Shown one piece after another: positions 1 to 64,000 of a DNA stretch of 64,000 bases (positions are counted from its first letter, which is position 1; every line of letters begins with the position of its first letter). The translations under genes and the position numbers were made by a program. Under the pieces are notes generated by a model. It worked only from the letters and a program-made list of their open reading frames with translations. It did not search any database and was not told the DNA's origin. The stretch comes from Dysidea avara (lineage: Eukaryota > Porifera > Demospongiae > Dictyoceratida > Dysideidae): positions 44,459,391 through 44,523,390 of the forward strand of contig NC_089272.1 in the NCBI RefSeq assembly GCF_963678975.1. The letters are read 5' to 3'.

Positions 1-2650
1 CTACAGGGTGATGTGTTTGTAGCTGAATTTTGTATAGGTGATTTGTTTGCAGCTGAGCTCTTTACAGAATGGTTTCTTTGTAGCTGAACTCTCTAAAAGG
101 TAACTTCTTCTAACTGATCTTTCTACAGGGCAATTTGTTTCTGGCAGAATTTTCTACAGGGTGATTTCTTTGCAGCTGAACTCTCTACATGGTGGTTTCT
201 TTGTAGCTGAACTCTCTACAAGGTAATTTCTTCTAGCTGATCTCTCTACAGGGAGATTTGTTCGTAGTTGAATTCTGTACAGGTGATTTGTTTGCAGCTG
301 AGCTCTTTACAAAATGGTTTCTTTGTAGCTGAACTTTCTCCAAGGTAACTTCTTCTAACTGATCTTTCTACAGGGTGATTTGTTTGTAACTGAACTATCT
401 ACAAGGTAATTTCTTCTTGCTGATCTCTCTACAGGGTGATTTGTTTGTAGCTGAATTCTGTACAAGTGATTTGTTTGCAGCTGAGCTCTTTACAGAATGG
501 TTTCTTTGTAGCTGAACTCTCTACAGGTGATTTGTTTGCAGCTGAACTCTCTAAATGGTGATTTCTTTGTAGCTGAACTCTCTACAATGTGACTTCTTCT
601 AGCTGAACTGTCTACAAGGTGACTTGTTTCTAGCTGATCTCTCTACAGGGTGACTTGTTTCTAGCTGAACTCTCTACAGGTGATTTGTTTGTAGCTGAAC
701 TCTCTACATGGTGGTTTCATTGTAGCTGAACTCTCTACAAGGTAACTTCTTCTAGCTGATCTTTTTACACTGCATATTTGTTTGTAGCTGAGTTCTCTAC
801 AGGGTGATTTGTTTGCAGCTGAACTCTCTACATGGGAGTTTCATTGTAGCTGAACTCTCTACAATGTGACTTCTTCTAGCTGAACTCTCTACAGGTGATT
901 TGTTTGCAGCTGAACTCTCTACATGGTGGTTTCTTTGTAGCTGAACTCTCTACAAGGTAACTTCTTCTAGCTGATCTTTCTACAGGGTGATTTGTTTGTA
1001 GCTGAATTCTCTACAGGGTGATTTATTTGCAGCTTAACTCTCTACAAGGTGACTTCTTCTAGCTGAACTCTCTACAGAGTGATTGATTTTTTTTGCAGCT
1101 GAACTCTCTACATGGTGGTTTCTTTGTAACTTAACTCTCTACAGGGTGATTTGTTTGTAGCTGAACTCTCTACAGGGTGATCTGTTCATAGCTGAACTCC
1201 CTATAAGGTAACTTCTTCTAGCTAATCTTTCTACAGGGCGATTTGTTTGTAGCTGAGTTCTCTACAGGGTGATTTGTTTGCAGCTGAACTCTACATGGTA
1301 GTTTCTTTGTAGCTCTACAATTTGACTTCTTCTAGCTGAACTCTCTACAAGGTGACTTGTTTCTAGCTGATCTCTCTACAGGGTGACTTGTTTCTAGCTG
1401 AACTCTCTACAGGTGATTTGTTTGCAGCTGAACTCTCTACATGGTTTATTTCTTTGTAACTGAACTCCCTGCAAGGTGACTTCTTCTAGCTGATCTCTCT
1501 ACAGGGAGATTTGTTTGTAGCTTAACTCTCTACAGGCCGATTTGTTTGTAGCTGAACTCTCTACATGATGGTTTCTTTGCAGCTGAACTCTCTACAAGGT
1601 GATTTCTTCTATAGCTGATCTTTCTACAGGGTGATTTGTTTGTAGTTGAACTCTCTACATGATAGATTCTTTGTAGCTGAACTCTCTACAAGGTGATTTC
1701 TTCTATAGCTGATCTTTCTACAGGGTGATTTGTTTGTACCTGAACTATCTACATGATGGTTTCTTTGTAGCTGAACTCTCTACAAGGTAACTTCTTCTAG
1801 CTGATCTCTCTACAGGACAATTTGTTTGTACCTGAACTCTCACATGATTGTTTCTTTGAAGCTGAACTCTCTACAAGGTGATTTCTTCTAGCTGATCTTT
1901 CTACAGGGTGATTTGTTTGTAGCAGAACTCTCTACAAGGAAACTTCTTCTAGCTGATCTCTCTACAGGGAGATTTGTTTGTAGCTGAACTCTCTATACAT
2001 GATTTGTTTGCAGCTGAATTCTCTACATGATGGTTTCTTTGTAGCTGAACTCTCTACAAGGTAACTTCTTCTAGCTGATCTCTTTACAGGGTGAATTGTT
2101 TGTAGCTGAATGATCTACAAGGTAACTTCTTCTTACTTATCTCTCTACAGGGTGATTTGTTTGTAGCTGAACTTTCTACAAGGAAACCTCTTTTAACTGA
2201 GCTCTGTACAGGGTGAATTGTTTGTAGCTGAACTATCTACAAGGTAACTTCTTCTAGCTGATCTCTCTACAGGATGATTTGTTTGTAGCTGAACTATCTA
2301 CAAGGTAACTTCTTCTAGCTGATCTCTCTAAAGGGTGATTTGTTTGTAGCTGAATTCTGTATAGGTGATTTGTTTGCAGCTGAGCTCTTTACAGAATGGT
2401 TTCTTTGTAGCTGAACTCTCTACAAGGTAACTTCTTCTAGCTGATGTATCTACAGGGTCACTAGTTTGTAGCTGAATTCTCTACATGGTGGTTTCTTTGT
2501 AACTGAACTATCTACAAGGTGACATCTTCTAGCTGATCTTTCAACAGGGTGATTTGTTTGTAACTGAACTCTCTACAAGAAAACTTCTTCTAACTGATGT
2601 CTGAACAGGGTGAATTGTTTGTAGCTGAACTCTCTACAGGGTGATTTGTT
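1..2650. repeat. 31-bp minisatellite array with higher-order structure
   Basis: About 85 tandem units of roughly 31 bp (30-33), each built around GTAGCTGAACTCTCTACA followed by a GGTGATTTGTTT-type spacer. Three unit classes alternate: spacers TGATTTGTTTG, GGTTTCTTTG and AACTTCTTCTA, the last usually paired with CTGATC instead of CTGAAC. In many places they form a repeating triplet of about 92 bp, so there is higher-order organisation. The array starts before base 1, so its full length is unknown. It stops near 2650, where a decayed unit runs into a CTCTATTAGAG-bearing repeat. The short ORF at 2646-2828 is not a gene. Confidence 0.95.
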
Positions 2651-3610
2651 TGTAGCTGATCTCTATACAGGTTACTTATTTCTAACTGATCTCTTGAATT
2701 CTGTTCAGGGTGACTGCTCTATTAGGATGACTGCTCTATTAGAGTATCTCGATCTCGCACTTGCTACACCAAGTTGGATTTCGTGTTATAACTCCGTGGC
2801 TTTAAGTCTGATTCTTCTACACCATTGAAGAGCCTTTCTAAGATGATAACTCCATCTGTACAGCGATTTTCAAAGCATTACTCCAAGTGGTTTATCTGGT
2901 AGGCGTGGCAAGCATAATAATAATAATAATAAAATTAAAAAATTAAAAATTAGCTAATCTCGATTGCGTAATTGTTACACACTGTTGATTTTTTCGCTGT
3001 ATCTTCCTGGTTTTTAGCTCGATTTCTTTCAAACCACAAAAGGTTTGAGGTTCAATAGTTAACCTATTCACCCACCGATTTTCAGCTTCTTCCCATACGC
3101 GGTTTACCCTTTAGGCGTGACAACATATTGGTGTTATTTTTCGTGCATAATCGCTCATAACTCTTTGCCTGTTTATGGTATTCCAGCCAAAGTTGGTACC
3201 GAGATGCGCCTTTATACCCCCCTTCTGTGTGCCAAATTTCAAGGCAATCGGATAACGCGTTCGCGTTTTATAGCAGTTTTTTTAAGTGTGCGAAAAGAGG
3301 AAGAAAAATAAGAAGAAGAAAAAAAACGAAGAAACTAAGCCAATTTTTGAATTCGCATATCTCAGGAATGCCTGAAGCGATTTCGCTCAAATTTGGAATG
3401 TGGAGTGCTGAAGGTGGAGGGAATCTACACAGCAAAATTTGTCTTGTTTCATCAAGGCAGCACAGAGCTACGGAGGTGCGAAAATTGCGTTTTCTTTCTT
3501 CCTGTCAATATACTCACGGGGTTGCGCGCCGGCTTCTTGGGCCGCACGACACACTACCGTGTGTCTTGATAATATCCTTCTTTTTTTTTCCTGGGTGTAT
3601 CTGATCAAGC
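2651..3610. repeat. CpG-richer dispersed repeat next to the minisatellite
   Basis: Begins with two CTCTATTAG motifs (2700-2750), passes an A+T-rich TAA run (about 2915-2960), and continues into sequence unusually rich in CG dinucleotides for this window (about 3095-3575). A purine tract lies at 3297-3340 and a hairpin-like ACACACTACCGTGTGT at 3549-3564. Overlapping ORFs of 64-125 aa (3117-3666) show no recognisable domain and are probably chance ORFs or decayed transposon coding sequence. A degenerate copy of the boundary seems to exist at 36.05-36.4 kb. Confidence 0.5.
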
Positions 3611-4019
3611 AGTGCTATCTATATGATAAATACATAAATAAGACTAACTATTATCTAAGAAACTAAGCTACTGTTCCTCTCATTGTATATTATAAGATCC
3701 CAGCAGCAAAGACATTGAAGAATTAGAATATGAAAACATTTTTAGAGTTGATATGAGATATGATGCAAAAAAAAAATTGCCTCCATATTGGTTTCTATTA
3801 CGTAAATTGCTCTAACACCTACTGTACAACTGTAGCATAAATGTTTCGGGGGGGTTGGGGGCATTTTCAATGTTGTAACAAAAATTTTGCAGATTTGCAA
3901 ACATTAATTATATATGATATTTCAAGGATAGCATTTTTACTGGTGACCACTAAACCTCGAACTAAACAAAAATCCCCACTCAACTAATTTAGGATGTACA
4001 GTATTCAATGCTTTTAAGA

Positions 4020-4440
4020 GACCAGATTTGCAAAACGGGTCTCTCTCTCTTACACACACATCTAATTTATTAACTTTTCAGATTAGAAAAAGCTACTGAT
4101 TTTAAATTTGGTCAGTAGCAAGTGTCAGCATAGTAGCTTAATAAATGGAGAAATTTTCAGGTTTATAAGTTTATTGAACACGATGTTACGATCTTTCCAC
4201 TACGTTATATGATCTTTCAAGTTTATAGAATTAGATGTGTGTGGAAGACCCCTTTTCACAAATCTGGTTGCATATTTGTGACTGGATTTGCAAAACCACA
4301 CACACATATACTGTAATTTACTAATTTTGACAATCCATAACTGCTTCAGACTAGAAAAAGCTAATCCCTTGAAATTTGGTCAACATACCGCTGTAGCTTA
4401 ATGGATGGAGAAAATTTCAAGTTTATTATGTTACATGAAG
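4020..4440. mobile_element. GTGACTGGATTTGC-type fold-back MITE, one full and one half copy
   Basis: The copy at 4020-4270 opens with CCAGATTTGCAAAACGGGTC plus ACACACATCTAAT. It closes with the inverted counterpart ATTAGATGTGTGTGGAAGAC then CTTTTCACAAATCTGG. A second, left-half copy follows at 4276-4440 (GTGACTGGATTTGCAAAACC). Both keep the internal landmarks AGCTTAATRRATGGAGAAA and TTTCARGTTTAT. No ORF; non-autonomous. Related copies are at 5632-5700, 13713-13951 and 31599-31852. Confidence 0.75.
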
Positions 4441-6650
4441 TTTAACCAGTTAAACTAGGATAATGTTACATTCAAGCATGCGTGAGTATGTTGACATGCG
4501 CAATATACTTTCCTAATTATTGTCTACACTTCTCATGTGTGCACTCTCCTCTCCAGTCATGGTGGAGCTTTTGAGGTTAGCCACTTATGTGTTACAAGAA
4601 AACGAGCATGTAGAGGTGTTAGAACATGTGGTGTAATGAATTTTGTGGCAGATACAATAGTTTGCCTTATAAAGGCATTACTCCCCTACCTGGTGATTTG
4701 AGCTAGTGCACCTGGCTCACTATTTCCTTCAGAGAGTAAAGCACCCCCAGTTTAGACTCTCCTGTCTACTTTATTAAAGAAAGCAGGACTTAGATGACTA
4801 ACAACACAACACTCACAGTTTTAGGATCGGTGCCACCAATTCTGAAAAAGATTTCAGATACGTATATCCAATTGCTGAGTTGATGGAAGAGTTCAGCATT
4901 TCAAAGATATATCAAAACACCTACAAATGTCCTTACAAGACTAGATTGCATCCACTCCTGATGCCCCACCAGTGTAGCACCCTTTCTGGTCCAAGAACCT
5001 AAACTGCATAACCTGACCAATGATCCACCAACAGTATTTATAACCAAAAATTGATTTATATACACTATTACATGCATGTGTAAATTATATCCACACACTT
5101 ACATAATTTCTGTGTACATTCTTTATGAGATTTACTATACAGGGTACTTCGTCATACATACAGTAATATCAGTAAAACTTCCATGTGTTATACAGGGATA
5201 TAATTGCACGCTTGTATAACTATACGTGTATAGACACATTCTGACATTCACAGCATCACACTTGGGAATGTTCTTTATGGTGGATGTGCAGGGAATATCC
5301 CAGAAGTTTCTTCCTTTTTCCTTTAGTATAGTTCCTGTGGCTTGGAGGGAAAAGACAGGTACCCATGCAGAACTTCTCGTGGATTCAGAGAATGCTAGAA
5401 TCCCCAAGCATTCCTACCTCCAAGTCTTCACTGTAAAACATGCCGTATACATTATGTAAGAAATAGTTAACTGTTGGAAGGGACTTATTTGAGACTTAAG
5501 AGAAGAATCCAAGGAACCCTGCATACCTACCAAAACAACCACCATCTGTTGATGGTGGAAACCCGTTCGCAACAGGGTAAGACCCACCAGCTGAGTTAAA
5601 CTGATAAGCAACATTAATTGAATACTAAGTTATGGTCTTCCAAGTACATAAAATTGGATGTGTGTGAAAGACTCCTTTTCACAAATCTGGTCACATTTGT
5701 GAGCTTGCTCTGTGCTTATCTTAGGAAACTGCCCCTCCCAAAACAAACTACAGACCAGATATCAGTTCCTGTGGTATGCGCTTGTACAAAGAGGTGTGTT
5801 AATTACTACAAAGCTCAGTTCTTTTAAAGTACATGCCCTTATCGGTTCCCTACTTCCTATTTTGTATTGGTCCTATACTTCTTCCAAATAAACTTTTAAG
5901 GCATCTTTTAGGTTAGAGATGCTTTGTAAAATGGTATTTGGGTGAGTGCTCTATTAAGATGTTGGCAATCTCTATCACAAACCACTCTACCATGGTTCAT
6001 GATAAGCTACAGTACATACAAGATTAGTCTTTCATAACTATATGACATAATTTAGGAAAACCGTCAATTTATGCACATGAACAGATTGTGAGATACGTGA
6101 ATTTAAACATTTTACTCCAGTATAGCTTTTGAAGGCAAAGTGCAGTGAGTTTGAAGTTTTCACCATGAATGTATCCAACCATATCATTTAACTCGCTTTA
6201 TTCCATAGCAAGCTAGCTACTGATATAACCATGATTTTGAGCAGCACTTTTCATGATGGAAAGTGCAACAAAAGCACATTACCATGGGTGGTGGTGGATG
6301 GGTAATTGGTAAACCAACAGAAAATGGCTCAGTAAGTCATTTGTAGTCTCCGGTCTTGATATTGGGCTCTCAAGACCACCAGTGCCACTGAAAATGAAAG
6401 AAGTGCAGATTAAAACCATCTGGACAACTGTCCAAGTCTCTAGCCCATGTTTCAGCTGGACAGTGGAATTTCAAGGTGCCAGAATGTTCCCAGTAGCTGG
6501 CACACTTCTCTAGAGTTCCATTCATTGAAAACAGACTGAGAAAACCAGTGGTACAAATATGTAGTACATTGGTATAGCTATCCATTCACAGTGAAAAGTG
6601 AACTTCACTAGTACTGGTGTGTGCAAAGGTAGATGATTTCAAAGATTTGA
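4441..6650. other. Gene-free stretch upstream of receptor gene 1
   Basis: No supportable gene. It contains the right half of a GTGACTGGATTTGC-type element at 5632-5700 and short chance ORFs on both strands (for example 5135-5407 and 6370-6585) without domains, consistent splice sites or codon pattern. The sequence is otherwise unremarkable and A+T-rich. Confidence 0.5.
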
Positions 6651-6659
6651 TCACGTTCT

Positions 6660-6794
6660 ATTCGTTGGTAGTTTTACTAACTTCAGTTTCACTTCATGCT
6701 TCAGTTGCTACTTTTGATATAAACAACTAACTAAAGGTGCTCATTTAAACTGATCCTTCAGAAAGGCTAGTACAGATAAAAGAATTACAGAAAG
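6660..6794 (+). other. Candidate 5' non-coding exon or promoter block of receptor gene 1
   Basis: This block resembles 20000-20183 upstream of receptor gene 2. Shared pieces include CTTCAGTTT, TTCAGTTG and TCCTTCAGAAAGGCT (TCCTTCTGAAGGGCT downstream). Both copies end at a possible splice donor, AAAG/GTACTG at 6795 and AAG/GTATGT at 20184. Because the first coding exon of each gene is preceded by an AG acceptor just before the ATG, a 5' non-coding exon ending here is plausible. No TATA or initiator element can be assigned. Confidence 0.35.
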
Positions 6795-7287
6795 GTACTG
6801 TATGTTATGAGAAACAAATACTTTATTGTACTGATTACTACTGTAAAAGTATGGTTAACCCTGGATGATATCCCTTTTATTACTCATGTTCACAACTGTA
6901 AAACAATGCCGGCTAGTCTCAAAATCACCTAGTATTAATGTGCTATAAATTAAAAGTAATTGGGAAGGAATAAATAGCAGAGGTAGATACAAGTGATACA
7001 CATGAACACTACTCCCCTTTGTTCATATAAACTATAATTATGTCTTCATATCAAAGTAGTGAGATGTGTTAAGTAAACTGGGAGGACTGATGATGTTAGC
7101 AAGGTTTGTAGTGGCTGGGGAAATAACTACCCCATGTTGCTGCATCAAAAAAGCAAAATGATGTAAAAATCTATAGCCTTTGAAATCCCTACTGGAACTG
7201 TTTCGTATAAGCATAGCTGTGACTAATATTATATATATGTTATGTAATCATATATTACATGTATGTGTGTTTATTTTCAGAAAAGTA

Positions 7288-10200
7288 ATGGAGATCCAAC
7301 TTTTTATAGTGATTATTTGTCTTGGTGAAGCAACAATAACTGCAGGTAATAATGTGTATGTAGTAGTCAGCACTATGGTGTATATCATGCTTGTATTATG
7401 TGTCCAAACAGATCCACATTACCCCCCTGTACATATCAGGCAAAATCAAACTAACACCATCAGTGGATAGCTCTGTACACTACCATATTATCGGCTTTGA
7501 CTCTAAGTATATTAACAGCTGTATAAATACATACCTGAGGCTGGTTTTAACAGACATCTTTTCTGGGTGATGTGGCAAGCTCTAATGGTGATTTCTGGCC
7601 TTGTTAAGGGCTTGGCTTGAGGTGAATCAGTGATGCATTCTGATGGCTATAGTTGGCCAAGTGTTTTCTGTGTTGATTTTACTGAACATTAGGAGCCAGC
7701 ACACCCCTGTAATCCATCTCTTTGTGAACACTTGTGAAACTACTTTGCTCATCCAACTCATCAAATTTTCTATCTAATTTGGCAAGAAACTTTACATTTA
7801 CAAGTAGTTACTTAACAAGTACTGGAAATGGTCTGGAAGGTACAATTGATGAGTTTTTTTGTGTAAATTTCCTATACTAGGGCTGGGACATAGTTTCGGA
7901 AGTTTCAGAACCTTTGAAGTTTTTGTAACCTTTGATGGTGATTTTCCCCTCCTAAGCTTCATAACCTTGGATACTGGTTTGTCTAATCTCATTATTATTA
8001 ACCAACTTTGGAGCTTTCTTGCAAGAAGCTTCAGAGGTTAAGGTTTGACCCTCATCCCAGCCCTATTTCATATTTTTAAGCATACTCACTACTCTTGGCA
8101 AGGTATAATGGCTTGACTTCTTTAAAACTGTTTAGCTTGAAACTTCTAATGGATGACTTTCCCAAAATCCAGTCATATATACAGTATCACTTTTCAACAA
8201 TTGTATTGCTCTAAATAAATCTTATAAAATTATCAAACAAGTACACAGAAAAATTTGGAATTTTCAACTAGAGTAGGGACCATAACACATTGATAAAAAG
8301 TATTGAAATAAGCTTGAGTAGTGCACGATATTAACTCACAGTAAAACAATAAGAAGTGTTATATCCCTACTGTGCATTTCCATTATGGTATCTTGAGCAC
8401 AGTAGGGATATAATACTTCCAAATTTTTCTGTTTGAAAAGCACCTCTGATATCAAAATAGCCACTATGACAAATACGGACGATTTCCATCATGAAGGGAA
8501 GCCATCATGTTCTATCGCCAAATTGACACTTTTCGCTGTCAGCAAAGATGAATGGAACACAAAGGAGGACATTGGTAAGTCCATGAAGAATGCATTGTAC
8601 GTACTGCTGTATGCCAAAAGGCATCTGTTGGGCCAAAGCGACATCAAACAGTGAGAAAATCAAGCCCGTAGCCTTAGCCGTTATCGAGTTACACTTGTCT
8701 GAAGGCATCAGTCAGTCAGTCAGTCAGTTGCTTACTTACTCAGTCAGTAGAAAATTCCATTAAATAAATAATTTTTAAAATTCCATAGCAACTTGTTGAA
8801 TGCATTTTGGGTCGATCTGAAAGCTTGTTTGGGCTTACAGTAGTTTCACCTAACCAATACTGCCTGATCATAGTTTAGGGAAATTGAGGCTGTTTTTTGG
8901 ATGATATTATTTCGTAGGCCACACCTACTCCTTTATGGTCCCTACTATACACTAATATCATAGTGTATGATACATGTACACCTTTCAACCTACATATGAA
9001 ATACTTTGCACTCCATAATAATGATCGGTGTTGTTATTGTTCTTTAGCTGTGATCATCACTAATGGTCCACAAGACACTACAGTGTGCGTAAATCAATTT
9101 GCTAGCATTTCATGTGGATTTACTGGAGCTGATCCTAACCTGGTAGTGCCCAACTGGCATATCATGAAGAGGACAAAAACTGGAGCATATAAGTTTTATC
9201 GTGAAACTATCAGTGTTGGATCTGACAGTAATATTGATGGGCTAAAGTGGATAGCTGATCCACTTAATGGAAACAATAGTGTGTTGAGAGTTGGTCCAGT
9301 GGATAAGGCTGATGACCAGTCATCATATCAGTGTAGTTTTGGCAGTGTAGACAGTAGTATTGGAGTATTGACAGTATTAAGTGAGTTATTGCTGTAGGTA
9401 CTCTATCATCCAGAGGAGATGGGTCATCATTTGGGTTAGAATAAAAAAAAATCTTTTCAGACCAGTTACAACATATTAAATATGTAGTCTTGCATGGCCA
9501 GACTGCTTTTTTTTCCTTTTAAAGTGATGATTGGTGGAAAAAAGCTCTGGTTTTCAGTTTTCAGAGATATTGATTGGCCAGGATGGAAAATAAAAGAAGT
9601 AGCTATTGATGAAGTGCAAATCACTATATGATTGCTGGTCTAACTAGTGTGCTAGAAACTATAAGACCCTCAAGCTCCAAACCAGTATCTAACCATTGAA
9701 CCAGCTAGCTATGTATAGGGCCTTTAGTTTGTACCTCATTTTGTTACTGAAGCAGCCTCTATTATACTGAAGTAATAAAGTGAAGAAAAAAGTTAAAGCT
9801 GAACCTAACCCTAATGCTATCTAAAATTTCAAGTATGTTGGCAATGCATGTTCAGGTACTGCTTTATTTCTGTGTTCAGTTATAGGCACTCATTGCTTTG
9901 TAAGTGATAGTATAGTGACTCAGCTAGACGACTGATGATATTTCTGTATGTAACTGACCATCATACATCCAATGATACATGATATAATGTGTACCTGTAG
10001 TGAGCTCAGTGTTAACTTATTGGCCAAGGAGGATAATAATATATTTTATATTTATCATGTATACTATACTAGTATATCTAGTAATAACACTGAAGGTGAT
10101 TATTGACTGTGTTATGATAGCAGGTGTTATAAGTGAAATATATTCTCTTTTGTGCAGGTTATACACTTTCAGTTTCTATATTATGCACAACACTTAACCA

Positions 10201-13200
10201 GCTGCCAATGAATATGATGTTACATGTAATGTTGGCAAAGACGTAACCTGTATGCATTTGTGTAGAACATGCATAACTCAATTTTTTGCTAGCTATACAG
10301 TTTGCAACAATATACAGTAAACCATATTTTACTCATTCAGTGTGTACATACGTACATGTAATGACAACACTTTGTTAAAATAAAGCACCGAACATATGGA
10401 ATAGTCATTAGTAGACTTTAACTTGGTGTTATTCATTAACTACAGTTTTTATTTTAATTTAATATTCAATGAAATTAAGCTATGTAAGCTATATTCTAAT
10501 ATATCATTGTAAAATTATTATTTTACAGGGAATCCATTATAATTACTGTATGTATTGAAATAATTATAATTGCAATTAACAAATCTAAATACATGTCATT
10601 GGAGAGTTTAATACTGTAGTTTATAGTACAATTATTCCCATATGCTCCTAATAGACTATATATAGGATATCTGTTATTACAACAAAATAAGTTGATGGTT
10701 TCAGTTAAATTATGATATCCATTGTGAAGAGGTGACATATACCTGTAATTTAAATTATTATCTGACAGTACAGTATATAGGTGAAATGTTATACTCTTAT
10801 AGAGCAGACACTGGTTGTAGATTTTGTAGATATGATATGTAGCTATATTGCTCCGATGAATAATTTATGAAATACAATATGCATTGCAGATATACCAGTT
10901 ATTACTGGAATTTCAGTGATTCAAACTAACACTGCCATTGTTATCTCATGGACCAGTGTTCATGCAGTGACCTACAGAGTATCACTGGCTGGTGGTGGAG
11001 TGACAACATCAATCATCTTCACTAATAACACTCAGTACACTTTTCATGGAATTATTATGAACAAACGATATAGGATAACTGTCATTCCCATAAACTGGAT
11101 ATGTCAAGGAGGAGGGATGGTGTTAGCATGGTTACCTCACACAGGTATTTGTGCTAGAAGTATATAAGGATCATAATTACAGTGTGTATTGCATAACTTA
11201 CTGTAATGTGGAATATCCTCAGAATTACATTTATATAAATGGTTGCAAAATCAAAGTAAGCAGCCAAGATTATCAATAAAATTTAATATCAGTACACAAA
11301 TTGTAATAATACAACCTCACAGTGTTGTTATAACAATGTAAACCTCTCCTTCATGGTTGTTGTTCAATTGAAGAAACTAGTATTAGATCTCATGACAAGT
11401 TTTGTTGAGGTGATTGGACAATTAGTTAAATACATTGAATTGACTTTATTTAGATGAACTTTTATGGCTGAAGAGTTCCTTCAAATTCGCTATGCAGATT
11501 GCCAAACTGAAAGCATGCCAAAATGATTCCATTTAGTGCAGGGTACATGTACAGTATATGTACATCCATGGCCATGGATGCTTATGCTGAAAATTACTTA
11601 CAGAAAATAATTACATTGCACTAACTTCTTGAGTTTGTCAAACACTCCACAATGGCGGATCCAAGATGGGTATTTGGGGCAAATGCCCCCCCCCCTACCT
11701 TGTGGAGGAGCCATACTTCTGATTAAAATACTAAACTTTATGCCAGGCCAAGATCAGCTTATAAAACTCACAAAATTATGCACATTTTACCAGCATTTAA
11801 TACGAATTCACCTGAAACTAAAGCGAACCAAAATCAAACTAACTATGAAATTGCCACCCAGCACCCTCGTGCATACTAAGCGCCTCTAAAAATAATCATC
11901 GTGTTGCTGTGTTTAAGACATTCAGAGCCTTTTAAACAGCTTTAAAGACTTTGCAGCCATCTGCAAAGGCCAAAACAGTAAAAATCAACAGTGAAATACT
12001 ACTAAGAGGTGTATTATATGCTGTTTCAAAAATGTAGCAACTAACAAGAGGATCTGGCTCTCCCTAACCAGCTACAACTTGCCTATTTGTGCCCCTCCTC
12101 TTGCCAGGTCCTGGATCCGCCCCTGCTCCATCATCATTGAATCCACAATTCGTGCTTTTTCTCTCACCAATTCCTGTTTTATTAGGTTAAGGCTGCAGCA
12201 CAAGTTGCTGTCAGACCTTCAGTGCTAGTCAGGGGCGGAGAACAGTACTCAAAAGTGGGGGGCAAGTCATCCACCAGACACCACCACACTCACCACTTTA
12301 TCCAACCCAGTACACGGTCCAGTTATTATCAACATGCTTTTTTTCCAAGAACAATCAAAGATTGGAACAGCTTGCCAGTATCTGTCATAGAATCAGAAAA
12401 CATAGATACATTTACTAATTACTTATTGTCTATCTAATTGTTTGCTGTATATCTTATGTGTATGTGTGATTTCTTTGGGGTGTTGATCGCCCCCTGGGCG
12501 CATCGGCAATTGCCGTCTGCCCAGTAACAAAAAAAATAAATTAAATAAAATAAGTCATGTGGGTTGACTGTAAGTTACAAAGTGTTTTAAAATCATTAAC
12601 TGTACCTTAGTGTGCTTTGCACCCTAGCATGCAAAACATGCCAATACTAAGGAGGTCTGGGGACATACCCCCACAGGAAAATTTTGAGATTTAGATGCTT
12701 TGAGATTGAATCTGAGAGCAGTTTTAGTGGAATGTGTGTACTTGAATAGGATACTTCTATGCAATGACTATCATTGAGTCACTGTACTATTAGATACATC
12801 AGTAAATGAAGGCATTTCAGATAGACTCATGCTGTTGATTATACACATATACATATAAGTGTTAGTGAAGACATATTGAATTAATTGCATATAGCAGGGC
12901 AAACTTATGATTCTGCTGAATGTTCTATTAGAGTAGTTAGGTGACTGCTCTATTAGAGTATATCGATCTCGTGCACTCCCAGTACTGATTCATGCAGTGT
13001 TCCATGCTTGCATAACCTTTAGCACAAATCCCAGTAAATAAAGACAAAGTAAGTTGGCTAATGACTAAAATAGTTGCTTTACTTTGGCAACTGGGCATTG
13101 GAAAAAGTGGGGGGGGGGGGGGGGGGGGGGGAGTTGCCCCTTCTATTTCTCCGCCCCTAGTTCTAGTTACTTTTTGCTGTCAGACCTTCAGTGCTGGTCA

Positions 13201-16200
13201 CTGTAAAGCTAATATACAAGCTGGGAAAATGCAACAATATTTACAATCCTTTGAACCCTGTACAGTAAAAAAATATATTAAAATTAATTTGCAATGTATA
13301 CAGTAGCAACACATTGTGTTAATATCACTCACTTATGTACATTATACATAGACGTGTACAGTGGCGGATACAGGGGAGCTGCAATGGTTTCCATGGAAAC
13401 CCCTTTGAAAATACCGCACGCCCAAATTAATTTATGGCTCATTGTGTGGATAATAAAATCACCACGAGTTATACATAGTGTATACTTTTTGTACTGGTGA
13501 AACTTCATACTTTTGCTTTGAAATTATCATTATGGCGTTTACAGCAGGTAGTGATATTTTTTTTGTTGTTTTGGTCTTTGACTTAGAGGTAGGCTGAAGT
13601 TGAGTGGAACCTGAAACCCCCTTTCAAAATTTCTAAATCCACCACTGCTGTTAGTGCTGTACCATGTGACCTGATTTTGGAATATCAATCTTAATGTCAC
13701 ATTTTATAGTTCATATGTAACTGGATTTGACAAATGAAAACCAGGCTTCCACACACATCCAGATTTGTGACTTCAAAGAACTATAACTCAATGTAAAAAT
13801 AAGCTATCACCTTCAAATTTTGGCCTGTTATTGCAAATGCAATTAGAGGAATTGTAGGTCAATAGCTTGCTGACTGGGTATGTTACAAGTGGTTAAAGTC
13901 GAAGAATTGGATGTGTGTTGAAGCCTAGTTTTGTCAAATCTGGTCACATATATTGGACTAGATAGGGAATTTCAAGCTATCAATCAGCTTCACAGCAATT
14001 TAAGTCAATAATCAGAATAACACAAAATAAAATAGACCAGAAACAGAATCGGTACCTTGAATTGCAACAAACATGGTGGAAATGATCCAACAAGTCTAAT
14101 GCTGTCTTGTTGGCAGTAAATTTGATTATTTCATGCTTGACATTAAGACTGATTCACCAGAATTTGGTCAATATTTCCTCTGTGATTGTAAATAATTATG
14201 TAATGTTTCCCCCTAAATTAATCAAGCAGTGAACAGAACAACTTCAACTGTGGCAGTAACACCAACTATGAAAGGAAATGGACATGGTAAGGACATATCA
14301 CATGTGACAGTACAAATAAACGTTTTTTTGCCATTAAAACTTGTGATGTAATATGTCATTAATGCAGTGTACACATGCAAATACAAACTGAGTATAGTGT
14401 ACAATACTCTATTGTAACTCTCACTACATGCAATACAGTGTATGTGCAGAATATACAGATCAATCCATACTACCCAGGCAAAGTCATTTATAATAATTAT
14501 AGCAAATAGTTTATCTCACTACCACTGCATGCATATGATGGTAACTTTTTGGTAAATTAGAATTGCTACAGTGTATATTAGGCTGTTTACATAGGCTTGC
14601 GCCAATTATGCCAGCATAATTTTGAGCATAATAGGCTAACAAAGGCATCAAGCACAATGCCAGCATAATAGGACAATTTTCAAGATTTTAGCTAGCTAAA
14701 TGTGCAATGTGCATGCCAAAACAGCAAAACATGAACACACTACACCTTAATACTGCATTTAATATCAAGACAATGTGTAATGTTATTCTGATTATTCACA
14801 GTGACACTTCGAGGAAATAAGATTGACATACTCTAATAGAGCAGTCACTTACTCTTCTGCAGTCAAGAAAGGTGATATGTGACCCGGTCTGGAGTCTTAT
14901 AGCCTTTTCAATTGCATATACTTGGCATCCTGTAACTTGACTTGTGAATGTGGTGTCACCCTGAACTGTGGTCCCCTTATATCCCTAACAAAGCACTATG
15001 GCTTGGTGAAATATGAGGAGTTATGATTAGTCAAACTTGACAACTTGGAATGGCTATAAGACCCATTTCGCAGACCGGGTCATATCTACTCTAATAAAAC
15101 AGCCAAACTCTAGAGCATAATCTTGATTTTGAAAGTATTACTTTGAGCATAATAGGCTAGATTTTTGAGCACTGTCATGATAGGCTATTTTCAAAGCATA
15201 ATTGTCTCAAGCTAACTCACAAACATTGTAGTGGAGGGTAGGGAGTGAAGACAATGGACTGGTAATAGTGATAAATAATGTTTATGAACATTCAGAGATT
15301 TCGAGATAGTTGAATTTATAAGGAACACATGTATTACACTGTTTAGACTATAATGTACGCATCAAGCTATTAGAAGTTGAATGACATGTAGTAGGCTAAC
15401 AGAAAATTATGTGTTGTTTGGTTGAAGAGATCTATTCCCAGGTGACTAGGGCTGTTATGTGATATAGTGTGTTATGTGATGGTTCTATATTATGTGGAAT
15501 TTTTCAATCCTTTTATGCGAAGTATGTAATGTTATTGATCCTCTGTGCAACTGACAAAAATGCACCTATTGTTACCATACTTATTTCAGGAAAATATTTA
15601 GGCTACAGCCTGAGAACATTATTCGGCATGACATTATTCGATTCAATTACACTGCATTCAAATATTAATTGGCACTGTAGTAACCTGTGACCAGATGGAT
15701 GAAGCCAACTTAGGAGTTTGAGAGTGGCATATTTATACTCCATTGTGCTTTACCTTACTATCCAAAAACAAACAGAGATTTAACTACTTATTCATGCTTA
15801 AAAAATAGTCGATAATTGGTTGTTTTGTTCACAACTATTAATTTTGAATAGTAAAATTTACTATTCATTTCAGCACTACACTGCAACATGGGTTTAAAAA
15901 GCAGCTCACAAAAGTAAATGTCCTAGTTATGAAACTAAAAAAATAAAACCAATGAGTGTTAGTGTACATTGTTGCACGATGTATTGTGTGTGGGAGGAGA
16001 ACCCAAATTCAAGTCACATACCCTATAATTGCTGTAGTTCTGGTTCTAACTAGTCATTGTGCCAAACTTTGTTTTTCCTTTCACATTATGTTAGAAATAG
16101 GCCTGAGTCAAATGTGCTCAAAATTTTGCCCAAAATGCTTTAAGGAAATTCCCAAAATTTTCACCTATTATGCTCATTAAGTGTTACCATTATGTTTCCT

Positions 16201-16909
16201 AGGTTAACAACATTTCTTGCAATTATCTTGAAACATTTTGATCAGTGAACGCTCTATTAGAATATTTCACTACAAAATGACTGTTCTATTAGAGAGTATT
16301 GATCTAAAGAGCTTATAATATATACAGTACATCTGAGTGCTGTATTGTAGTTTGCAGCTTCCATTGACTTTTCTATCAGAGAGTATCAATCTATTCTCAT
16401 GGAATTAAGTTCCATAGTTTGAAATATCCACCTAGTATGCTAGCATTATGCTGGCATAGCACTCCAGCCTATCATGCTTTTTATTATGCTGGCATATTTG
16501 ACACAGGGCTAGTTAGAAAGTACATATCTGTAACAAATGATGTTTTAGCTATATATAATTTTACTGTGCACTAGGTCGTAGGCATGGAAAGAAAGCAGCA
16601 ATTATCATTACAACTATTGGACTGTTGATACTATTAATCATGGCAGCTATCATTGTTTTGGTCTTGGTTAAATATCGATACAAGCTTCATTTTGGAAATT
16701 GCAGTGAGCTAAAGAGAATACAAAAATCCATTGTGTAATTATGACATTGTTGTTTTCCTGTAGAACCTAAACATCTTGCTAATCAGAATCGTCGTAATCC
16801 AGATACTGTAACAGTAATGTCTTCAAATTATGTTCCCATAAGTACCAGTAACCCTGCAGTACCACAACAAGATACTTACCCTGATTGTGATGGTGTACAT
16901 GGGGACTAA
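7288..16909 (+). CDS. Receptor gene 1: Ig + FN3 single-pass membrane protein, ITIM-like tail
   Basis: Six coding exons: 7288-7345, 9048-9380, 10890-11144, 14227-14286, 16575-16703 and 16764-16909; total 326 aa. Residues 1-19 are a signal peptide (MEIQLFIVIICLGEATITA). Residues about 20-130 form an Ig-like domain, with B-strand Cys in SISCGF, Trp in PNWHI and the F-strand DDQSSYQC. Residues 131-215 are FN3-like (ISWTS, TYRVSL, YRITVIP). A Thr-rich stalk follows, then a TM helix at about 243-267 and a 59-residue tail with SNYVPI (Y301), which fits the ITIM consensus. All introns are phase 1 with GT-AG ends. Exon 4 has a tandem AAGCAG acceptor. AATAAA signals lie at 17078-17087. Its tandem paralogue is at 22.3-28.2 kb. 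Role inferred: cell-surface recognition or adhesion; ligand unknown. The exon model is read by eye, without transcript support. Confidence 0.82.
8253..8950 (+). mobile_element. AGTAGGGACC-TIR element, copy A (in intron 1 of receptor gene 1)
   Basis: The left end carries TTTTCAACTAGAGTAGGGAC. The right end is ATGGTCCCTACTATAC, whose inverse is GTATAGTAGGGACCAT. An internal, truncated fold-back contains GTGTTATATCCCTACTGTGC and its inverse. Downstream are the landmarks AGTCCATGAAGAATGCATTG and a short CAGT microsatellite (8708-8729), also present in the copies at 34.97-36.03 and 54.42-55.54 kb. The overlapping small ORFs (8433-8654 and the minus-strand 8505-8708) recur as fragments in other copies but are not open throughout, so this is non-autonomous. 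Confidence 0.8.
11650..12125. mobile_element. CAGGGGCGGATCCAG-type MITE with 5-bp target duplication
   Basis: Left end CAATGGCGGATCCAAGATGG; the inverse of the right end is CAGGGGCGGATCCAGGACC. It is flanked by a perfect direct CTCCA (11645-11649 and 12126-12130). No coding capacity. It lies in the FN3-stalk intron of receptor gene 1. Terminal CAGGGGCG with a 5-bp duplication fits a hAT5-like class; the superfamily is inferred, not proven. Confidence 0.8.
12271..12551 (+). mobile_element. 5'-truncated non-LTR retrotransposon (LINE) 3' end with 7-bp target duplication
   Basis: The reading frame gives FFPRTIKDWNSLPVSVIES, the C-terminal signature of CR1/Jockey/L2-type reverse-transcriptase polyproteins. 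It then reaches a stop, a short 3' UTR and an A/TAAA-rich tail. The insertion is bracketed by AAGTCAT at 12264-12270 and 12552-12558, the expected product of target-primed reverse transcription. It is nested inside the CAGGGGCGG-ended element. Confidence 0.8.
13109..13131 (+). repeat. Poly-G run (23 G)
   Basis: An uninterrupted run of 23 G (13109-13131), inside an element in an intron of receptor gene 1. On the transcribed strand it could form a G-quadruplex in the pre-mRNA. It could also be partly a sequencing-length artefact. Confidence 0.9.
13359..13647. mobile_element. CAGTGGCGGAT MITE (289 bp), copy 1
   Basis: Ends are CAGTGGCGGATACAGGGG and the inverse CAGTGGTGGATTTAGAAAT. The interior, including GTTTCCATGGAAACCCCTTT and AAACTTCATACTTTTGCTTT, is the reverse complement of the element at 23417-23724, so both belong to one family. 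No clear target duplication remains here. It sits in the FN3-stalk intron of receptor gene 1. Confidence 0.8.
13713..13951. mobile_element. GTGACTGGATTTG-type fold-back MITE
   Basis: The left arm ATATGTAACTGGATTTGACA pairs with the right arm TTGTCAAATCTGGTCACATA. Both arms also carry CACACACATCC and its inverse GGATGTGTGT. It lies directly downstream of a partial left end of another family (GTGACCTGATTTTGGAATAT at 13677). Intronic in receptor gene 1. Confidence 0.75.
14592..15215. mobile_element. AGGCTTGCGCCAATTATGCC element with nested fold-back MITE
   Basis: Left end TAGGCTTGCGCCAATTATGC; the inverse of the right end reads TAGCTTGAGACAATTATGCT. The sub-terminal sequence repeats GAGCATAATAGGCT many times in both orientations. 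A separate fold-back element (14875-15086) and CTCTAATAGAG motifs are embedded. Relatives are at 31985-33477 and 52625-53072. Intronic in receptor gene 1. Confidence 0.6.
14875..15086. mobile_element. GTGACCCGGTCTG fold-back MITE, copy 1
   Basis: Left arm ATATGTGACCCGGTCTGGAG; the inverse of the right arm is ATATGACCCGGTCTGCGAAA. The arms continue through TTATAGCC(A/T)TTCCAA-like sequence. The same family is nearly intact at 32041-32281. Inserted in the AGGCTTGCGCC element. Confidence 0.8.
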
Positions 16910-19500
16910 TCCAGTTTGTGTGATAGTTTAATGTGAACCAAGATGATTAGAATACACAGTTTAATATACGTATGTGATGTTATACTTTAATATTACTGGA
17001 TATTGTCTAGTGTTACAGATAATATTGTTGTTGTATATTTATCATGTGAATTGCTGAGTTCTCTGCATCACAACTCAAATAAATAAAAGCTGTATCTTGT
17101 ATAATATCATTGTATTAAAACAAATTGTCTCATATAAAAATTTTGTGTTATACACTGTACACCCGTATGCACTCGAATCATTCAAAGTTTAGCAACGTGA
17201 TACAAACCTCCAGCTTTATGTTCTAACAGGGTCAAAAAATTATGACTGGGGTTTTCTTTTATGTTACTACGTTTGACTGTACACAGGGGCGTACCCAGGA
17301 TTTTCCAAGTGGGTTTCCAAATTACGTATTTTGGTAGTGATAATAAGTTATAGCTTTGCACTCAGGGTAAAGCCCCAGCCATCAGTGCATTATAAACATT
17401 AAAATTCTTCACACTTTGCTAGATTTATGATTTATATGTGACTGCTCTATTAGAGTATTTCAATCTTTATCAATCTGTGTCCTATATGTATTCTCCTTAA
17501 TTCACTTTTGAGGCATCAATACATAAATTCCTCTTACACTGTAGCTATACTGTCCTATCCTATTTCCATTATTTCTGTGCTAGCATTACTGCTGGAAGCC
17601 TATACAAACTAAAATTTCAGAAAGGGATCTCTGGAACCCCAGGGAGCCTCATAAATACACCTCTGGTACAAGCACCTTATGAAATCAGAATATCACAATT
17701 ATCTTTAAAATATAAGGTGTACATTGTGTGAATATACAGTGTACACTGTTCACACCACATTGATGTGCAATTGCTCTGTAACAGTTTGTAAGCCACAACT
17801 GTCAACTTTGTCAACTTTAGATGACTTAGTAACTAAACAATCGCATCTCTTTATTTGTTTGCCTAAGGGTTTCTGTTTCTCTTGTACATTTCTCAACAGG
17901 TGTATACATAAGTACAGGCATAGATCACATCACCAAAGCTTGATCACATGCACAGAAGAAGCTTGTAGAGTTTCAATTATTCTATGTATTACTGCCACTT
18001 CCTCACACAGAACATTACAGCTGCAACCAGGTTTCATAACTGTTAAAAATTTCCCATTTACTTTGTCATACATAATTATATCTGTTAGACTGTGCGTTGA
18101 TCCAGGTATATTTGCTTGTATTATAAAAATTATAATAAAGCGCATATTAAGCATACGCACTTAGAGTATGTAGCTATATCTATTTATCACCTTTCTTTTT
18201 ATTGCATGGAGTTAATGAGTGCACATAGGTACACAAGAATTATAACACACTGAGGATACATGCAATTTTAGATGAATTCACACTAATAATGGACTAATAA
18301 TAATAGTCATGAGAGTATGTTTTGTTACGAAGTTATGATTAGTGACATATTTGCATCTTGAGCTATTAGTATACACTGATTGGTCAATTTTAGTTTTATC
18401 TCTGCATCAGTAATATAATTACATATCCTGTATGTGTGTCACTTGTAGCTAATACTGTGATAATTTGAGACATTCTATAATGCATAACAGATTGAACTTA
18501 ATGACACGGTGCAATGAGATGTAAAAGTCTAGTCCTATATTTCTTGCAATATTATGTATTCCTCTTTTAGAGGTAAATAATTATGTAGCTTTGCAAGAGC
18601 CAGACTTTGTTCTTATTTTGGAGATTTTTTCTATCCTTAATTTGGGGAATTTGTTAAGAGCATTTCCTTTGTAGACAAATTCACAATCATTGGAACACAG
18701 TACTTATAGAAAAATTTGGAGCCTCATATTGAGGTTTTAACTGTGTCTACAATTGACTGGCTATCAATGATATAATTATGTAGTGATTGCATCTACAGTA
18801 TATGTTGCAAGCAATGTAAATCTAGAATCATTGACAATAATTCATTTTTGTATGAATGCTTATAACCTCAGGTATATGTTTATAGATAAGATACAGTATT
18901 ATATACAGTACATGGCTACACATGGGTTACGTAGAATTCAAGCCTTTCAACAATGATGGTGTGGTATTATTGAAGAATGGCCACGTATGTGAATAGAAAC
19001 ATTTTAAGGAGGTTACTTGGTGAGGTTTTACCATAATACTGTGTGAAGGTACAGAATTCAAACAAATACGTATAGCTAATGAATGATCAATGAAGGCTGA
19101 ATTATGTTGATTCTGATGTCTGATCCTGACATATTATTTTTGCCATAGTTCTAAGTTCACATTGCACACAGACTTACTCTCACAGTAAATTTAAGAGGCA
19201 GATAAATGTGTGCCTGATTTGAACACACATATGTTACTAACATAATACCAAGAGTTTAATATAATGTGGGAAGGCCAATAGATAACACTAACAGCTCACC
19301 ATAGCCTAGGTGGTAGCTTTAATCATTACATGCAGATTTTTTTTTGACAACAGTCACATTAACTATCTTGCACACATAAACAACTGAACTACAGTTGTCT
19401 GAAATGTGTTGAGGAGCATTCTTTAGTCTATTTACTGTAAATAGAAAAATAGGGTTGAATGCAGCTGTACTTGTGTCAATCATCATGAACCACACTAGGT
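16910..19500. other. Intergenic stretch between the two receptor genes
   Basis: No supportable gene beyond the 3' UTR of receptor gene 1. It contains the MITE at 17284-17665. A 206-nt exon-like segment (17900-18105) is bounded by TTTCTCAACAG and CCAG/GTATAT but has no recognised domain. The rest is A+T-rich non-coding sequence. Confidence 0.5.
17284..17665. mobile_element. CAGGGGCGTACCCAGG MITE with 5-bp target duplication
   Basis: Left end CAGGGGCGTACCCAGGATTT; the inverse of the right end begins CAGAGGTGTATTTATGAGGC. It is flanked by a perfect GTACA direct repeat (17279-17283 and 17666-17670). A GACTGCTCTATTAGAGTATT motif lies inside. Same broad type as 30804-31074 and 40401-40720. Confidence 0.8.
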
Positions 19501-19539
19501 GTTCCATATTAAGAAAAAATACAAACTCTCTAATAGGAT

Positions 19540-19965
19540 GCATGCGAACACAAAGCAGCCTTCTAGGCTTTTGAGTGTATCTTAAAGCTTTCTGAAGTGT
19601 TATTAAGGCTGAACAATAACCAGTAAAGTATTTTGAAATCAGTACATGATGCATGTACTTCACCTGCTGCGGGTGGCAAAAAGGCATATCTTGGGCTGAC
19701 ACAATGCTCAACAGTGAAGAACTCAATGTTGTAGCCTTAAAGACAGTAGAGTTATGCTTGGCTGGAGATAGCAGAAAATTCATTTAAACCAGAAGTTTTA
19801 TAATTACACAGAAACTTATTGGAATGGTTTGGAATCTCTCAGCAGAAATTTTTGGGCTTGATTATAACTAATCAATAGCTACTGTCACGCTGTGGAAAAT
19901 GAGGTTAGGTTAGGGTGATACTTTGGCTAGAAAAGCTCAAACCTTTATGATCCCTACTATACAGT
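19540..19965 (+). mobile_element. AGTAGGGACC-TIR element, diverged 3' portion
   Basis: The block around AAAAGGCATATCTTGGGCTG, the following AACAGTGAAGAA and TAGCCTTAAAGACAG match 8610-8690 of copy A with many substitutions. The terminal ATGATCCCTACTATAC at about 19948-19963 matches the family right end. The minus-strand ORF 19319-19783 (154 aa) overlaps it. It partly resembles the minus-strand ORF of copy A, so that ORF is transposon-derived rather than a gene. Confidence 0.6.
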
Positions 19966-20639
19966 ATGATAGTTGATAAAAGGTAGTTTGTTATTACAGT
20001 AGTTACTACATACCTTCAGTTTTAATTTCACATCATGTTTCAGTTGTCACTATTATCAAGAGTACATAATACCTAAATATATATATTATGAACTCTTGCT
20101 ATTATTATAAGCAGTTAGTTACATTTAAGTTGTCCTTCTGAAGGGCTGATACTTAGTAGCTACATATTAAGGGCTCCAAGAAGGTATGTATAATTCATGT
20201 GTATATGGGTGTATTAAAGAGAGAAATTCAGAGAATGCATGCAAGTATGTGTATAATACTGTAATGATTACAAAACCATGGTTTGCTATTATTATTATTA
20301 TATATGTGAACCCCTGATATCTATTCTATTAGTACACGTTATATAGTATTGTCAACTTGAAAAGGCATAACACAACTAACCTGTTATAATAGCCTAGAAG
20401 AAGGACATACGGTAGGCAGATTGCTTTTATAAGTACTAATTTGTTCAGATAAACTCAACATGTTAATGTATATCTCATAATTCAACAGGCCAAGTGGGGG
20501 GTGGGGGTGGGGGAAATTTTAGCAATGAAGATTAATTAACTGTGGAATCTGAAGCATACACCATAATTATGAATATTATTTATGAAGGTCTGTGCCATCA
20601 GGATATTAATTGTCATACATAATCAAGGAGCTCAGAGGT

Positions 20640-20910
20640 AGTATTTTAAATGATTTGTCATTAAATAAAAATAAAAAGATGCTCTTCTATTAGAGTGATT
20701 GACTGCTCTATAAGAGTGGTTAACTACTCTAATAGTGTATCTCAATCTTTTGGTACAAACATCATAATCGGATGGTTGCAGGTTCAAGGCAGTCATGGAT
20801 TTTTTCTTCTTTCTCAAACATACTTTCTGTAACAACTTTAAACAGTCTGTAGGACTCCTAGCTACTTGTGCTGTAAAGTCTTATTAAATAAATTAACTAA
20901 ATAAATTGTC
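20640..20910 (+). repeat. Dispersed repeat with CTCTATTAGAG motifs and a box-B-like site
   Basis: Three motif copies (20690-20745) are followed by GATGGTTGCAGGTTCAAGGC (20771-20790), which resembles a pol III B box, and by a TTATTAAATAAATTAACTAA-type tail. This layout suggests a tRNA-related SINE or LINE 3' end. No matching A box is convincing, so the class is uncertain. Confidence 0.35.
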
Positions 20911-21179
20911 CAATATAGTGGGGGTCATCCTATCTCTCTCTCATTTCTACTGCCTATACTATTTTATAGAGTTCCCAGATTATGGAATATGTTCATTCAC
21001 AATAATAATAATAATAGCTTACCTTTGCCAGACTATTATTTGTTTTTCAATACAATTGAATGTAAAGAACTAGTTACAGTACTGATAGTGGAATGGAAAA
21101 GCAAAAAATTTTGAAAAAATAAGTTCACTTTATGACAAAAACACTAAAGTTTTTGTGCAAGTTGCGTATGTGACACTAT

Positions 21180-22025
21180 GTAAAAGATTTGAGATGTGGT
21201 GCTATGTCAAGACTATTGCATATTAAGAACAAGTTTGGTAATTTTTACGATACACTATACTGCAGTAGCTGGTCAGGAAGCCAGCCATACAATGTATCCA
21301 GATTTTTATTTGCTTTAAATAGCATAAAGTTTTCAACATATTACAGGTACAATAAAGCTCTTTCAAAATGTAGTAAAATATGCTGCTTTAATTACTCTTC
21401 AGAATGTACCACGATTTCAGTATACAAGTGCAGGAACAACCCAATATTATGTTGCACATTGATGGCTTTGTACAATTGCAACCCTCTGTGCTTCCAACCT
21501 ACTCACACCTTCCTTGATCAGTTTTTGGGTCTGATCAGGCTGAAACTTTTAGTAAGTTTACTATTGAGTGTTTCGACTTCCATATACGTTAAATTTTGTA
21601 TTGCTTTTATTTGTTGGGTCCAATGTGCATGATACAATTGGTGATTTTAATGGCACCTTATCTAATATGACATGGTATGAACCAAGAGGATGCTGTACCT
21701 AGTTTAGTATTTTTATCAAAAAGTGAACATTTGTTTTGCTTAGCTGCTCCACTATGTCATTTTAAAAAGAATTTTACTTTTGATGATAATTGTAATTCTC
21801 ATCTTTTATGTCCTTGTTGTACTGTAATTGTGCTAAACTTTCTCTCACTTGTAATTATCTTTTAATTAAGCTACACTGTAAGTAATTGTTATGCATTTGG
21901 TGATTTGTCCCTCTGATTCACTTTTGTCATTACATTGTACTTAAAGTAGCTTCAGACTCTTCATAACCCACCGCTTGTATGTGTCTATCTCAGTATCTGT
22001 ATATAAAGCAATAAAAATAAAAACA
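21180..22025 (+). repeat. Unclassified repeat-like block with A-rich tail
   Basis: Holds ORFs of 147 aa (21189-21632) and 62 aa (21677-21865) that are Cys- and Leu-rich with no recognised domain. It ends in TATATAAAGCAATAAAAATA, like a LINE 3' tail. The upstream region of receptor gene 1 lacks this block, so it may be an insertion in the duplicated copy. It may also simply be non-coding. Confidence 0.25.
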
Positions 22026-22283
22026 TATCCGAACAGTGAGTTGATATAGATGTTGATATAGATATAGTGTACATGATTTAGATATAGCTGGCAGTTTTGT
22101 GATGGATATAGGGAAATGACAAAATTGCTGTTTCATATATGTATATATTATATATTAGCTGCATCTGTTTTTACGTAAGCCTTAAAATGTGTATCTTTAC
22201 ATGTATACGTACTGTACATACAGTAGCTGTGACATATGCATAATTACTATGTGTGTGTATTTTCTACTTGCTGAAGAAAAGTA

Positions 22284-25200
22284 ATGATGAAGATCCCACT
22301 TTTTACAGTGACTGCTTACTTCAGTGAAGTAGTAATAGCAGGTAATAACAAAATATTAATATGTATGGTTAGTACTGTACTTTGAATGGTGTACGGTAGT
22401 AGGCTGCACTAAAATAATTATATGCATGCGTAGTTCATGTAACTACTAAGTCATAATGTGACTTTATCACCACTCCTGTAGCATTTATTACACTATATGA
22501 AATGTATCCTCTGTAATAAAATTTATAATAAATATTATGTGACCAAATTTTGGAAAATCACCCTTATAGTCATGCTCGAAACAATTAGAATATTTGAAAC
22601 TAGCATGGTGCTGTTAATAGCAGAAAACAATTTCAAATATTTCTAATATTTTCTTGTAATTGATATCTATGGTTTATTCTACCCTTAGCTAAATGGTAGG
22701 AATATAATGCTGTGTTTCGCTAAATAGTGTATTTAATGTGTTGAATGTGCCCAAAAGGGTAAATTCAGTCATTTATAGTCTGTGATGGTTTGCCAAAATA
22801 TAACTTCTTAATTGTCAAACACTCTTTAAGTTTGGAAACAACATTATATAGCTAATAATAGAAATCACAATATAACTTTATTTGGACATACTGTAATTGT
22901 TATGATAATCAGTGTTTTTATTCTTAAGCTGTGATCATCACTAATGATCCACGAGACACTACAGTGTGTGCAAATCAGTTTGTTAACTTTTCATGTGGAT
23001 TTACTGGAGCTGATCCTAACTTGGTAGTGCCCAACTGGCGTATCATTAAGAGGATCAGAAATGGAACATCTAAAGTTTATGATGTAACTATCAGTGGAAT
23101 TGGACCGAATGGTAGTACAATGACAAATGGATTGGTGTGGATAGCTGATCCACTTAATGGAAACAATAGTGTGTTAAGAGTTGGTCCAGTGGATAAGGCT
23201 GATGACCAGACATCATATCAGTGTATTTTTCCCAGTGTACACAGTAGTATTGGAATACTGACAGTGTTAAGTGAGTTACTGTGATAGGTATATACTCAAA
23301 CTCATTATTTGGGTAGGAACAACACTAATCATTAACAGATGTGTGAACTGCATGTACGCCTGCAGCTACTGCATATCATATAGCCAGACTCTAGAGTGCA
23401 TAATACAGTATGTAGGCAGTGGCAAATCTAGAAATTTTCAGAGGGGTTTCAGGTTGAGGAAGTTTCCAATAACTGTCAGGTACTGATCCAGACTTTTTGA
23501 AACTTCAGCCTAGTTTTAAATTGAAGCCCCAAAAAAACGTAACTACCTGCTGTTGAACATCATAAATAGTGATTTCAAAGGCAAAAGTATGAAGTTTGGC
23601 CAGTAGAAAAGTCCTAATGTAATACACTATGTTAGTCACATGAATCGTAAATAAATTTGGGACGCGTGCTATTTTCAGAGGGGTTTCAGCTGAAACCATT
23701 GCAACCCCCCTGTATCTGCCACTGGTAGGTATACATCTGTACCTGTTAAATCTTATGAACTTATCTGTTATGAAATACTTGCAGGTACTGATACAACCTA
23801 CAGTATGCTCACACGTGTCTTGTGTCTTTAATCCCATGGGTAGCTAATACACTGTATAATATACATACTCCCTTGTACGCTATAGCATTGCATGTATAGC
23901 ATTGCATGCTTGCTGCCCAAATCACACCTACAGCACATGCTTTGTTATTAAGTACACAGTAAAAAAGGTGGGTGGAAATACAGGTAACTCTTTTGTAAGT
24001 AGAAGTAGCTAAAAGCTAAGTAACATAAATCTATAAAATAAGCAATGCCAATATAGTTAAGTATGTATAAATCTGACAAAGTAGTGAAATGTATATATGT
24101 GGCCGGGCCTGTGAAAATAGGGCATGTGGGCACATAAAAATTGCCTACTTTTTTCACGCTTTGTTGTATTATAACTTTGTATTCCATGACTCTGTAGCCA
24201 TGAAGTTTTCAGCATGTCTTAAACATTTAGTTAGCTTTACAATACAAGTTACAGAATGGAAATAGTCTACGTATTCCAGTGCTGAGATATGACATGTTAC
24301 GTGACGGGGTGTAATTTGACATAATATTATTCAAGAAAGGGTGGTACTTAGCCATAATTATGTGTTTACCCATGGGTGGATCCAGGGAAGGTTCAAACGG
24401 TTTCATGGAGCCCCCTTTTGGAAAAGCAACAATATACAGTAATTTGATGAGCTTTCAACTAGTTTCCTTACATTTAGTAAACTTACCAGTTAAGAATACT
24501 TATTGGAAGACTCCTGTTGTTCGTTCTGTATTTACTGCAAAATCTTGTAAGTACTACCTCATTATCTTCATTTGTAACAAGGGCCTATAAAACAATTATT
24601 ATTGTTTTGGTGCTTTATAGTTGTATTTCTGAAGCCCTAAATGGTAAGATTTAACAGTGAAACATTGCAGGGAGTGATTAGTTACCATGAAATATTGGCT
24701 AGACTGAAACTGCAATTAGCTATGTAATATAATTCAGAGTGTAACGCCTCTTTTTAAATGCCTCTTGGTACTTGGGTTTAGTGAGAAGATAGTCACCATG
24801 TATACAGATATAGTTGTGTACAGTTACAACGTTGAAGGTGAGATTGAAGGTGGTTATTTCTGTGTTATGATAACTGGCGTCATAAGTGAAATATATTCCC
24901 AATTGTGCAGTTTACACCATTTCAATTCAGTTTTGAAAACTTAAAACTGATTATGAACATGATTAGTGTTGTTGTAAAGGAACAATATGTATATGTGCAC
25001 TATTGCACTTGTGTAGGACACGCATGGCTAAACTGTGTGCTACTAGCTATACAGTTCACAAAAACAGTAGACTCCTATTGAAAATAAATATTGTAGTTGA
25101 TGAATGACACCAAGTAAAAGTCTTTAATAAGTAACACAATAGACTAGTTCATAATGACTAGTACTTTATCTCTGCAAATACGTAAAGTGAAATTTTCAGG

Positions 25201-28200
25201 ATATAAATCTACAAATTTATCTACAAGTTTGTAATAATTTGTCAACATGGCTGGAATATGGCACATTTGTATATTTTAATTGTGAAAAACAGAGTTAATC
25301 CCTTATACAGTGAAATCTCACATTTGTGACATTTAAACTTCTTGAATCTCAAGGAAATTTCATAATTTGTTATGCATGGAACCTCAGGAAACATTTTTTG
25401 CAAAGTGATACACAATGTGATAGTACCAATAGAGCACTTTGTGTGGGATATGAGTACCGGTATGTTATTACGTATTCTATTCTAAGCCATGGAAAGTCAT
25501 CAGTTTGTTTGCTTGCCTGTACTATAGTTATTTGTTCATTCACTGTGCACATAACAAAGCCATATAAGATTTTTGCTTGTGGTAGATCTCACTTTAAACA
25601 TGTAGTTGTGTAGTGCCTGAACTGCAATATCTAAGTTTTATTAAAGTCTGAGAAATGTAGCTTTGACTAAGTGAAGACTGAAACCTATGTAAGGATGACC
25701 AATGATTATCAAGGTGGTTTTCCAGGTCAGTTTATATGCATGGTAAGGAATACTTGCAAGTGTCCAGATTAAACAGATGTCCTTTTTTTGTCCTGATTAA
25801 CAAGTTCCACTGTATAATCCATAAGGAAAAATCGTACACATACGTACTGCGTACACTATATAGAAATATTGTAATGCAAAACACATACATGCTATAAGAG
25901 AGTTTATTGGAGTCTTGACAGTTATGGTATAGTTGTTATTTAATATACAATAAATAAACTGTATTAATGATATCTGTATTAATGATATCTGTTTAAGATT
26001 TTTCATGAACAAATAGTTTAACTTTGTATACTGTATTGTTTATTATGAAGAGGTGTTTATAGCTGATTATCATGGTACTTTAATAGAGCAGTCACAGGTG
26101 CTTGTAGTTAGTGTATAATGACTGCATGTGATAAATCTATATTTTAAATGTATTTATGCATTGCAGATATACCAATTCTCACTGGCATTTCAGTGATCCA
26201 TGCTAACACAGCCATCACTATCTCATGGACCAGTGTTTATGCAATGTCATACAGGGTATCACTGACTAGTCTGACTTATGGTGGTGATGGTGTGACAACA
26301 TCAACCATTTTCACTAATAAAACCCGGCACACATTTTTTGGAATAACCAGCAATTTACCATATAGGATAAGCGTTGTTCCTAGAAACTTGATATGCCGAG
26401 GAGAAGGAATGAGGCTTCATTGGTCAGCTGATACAGGTAATTTTGCTATGCATTGAAACATGCAGTATAACTGTAGGAAGGGTTGTAGCCTCAAAGAATG
26501 GGTTAAATAGTTGTGAAAACTAAAGGTAGTACTCATGAGGATGGGATTGGCAGTGGATATACAGTAGTGTCATAGGGAAGATTAAAAAGAGTTTTGCCCT
26601 ATTATTGCCTGTACTAGAGGAAAGCATAGGGGTGGCTTTTCAAAATTAGTAGTCATGTGGAGACCATGACAGAAACTTTCCACTGAAATGACTCCAGTTA
26701 GTGCGGGGTAAGTACAGGTGCAATGATACATGGACAATTAATGATGTAAAATTGCATAGTGATACATGGTGAAAAGCAAACATTAAACTTGTAATGTAGT
26801 TGGTCAAGTGGTTGTGCATACAGCATACATGTCACAATGGATTTGACCAAAAAAAATCATACTGTTCAGTGTAGATGTATATAAACTAAATTTAGTATGT
26901 AAATTGGTCAACCATTTTATAATTTTATAATGTTTCAGAAGTGACCAAAACAACAACTTCTACTATGAGTAGTCAATTGGTGACACCAACCATGACAAGA
27001 AATGGACATGGTGAGGACAATACATGTACGTAGCAATGTGACAGCGCAATAAACTCTCTTCTCATGTCATAATAAAAAAAATCTGTTTTAGTTGTAATAC
27101 TTGTGTGGGAGTTGTACTTGTACATGTACCTCCCTCATGCTTTAATGGTGGAAATGATGTGTTGTATGAATAGAGAGATCTAAACTGTGACAGTGTTAGG
27201 ATCTCTTCCATAGACTAGAGATAAGCCTACTCCACATTTTTCTTTCCAGCACGGTATTTTTTATCAGCATTAATGTGACTGTGTTTCAAGCTCAAATCAC
27301 AGGTAATTGTTGTGTTGCAATATGTAGAGACTGCTCTATTAGAGTATCTCAATCTCCATTTGCTCTTCAAATACAGCATTATTATAGCAAAGAGCAACAA
27401 CAACACAGTGTGATTATACTATTAGAGTGCATTATCTTGATGTTATTTTCAAAACAATCAAATATTTTTGTCTACTTTGCAAAATGCATCAAATGCCAGC
27501 ATAATCACTAATGTATAACTGGACTGTTCCTAGAATTGCATATAAAATGGACTAAGAAAAAATAGCTCATTAATATCTAGCTTGCAAATAATTTATGTTT
27601 TTGTACAGCTAAAAATGAAACCAACGAAATTAACCGCAATAAAACTTTGATGTATTATGTGTAAGGGAGAACTCAATTCAAGTCACAAATGTACAAACTA
27701 TTGTGTAACAAAACAACAAAAGCTGCCAAAAGAAAAATAATAAAGTAGTTCTGGTCCTATTCATTGTGTTAAATTTAAATTTGTTTTACCTACATCAGTC
27801 TATGTTAGATTGCAATGTAGTGATAGAATATTTCCCATAATAATATTATATTGTATGATTTTACTGTGCACTAGGTGGTAGGCACTTAAATGATGGAAAG
27901 AAAATAGCAATTATCATTACAATTATTGGACTGTCGATACTATTAATCATGGCCGCTATCATTATTTCAGTCTTGGTTAAATATCGATACAAGCTTCGAT
28001 TTGGAAATTACAGTGAGTTGAAGAGTACAAATACATTGTGTAATTTTAACATTGTTGTTTGTCTGTAGGGCTTAAACACCTTGCTAATCAGAATCATTGT
28101 AATCCAGATACTGTAACAGTAATGTCTTCAGATTATGTTGCTATGAGTACCTGTAACCCTGCAGTACCACAAGATACACACCCTGATCATGGTGGTGTAC

Positions 28201-28211
28201 ATGAGGACTAA
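22284..28211 (+). CDS. Receptor gene 2: Ig + FN3 single-pass membrane protein, YxxM tail
   Basis: Tandem paralogue of receptor gene 1. Exons: 22284-22341, 22929-23270, 26167-26436, 26939-27010, 27875-28012 and 28069-28211; 340 aa. Signal peptide 1-19 (MMKIPLFTVTAYFSEVVIA). The Ig domain, about 20-133, has NFSCGF, PNWRI and DDQTSYQC. The FN3 domain spans 134-223 and is five residues longer than in gene 1 (SLTYGGDG loop). A Thr/Ser stalk follows, then a TM helix at about 258-282. The tail carries SDYVAM (Y316), a YxxM motif of the kind bound by PI3K p85 SH2 domains, in place of SNYVPI. All introns are phase 1. A second ATG directly follows the first. No canonical AATAAA is seen just downstream. 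Function inferred as surface recognition; ligand unknown. Confidence 0.82.
22538..22776. mobile_element. GTGACCAAATTTTGGAAAAT MITE, copy 1 (right end eroded)
   Basis: Left end ATGTGACCAAATTTTGGAAA, then TAGTCATGCTCGAAACAATT and ACTAGCATGGTGCTGTTAAT. The right end, AGGGTAAATTCAGTCA, is degraded compared with 63592-63811, where the inverse terminus is clear. Lies in intron 1 of receptor gene 2. Confidence 0.7.
23417..23724. mobile_element. CAGTGGCGGAT MITE, copy 2, with 5-bp target duplication
   Basis: Ends are CAGTGGCAAATCTAGAAATT and the inverse CAGTGGCAGATACAGGGGGG. The body is the reverse complement of 13359-13647. Flanked by perfect GTAGG (23412-23416 and 23725-23729). Lies in intron 2 of receptor gene 2. 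The minus-strand ORF 23505-23837 over it is not a gene. Confidence 0.85.
24362..24430. mobile_element. Single GGTGGATCCAGGG terminus
   Basis: ATGGGTGGATCCAGGGAAGG and the following GGAGCCCCCTTTTGGAAAA look like one end of the CAGGGGCGGATCCAG type. No opposite end was found nearby, so this is a fragment. Intron 2 of receptor gene 2. Confidence 0.4.
25308..25812. mobile_element. Possible pogo/Tigger-like non-autonomous element (505 bp)
   Basis: Left end TA/CAGTGAAATCTCACATTTG and right end TAACAAGTTCCACTG/TA. The inverted ends (CAGTGAAA and CAGTGGAA) and TA flanks match the form of pogo-like elements. The 95-aa ORF inside (25326-25613) shows no transposase motif. Intron 2 of receptor gene 2. 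Confidence 0.5.
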
Positions 28212-28840
28212 TCCTGTTTGTATGACAGTGTAATATGAACCAATATGATTAAAATACATATAAGATACTTATTGTATGTTTGTTGAATGATCTTAATTAA
28301 TTTTTATTTTGTTTGCACTGGGTATTGTCTAGTGTTGCAGATGATTACTGTGTCATTTACGTATCCTGTGAATTGTCATGATGTTATCTGCTTATATATC
28401 TGCATCACAACCTTGAATATAGCACATGAAAAAGCCTTAGAAGTAGTACAACTGTAGGTCCACTAGTATCAATATTATGTGAAAAAGAGCTGAAAAGGTT
28501 TTTAAAATCTTTAGTATGCCCTTTTGTTCATTTCCTTATTTTTTCCACAGGTCTACAACAAAATCTGACATAGATTTCCTACCTACTGTATGTTTTTCTT
28601 CATGTCCATAACCTATTTTTAAATGCAATGATAACACTCATCCTCAAGTAAATTTGCTTCATGAAGGTGCACTTTGCCCTTGGTCTCTGCAAGGAGAACA
28701 AACTTGTTAATATGTGTTAATAATTATCGAATCTATTCTTAGACTAGTTACATGTTCATTTGGAAATGCCATATCATTACCATTTTAACCACAGCATATT
28801 AGAGCAGCAGTGTTGTTGCACTACACTGCATACTTGACTT
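28212..28840. other. 3' flank of receptor gene 2
   Basis: Starts like the 3' flank of gene 1 (GACAGTGTAATATGAACCAA; GTATTGTCTAGTGTTGCAGA), so the duplication reaches at least to about 28400. After that it is non-coding, with no recognised feature. Confidence 0.5.
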
Positions 28841-28979
28841 ATTGTGATCACAGAGCTGTACACATGTGCATAATACCAGAAACCATATCCAAATGCACAT
28901 TGCTGCCACAACATGCTATATGCTGCCTAATGTTGGATATATATAAAGTACACTCAAGAAACAATAATAATATATTAAT

Positions 28980-29510
28980 ATAGTCATAATTGTATAACCT
29001 CATATTAATGACTATAATTACAATTGGGGGAAGGGAAATGAAAGCATTATCGCATTCTAATCTTGTCCTTAAAATCATCCAATGAGCTGCAATCAACAAT
29101 ATGCAAAGGTAAATTGTTCCAGAGCTTGATTGTGGAAGGGTAGAAGCTAAATTTGTAATGATCTACATAGACTGCTGGCTGTGTGTATTTAAGATGGTTT
29201 CCTCTTGAAGGTCTTGATGGCTGCCAAATGTAAACAGGTAGAGAAATATTAATAATTTCATGGAAACTTTTATAAAACATAATCAAACGAGCTTCCTTGA
29301 GTTGTGTCTCAGTCCTTGACCACTGTAATGTTGACAACATGGGTGTAACACTACTGGTGCAGTGATAATCTGACACAACAAAATGAGCTCCATGCAGGAT
29401 GCTGGATAGATTCTAGTTGGTTAATGGCACAATTAGTATGAGGAGTCCAAACTGATACAGAGTAGTCCATGATAGGCTTAACATATGTTACACACAATTC
29501 AGATTTAACT
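28980..29510 (-). mobile_element. LINE reverse-transcriptase C-terminal fragment
   Basis: The minus-strand frame 29047-29376 gives LKEARLIMFYKSFHEIIN, RGNHLKYTQP and FSFYPSTIKLWNNLPLHIV. The next upstream segment (about 29390-29480) reads YVKPIMDYSVSVWTPHTN. These are the conserved C-terminal blocks of CR1/Jockey-type LINE polyproteins. It is truncated at the 5' side and frame-broken near 29390. Confidence 0.8.
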
Positions 29511-29639
29511 CTATGCTGTTAGTGACAAGAAATACACTGCATGATGTTAATATATTAGCTGAACATTTAACAGCTACTGTAAATGATGACTGACTTGATA
29601 TAATAATCTATAGTATGCGTAATCATATAGTAGTAATCA

Positions 29640-30135
29640 TGAAGTTTGGCCAAACATATCATCCTAAAACCAGCCTCATAGTAACTTCATGGCATCTTGG
29701 CAGTATTGGTTAGGTAGAACCAAGAGTTCATAATATAAAAAGAGAGGAGAGTGTCCTACTCCATTCTCTCTTTTTATATTTTGAACTCTTAGCATAACCA
29801 AGCCAAAAAATGCCTTTAGTACGTACGACCTGGAACACTTTCAAAAAGTTGCTACAAAGTGTTTCTAAATTTTTAATTAATGGAATTTTCTATTGACTAC
29901 CTGACTGATGCCTCCAAACAAACGTAACTTGACAACGGCTAAGGCTATACTGGTTGATTCTTCACTGATCGACATCACTTCAGCCTGACTGATGTCTTTC
30001 AGCATACCACAGTATGTACAATGCATGCTTCATGGACTTACGTACCTATGCTCTCCTTGTATCCCATTTATCTTTGCTGACGGATTGTCCAAAATTTCTG
30101 TTGTCACTGATTGATTGCAGAAGTCCTTCTATTAT
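29640..30135 (-). mobile_element. AGTAGGGACC-TIR element, partial inverted copy with hairpin insertion
   Basis: The segment around CTGACTGATGCCTCCAAACA, TAACTTGACAACGGCTAAGG and TACAATGCATGCTTCATGGA is the reverse complement of 8580-8780. A 65-bp hairpin at 29728-29792 (AAGAGTTCATAATATAAAAA with its inverse) interrupts the part corresponding to the GGTTAGGTA region. The outer terminus is missing. Confidence 0.65.
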
Positions 30136-30803
30136 TTCTTCATTTGTAATGCTGTGTAACAAGCTGAATATAGCTGAAAACGAAATGTCATGACCATTTT
30201 ACTCAGTAATTGGTATTTCGAGCATGCATTCAGGCAGAAACAATTAGTTTTCCTAATAACTACTTGTTTGTTTACTTTTATGTAATATTATTATGAATGG
30301 TGAACCCATGCATATCACATTAGTCTAAGAACAGAAAGAATGGAACCAAAATTAAGAATTTTAAGTTTAATTAGGTATCATAGAAATAAAATGTAGTGAA
30401 ACAAGAGAGGTCACCTACACCACCAGTGAACATTTACTCCCTAATTCAGTCATGGGTATACACTGACTCAGAAGTAGGTCAAGGGATTTAATGTCCTTCA
30501 GGTGTAGGTGATCTCCTTCACTTCACTACTTTTTATTTCTATGATCCTTAATCTAACTTTTACGTCTTAATTTTTCTTTATTAATATCAAGCACCAGCAG
30601 CACTTCTTTAGCTATCCATTGATGGATTCATAAAAAGTAAATGAACTAGTGTAAAAATAATTTAAAAAAATTGAAACATGGGAATAGAGATTGCTGAAAA
30701 AAAAAACAAAATTAAAGAAATAAGAGTCAAACAAGCCAGCTAGCATGTTAAATACACACAGATCTGTATTTGGACTCAAATAAACATTATACAGAAGCAT
30801 CCT

Positions 30804-31074
30804 CAGTGGGGGTGTATCCAGGAAGTTTTCTGTGTTTCAAGAAACCCCTTTGGATTTTGCACAGTACTTTAAACTTCAGGTTTCCAGAATCTGGAATCCA
30901 TCATGGAACAGGACACATTTTAAACTTTTATCTCAGGTTTGTCACATAATAGCAACACTTTTAGCATTGTTCTGAATTATGATTTTAGCAAAAAGATTGA
31001 GATAATCTAATAAAGCAGTCAAGCAATATCAACTAATTAGCTGTAGTTTTTCAAAATTCCTGCTTACGCCCCTG
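30804..31074. mobile_element. CAGGGGCGTAYGCAGG MITE (271 bp)
   Basis: Left end CAGTGGGGGTGTATCCAGGA; the inverse of the right end is CAGGGGCGTAAGCAGGAATT. The body is the reverse complement of 40401-40720, including AGATTGAGATAATCTAATAA. No clear target duplication. Confidence 0.75.
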
Positions 31075-31598
31075 CTCAGTACTTACTTGCTCCTGATTTA
31101 TGAATCTATTATTATTCTTTGTATCTATACCATATCAATACAGATCTGAGTGTGTTTAATATGCTGGATTGTTTGACTCTTGTTACTTTTGCTTTTTCAG
31201 TGTTCATGTATGTAATACATACAAATCACCACTCTGCACACACACACACACATACATACACACACTAGACATGCACATTACAGACACACTTTTCCTTTGT
31301 TTACCAATTATTGTTTATACCTGTGTTTATCCTTGTTTAGCAGTGTTACATTTGCTGATGTTTAGCTGTGTTTATCTTTGTAGACTCTTGTTTACTGTGT
31401 ACCAGTATGTACTTCTGTTTACCCTTGTTTATATCCATGTTTACTCATGGTAAAGGTGTTCCTCTTTAAAACTGTGCATATGCCTCTAAAATAGACAAAA
31501 AATTAGCAGACAAAAATAAATCGTACGGAAGTTTGGTGATGCAACCATGTTTACCTAGTTATACTTAGTAATTTGGTCCACATATCATGCCACATATG

Positions 31599-31852
31599 TA
31601 TGTGACTGGATTACGAAAAGGGGTCTTCTACACACACACACACATCCAATTAATTTTACCAATTTTGACAATTCAAAATGTCAGATTAGGAAATGCCATT
31701 GACTTGAAAATTGCTCTGTAGTGAGCACCAGCATACCGTAATGGATGGAGAAAATTTCAGGTTTGGATGTGTCTTGCAGAGTAAGTTATAATCTTCCAAG
31801 GTCATAGAATTGGATGTATGTGGAAGACCCTTTTTGCAAATTCAGTCACAAT
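31599..31852. mobile_element. GTGACTGGATTACG-type fold-back MITE
   Basis: Left arm TATGTGACTGGATTACGAAA then CACACACACATCCAATT. The right arm contains AATTGGATGTATGTGGAAGA and TTTGCAAATTCAGTCACA. Internal GTAATGGATGGAGAAAATTT is shared with 4276-4440. Confidence 0.75.
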
Positions 31853-32040
31853 ATATGTGTGTAGCTATGCAGGTCTGTAAAAACAGGACATGTGGACACA
31901 AACTAGGCTATATGACACAACACATAACATAAACAATGTGCATTCTACTACTGAAAAATGGAGTCTATCCAGAGGTGAAGTAGCTAGGCTTGAGCCAATT
32001 ATGCTAAAATACGTTGAGCAAAGTTCAAAAATCAAACCTA

Positions 32041-32281
32041 TATGTGACCCGGTCTGCGAAAAGGGCTCTTATAGCCTTTCCAATTATCCATGTTTGGCTA
32101 ATCATAACTCCTAATCTACTAAAGCTATCACCATGTAATTACACCCACAGCTACTGCCAGGTTAGGGTTGATGAGTGACCAAATTGTAGGCTTGTACCAT
32201 ATTCACCAGTCAAGTTATGGGTTACCATATATATGCAATTGGAAAGGCTATAAGAGCCCTTTTCGCAGACCGGGTCACATA
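32041..32281. mobile_element. GTGACCCGGTCTG fold-back MITE, copy 2 (near-perfect arms)
   Basis: Left arm TATGTGACCCGGTCTGCGAA then AAGGGCTCTTATAGCCTTTC. The right arm is the near-exact inverse, ending CGGGTCACATA. About 45 bp pair at each end with very few mismatches, so the copy is young. No ORF. Confidence 0.9.
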
Positions 32282-32399
32282 TATTATGCTCAAAATTATG
32301 CTTTTAATATCAAGATTATGCTTGAGATCTGACAATTTTATTAGAGTATATTGATAATTTTCCTGACTGCCCCTGTACAATAAGTGACTGCTCCAACGA

Positions 32400-33240
32400 T
32401 ATGTTGGACTGATCTTTGATGATCAATTAAATTGGTTCTATAATGTTGGGAAGGTGTGCAAGTTTATGCTGTATTATTTATACCTTATAAGTAATGAAGT
32501 CATGTGATAAAGGTACTGTAGATTTGTTGAAAACTCTTTCTGAGAGTTTGATGCTCTCTCATTTACTTTATTCACTGTCAGTTTGGGGTCCTCCACTTTC
32601 CCAATATTACCTTCAGAGGCAGTAGCAAATGCAAAGTTGTACTGTGCATTTCTGTAAGGATCTGCGTAAGTGCGATCATGTCATCTGTCACTATCCAGCA
32701 CTGAACTGGCTTCCATTTGGACTTCTGGTTAAGCATTGCAGTTAGTGTGCTATGAATAACTTGTTTAAGCTTCAACATATGACCACCTGTCCTGTTGTGT
32801 TTGGGCAGAAACATTCATATTATGGGACAAGATCATCTGTGTCATTGCTCAGACAGTTCGTTGCCATCTTTCTTTTACTCAGAGATTTTTTCGTTTCAAG
32901 ACTACACAATGGTGGAACAGTCTTCCTGAGGAAATGTTGATGGCACAGGATTCTCCTCCACTTTATTTTCATGGTTATTAACTAACTGATTGTGTGTATA
33001 AATTATATATCATGTATATTGTGTTGTACGTTATACTGCATGCACTTTCAGTGTATGTATTTATGTTTTGTCATGTGCTTGTAGTGTATGTACTGTATGT
33101 TCCCTTCGACCAGGGAAGAGCAGCTATGCTAACTGGTTTGAGTTTAAATTACAAATCAAATCTATTAGAGTATCTCAATCTCATTCACACAGTGTTGAAT
33201 AAAAGAGACGGACAACTTAACAAAATTGCAATTGATATGT
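32400..33240 (+). mobile_element. LINE reverse-transcriptase 3' fragment, frameshifted
   Basis: Across several frames one can read LGLIFDDQLNWFYNVGKVCK, then SLSVWGPPLSQ, CHYPALNWLPFGLLVKH, QKHSYYGTRS and RFFRFKTTQWWNSLPEEM. This is the order of conserved blocks in CR1/L2-like LINE polyproteins. Stops and frame changes show it is dead. Confidence 0.75.
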
Positions 33241-34141
33241 AGTAAAAACGTGTAGTGTGTTCAGGTTCTGCTGCAAATTGGACAGTTTAATTAAAAGTCT
33301 TGAACATTGTCCTGTTACAGTTATATATTTCTGACTCCCTGTATTTACAGACTTTAAGCCTTCTCACAGGTCCCTAGTGGGATAGCATTTAGAAAGCTGT
33401 TATGCTGGAATAATGTTTGATGACTTTGTTAGGTTATTATGCTCAAAGTTACGATGATTCAATTGGCGCTAGCCTATAAGTGGCTGTAATCAGGAAGCAC
33501 CAGAAAGAGAGACACAGAGGCTTGTATAGAGCTACGTATACCTGGAACCAAGCAGGTTTCACACTGTAACTTGAGTGTTCTGAGAATGAAAATCATCACT
33601 AAGCAGCTAGGTAACTGAAACAATTGGATAGCTAACATTACTGTAGGTATAGCTACAGTAATATGTAACAAATCATTGGTGGGTTGAGTGATTACAGTAT
33701 AAATCAGCAAATGTACAGCTATGCATGGGAAAATCCTGGTACTAAATAACAATCTTTGATTTTTGGTGTTAATTTATAACAGCATGTGTGGTTAAGTGCC
33801 TGAGTGTCTTGATTTTATACAAATAGCGAATTGTCCATTTATTTTACCACACATGCACTTATCTTACGTTTAAGATAATTGGAGTAATTTGAAAACCACT
33901 GCAACCAGATTTGCAAAAAGGTACCTTTCACACATTTTACATGTCAGCGAAGAACATTTTGACTCCTTGTACTGATTAATTAATATATATATATATCAAA
34001 GTGTAGCCAGATACTGTAGTTTTACTCATTTTCAGATCATAGGTTATGAAGCTTCGAAAATCCAGTTTCATATAAAAATCCAGTTTCATATAAAAACTCT
34101 TAATGTATAGAGTGCAATTTAATATTCTAAATTCATAATAC

Positions 34142-34292
<151 letters not shown>

Positions 34293-34973
34293 CTCATACA
34301 CGATATGTGGGTTTATGCAACATGCATTGGATTAATGAATGAAGTTGCTACTTCATATGTGGTCACAACAGCAGCTAAAAAATTTCTAGTACTCTTTAAA
34401 TTGCTGATAGCTCTTCTTATTATCGCAAGGATAGCAGCACTTGCAGCAACCACAACACATTAAAAGTATAACTATTGCCAAAACAACAGATATTGCAAGA
34501 GATATTCCAAATCCAATACGTAATTCACTGACAGTCTCCTAGTATTTATTGCATTCTGTGGAAGAACATGAATAGATGCAGTATTTGAGACCAATATACA
34601 ATGTATATAACATTTATACAAAAAAAACAACAACAAAACAGCCAGGCTGTGAATAAAAGGAGCAGCCCCCCATAAGGCCAGAAAAAAAAGTTGTGCAACT
34701 AAAGGTGGAAGACAAGAAACGTAATTGTTCTAATGTCTATTATTTTTATTATGGCTGTTTTTTGGTATAGATATCACTTTTTTATAAATCCCAAAACTGG
34801 CCATAAATTGGCTAAATTCCTTACTAGTTTATTTTTCTTTACTGTAAGAACAATAGAAGAGAATTATTTTTAATACAAACTATATTTTGTAAATTATGGT
34901 AGTGTGGAAATATTATTATGTACCAATGGCAATAGGATAACTCTTCTGCGAACTCTCTAAAGAGTGAATTAAT

Positions 34974-36025
34974 CATAGTAGGGACCAAAAAGGAATAGGC
35001 ATGGCCCACGAAATAACATCACCTAAAAACCAGCCTCAATTTTCCCAGACAATATTGTTGGTTAGGTAAAACTAAGCTAAACAAGCTTTCAGATCATTTC
35101 AACAAGTTGTTATGGGATTAAAAAAAAGGAATTTTCTACTGACTGACTGACTGACTGACTGATGCCTTCAGACAAGTGTAATTCGATAACGGCTAAGACT
35201 ACCGGCTTCATTTCTTCACTGTTCGATGTTGCTTCGGCCTGAGAGGTGCTATTTGGCATATCGCAGTACATACAATGCATTCTTCATGGACTTTCCAGTG
35301 TCCTCCTTTGTGTCCCATTCATCTTTGCTGACAGTGAAAAGTGTTGATTTGGCAGTAGCATGTGGTGGCTTCCCTTCAATATGGAAATCATCCATATTTT
35401 TCATAGTGGCTACTTTGATTGCAGGGGTGATTTTTGAACAGTTCTTGATCAGTGCTGCTGTTTAACGGGTTGAACATAGCCGACAATGAAGCGTAATGGA
35501 TACTTCACTTTTCAGACGATCATTGATATAACTGGGGTGCGTGGTACCATTTCTATCTTTTGGTTTGCGTGGATTGCAGAGTGCTATTCGAACAGTTCTT
35601 GCTTTGAAATGCTGTGTAATGAGTTGAACATAGCTGACAATGAAGCGTAATGGATACTTCACTTTTAAGACGATAATATAGCTGGGTCACGTATTGATAT
35701 AGCTGGGTCACGTGGCATCATTTCAGATGCAGTATGTGTGGGTTTACCAATCCTAATAATTATTTACAAAAATAGTTAACAAGCAAGTACAAAAAAAAAT
35801 GGAATTTTCAACTAGAGTAGGGACCACTGCACATTATTAAAAAGCACTGAAACAAGCTGGAGTAGTGCACAATATTAAATCACAGTGTAACACTCTTATT
35901 TCAGCACAGTAGGGATATAACACTTCTTATTGTTTTACTGTGATTTAATATCGTGCACTACTCCAGCTTGTTTAGTACTTTTTATCAATGTGCAATGGTC
36001 CCTACTCTAGTTGAAATTCCAAATT
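34974..36025 (-). mobile_element. AGTAGGGACC-TIR element, copy B, with nested fold-back
   Basis: Begins ATAGTAGGGACCAAAAAGG and ends GGTCCCTACTCTAGTTGAAA, inverted relative to copy A. A palindromic inner unit occupies about 35805-36025, with arms around AACTAGAGTAGGGACCACTG and TATTAAATCACAGT. A (GACT)n tract lies at 35138-35162. The 35462-35512 block is repeated at 35606-35656 (GCGTAATGGATACTTCACTT), an internal duplication. Small ORFs are fragments. Confidence 0.85.
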
Positions 36026-36044
36026 TTATTGTCTATTGTAATGT

Positions 36045-36420
36045 TCCTGAACCCTTTACTGGGTGACTTGCAAAATAGTTGAACTCTCTACAGTGACTAT
36101 AACTGAGTGCCCTAATAAAATACATAACTGACTGTTCTGATAGTGTGACTGCACTATAAGATGTAAGAGCATTTCATTTGTACACTTGCTACAGATAGCT
36201 GGTACATGTATTTTATATTGTAAGTTAAGGTTAAACATGATTATTCTAATCCCACTTGCCTTTCTAAAAAGATTAATCTACTTACATTTCAATTTTCAGC
36301 TTATCCCTTTCAGTGGTTTTGTAGGTGTGACAATATTAGTTTTTTTGTTCATGAAACTAGATCATGCACCTGATACATTGTTGGCATTTTAGCTGTAATT
36401 CGATGGTTTTTATTTCAACT
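36045..36420. repeat. Degenerate copy of the minisatellite-to-repeat junction
   Basis: GGGTGACTTGCAAAATAGTT and GAACTCTCTACAGTGAC resemble one unit of the array at 1-2650. A decayed CTCTATTAG-like pair and CACTTGCTACA follow, as at 2700-2780. The match is short and imperfect. Confidence 0.35.
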
Positions 36421-36439
36421 CTTTTCAAATCACTAAAAG

Positions 36440-37100
36440 GCACTCTTATGATGGTCAGTCTATCCACACACTTGTTTAGTGGAGTCCTATGAGTACAGAA
36501 ATGTGCTTATTAAGTACTACAATCGCAAACCTTTTGTCGTTAAGAAGACAGACTAGACCCATCTAAGTTTAATGCAGGCACAGCACATAATTTGTCATAC
36601 ACAACACAGGCGCAATGCATATTCTACCAGTGATTGTCATGGCGGAGAAACTTTAGAACTTGTATAGGTATTTGATATTTGATATGATGTAATATTATTT
36701 AGTATTATTGTACGCATGGGTGTACATGTTAAGAGTTGTGATTGTTGCATTAACATGAGTTAGTGTGTAGTGTATCTGAATCCTTCCCTTCTCGTCCATC
36801 CTTGGTCGAACCTTGTGATTGGCATATCTCATCTTAGCCGCCTTATTTTTTGGTGCTGTGACAGGTACATCATCCATACTAGTTATCATAATCCCACTAA
36901 AATGAATACTCCATGAGTTTCTAATTGTTTTGTGTGTCTTGTGAATATTCAAGTTGGTGGTTCTACCATTTACTACTGTGTAGGCTTGTGCTATACATCA
37001 AATAGTACTCAAAGAGTGGTCTTGAGACAAAAATTAATAATTATAACACTCAGTTTTGCCTCATTCATTTGCCCAATCTTTTACATGCTATCGTTTATTT
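36440..37100 (+). repeat. Partial copy of the 5' region of the beta-helix gene
   Basis: Several blocks match 57.95-58.35 kb in the same order. They include GTGCTTATTAAGTACTACAA, AGAAGACAGACTAGACCCAT, CACAGGCGCAATGCATATTC, TGAGTTTCTAATTGTTTTGT and TACTCAAAGAGTGGTCTTGA. The copy stops before any coding sequence. It is either a duplicated promoter/5' UTR or a dispersed repeat that also lies upstream of the gene at 58.4 kb. Confidence 0.55.
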
Positions 37101-37179
37101 ATTTTAACCATTGCAGTGCTTTAACTCTTACTGTACGTACATAATTATAATAAAGATTGCAGTACTGTCACCACATCTT

Positions 37180-38945
37180 CTATATATAAACTAATATCTG
37201 CTGCATGATATACAAGCCTGAACATTTTGATGATTTTGATGATGGATGAAGCTCTTTAACAACGGTGGCCATACCCTCTAACTGGTGAACCTCAATGTGG
37301 CATTGTAATAACCACCATCCTGGATTATCTACTACAAATCTAACTACCGTATAACCACCATATGGTACTATAACTGTGTCCTTCCTAGCATATGTCCTTC
37401 CGTCTTCTTTATAACTGTGTCCTTCCTAACTATGTCCTTCCGTCTTGTCACTCTTGTAGGAAGCGAAAGTTTACTCCGTCTACTGAGCTAGCATGCGTTG
37501 AGTCTTCCCCATGAAAGCCAAAACTGTAAAACAATGTATAGTATCTTTACAAAGGGAACCAAGCTCTGGTGGAATGTCATAATTTTTGCTCCTAAAACTA
37601 TTGGCATTCTTACAAGTCATTTTCATTTTATATTGTGTAAATGGGCAATTGACAGCAATGCAGTCGGTTAATGAATTACACTCATCATCCCATGTTTTAG
37701 GAGGACCATCAATCTCCCTTGATTGGTAGTCATCATAATGTAGTATTGCTTCAGCTCTATGTGTATTAATGGGATTGTTAAAAATTTGGTTGGCACAATT
37801 CGTACAGCTTTCATCTTCCAATGATTCAGCTAAGACCCAATAATTACCATCAGCTTTGTTTGCATTGACAACTATATCATATCGTTCTCCTGTGTTAACT
37901 ATGACATAGTTTACATTCGAAATATTTTGAGCCCCATCAGTAGCTATCACTGTAAGTTTATGTTCTTGGATCGAGAATTTAAATGGATAAAGTGCTTGAG
38001 CTCCAATTACTCGGAATCGGTAACTGTGACCCTTACTAACATTGAAATAGTTCAAATCTGTTGGTAGGATGTTGGTAAATCCATTTATATCATAGTGCCT
38101 CCCTTTATCATTGATTATTCCACACCAAAAGGGGACAGGTCCTAGCAGAGTATTATCTGGTCCAGAAGTATCTTTGTACTTTTCAAATGGTGGATCATTG
38201 GCATCATTTCTTTTCCAAAACTCAAGACTGGTTCCTATTGGATAAAATATATCGATGGATGCCTCCATTTGCCAGTCCATTAGCATGAGAGTGTGCATAT
38301 ATGGTCATATTCATTTGGAATAATATCTTTCACAATTAAAGCTCCGTATAATCCATCTGTCCCCTGAGCTCCACTGTGTGCGTGATACCAGTGCATACCA
38401 GTAGGAAAGGCTGTAAATCTATAAGTATAACTTGTAAAGGGTTGAATAGGATGTTGAGTTATATAGGCAACTCCATCTTGTTCTGACTTTCCCACTTGGT
38501 GCATGCCATGCCAGTGAATGGAAATTCCTTCCACATTTTTCAGTTCATTGTAAACTTTTACATTAACTATCTGGTTTGCATCAGCAATAATGATGGGACC
38601 TGGCATTTGAACATTTATTGCAATTATTGGTCTATAAGTTCCATCAGTTTGTATGATAACTGATGTTTTAGATTCACTTTTATCAAGTGGTGCTAAATTT
38701 CCATTTGAATCAAATACGGCTCTTGTCCCTTTCAGCTGTCTTGAACTTCCATCAATGTTGTAGTAAGTCATGGATGTGAGTGGTTCAACAACAAACACAA
38801 CATCACATTCACCATCTGGACGTTTGTCACTGCTTTCATCTGTACAATCAAACACTTTTTTCTCAGGGTTAAATACTGGTAGATTACTGATTTCACAATA
38901 AGCAATTGCAATCAAGGTTACTAGTGATATAAGTTTTACAAGCAT
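37180..38945 (-). pseudogene. Multicopper oxidase (laccase-like), decayed
   Basis: Starts at 38945 with a signal peptide (MLVKLISLVTLIAIAYC). Cupredoxin domain 1 is intact to about residue 215, with copper motifs IHWHGMH and MHWYHAHSGAQG. The frame then shifts within an ATAT run near 38298. Domain 2 continues at 38298-37550 (DWQMEASI; VNTGERYDIVV). A second shift near 37535 moves domain 3 to another frame (FGFHGEDSTHASSVDGVNF, ending at a TGA at 37448-37450). The HPxHLHGH segment expected next is absent. A roughly 38-bp tandem duplication lies at 37370-37450. The last piece (37180-37405) reads RKDTVIVPYGGYTVVRF and WWLLQCHIEVHQLEGM, with the first His of HCH replaced by Gln (37303-37305). The family oxidises phenols or metal ions; this copy cannot encode a complete enzyme as read. 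Individual frameshifts could be sequencing errors, but the combination points to a pseudogene. Confidence 0.85.
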
Positions 38946-40400
38946 CTAAAATAGTAGATATATACATGTAGCATAAGATTTCAAGTACAGCTATACATGT
39001 ACAAATATAAAATGAGCTGTTAAACAAAATCATAGTACAATTTGATTAGCCATACTGCCATAGTATAAATTGATTAGCTATCCTGCTGTTGTAAAAGCTT
39101 TGTTTCACCACAACAAGTTGAATGCTGTGCTACTTCTAAAACAGCTAAATATTGTATTATCGATATTGATATAATTTTAGATTAAGTACTAAGTAAATAC
39201 CAGGCTAATCCATCATTCTAAAACAGCTTAACTGTAAAAATGTGCATGGTGTATGAAAGTAAAAGTAACTGGCAGCTGAAAGAGTTTATGTCTGAAGCGG
39301 CCAGGAAGGAATGTTAATATACAACTAACTACTAGTTTAAATATTGGACCCTTCTCATTGATTCATTTTCTACATACACATTCACAGAATTGTATATCGG
39401 TGTATAATGTGTTAATTAATAAATGATGTAGAAAATGATGACCTATTTACTGTGCCAAGAAAATTAATTATGAATGCCGAGAGGCCAGTTATTTAGAAAT
39501 TATGCTTTGTGTCATATCAGTATTGGTGCTGGACACCCGCCAGTCCTGATGTGGCTTTATAGCAAAACAGAACCGAGTAAGAAACCCCTACAGAAATGTT
39601 AGAGCAACAGAAAGTTTTGTATTTTTGTAAACTTTTCAATATCACATTTTGTGTTTCTAGCAGCCATCACAAGTGATAATTTGGTATTACAATTTAAATG
39701 TTTGAGGAGTGATGCAACAGCAAAAGCCAACAGATTCCAGCAGCATCAGACTTAAGATATTGTTAAGCATCAAAAAGGAAACATGAGCAATGCCAGCTAA
39801 TTTTTTACTAATGCTTCTAGTGGATTAACAGATGAGCATTGGCAGAGGGCAATACTGTGATCAGGAAACCCATTGTCTTTCTTGTCTTGGTCCAGTAAAG
39901 AGATTAGACAAAATCAACAACAACATTACAGCTGCCCATTGCCAGGCATGAAAACGCTCAACTACACAACAGCAAAAACTACTGCAGTGCAAGCCAGCAT
40001 GCTAGTCTAACAGTAAGAAGAACAGCTGTATATCAACTAGTCAAGATTGATCCACAGTGTTGAATGCAGTAGCAACAAAATTAATGAAAAAATACATGTC
40101 TACAGCCAGTGCACCTACAAACTACATATAAGCTTAAATGTAGAATGTTCACATTGTTGAAAACTTCCTGAAAAGATCTAAATCATTTTTGCTGTTCTAA
40201 TATTGTGCAACTGGAGCCTTCGATCTCTCAACCACAGCAATTCTTACAGCACCTGTATGTATGAACCATGAAGGTACAGATAGTTAAACATTTTCTGATA
40301 ATCATACAAAATATAATAATTGACCAGCTTTGAGTATAATCAGATCTGGGTATAATGATGATTCTCAGCTTCAGTCCCACCTTTAGATTACTGGATCAGG
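38946..40400. other. Gene-free stretch upstream of the oxidase relic
   Basis: Should contain the former promoter of the minus-strand oxidase. No gene, conserved domain or clear repeat was recognised. There is scattered A+T-rich sequence and one more structured block near 39480-40260 that may be an old repeat. Confidence 0.4.
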
Positions 40401-40720
40401 CAGGGGCGTATGCAGGAATTTTGAAAAGGGGTTTCCACTTCAGCTAAGTGACTGTTATATTAGAGTAGTTTATATTACCTGATTGCTCTATTAGAGTATC
40501 TCGATCTTTTCACAAAAATCACAATTCAGAACAATGCTATAAGTGTTGCTATCATGTTAGAAACTATTATTTACTAAGATAAAAGTTTAAAAGGTATCCT
40601 ATTCCATGACAGATTTCAGATTCTGGAAACCTGAGTTTCAATTTCTTAATGTTTGAAGTACTATGTAAAATCCAAAGGGGTTTCCTGAAACCCCTGGGAA
40701 CCCCCCTCTGTACGCCCCTG
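40401..40720. mobile_element. CAGGGGCGTATGCAGG MITE with 5-bp target duplication
   Basis: Left end CAGGGGCGTATGCAGGAATT; the inverse of the right end is CAGGGGCGTACAGAGGGGGG. Flanked by perfect TCAGG (40396-40400 and 40721-40725). Two CTCTATTAGAG motifs lie inside. The body is the inverse of 30804-31074. Confidence 0.88.
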
Positions 40721-40725
40721 TCAGG

Positions 40726-42330
40726 TGTACTGTCACTGGTAAGGTACAAAAAATCCTCAATTATGATTACATAGCTTGCTACTCTGCTACTTATAGGAGT
40801 GATTGACTGCTCTATTAGAGTATCTTGATTGGAGTGTGACTGGTTTTCAGAAACCTCAGAAACCACCTGGAGCTGCCCTTGTATGCTCCTGGAGGAGCAG
40901 GTAAGAGTTTTTAAAATTAGGCATTAACAACTGCATCAAGCAGAAAAGGTGCCACTATTTTAAATGCAATTGAGATTTTGAAGGTACTATGCAAAATATG
41001 ACCAGACTTAACTGTAGTGGACTGTGCAATTAAGAAGCAAATGCACTCTACTAAGTTACCCAGGAAGCTAAACTATTCAATAAAATTAAAAAAAAACATA
41101 TACACATCACATAATTAGCTGGATACTCAGGTTCCAAACTGTTAGAGCAGACCAATTTGATTGTCGGATCAAGCAAATTATAACATTATGATGTCGAAGA
41201 TGGTGAGATCTTGACCCTCATAAACACATTATTGCTGAATGAAGTAAGGAATAGGACAGCTTGCACCTAACCCAGAATTATGTCTGACTGTAAGGATGAC
41301 TGAATTTTTCGGAAATAAGCATAGCAAGTCATTTGTAAACTACAGTTGCTGCCGGTCTGGTCCCATTCCACCAACACTAAGAAGAAAGTTAAACTGATAA
41401 TGATAGCAGGAAGAGGACCAGAAACACATCATTGCAGGAAAGCAGGAAGCTAAACCGATAATGTTGGCAATGAGGCTACAACTAACAGATGTGTATATGA
41501 AGATCTGTACTGCTCTCTCTGAGATTTGTCAGGGTAACAGCCAGCCAATAAGAGAAATTTTTATATTGTTGTGTGGCAACAAATCCTGCCAGTTGCTGCA
41601 TGTGACAACACAGGTAATACCTGTGTGAAAAATCACAACTGTGGGAGTGTGTGATCGTCAAACATGTACACATTATCATACTATCATTAGTGTTTCATGG
41701 GGATTAAGCTGAACAATTTGTTGACCAGCTGATATTATTATAGTCATTGGGGATGATAAGTTTTCTACTAACAGTGACACTCCTAACATTGAACAGTTAC
41801 CCACAGAGACAATAGTCAACAAAAAATAGTCAGCCTAATTGGCAATGTCTGGCCATCATCCCTTGAATGTGGAGACAGACTTTCCTAACTCTGTTACCTT
41901 AAGTCATATATTTACACATTGAGTTATTGTAACAGCAATCATTCACTTATAAAGCCATACATATTAGCATCTGGTTGTGTTAGGCAATGTAATATACCTA
42001 TTGGATCTTATATTGTACTGGCTAAATGTTTCAGCCTGGGTTGGTAGAATCTGATAATGATAGCCTTTAGCTGTAAAAGCTTGGAAAATTTACTGATAGC
42101 TTTATGCTCTTGGCACAGTGAGGTAACTAGTAGCAAAGATTGTGGCAAGAAAAAGAAAATGCAGTAATAGTAGTACGTGGTTGATGACTAATTGAACACA
42201 CAAAATCTATGCTAACAGACCACTAATCATAATAATGGCGATTGCTAGCTAAGTGCCACACCAATTGTGAATATCATCATTGATCCCAACCCTCTATAAA
42301 TAATTATAGTATTGCTACATGTAATAGGTC
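40726..42330. other. Gene-free stretch
   Basis: One isolated GACTGCTCTATTAGAGTATC motif at 40807-40826. No gene, splice-consistent exon or clear transposon end is visible; the small ORFs are uninformative. Confidence 0.4.
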
Positions 42331-42468
42331 GGATGGCTGTGGTATTAGGGATTAATAGTGCAAACATTGTAAACAGGAAGGAGTGAAATAGTGCGAGGTG
42401 AAGCTGAGCACTATTTTCTTCCTGTTTTACAATGCGAGAACTATTAATCCCGAATACCACAGCCATCC
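42331..42468. repeat. Long palindrome (about 138 bp)
   Basis: Left arm GGATGGCTGTGGTATTAGGG, ATTAATAGT and ATTGTAAACAGGAAG. The right arm is the inverse with few mismatches, ending ACCACAGCCATCC. The loop is around GAGGTGAAGCTGAGC. No flanking target duplication is clear. Confidence 0.8.
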
Positions 42469-42599
42469 ACAAATTAATCTGACAACCATAGGAACTGTTA
42501 CTAGGCAACAGAAATTTAAAAATAACCACTGCAAAAGACCAATTACACTTAGAAACTGTTGCCTGGCAACCGTTGTTATGGTACCAAAATAACTTTTAC

Positions 42600-44150
42600 C
42601 TTAGCTATGGTTACTAACAACTATTGTTAAGCAACCATGTTGTTGCTATGCCATGGGGCATCTACATGTATAACTATGGTAACACTAGTTGTCATTTACT
42701 TCTAATAAAAACATACCACACTATTTTAGCCAATCAAATTAGTATTACAGATTTTTGTCAAGGAACCTTGACTGGCAAACAAGAGCAATATTAATTCTAT
42801 TGGCTAATTGCTAGATGTAATATGTCAAGCTGCTATTGAGAGTTATTTTGTAATGCATTCACTTGTTGGATTACACATTGAAACATTAAAATACTCACTC
42901 TTATTGTTAATAGCATGTCTAAATCCCTGTAACCCCCTAGAGATAAGTACCTAGTTTGCTTTCAAGTCTATGTTAATAATCCAAACAAACTTTTAGTAGC
43001 TATGGCCTGACACAGTGTCAGAACATTTCTATTCATATAATAGCATAACAAGAGACCTGCAGGCTACAACGTGTTTAATGACCAGTTTGATTCAACACCA
43101 CAGCTAACAATATTTCCTTAGATGTCACAGTAATTTTTATACAGTCACTTTAATTGTCAATATTTATGATCGTAACTTCGTAAGTCATTGTATCACTTGA
43201 GGATTCTCACATGAATCTTCACTAACAGTATAGCTACATGCACATCCAACAATTAGAAGAGGTACAACATCGTACAGCCTAATGGATTTATAATGACTAT
43301 AGTGGAATTGACAATGTTTAAGTGTATTGTCTTGGCAATCTCTTGAGACCAGTCATAAAATGTCTAGACTAGATTGCAAGTTCTACTCAAGGCATAGAAT
43401 CACCAGCTTGCTATCTACATTCTATCATATTATTTACCATCAATGAGAACAACCAGCCCGAGATCATACCACCCATTACATGTCATCATACCATCTTCAT
43501 CCACAAGGTCATTTGCTATTTCTCAAGATGGAATACCTTGCGATTATAAATATTATTGAAACCTCTGACTCTACATTACTTTTATAATAGATTGTTTGTA
43601 ATGTTGTATGGGGCTAGAGCAACGTGTTTCATATGTAAACTGGATAGGAACACTACTATTGTATTGAAGTATTCTAATTGGAGAGCAGCAGTGGTACCTG
43701 TGTGAATAGATAATAATGTACAGCACATTGATGGAAGACTGCCAATGTTTTATTTAATAGGTACCAACTCAGAGATATTGCAATGTAAATCACGTGACTT
43801 GTTGATCAAAAGGTGTCACAGTAACAATAGAGAGAGGAGTACAGATGAAGTAAGCCATATGACAGTATGAAGCCATAGTCAATAGCTAGAGCAATAAGCT
43901 CGCACACAACATAATTTTTATATTACTCTATTAGGAGCCCATGATGAAGGTGGGCTCTAAAATGTAAGCAGAATCAAGGTTCTACTGCTGTTAGGCATTG
44001 GAGAGTACTGGACTTTGGAAGGTGATGGACATTCTGTCCTGGTTGTTGATTATGTAAGTGCCCCCTCCTTCCCCAATGAGCCTTATCCACAATTACATCA
44101 TAATGAAAAATGGTGAAAAGAGTGGGGGTACTTTGTAAAGCGTGCCATTG
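42600..44150. other. Gene-free stretch
   Basis: A+T-rich sequence with short chance ORFs. The minus-strand ORF 43974-44180 (68 aa) has no recognised domain. Nothing else could be supported. Confidence 0.35.
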
Positions 44151-44161
44151 GAAGGGATAAC

Positions 44162-44345
44162 GTTTTGAGATGTTCCCCATGAAACACTATTGGACATTTT
44201 GTCCATGAAAATCCAATGAAAAAATGTTCAACCTGTGAAAAGAGAAGTTTTCATTGGGTGTCCCCACTGAAATTTTTCCAATGAAAAGTTACTAATGAAA
44301 ATTCCATGAAAAACAATTTCAAAGAGTTGTCATTGGTAATGGCAT
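44162..44345. repeat. Degenerate ATGAAAA-type short repeat
   Basis: CCAATGAAAA, CCATGAAAAT and GTGAAAAG variants recur about ten times over 180 bp with irregular spacing, suggesting an old slippage array. Confidence 0.45.
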
Positions 44346-44689
44346 AGGTGGGGATTCGCGCATTAGATTTATATGTTATTCAAAAATTCCATGAAAATAA
44401 TTATGTACAAAATCGCCACTTGTAGGGTACTAAATTCCAGCAAAAGATGCACAAATCCCTACCTACCAAGGGGTCCAACCTCGACTGGAATCCACTTGGA
44501 ATTCCAAAACGGAGTCTGGAATCTTGGGAAAGAATCTGAAATCTCTGATAAAATGGAATCTCAACAAATGTTCTTTATGTCCATATATAGGATATTGGTC
44601 TGTAATAGGATATGGACACTGTGAAAGGCCTCAGGCCTAATGCATTTTATCCATTAATAAATAATAACACTATAATAAAATGCATATTT

Positions 44690-44882
44690 GTGCATATGTG
44701 ATGAGCTCTAAATGTGATATGCATAAAATGTACTTCAGTGGAGTATATATGATATGTAGGAGATGATAGTTAACATTTGCTATTTAATGAGACAAATGGG
44801 AACTACCATCTCCTACACATCACATACACCACAGGAGTGCATGCTATGTACAATACGTTTAGAGCATATCACATGCACATAA
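44690..44882. repeat. Imperfect palindrome (about 190 bp)
   Basis: TGCATATGTGATGAGCTCTA and GATATGTAGGAGATGATAGT pair with ACTACCATCTCCTACACATC and TAGAGCATATCACATGCACA. Probably a fold-back element. Confidence 0.6.
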
Positions 44883-45279
44883 ATACACTTTTTATTGTAG
44901 TGATATAATTAATAAATATTTCTTGTGAATTATACTGTATATTATCTCGTGTACTGTGTTGCAATCAGTTTAGTTTCATGAGTACTGTGCACATTTTGGA
45001 CACACAATAGCACAATTTTAAAAAGGATAGTTTTAATGTCAATTTCTGGATCCAATTAGCCTGGAACCCATCCAGATGCATAACTTGTTAATATATGTGT
45101 AGCTAACTATGCAAATTTCTAGATATGGAATCTGGAATCTTAGCTTGCATCCTGTCCATTACCAGAAAATTATATAGTTATTCGTGAATGCTCTATTAGA
45201 GAGTTTGATCATGGATTTCTTGAAATTGAAGACAAGCACAATTAAGTCTACTGTACCAATGGGGATGGTGGAGAATATT

Positions 45280-45395
45280 GACTGTGGACTTATGGACTGG
45301 ACTGTGGACTGGACCATGCACTGGACTGTGGACTGGACCATGGACTGGATTGTGGACTGGACCATGGACTAGACTGTGGACTGGACTGTGGACTG
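45280..45395 (+). repeat. GGACTGGACTGTGGACTGGA short tandem repeat
   Basis: Tandem GGACTGGACYRTGGACTGG motifs over about 116 bp, giving an artefactual repetitive WTVDWTMDW-type ORF. A shorter inverted version (AGTCCAGTCCATGGTCCATT) lies at 45953-45999, so the two can pair across about 560 bp. Confidence 0.8.
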
Positions 45396-46567
45396 AATAG
45401 CTAATGAAAATGTTTGAGTTCTTAGCAAAGTATACTGATGAAAACTGAAACTTGCACCAAATCCCACTGTGTGATACAGCTATGGGATAGTCAACTTAGG
45501 AAATGGACTGAGTGACAAACCATCTGAACAACTGCTATATTTCATTCATATATCGAAGTACAAAATGACTGAATTTGTCTGGCACACACACGAAGGCCGG
45601 ATGTGGGCATGCGCCTGGTCGCTGTGCATCATACATTGTAGCAACTGAATACACAGTAGCTACTGGATGCGGGCATGGAACCAACTGCATACTATCAAAT
45701 AGTGTGTGAGCAATGTTTTGAAGTTTAATAAAACTTATCCCTTTTGTGGTTTTGTATGCTCTTGAGTCCATTTATTTAAACTGATCAGCTCAATCTACAA
45801 GTATAAGTTCAATTCCAATGTACAAAGAAGTCAACTGTTAGTATGGCAAATCTTAAGTGGGTATCTTTCAAAGCATTGCTGTTGTGGTTGAAAATGAGTT
45901 GTTGACTAGTCAGGCTGATGCCGCTGGCCCAATTCTAGTCACTTGTTATACTCAGTCCATAGTCCAGTCCATGGTCCATTCCATAGTCCACAGTCAATGT
46001 TTTACACCATCCTGTATGCTAATGTCCATTAGAAGACGGTAAAATGCACCATATGTGCTAACAAATTCATTGATCATATAAATCACATTAAAGGGAATTT
46101 TTGACAAATGGTATATTGTACTATTTACCATCTGTTCCTCAAAAGCCGTATAAATACAATTAGCATTTGTAGGGATTTCATTATGTACATAAGCCATGAA
46201 TAACCACTGCTTAACGACAATGTATAAATCTAAGGATTCTCCCAAGCTGTACTGGAATTGCAATTCAAATTGTAATAAAACGCCCTAATACACCTCTAGA
46301 ACTGTCACCAGATTTCTGGATATGAGTGGAATCTTTGCAAAAAAATTGGTCAGATTTTTGGGTGGTGTTGGAACCCCCGCTATCTGCTGTATAGCCGTGA
46401 GGGGCTAAGTTTTATGTTAGCCTAATTTGGGCGTCTTGGCCTAATTAAAATTTTCTCAGGTTTGCAAACACTCCCAAAATGTATTAGATTATAATAGTTA
46501 TGCCCAGGAGGAGGGAGTGGGGCTTGGTGGGGATTGACATTGATAGGTGCATAAAATAAGCTCAGTG

Positions 46568-46675
46568 CTGTTCTACACATCCGAATCGATTCGGATGCAT
46601 AGAACAGCTTCATATGTGAGGTTTTCGCTTTAGTAGCACCAATCGGTGCTACTAAAAGTGAAAACCTCACATATG
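46568..46675. repeat. Two adjacent near-perfect hairpins
   Basis: Hairpin 1 (46568-46607): CTGTTCTACACATCCGAATC against its inverse GATTCGGATGCATAGAACAG. Hairpin 2 (46611-46675): CATATGTGAGGTTTTCGCTT TAGTAGCACC against its inverse, with only a few mismatches. Each is essentially loopless. Four bases separate them. Confidence 0.9.
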
Positions 46676-46742
46676 AGGCTTATGAGCTTTCTGATGTGGC
46701 GAAGTTTCATATACTTACTAGCTACTGTGAGTGTAGATCATA

Positions 46743-47217
46743 CATTACCAAGTTTGGATGGGCATAAGGTTATGATAAAAGAAGAAAAAAGAATGTATTA
46801 CAGACATATGGGAATGCAAATTTAAGGCAACATAGTGCAGCAGTGAAGACTGCTGCTGTTAGGTAATGTCAAAAGTTATCAACCATCTATTACTACATGA
46901 TTTAGCATCAGATAATCAAGAAAATATTGGTGTTATCACCTGGCAATTTCAGTATTTTATAATATTGCATTTTCTCATACAATTGTACTAAAAATGCAAT
47001 ATTATAGGCACTGAAATTGCCAGGTGATAAACCAATATTTTCCTAATTTTCTGATGCTAAATCATACAGTAATAGATGGTTGATAACTTTCGACGTTACC
47101 TAACAGCAGCAGTCTTTTCACTGCTGCACTATGTTGCTTTAAATTTGCATTTCCATGTCTGTAATACAAACCTTGTGTCCATCCAATGAAAGTAAGTTAC
47201 AGGCAAAGTTGGTAATG
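46743..47217. repeat. Large palindrome (about 475 bp)
   Basis: Left-arm landmarks CATTACCAAGTTTGGATGGG, GTATTACAGACATATGGGAA, GCAGCAGTGAAGACTGCTGC and GATTTAGCATCAGATAATCA recur inverted to the right (TGATGCTAAATCATACAGTA; GCAGCAGTCTTTTCACTGCT; TTCCATGTCTGTAATAC; TTGGTAATG). The centre is near 46985. No ORF; a fold-back element or recent inverted duplication. Confidence 0.85.
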
Positions 47218-47219
47218 AG

Positions 47220-48700
47220 CTAGCGGGGTAGCTAGCTAGCTACTAGTATAAAACTCACTTTGCTTTTGGAATGTGATCTACAGACGACAGTTTTAGAGTC
47301 TCATCAAAAGAACAATTACTTCAGTGACGCGTAGGCCGTAGCAGAGGCTGTATAAATAATTAACGGGGCATCCCATAATAGGACAATCTGGGCGAAGCTA
47401 AGAATATTAATTTTACGAGCGTTAGTTAGCGTGTTGCTACTATAGTACTGAAGAGAGGAGAGCAGCATTCCTAGGAACTGTGATGTGAGGTATTCGTGTA
47501 GTGGTGACATAGCTAACTGTACGTAGCTGTATCTAGCATGTCATGCATTTTCATTTATAATACTTTTGTAATCCTACAGTAAATGTCTAATATGCTTGAC
47601 ATCAGCAACAGATACTATTTGTACAAGGGGGTGGCACTCCAATATACCCTGTACTCCGATCTTCGTCCTCGGTCAAAGTGGTCAAACTCGAAAAATAAGC
47701 TTTGACTTACAGTACAGCTCAAAGGTAACATCGCGAGTATACACATGCGAGTACACTGTTAAAATGAAGAGTAACCACAACTCTCAAGGAGTTCCCAGTG
47801 TAGGGAGGATTTAACACCCCTGGAGAGTAACCATTACTCCAAAGGAGTAACTGGGGAGTAACACATGCTCTGAAGGTGGTGTCACTTACTTTTCAGAGTA
47901 ATGGTCATTCTCTTCAGAGTGTTGGTTACTCTCCATGGGGTGTTAAATCCTCCCTACACTGAGAACTCTCAGAGTGGTAGTTACTCTTTATTTTTAACAG
48001 TGTAATGCTCGCATCTTCTCGCGGGATCATTCTTTTGCAATATACTGTACAATACCTGTGGAATATCGCGTGGATATGCACTAGCCGCGCGAGACACTCG
48101 CTACACATAAGAACACTCGCTACTGAGTTTCTCAGCGCTGTAACTTTGAAATTTCTTGGCTTCTAGAGTTGAAACTTCGGTTGACCATTCCTTTAACTAT
48201 CTAAATAAAGAAAATACGAATTAGAAAAATGCACTAACTGGGGTTCTGTGGCATTACTTGGCGACCAATCCATCTAGGTTTACGGTAGCTATACTGCTAG
48301 CTACAGGCACTGACTGTATAGTCCGTGACAGAGTCAAGGTCAAGTCAGTCGCTAAGTTACCTAGTATTCGGTAGCTACAACACAGGCATTGCAGTAGGAG
48401 ACTTCACAGCTGGCGGAACTGAGCCAGTGCCGCCTCCCAAGACCATAGGTGAGACCTGTTATCTGGTCTTGCGTGACGCTCTCGAGTAAAGTTAGCTATC
48501 GTGGAGCATTACTGTAGCCTTGCTGCATCCACACAGGTCACTCGAGCGCACGTCATGCGTGTACATGCAACGTTACCCGTGAGCTGTACTGTACGCTAAA
48601 TTTTACGGCACAGCAAATGTCACCTGCACCTCAGAAACAGTGGTAAAATGTAAGTAATAGTTCTTAAAAGGCTTTAGTTAAACCTTTATAGTAACATTTA
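47220..48700. other. CpG-richer region, possible promoter neighbourhood
   Basis: Compared with its surroundings, 47270-47480 and 48040-48620 are rich in CG dinucleotides (for example GTGACGCGTAGGCCGTAGC and GCGTGACGCTCTCGAGTAAA). A possible exon end occurs at CAAGACCATAG/GTGAGA (48440-48455). No extended ORF. It may be the 5' end of an unrecognised gene or a younger repeat; direction unknown. Confidence 0.3.
47752..48004. mobile_element. CACTGTTAAAA fold-back MITE
   Basis: Left end TACACTGTTAAAATGAAGAG and right end TTTTTAACAGTGTA, both against TA. The arms extend through AGTGTAGGGAGGATTTAACA and its inverse TGTTAAATCCTCCCTACACT, with repeated GGAGAGTAACC pieces inside. No coding capacity. 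Confidence 0.85.
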
Positions 48701-48921
48701 TTTTGGGTATTTCTTTAATGATGAATAATGGAAAATGACCTCCCACCCACATGGAAATCCAAATTAGAAACAAGTGATCAAGTTTGGTTGGCTTAAACGA
48801 GGGGTCACCAACTGACTCGAAATCTCGTACACCTTCAATGAAATCCTGCCTGAAATAGGAAATCTTATGTTCTTATCGTGATTCTGATTATATACTCGTT
48901 CTGGTACCGTAGCTTACGCTC

Positions 48922-49830
48922 AACTGCTCCTGCACAAAAGTAAGAATGAAATCCGATGTTCCGCTCCGCTTCGGATTTGTATTAAGTGAGTTGTGGAAGC
49001 TGCACAAAACCAGGAGCTGTGGGAAAGAAGCCATACAAAACCAGGAGATAATTGCAAACTGTTCAAAAGTAAGAATGGAATCCGATGTTCCGCTCCGCTT
49101 CGGATTTGTATTAAGTGAGTTGTGGAAGCCAGGAAAGAAGCCATACAAAACCAGGAGATAATTCATACAAAACTGCTCAGAAGTAAGAATGGAATCCAAT
49201 ATTCCATTCCGCTCTGGATTTGTATTAAGTGAGTTGTGGAAGCCAGGAAAGAAGCCATACAAAACCAGGAGATAATTCATGCAAAACTGCTCAAAAGTAA
49301 GAATGGAATCCGATGTTCCATTCCCCTCCGGATTTGTATTAAGCTAGTTGTGGAAGCCAAACAAAACCAGGAGCTATAGGAAAGAAACCGCACAAAACCA
49401 GGAGAGAATCCACGCTAACTGCTCAAAGATTGAAATCCGATGTTCCGCTACACTTCGGATTTGTATTAAGCGGGTTGTGGAAGCCAAAGAAAACCAGGAG
49501 CTGTGGGAAAGAAACCATACAAAACCAGGAGATAATTGCAAACTGCTCAAAAGTAAGAATGGAATTTGATGTTCCGCTCCGCTTCGGATTTGTATTAAGC
49601 GAGTTGTGGAAGCCAATCAAACCAGGAGCTGTGGGAAAGAAGCCATACAAAACCAGGAAATGATTCATGCTAGCTGCTCGATGTTCCGTTCCGCTTCGGA
49701 TTTGTGTATTAAGCGAGTTGTGGAAGCCAAACAAAACCAGGAGCTGGGGTGGAAGCCCTATAAAACCATGCAGGAGATAATCCATTCTGAGTAAGAATGG
49801 AATCTGATTTTCTGTTCCGCTTCGGATTTA
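48922..49830. repeat. Eight-copy minisatellite, 112-130 bp unit
   Basis: Each unit has AAGTAAGAATGGAATCCGAT, then TTCCGCTCCGCTTCGGATTT and GTATTAAGTGAGTTGTGGAA, then one or two ACAAAACCAGGAG blocks. Units start near 48938, 49069, 49183, 49298, 49428, 49554, 49678 and 49790. Units are near multiples of three with few stops, so long ORFs appear on both strands (for example minus 49423-49785). They lack a plausible start context and are probably by-products. Confidence 0.9.
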
Positions 49831-50154
49831 CTTAGCAAACTACACAAACTTAGCGAAACTTCATGCATAAACTTAGCAACACACAAATTACGAAAGCAAC
49901 TTTAGCATACAGATGCTCCTGGTTTTATATGGCATCGTAATTCTTCTGAATTTCGTGAGGCTTTGCTCCTGCATGGCTTTCTCCCACTATTTTTTGGTGT
50001 TTCAGAACTTGTCACTCTACGCAAACCTGTAATTTAAAATCAGATTTTGCAGCTGTCATTCGATTTTGTGAAATCTTGAGAAATTTGTTCAAGATTTTGA
50101 AATCCGTACCCCTTTTTCGTGAGTTAGTGACCCCTTGGGCTTAAAGCAGTCTTT

Positions 50155-50230
50155 TGTGGGTATAGGTATAAACAGCGGACCTGGGGATCCAAGGACCTGG
50201 GGACCAAGGACCCAGGGACCCACAGAGACC
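50155..50230. repeat. GGACCTGGGGACC short repeat
   Basis: CCAAGGACCTGGGGACCAAG and CCCAGGGACCCACAGAGACC form a G/C-rich repeat. Its inverse occurs at 53727-53800 next to the shared landmark TGTTTATACCTA, so it is a dispersed family. Confidence 0.6.
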
Positions 50231-50419
50231 CTACTTTTCATGAATTTTACATACCTTGCAAAGTTTACATGAATATGTGACTGGATCTGCAAGAATCCCA
50301 TATGTTTGTGCAAGCCTAATAATTAAACTAATGCAATGTGTGAAATATTTATAAATTGAACAAATTCTGTAAATTTTTTAGCATTTGTTGCATGATGAAG
50401 GAAGGTGATAACAGCACTA

Positions 50420-50640
50420 ATATAGTAGCATCGTGATCCCCAAAGCAAGAGGAGTTGGAAAATCTTTGTTTCCTGTCAGTTCTCCAAAGGATAGAGAAGA
50501 TATGAGCATTAGTTTGCCTTACATTGGACGAGCAGTTCATTATCATTTTTTCTCACATTCTCTTCTTTGCCCTGGTTGTAGGAGACAAACCTTACCCAGC
50601 AATGGATTTGCTTGTTAAAAAAGAATCTGGTGGTGTAAGT
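50420..50640 (+). other. Exon-like island, unrecognised
   Basis: An open frame at 50433-50618 includes GVGKSLFPVSSPKDREDMS and SLPYIGRAVHYHFF. Next to it, TGCCCTGGTTGTAG/GAGACAAACC (acceptor-like) opens GDKPYPAMDLLVKKESGG, ending at GTG/GTGTAAGT. The amino-acid composition is more coding-like than the neighbourhood. No domain was recognised and the two pieces cannot be joined with confidence. A transposon origin is possible. Confidence 0.25.
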
Positions 50641-50805
50641 TGCATCTCGGTACAGGACTGCATTTGAAAGTTATGACCATTTTATTTAAGCACCTACAGT
50701 ATAGTTTATTTGTCACTGTACAAATAGATTTTTGTTTTGTTGCCACTTTGTAGCACTGTAGTGTCAAAGTTCTTAACTTCTAGAGCTAAAACTTTGGTTA
50801 ACATG

Positions 50806-51544
50806 GGGACATGACTAAAACATGGAACGGACTGGGAAAACTGGCTCGCAAATGGACTGGAAGGAACTTGCCTGAAAACATTTTTTGCTATAGAAACTCA
50901 CTGTATCACTGCTAGAAAGATGTAACACAACAACAACTGCCTGAAACAAACATTTGAACACAATCTCAAAGTGTACTCAATCCGGCATTAAGCCCTGTGG
51001 TTAAAATAGTCTTAAATGTAGTTCATTTTGTGTTTAATTAGAAGCACACTTCCTGTTTTGCATGTAAAAAGCTCATACACAAGGCAAGACACAAGCTTCA
51101 AGCCTAGCCTGTTAAAGAGTAAAGACACGATGTTACTTAATTTCATGGCCTGGTTCATTGCTGGAATTACTTAAACGGCTGCTCTTCAGTTTTACAGGTG
51201 ACAGGCTTTGTGGCGAGACCACATTTTATGAATCAACTGGCAACCCGCTGGCTACTATAAAATTTTAATAGTCTGTGTTATTTTGTTTGTTTAAAGTTGT
51301 TTACAGCACAGACAGAGACTACTTCGCTTCACAGGTGCTTACACTGGCAGACTGGTGATTTGTAAAGTAGCCCAGGGAATAATGGCAGCTCGACCATATA
51401 TTCAGATGTTTGTTTCAGACTGTTAATTGTTACGTTTGTAGCAGCGATACAATGGGTTTCTATGGCAAAAATGTTTTCAGGCAAGTTCCTTCCAGTCTGT
51501 TTGTGAGTCTGCTTCCCAGTCCATTCTGTGTTTTAGTCATGTCC
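50806..51544. mobile_element. GGACATGACTAAAAC fold-back element (740 bp)
   Basis: Left arm GGACATGACTAAAACATGGA, GGAAGGAACTTGCCTGAAAA and ATAGAAACTCACTGTATCAC. The right arm carries the inverses (TTTTCAGGCAAGTTCCTTCC; TTTTAGTCATGTCC). The paired arms are about 180-200 bp. The flanks 50740-50805 and 51545-51600 join into sequence resembling 48130-48215, which represents the empty site. Confidence 0.8.
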
Positions 51545-52624
51545 TTCCTTTGGCTATCAGGATAAAGAAAATGTTATTAATGGAATTCAAAAAATGGAAT
51601 AATATAACATGGGGTTCTTGTAGATCTGGTTACATACATTCTATTACTATTTCTAGACATCTCTGGCTAATCTCACATGACCAATAATACGCTTTCTGTC
51701 TATTGCAATTGTTCACACTATGTTCAATTCAATTAGAAATAACAAGCACCTCTGAAAATCACCTGCAGTAAGCTGCTCGTGCTGTGCATGCAAAGAGCAT
51801 ACCTATTATGTCACCAGTAAATAAAGTTCAGTGCACATGAAAATGGCTCCAGTGAAGTAATTGTTAGAGGTGTACTGATAATTGGATCGGCTAAAATATT
51901 TGCCATCGATATGGTATTTTAAACCAATTATATTGGTATAGGTACAGATCAGTAGGAGGACCAATATCACTACCGATATTTATACAGTAAAGCAGATATT
52001 TGTATATAAATGGGTTTTCTATGTAATCCATGTGACTGTTTAGTGCCAGCGACTTACTGTTCACTCTACAGCAAGTGCTATGCTACGAGAAGCCATATAA
52101 ACACACACGTTTCTAGTGTTTGTTGCTTGAAAGTCTTAAAATGTGGGGTAATGCAGAAATATCAGTTTAAGGCTTCATAGGAGTATACATAATAATGTTA
52201 GTGGGTGCCTAATTGTCTGGATTGCACAATAGAAAACCAAGCTACCACCACAGGCTAAGAATACATGCACATATTGTAGGTAACTATTGGATCAACTATC
52301 AGTTATCGACTTCTTTTGGTGACATCAATATCAGCTATCAGTACATGCCGAAAACCCATATTGGTACACCTGTTGTGAATACTGCAAGGTACATCAGCAG
52401 CTTAATAAAAAGACTTTGTGTCATGTAGCACATGAAGGCAATGACCTGTGAGAAACAAGCCCCTGATTAATACTACAGTTACTGAAGGCGTGAAAATTGA
52501 GTGGCTTACAAGGAACTTATAACTTCTAGATATTGTGCAAGGAACTATCAGAACAGAGAAAGAGTGATCTAGGCTATTAAGTCCTTTTCGCACCTAATGT
52601 ACATTGAATGTGGATCCAGCTTAC

Positions 52625-53072
52625 GGATGCGGCGATTATGCCAGCATAATTTCGGGAATAATAGGTATGTGTGGAAATCAGGAATTATGCTAGCATTTTG
52701 AGGTGATTATAAAGCTTTAACAGTAATAAAATCTGCAGAATGCACAATTCCATTAAAAAAGATCGAGATACTCTAATATAGCAGTCAGAATCTCTAATAG
52801 AACAGTCACTGAATATTATTTACTCTAATAAAGCAGTCATATTAAAGTCAAATACTCTAATTCAGCAACCATCTAAAGAATTCAAGACTATTTGAAGCTT
52901 AAACATCAATGAAAATAGTGTGATACAGCAATAAACTGGCATTATTAGCCAATTGTGGTGGCATAATTTTGGGAATAATGGGCAATTCTCAAAAGCATAA
53001 TAGGTGATTTTTTGAGCACTGCTCAAAAGCATAATGCTCAATTTTTGGAGCATAATAGCCTCATGCCTAATC
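52625..53072. mobile_element. GCGATTATGCCAGCATAAT element, degenerate
   Basis: Starts GATGCGGCGATTATGCCAGC; the inverse of its right end reads TTAGGCATGAGGCTATTATG. Inside are repeated AGCATAATRGG pieces and four CTCTAATA-type motifs (52760-52870). A relative of 14592-15215, with poorly preserved ends. Confidence 0.45.
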
Positions 53073-53237
53073 CAGCTGCAGTCAGACTGAGAGTGGATCG
53101 AATGCTCATCAATCCATTTCACTCTATGTGTGCAGCAACTGTCGCTTTCATAGCACGTGATTAATTACCCGATTACATAACAAAAGTTTAAATGTTGTCA
53201 TTCATTGTACTACCTTCTTTGTATTTCTTACAGTATT

Positions 53238-53339
53238 TACGGTGAGGAATGTTGTTAGTACACTTACAAAACAATGGGCGTCAAGAAGCTGGTTAGTTCT
53301 TATGAGGAAACCTGTACTGGGTATGATGATTTCAGAAGG
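53238..53339 (+). other. Possible small first coding exon
   Basis: After the acceptor-like TGTATTTCTTACAG, an ATG at 53275 opens MGVKKLVSSYEETCTGYDDF and runs to a possible donor at AAGG/GTATGC. It has the look of a genuine N-terminal exon, but no partner exon was found downstream and no family is recognised. Confidence 0.2.
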
Positions 53340-53832
53340 GTATGCTATTCCTTTAACACTCACTTGTGGTCACCGTATTGCTTCCACAAGCTGATTATAA
53401 CACTAAGTATGTTGTCACTTTAGTCTTGGCACAATAACCATGCTTTGTCTGCACGAGATATGTGGTGCCCCGTTGCTAATTGAGCTAAAGTGCATCGTGT
53501 CCAGCCAATTCACATCTCAAAATGGATTGACATGAAGCTGGATTGAATGCGCATTGTGGTAAATCTGGCTCAGGCGTGAAATTGTTTAATCTGTCTTTGA
53601 CACTTATTCGATTGCAGTGTGAAAAGGCCTTTAAAGACTAGCCACTGTAGCTTGCGAAGGTAATTAGTATAGGATGTATAAACATTGTGAAGTATGTAAA
53701 GTCACAAAAATTCCACAAATGTAGGGTCCCCTTGGGTCCCGGGTCCTTGCATCTCCAGTCCCTGGATCCACTGTTTATACCTACCCATCCTTGGTCTCTC
53801 TGAGTACCAAGTTGTGAGTATAAATCACACTA

Positions 53833-54080
53833 GGGGCGGATCCAGACTTTTGGAAAAGGTGGTCAAAAAGAAATGGCACTACAGGGAAGGCACACCTTTT
53901 AGTTAGTGTACAAAGCACACTCAGCCTAGGGAGTCTGGGGCATACCCCCTAGGAAATTTTTGATAATTAGACCCTCTGAGATAGAACCTGAGAGTAATTT
54001 CAGCATGGACTCGTCACAATTTTTATTCGACTGTTGTATTAAAGGTGACTGCTCTATTAGGGAATCTCGATCGTGATACC
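53833..54080. mobile_element. GGGGCGGATCCAGAC element fragment
   Basis: Left terminus TAGGGGCGGATCCAGACTTT, then AGTCTGGGGCATACCCCCTA and TCTGAGATAGAACCTGAGAG, which match 12650-12740 and 63120-63200. A GACTGCTCTATTAGGGAATC motif lies at 54048. The opposite terminus is missing. Confidence 0.55.
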
Positions 54081-54420
54081 TCGATTTTGATGTTGTATAG
54101 TTTACAATTGGTAATGGGCCAGAGTTTCTAGCTACCCTCCTGCTGAACTATTTTATTTAGCCTCTACATAGGACACACTTATGTACACTCAAATACAATG
54201 ATGTAGTTGCTAGACAGGAACTTAGAATGCAGCTCCCTTGAAGATGCTGATAAACTGAATTTTGAAAGGTTTGTACATTTAGCAGATTTTGGTGTGTACA
54301 GCTATATAGAAAGGTCAAAAGAAAGTTACTGATTGTGATAAAGAAATTTTGTTTGATTATACAGTGCCACTCATATATGCACAGCTAGCAGTGTACTTTT
54401 ATACAAATACACAAACAAAA

Positions 54421-55537
54421 TTTAGAATTTTCAACTAGAGTAGGGACCATAGCACATCGATAAAAAGTACTGAAACAAGCTAGAGTAGTGCATGATATTA
54501 AATCACAGTAAAACAATAAGAAGTGTTATATCCCTACTGTGCTCAAGATACTATAACAGAAATGCACAATAGGGATATAACACTTTTTTTTACATTACTG
54601 TGATTTAATATTATGCACTACTCCAGCTACTTTTTATTGATGTGCTATGGTCCCTACTCTAGTTGAAATTCCAAATTTTTGTGTACTTGTTTGTCAACTT
54701 TTTTGTAACATAATATTATTATGACTGGTGAGCTCACGCATACTGCGAGGAGTGGTTATGCTGATTACCGTGAGGTTAAATAAAACCAAATCTGTGAAAC
54801 ATGCTCCCCAGAATTATCAATTATCGTCTGAAAAGTGAAGTATCCATTACGCTTTATTGTCAGCTATGTTAGAACTGTTACACAGCAATTACGAATCAAG
54901 AACTGTTCAAAAAGCACCCCTGCAATCCACATGTACCACAAAAAATGGGCGCGTCCCAGTTACATCAGTTATCATCTGAAACGTGATATCCATTACACTT
55001 TGTTGTCAGCTATGTTCAACCCTAGTACGAATCAAGAACTGCTTGAAAAGCATCTCTGCAATCAAAGTAGCCACTGTGAAAAATACGGACAATTTCCGTT
55101 ATAAAGGAAAGCCATCACATGCTACCACCAAATCCACACATTTTGTTGTCAGCAAAGATGGATGGGACACAAAGGAGGACACTGGTAAGTCCATGAAGAA
55201 TGCATTGTATGTACTGCAGTATGCCAAAAGGCACCTCTCAGGCTGAAGCGATGTCGAACAGTGAAAAAATCAAGCCCATAGCCTTAACCGTTATCGCGTT
55301 ATGCTTGTCTAAAGGAATCACTCAGTCAGTCAGTTACTCAGTCAGTAGAAAACTCCATTAATCATTTAAAAAAATTCCTTAGCAACTTGTTGAAAGCATT
55401 TCAGGTTGATCTGAAGCTTGTCTGTGTTTATTTTTACCTAACCAATACTGCCTCATTGTTGTCAGGAAAAATTGAGGCTGGTTTTTGGGTGATGTTTTTT
55501 GTGTGCCACACCTACTCCTGTGTAGTCCCTATTATAC
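54421..55537 (+). mobile_element. AGTAGGGACC-TIR element, copy C, with nested fold-back
   Basis: Starts TTTCAACTAGAGTAGGGACC and ends GTAGTCCCTATTATAC. The inner palindrome (54428-54678) has arms around GTAGGGACCATAGCACAT and TTAAATCACAGTAAAAC. The distal part shares AGTCCATGAAGAATGCATTG and the CAGT tract with copy A. Small ORFs (54835-55246) are repeat fragments. Confidence 0.85.
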
Positions 55538-57049
55538 AGTTCTATCGTACTGTATGATAACACTCAAAATTAATGAATTTAATTGTGGGTTTTAATTAGC
55601 ATGTACGGTGGCCATTGGGAGTCTTGGGAGTATGGTATTTATATGATAGAGACTGGTGGTAGCTAAAAGTCACAAATAGAAACATAGACTTTACTGGATG
55701 AGATTTTCATGACATTGTTATACAGCCAATTGACTTGTATACAAAAAATTTTGGAGGCAGCCAAGAGCTTCCCCTTGACCCACCCCTAACTCCACCACCA
55801 GCACATTGTGAGTTATCCGTGAAACAGTATGGCCTATATCATTTATCACTCCTTAAAGACTTTACATATATTATTGTTGAAAATATATGGCATGAGTAGT
55901 TAATCTACTTATAGTTTCTCAGCCTAACTAGACTAAAGCACAAAACTACATGTACAGAACTGGAGTAGAATATCTTAAAGTACAACTACAAAAGGAAAGC
56001 TTAGCCTAGTTACTTATAATTATACATAATAATTACCATTCAATGCTATACTGTAGCTATACAACTACGTACAGGGGAATACTATAAATAAAGGTAGAGT
56101 AGAGGGGATTTCATCATCATCATCATCATCACTATCCTAAAGAGCCCAATACCTCAAGATCATCTTTGCATTACTTTACCACAGTGCAACAGAAAGTTGT
56201 TGTAGCAAGTTTTGTCTTGCCAGCTTGGGAATGTGGCATGATCAGCAACAGTTTTAAACAGTTTTAAAGCAAAGGGAGTCCAAACTTCACTAAAGGAATA
56301 AATCAGCTCCAACCTACTCCATAGTTGCCATATATTTCTCATCCTTGGCCACCTCTCCAGCTGCAGCAGCTACTGTACCCCAGTACAAGAAGTAGAGGGA
56401 GAAATAAAGGCAGGTTGAAGATTGCTGCATACAGAGACATCACAATTATGCAGAATAAACATGCTGGAAATCCAGATGGAAAATATTACCAGGCCGTAGG
56501 CCATCATTATGCAAAGCCCTCTGTTCCTTAAGAACACCAGGATGGTCACCAAAGCTGTCTATAGGATAGGGGGAAAGTGCACAGTGGAGAAAGAGGAAAC
56601 GAGGTTACTCCAAGCCACAGGGATATTCCAACAACAAATTCTAGGTTAGCGATGGCCAAGCCAAAATCTAGGAATAGCTTTAAGCCAGCCACTACTAGTA
56701 ACATAAGGGTGTGCTAAAGCATTTTAATGTTGTTCACTTATTGACACTCACGTTTGTTCCCTTTTTTCTTCAACTTAAAATACAATGCTAGTTTGTTCCA
56801 TTTTTTAAGCAGGCCAAACTTATATAGTGCGGAATGATACAGTATTTGAATGACATACTTGGGTAAGCAAGGAAGAATTTGGATAATTCCAAATTCTTCT
56901 AATGCTGCCGGTCACTTCTAGTGACCTCGTAGTGAGACCTCAGGTGGTCCGCTCCTTCTGTAAGAATTGGACGTGCTGCAATTGCAGCATTGCGTAAAGG
57001 GTGCAACAAACACTGCATATACATACACAAAGTGTGTATAAGTAGGCTG
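55538..57049. other. Gene-free stretch with CAT microsatellite
   Basis: Contains a (CAT)n run at about 56111-56130 and a small hairpin near 56872-56905 (AGAATTTGGATAATTCCAAA). ORFs at 56160-56552 on both strands are short and domain-free. No supported gene. Confidence 0.4.
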
Positions 57050-57050
57050 A

Positions 57051-57265
57051 TGTAGCCCTGGCACACCTATGGTGCAGAAAACACAATGCTTACATAGCCA
57101 TGGCACACCTATGGTGCAGAGGACAGAATAGCTGACATACATAGCTGTGGCACACCTATGGTGCAGAGAACACAACGGCTTACATAGCCATGGCACACCT
57201 ATGGTACAGAGGACAGAATGTCTGACATAGCCCTGGCACACTTGTGGTGCATAGAACACAACAGC
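57051..57265. repeat. Five-copy tandem repeat, 42-52 bp unit
   Basis: Units around CATAGCCATGGCACACCTAT, GGTGCAGAGAACACAA and GGCTTA. Alternate copies read GAGGACAGAATRGCTGACAT, giving a two-unit alternation. The minus-strand 135-aa ORF over it (56918-57325) repeats TIGVPWLCK and is an artefact. Confidence 0.85.
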
Positions 57266-57599
57266 AGTAACATACAATATACAAGTATGGGTGAAGTCTA
57301 CATTAACAGCTATGCATGCATACAAATAAATGCTATCTGCCCACCCAGGTACTGTTAAGTATTGTCAATAGTTGCCGAACTGGTGGTAACACAGGTATTG
57401 CCTACGAGGAGATAGTGGTGGACTCCCCCTTTGGACTTACCAGTACAGTGCATTCAAGTGATATGTAAGCATTACCCTACCAGAGAGTTTTAATTATATT
57501 TAAAAATATCTCTCCTGTTATTAATTCAGCAGGAAACCTTATACTTCTAATTCCCTGACAGGTGGTCAGCTAGTAGGTCATCTAGGTAATTAAAGCGAT

Positions 57600-57900
57600 A
57601 TAAGTACTATATATATATATATATATAAAGAACTTTGCATGGGAGTATCAAAGCAAGAAAGTGTTCTACATCTGCCATAAAAGCCCAAGTGTTCTATATT
57701 GGACAGTTATAGAACACTTTAATAGACCACACTTCTATATCAGGTAGTTATAGAACTGCCAGGTCTATTTTGTAGGCTGATAGCCTAGTTTGAGTGAGTA
57801 ATCACTCATTCTGGCCAGTACAACCAATCAACCAAGCCAGTGTAGGCTGATAGCCTGACTGCACTGGCTGACCAGTCAACCCAACCAATAAGAGCCAAAC
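57600..57900. repeat. TA run and paired direct repeats upstream of the beta-helix gene
   Basis: A (TA)n tract at 57608-57626, two copies of AGTGTTCTA and TATAGAACA-type pieces (57658-57755), and a direct GTAGGCTGATAGCCT repeat at 57772 and 57842. These lie 0.6-0.9 kb upstream of the coding start. A regulatory role is possible but unproven. Confidence 0.4.
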
Positions 57901-58475
57901 CATTGGATTTAATTTATAGACTTACTTGAAGATTTCGATGATGGTTGCTTGTGGTCAGCAGCAGTGAACATTCTTAGTACGTTTTGCTCACATAAACGGA
58001 CGAGTTCTAAGAATATGATGGAAATATGCTTATTAAAGTATCACAATCAAAAACTTTAAGTATTGAGAAGACGGATTAGACTCACAAAACGACTAATGAA
58101 GGTGCAGCACAGTGCAACGCAGGCGTAACACAGGCGCAATGCCTATTCTACCGATGATAACACTACTCCGTGAGTTTCTAATTGTTTCGTTTGTCTTGTG
58201 TATACCTCAAGTTCAGTTCTCTATACCAGATAAAGCACTGCCTTTCGCTTGTGCGATACGGGAAATATTAATAGCACTCAAAGAGTGGTCTCGAGACGAA
58301 ATATAGCATTCGACTTCACACAGTGCTATATTTGTCTCTTGCCCACTCTTTTCGTGCTATATTTCCCTCGATATTTCCTGTATAGCACTCGCAGTAGTGT
58401 TTTATCTAGTACACATATTCATAAGAGGCCTTGTGAATGCAAATTGAATTTAAATTGATGTATTTTCTTTGTAGA

Positions 58476-61400
58476 ATGATTTGTACAACTGGTATGTTGA
58501 TTTGTCTGATAATTCTCACCAGTCAACATGTCTATAGTAAAGTGATCACCATCAACACTACTGGTGGTAGTGATAGTAAATGTTGTGTGAAGGGAAGATG
58601 TCCATGCTCCTCACTGTCCACTGCTTTACATGGGGTGACCAGTAACACTGTAATCAACATCACATCACAATCAGTTACACTACACAGCAATGTCAAAATG
58701 GGATCAGGACATCTAAACAACATCACAATAACTAGTTGTGATGCTACTGTTATGTGTAACAATACTGGGAGTGTGCAGTGTGGATGGTGTAACAATGTGA
58801 CCATTAAAGGGATCACTTGGGATAAATGTGGTTTTGGCAGTATCACTGAAATTATTCCAGGAATACAATTCAACACTACAGCTAACATCACCATATTAAA
58901 CTGTACCTTTAAAAATTCTGAGAGTGTAGCAGTTAGCTTACCAGGTGTTTATGAGAATGTCACAATTGAATGTTGCAAATTCGTGTCAAACAAGAAAGTG
59001 GAAGTACCTGATCCCTATAAACCCAATTTCGGTGGACTATACATTGACAGCCTAAGTGTTGACTATACTGTTAATCTTATTATCCATGGGTGTAGCTTCA
59101 TTGATAATGGGTTTGGCTTTTATCTAAAGGAATCTAATGCAAGAATATGGAATATTAATATTTCACAAACAGATTTTGTTAATAATACACAAGTATCTGT
59201 CATGTATCCAGTTGGGAATCTCAGTGTCTTGTTAGTATTAAGTGAACTATTTGTTTATAATAACAACCACATCTTTGATGTAACAATTGACTATAGTGAT
59301 ATGGGTGTGGAAATCCAAGTCCTCTTTAGCAATTTTAGTAGCAACAATGGGAATATAGATGTGTTGTTACAAAATGGTGGACTTATTACAATCAATAATT
59401 CAATATTTATCGACAATACTGTCATGGACACCCCTATTGTGAGAATAAAATGCGGTACTGAATTACAAACTTTAAATGGAATAGGATTATTAATAAATAA
59501 TGTGCACATTGTCAATAACAACATTGTTTGGACAGAAACAAGTACACTTGATCCTGCCCCTGGGCTTGTATCATTTCAATCAAAATGCATGCTAATTGCA
59601 TCAGTTACCCAGGCGAGAGCAATCTCAAATGTTTATAGCCATCAAAAAGGAGGTGTGTTCCATATTAGAAGTCCTGAGCACTGTGATGTATATTTTGTTG
59701 ATTGCATTTTCTCTAACAATACAGGCATTCATGGTGCAGCCATATACACTGAAGTGATACACACTGATAAAGGTTATAATTTCCATTTTAAAGTTACTAT
59801 TGTATCAAGTGTGTTTGATAAAAATGTCGCAGATGAGAGTGTGTTTTATATTGACACACCCTCAGAATCTGATATGCAATCCAAACCTCGTGTATTCATT
59901 GGGAATTCGAGTTTTACAAACAATTTGGGTGTTTGTTTGTTTCTACAAAGATGTTCTGTGTTCCTGAGTGGAAACTTGCTTTTTAAGAACAATACAGCTG
60001 AAAATGGAGGGGCTTTGTACATTGATGTAGCATCTGTAGTTTATATGCTTGGAGTTATACATTTTATTGACAACTCTGCTGTGCTACATGGAGGAGCAAT
60101 TTATGTGGATTTGAATTTAGGCTGTAGGGTAAATCAAACCACATTTTATCCCACTGATGCAGAAGTTTCATTTATAAGCACCATGCCTGGATATGGTGGC
60201 AACTCTCTGTATTTTAGTGTTTCAAAGTATTGCAATATTAATACTAACTATAAGGATTACAATTCTCTAATGTACATGCCTTATCAATTCAATTACTCAC
60301 AATTCATCAATGGTACATTTATTAAAATTAGTTTAGACTACCACTATACTGAATTGAACATTACTCATTTTCCTGTAGTCACCTCACCATACCGATTGAA
60401 TTTATATGGTCATAGTGTTAACTATGTGGAAGACATATACTTTATTAAGCACAATATTGTTGGTGTACCAGTAACATTCAATGGTGTACTTTTGGACTAT
60501 TTTGACAAACCAACTGATACAACTGAATTCATTGTACAATGTATTGAATGTTATAATTCCTATACATTGCAAAGTAGCCAAGTGTTAGTTGACAATGCTT
60601 CACCAATTGAAGTGAATATGTTTGGAAATGAGGTAACTAGCAGTATAAATGTTACATTAAGTTTGTTATCACGCGTAAACAATTATTACCATCAAATTAA
60701 AGTGACACTTGTAATAGAATTTGTACCCTGTTACGATCAGCCTGGATATGATTACAATACAGCATCTAAAGGTTGTGTCTGTTACCATCATGATGTGGTG
60801 GAGTGTTATGAGGACTATAATGAGATCAAAAGAGGTTACTGGTTTGGTACTGTCAATGGAAAAGCAACTACTTCATTGTGTTCTAGTGAGTATTGTAGGT
60901 TTGTTAATCGTAAGAAGACCAGAGAAGGTTACTTTGAACTTCCAAATGGAGTTGATATTCAATGCGAGCATCACAGGTCTGGTCCTGCTTGTGGAAAATG
61001 CAGTCCAGGATACACTCTAGTATATGACTCTCCTGACTGTATCAGTGAAGACCATTGTAGTGCTGGAATGACAGTGTTAGTAGTACTGTTAACCTGTTTA
61101 TATTGGATTGTCATGGTGGTTGGTGTATTTTGCCTAATGTACTTCAACTTTCAGCTGTCTTCAGGATACTTGTATGGATTAATCTACTACTACAGTATGG
61201 TGGCTATATTGCTGAGTAATAATCCCTACATATCTAGTGGTGCAGCTCAGTTCATAAATATATTATCAGGAATTGCACAATTAAATCCTCAGTTTCTTGG
61301 GAAGCTTTGTTTGACAAGAAGGATGAATGGAATCGATCAATTATTTATCCATTACTCACATGCTTGTGCTGTTTCAATTTTACTATATGGTTTTGTAGTA

Positions 61401-62279
61401 GCTGCAAAATCTTCCAGGAGAGTCGCGGAATTGATTAGTCGGTGTATCATTCGTGTTTTTTGCCTTCTTCTGTTATTAGCATATACATCATTGGCCTCCA
61501 CTTCCCTTCAGTTGTTGAGGCCACTAAAATTTACTGACATTCATGAGCTATACACATACTCATCCCCCAACAAGAAATACTTTCAAGGTAGACATGTGGC
61601 ATATGGCAGCGTGGCAATTACCTGTGAGCTAGTGATAGGAATTGGTCTACCATTGCTTTTGTTGCTGGAGCCATTTCTAAAAAGAAAGGTCAATTTTATC
61701 AGGTTCAAGCCAATACTAGATCAATTTCAAGGATGCTACAAGGGCAAATATAGCTGGTTTGCTTCATATTATCTGATTTGTCGTCAAGTGATCATGTTTA
61801 TCGTGCTCCTTGGTAATAGTAACTATGACAGCATGTTGTTTTACCTATTGCTGACCTGTGTTGTAATTGCTACAGTTCACATGTGGCTTCAACCCTACAA
61901 AAATAAATTCTTAAATATATTTGATGGTCTACTCCTACAGTTGATGTTGGTAGCAGTCATTGTTAGTAGTTTTGACTTCTTACAGTTTGCCACTACTGAG
62001 TTAGCACTAGTGTTGGTTATATTCCCACTAATTGTGATATGCATTGCTGCCATTATCAAGAAATCACTCCATTACAAGAGGTATCAGTATTTTGCTATTA
62101 ATGATGGCAGTGATGATGATGACGATGATGATACATTGAGGTAAACTTGTTGGTCTCTAAAACTAAGGCATTTGAATACTTCTCTCTTTACCTTACATAG
62201 GAACCATCAATTTGAGCCAAGTGATTCTTCTCAATATCAAGACTCGTTCCTTGATCCAGCAGTGAAAAGCAACAATTGA
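58476..62279 (+). CDS. Large beta-helix, Cys-rich, multi-pass membrane protein
   Basis: Exons 58476-62140 and 62201-62279 give about 1,247 aa. I chose the ATG at 58476, not the in-frame ATG at 58437, because CTTTGTAG just before it looks like a splice acceptor and it starts directly with a signal peptide (MICTTGMLICLIILTSQHVY). Residues about 25-570 are Asn-rich strands of a right-handed parallel beta-helix, with GAAIY, GGALY and GGAIY plus F-x-N-N turns like those of polymorphic-membrane-protein repeats. There are many N-glycosylation sites. Residues about 750-860 are Cys-rich and EGF-like (CVCYHHDVVECYEDYN; GPACGKCSPGYTLVY). About eight hydrophobic helices follow from residue 863 (TVLVVLLTCLYWIVMVVGVF) to about 1200. 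The tail has DGSDDDDDDD. It does not match a canonical 7TM GPCR. Inferred surface receptor or adhesion protein of a type common in sponges; ligand unknown. Confidence 0.85.
62141..62200 (+). other. 60-nt intron with alternative C-terminus
   Basis: GAG/GTAAAC donor and CCTTACATAG acceptor. Splicing replaces the immediate stop (TLR then TAA) with 26 residues ending in DPAVKSNN. Both outcomes are open: retention gives the shorter tail. Confidence 0.7.
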
Positions 62280-62285
62280 AATAAA
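62280..62285 (+). terminator. Poly(A) signal overlapping the end of the beta-helix gene
   Basis: AATAAA begins at the base after the TGA stop, so if it is used the 3' UTR would be only about 20-30 nt. No other canonical AATAAA lies close downstream. Confidence 0.4.
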
Positions 62286-62289
62286 CTGC

Positions 62290-63590
62290 ACGCCCCAGAA
62301 TAATTTGATATTATTTCAGTGCACAGTGTGATAATGCATATACTTTAGATGAGCACCATAAACTCATGCATACATCCACTGTACAGTGTATATGTAACTC
62401 ATAGTACAGTGTGTAATCTATGTGAAATGTGTGTGATTGACTATACTGGATTATAATTATGTACTGTAAGTATAAACAATGCTACAGTAGGTGTATTACA
62501 ACCATCATCACAGTCTGGTATGTTATTACAGCATGTTTCACTGTTTGTAATGTATATCTAGACTGGAATGCTTATAGAAGTTGAATTTATTGCTCCACCC
62601 AGGAGCTGGCATCTTTCTAATGGCACAGCTAATGCAGGAATGGCACCAATTGTGAACATCTGAATTAAATTGCAGAATAGTGCCCTGGCCAATAATTGTT
62701 TCCTTTAGTCATCCTGAAGTCTTATCTTGGCCACTGCCAATTTCCCTGGTGGAGGCCCTCCAAGACTTGGGAACAAAGTTGTTTAGGTACAGGCAGCTGC
62801 AGCCAGTCATAATATTGTAATTAGGTTGAGTGTAAGGATTAACTGGTCCCATTGCTGATAAAAGCAATGCTACTCTAGGCTTTGAGTCTATACAAAACAT
62901 GGTTTTTGATCAGTTACTATCCAGTTGAAGTTCCAATAATGTTGGGGGAAGAAATAGCTACTGTAACAATTATTTTCCATTTCAGCTCTGTCACATAGTT
63001 GGTAAGATAACCGAGACAGACTATAATTATAGTGGGGACTAAAATAGTGGCAACTAGCATGGCTAGTGGTTAGTTAGCACAGTGTGCAACTCACACTCAG
63101 CATGCAGAGCATGCCCTATATGGTGTGTCTGGTGGCATACCCCATAGGAAAATGTTGCTAAGTTTAGCCTTCTGAGATTGAATTTGGTAATAATTTTGGC
63201 TAAGCCAGTTTTGCCAGGTGAAATTACTATTTTCTAGCAGTGGTAAAGGACTCAGTACAAATGCTGCAATATGGTTTGAGTTCAAAGTTCAATTTCAAGT
63301 GGTCTAGGAGTGCAACCTCCAGAAGCTGAGATGCTAATAGCCACAACCAGCGATGTTACTGAATCTATGCTGCAACTACTTTCAAAGAGTTTTCAATATT
63401 TTCATTAAGGAAAGGCAATTAATTATCGTAGGGAATACCTCATTCACTGTGGCTATTGTAAAGCACCTCCTTTGGAAAGTTTAAGGTAATGGTGTACTTA
63501 GGTCATTTACGGTATGATGATAAAGAATTATATACAACTAGAAGGGATGTATACAGTGGTCACATTTTGCTTGTACTAAAGCTATTTAAA
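62290..63590. other. 3' flank of the beta-helix gene, gene-free
   Basis: No supported gene. 63090-63200 contains the shared block GTCTGGTGGCATACCCCATA, AGGAAAATGTTG and CTTCTGAGATTGAATTTGG, related to 12650-12740 and 53930-54000. Short ORFs (62709-62900, 63097-63285) are uninformative. Confidence 0.45.
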
Positions 63591-63811
63591 ATGCGATTGA
63601 ATTTTGGAAAATCACTCTAATGGTCATGCCCAAAATAATTACAGAATTTTTGAAACTAGCATGGTGCTGTTTAATAGCAGAAAACACTTTTCAAAAGTTT
63701 TGTTGTTATTCCTACCCATAAATGGGTATATAGGTATAATACTGTTTTTCAGAACTAAATTTTTATTGTGTCGTGTGTGCCCATAAGGATGATTTTCCAA
63801 AACTCGGTCAC
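63590..63811. mobile_element. GTGACCGAGTTTTGGAAAAT MITE, copy 2
   Basis: The left end contains GAATTTTGGAAAATCACTCT. The right end GATTTTCCAAAACTCGGTCA is its inverse. It shares ACTAGCATGGTGCTGTTTAA and ATAGCAGAAAACA with 22538-22776. The ORF 63604-63786 is not a gene. Confidence 0.75.
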
Positions 63812-64000
63812 AAATAGGAAGAAAAAAACACGTGGAGCTTGATCAAGTCAGGGCAAAGTCCCCAGATGCTGTTAATGTTATAGATGCTTGAAATGTTACT
63901 AGAATTAATGTTTTAGTTGAAGCATTTCAACCCAAGCATCAAATTTGTAGTTACAACTAAAATTACCCACTACAATTAAACCAAAATAAGTTTTTACCTT

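Follow-up and report, generated by a model that had tools for sequence, protein, structure and literature searches.

The window (the whole stretch of 64,000 nucleotides that was analysed) contains two tandem genes on the plus strand, gene A at positions 7288–16909 and gene B at 22284–28211, each with six exons that join into a single open frame (325 and 340 amino acids, respectively). The exons of both genes encode, in the same order, a signal peptide, a predicted Ig domain, a predicted FN3 domain, a stalk, a transmembrane segment and a tail, with canonical AG/GT splice sites and all five introns in phase 1. A sequence-only reading of this stretch had described two six-exon tandem paralogues with the same domain order, and both models hold in their splice sites, phases and open frames. 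The exons, in window positions, are as follows.

Gene A exon 1, 7288..7345, plus strand: signal peptide; ATG start, donor gtaata, phase 1
Gene A exon 2, 9048..9380, plus strand: Ig; phase 1-1, C22/W36/C95 as in 16 other family Ig exons, Pfam Ig_3 match weak
Gene A exon 3, 10890..11144, plus strand: FN3; phase 1-1, fn3 match at E=0.00055, under the cut-off
Gene A exon 4, 14230..14286, plus strand: stalk; splice sites, homologous to gene B exon 4
Gene A exon 5, 16575..16703, plus strand: transmembrane; hydrophobic helix, phase 1-1, homologues in relatives
Gene A exon 6, 16764..16909, plus strand: tail; SSNYVPI and stop
Gene B exon 1, 22284..22341, plus strand: signal peptide
Gene B exon 2, 22929..23270, plus strand: Ig
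Gene B exon 3, 26167..26436, plus strand: FN3
Gene B exon 4, 26939..27010, plus strand: stalk
Gene B exon 5, 27875..28012, plus strand: transmembrane
Gene B exon 6, 28069..28211, plus strand: tail; SSDYVAM and stop

Exon 4 of gene A has a second possible acceptor, at 14227 as against 14230, by which one residue is gained or lost. When the two genes are aligned, their exon blocks match at 75–86% and most intron sequence finds no match, which rules out a chance likeness. For the full-length proteins dN and dS come to 0.17 and 0.26; the 18 codons of the signal peptide are the sole part with a ratio above 1 (dN 0.36, dS 0.19), and the ratio for the Ig exon is about 0.6. Both genes retain their open frames, splice sites, Ig cysteines and tail tyrosine. 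Their transmembrane segments are uncharged and their tails are similar, with the motif MSSNYVPIS in gene A and MSSDYVAMS in gene B; the difference between SNYVPI and SDYVAM to which the sequence-only reading had drawn attention is present, at the same position of both tails. At 14.1 bits, where the cut-off is 21.1, the transmembrane and tail part of gene A weakly matches Pfam's GAPT (GRB2-binding adapter) family. When both strands of the window were searched with profiles, no family exons beyond those of A and B were found.

The window has other features as well. On the minus strand at 37480–38945, two overlapping open frames resemble a laccase-like multicopper oxidase (Cu-oxidase, E 9.5e-20; Cu-oxidase_3, E 5.4e-33). 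A single open frame of 1235 amino acids occupies 58437–62144 on the plus strand; by eye its N-terminal half is beta-helix-like and hydrophobic stretches lie near its C-terminal end, and its match to Pfam Beta_helix falls slightly under the cut-off. The style of the genes suggests a sponge, and the laccase-like gene and this frame are in keeping with that. At 49022–49746 there is a tandem repeat with units of about 114–127 bp, whose minus strand is open across several copies.

Domain assignment

Profile comparison supports an FN3 domain for the family. The Pfam fn3 model matched all 15 aligned family FN3 exons at E<=0.05, those of A and B included (best 4.1e-8), and a family FN3 profile finds the FN3 domains of RPTPs and of fibronectin. 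The gene A exon scored 20.5 bits against a curated cut-off of 25, fn3 was absent from the matches in a Pfam scan of the full-length gene B protein, and AlphaFold gave the gene B FN3 exon by itself a pLDDT of 41. The Ig assignment leans mainly on a Cys/Trp/Tyr-x-Cys pattern that is invariant in the 17 aligned Ig exons. Pfam Ig_3 matched 6 of these 17 at E<=0.05 (the gene A exon at 17.1 bits, with the cut-off at 30), and a PDB search with the family Ig profile returned a single weak match (E 0.033). The Ig alignment omits L010 and L015 (stops), L012 (split) and the truncated L027 and L028; the FN3 alignment omits L010, L013, L014, L022 and L025, in which the exon has a stop, is incomplete or is absent, and L027 and L028, for which none was found.

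A large family on one chromosome

We searched the genome with gene B and with the Ig exon of a relative; the second search gave 75 matches at E<=0.001, which came to 71 Ig-exon loci once four split ones had been merged. Locus counts are lower bounds, since only the best candidates were scored, and they include broken copies. Of the at least 71 loci genome-wide, 70 lie on one 65-Mb chromosome, C1. The array around the window (C1 43.5–44.9 Mb, 1.4 Mb) has at least 24 of them, A and B included, with 23 on the same strand. A search for more tandem copies, which the sequence-only reading had asked for, has therefore yielded at least 22 further Ig-exon loci in this array. The remaining loci are distributed as follows.

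C1 57.99–58.41 Mb: 10 Ig-exon loci
C1 24.6–26.5 Mb: 10 Ig-exon loci
C1 48.1–49.4 Mb: 14 Ig-exon loci
C1 47.2–47.8 Mb: 5 Ig-exon loci
C1 37.2–37.3 Mb: 2 Ig-exon loci
C1 39.4–43.0 Mb: 4 Ig-exon loci
C1 1.6 Mb: 1 Ig-exon locus
C6: 1 Ig-exon locus

The 19 loci at C1 47–49 Mb are weak matches (29–40% identity). The relatives fetched repeat the exon plan and the intron phase of A and B. Broken copies include L010, L015 and L032, which have stops, L013 and L025, whose FN3 exon has one, and L033, with a stop in its transmembrane exon and a shifted tail frame. L027 and L028 (C1 44.577 and 44.889 Mb) are a closely similar pair whose Ig exon is truncated and for which 10 kb of sequence showed no FN3 exon. 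Genes A and B are more than a pair and form part of a large clustered family.

As a separate observation, L018 has long low-complexity repeats coding for VLLVL and VPVVP (about 1100–1650 and 3900–5560) in the stretch that separates its Ig exon from its FN3 exon.

The tail tyrosine in the array

We compared 25 tails from the array: those of A and B, 12 from ten-kb stretches around receptor loci and 11 fetched later. Twenty such stretches were examined, and a recognisable tail exon was absent from the other eight. A tail candidate from L010 and terminal-exon candidates from L009, L018, L022 and L023 were dropped, having no homology by eye.

The tail tyrosine is kept in 24 of the 25; the exception is L032, a copy with a stop, which has histidine. 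At +3 from these 24 tyrosines we found V in 14, I in 4, M in 4, L in 1 and S in 1. Because the tyrosine is kept in 24/25 and V, I, L or M stands at +3 in 23/24, the tails look like one motif class with interchangeable hydrophobic residues at +3. Random variation at this tail position, which the sequence-only reading had named as evidence against its proposal, is not seen.

The ITIM form [SIVL]xYxx[IVL] occurs at 4 of the 24 array tyrosines (A, L029, L030 and L038) and at 5 of the 122 tyrosines of the wider tail set described below; it fits A and not B, and it is not a conserved feature of the tails. YxxM, counted as a motif only, occurs in gene B and not in gene A, at 4 of the 24 array tyrosines (B, L027, L028 and the broken L033) and at 24 of the 122. 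A tree of 19 array tails resolves into three groups, namely nine long tails with V (six later-found long tails were left out), short tails with I and in one case S, and the group of A and B, with M in B, L027, L028, L032 and L033 and I in A alone. Support for the A/B group is low (85/76), as it is inside the group, so the tree does not fix the direction of the change between I and M. The +3 codons are one base apart, ATA in A and ATG in B. Most relatives have a proline at -2; gene A does not, and its fit to the ITIM form goes together with that absence.

A repeated tail module

Related tails lie on C1 at 58.2–58.4 Mb (minus strand), 47.3–47.9, 36.98–37.1 and 40.1–40.3 Mb, and on C8 at 17.1 Mb. 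Of 46 tail matches, we read those at C1 36.98–37.10 Mb (L053–L055), C1 40.1–40.3 Mb (L056 and L057), C8 17.1 Mb (L058) and in the 47 and 58 Mb regions. All told, the tail set falls into eight groups, of which three belong to the window's array, and has 44 tails and 122 tyrosines with a +3 residue. Its recurring module is approximately KM-x-x-x-P-x-Y-x-x-hydrophobic, with up to ten copies per exon. Proline stands at -2 of 108 of the 122 tyrosines, V, I, L or M at +3 of 86, and H at +3 of 22 (from a terminal NPAYLTH-like unit), and NPxY occurs at 46; the counts are not independent of one another, as many of the 44 tails are close copies.

Long tails follow the pattern ..DTIKMQSSPAYVPV..VPQYDTV..NPAYLTH, and some tails repeat a unit like KMDTNPSYAIMDKDTI many times. 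In L053 (C1:36984780-36985330) a single tail frame has ten tyrosines in tandem KMDxNPxYxxM-like units, many of which combine an NPxY-like with a YxxM-like motif. Set against this pattern, each of A and B has a single, worn copy of a widespread module. Pfam scans of three tails gave sub-cut-off matches only and no family, and no PDB sequence matched the tail repeat at E<=1. One distant tail was followed upstream: within 6 kb of the 37 Mb tail exon (L053) there are two FN3 exons (L059 read), and the same 6 kb gave no Ig match.

Evolutionary rates

Tails have changed less than Ig exons. Among eight long-tail genes, dN is 0.037 for the tail exon and 0.107 for the Ig exon, and dS is 0.079 [0.041–0.136] and 0.196 [0.127–0.273], respectively; dS is 0.148 for FN3 (6 genes) and 0.169 for the transmembrane exon, both overlapping tail and Ig. 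This hints at homogenisation of the tails by gene conversion and does not prove it. Variation in the Ig exon is concentrated at alignment columns of about 43–66, 89–91 and 101–112. Mean dN/dS is below 1 for the Ig, FN3, transmembrane and tail exons in both the long-tail and the short-tail groups (L015 was kept in these counts, its stop codon skipped), so that none of the four exon classes gives a sign of positive selection by a mean above 1. Constraint on the tails of A and B is weak, given a tail dN/dS of 0.90 in the short-tail group (5 tails, L011 included) and a dN of 0.128 against a dS of 0.142 between the A and B tails.

Candidate readers of the tail

The genome encodes an SHP-type protein (SH2-SH2-phosphatase); in the PDB it matches PTPN11 (SHP-2) chains best, at E 7.5e-179. 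A partial PI3K p85 iSH2 exon exceeded the cut-off; 1 of 14 control genomes matched, under the cut-off. At E<=1e-5 there were 110 SH2 matches and 5 PTB matches, each with 0/14 control genomes. With these proteins, inhibitory and activating outputs are possible in principle, as is a single shared output.

Many of the SH2 matches lie in large arrays, at C13 16.66–17.59, C12 22.8–23.0, C5 29.6–30.1 and C11 22.1–22.9 Mb, and those on C13 and C12 include several open frames of about 400 amino acids.

Interpretation

We consider it moderately probable that A and B belong to a clustered family of type I single-pass receptors that share one tyrosine docking tail. The Ig domain would bind a partner on another cell or on a microbe, on receptor clustering the tail tyrosine would be phosphorylated by a Src-type kinase, and SH2 proteins tolerant of a hydrophobic +3 residue (SHP-type, p85 or PLC-gamma type) would dock there. 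Members of the array would differ in the target recognised and not in the sign of the signal. A and B form a sublineage in which a single clear copy of the module is left in the tail, without P at -2, so that their I/M difference would be affinity tuning at most.

The main rival to docking is an endocytic or adhesive use, which we judge unlikely though worth weighing: the tyrosine motifs would be trafficking signals that set receptor turnover, with plain cell adhesion as one version. YxxPhi motifs bind the AP-2 adaptor unphosphorylated and permit the interchange of V, I, L and M at +3 that we observe, and NPxY, present at 46/122 tyrosines in a genome with PTB domains, binds PTB-type endocytic adaptors and works unphosphorylated; the YVKM motif of CTLA-4 is an example with both uses. 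In favour of the adhesive version, an excerpted review links sponge Ig-superfamily proteins mainly to adhesion (PMC11999971). Up to ten modules in one exon, as in L053, however look less like a sorting signal than like a set of phosphotyrosine docking sites, and the many SH2 readers encoded also argue against trafficking.

A broader proposal, which we put forward only tentatively, is that the C1 clusters are an undescribed recognition superfamily of an early-branching animal, possibly for allorecognition, in which repeated P-x-Y-x-x-hydrophobic tails (NPxY fused with YxxM/V/I) would be read by the expanded SH2 arrays, the tails being homogenised and the Ig domains diverging. It is improbable that A and B represent a side branch in decay, with tail function being lost and the motif difference due to drift. 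The short-tail dN/dS of 0.90 is in keeping with decay, as are relatives such as L027/L028, for which no FN3 was found, and L032/L033, with stops or a shifted frame and, in L032, no tyrosine; the frames, splice sites, Ig cysteines and tyrosine of A and B are nevertheless intact, and their Ig exons have a dN/dS of about 0.6.

Least probable of all, and rejected on the family-wide comparison of tails, is the proposal of the sequence-only reading that A is inhibitory and B activating in a paired receptor system: A fits S-x-Y-x-x-I, B fits Y-x-x-M and the genome encodes both SHP-type and p85 proteins, but V, I, L and M interchange at +3 throughout the array, the two +3 codons are one base apart, A is the sole I in an otherwise-M group, its ITIM fit accompanies a missing P at -2, both transmembrane segments are uncharged and hence do not suggest an ITAM adaptor as partner, and CTLA-4 (YVKM) shows that YxxM need not be activating. 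Of that reading, the tandem Ig–FN3 single-pass receptors are supported, as members of a clustered family with a kept tail tyrosine, and the genome encodes an SHP-type phosphatase and a p85 iSH2 exon; tails of opposite sign are not supported. Since both belong to a large family with a single kind of tail tyrosine signal, A and B probably do not work as an on/off pair.

Comparison with known receptor families

Vertebrate KIR and LILR are likewise tandem Ig receptors with tyrosine tails. Their activating partners have a short tail and a charged transmembrane residue that binds an ITAM adaptor, a combination not found in A or B, whose transmembrane segments, unlike those of such partners, lack a charged residue. 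The tail of CTLA-4 has YVKM, and those of ErbB3 and IRS-1 have repeated YxxM; hydrophobic-flanked YxxM is alike here and repeated in some relatives, but the proteins are otherwise different.

In the excerpted reports, the Alr complex of Hydractinia comprises clustered single-pass Ig-superfamily receptors at no fewer than 41 loci, pseudogenes among them (PMC11067881), and tyrosine motifs are reported for Alr candidates (PMC12065747). The family described here is similar in being a clustered single-pass family, of predicted Ig-superfamily type, with broken copies and tyrosine motifs, but, as far as those descriptions go, it is set apart by one predicted Ig domain with the usual cysteines, one FN3 domain and a one-exon P-x-Y-x-x-hydrophobic tail. 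The FcoR receptors of Botryllus are described in the same excerpt as a cluster of type I receptors with 53 loci so far, whose ectodomain consists of a V-Ig, a sushi and two C2-Ig domains and whose tails have ITIM, hemITAM and core Y-x-x-I/L/V motifs (PMC12065747). Clustered type I receptors with tyrosine-motif tails are common to both, but by that description the Ig–FN3 ectodomain, the P usually at -2 and the M allowed at +3 distinguish the present family. The layout of clustered type I Ig-superfamily receptors seen in Alr and FcoR is found here (at least 24 loci in 1.4 Mb; 70/71 on C1), and on this comparison the family resembles both in layout and not in domains.

Table 1 of an excerpted study counts 637 I-set and 564 V-set genes in Dysidea avara (PMC12909245). 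Since many Ig-domain genes are thus on record for one sponge, abundance by itself is not new; in that excerpt we saw domain counts only and no Ig–FN3 array or tail module. We recognised no earlier account of the Ig–FN3 family in excerpts of the literature searched, which was mostly open-access and did not include bioRxiv. The cluster may be a recognition system.

To our knowledge, the genes for self/non-self recognition in sponges are unsettled. With all but one of the loci found on a single chromosome, a tyrosine module common to its tails, and an SHP-type protein, a p85 exon and many SH2 domains encoded in the same genome, the family offers a concrete locus for testing. It would extend the pattern seen in Hydractinia and Botryllus, in which unrelated receptors converge on tyrosine-motif signalling.
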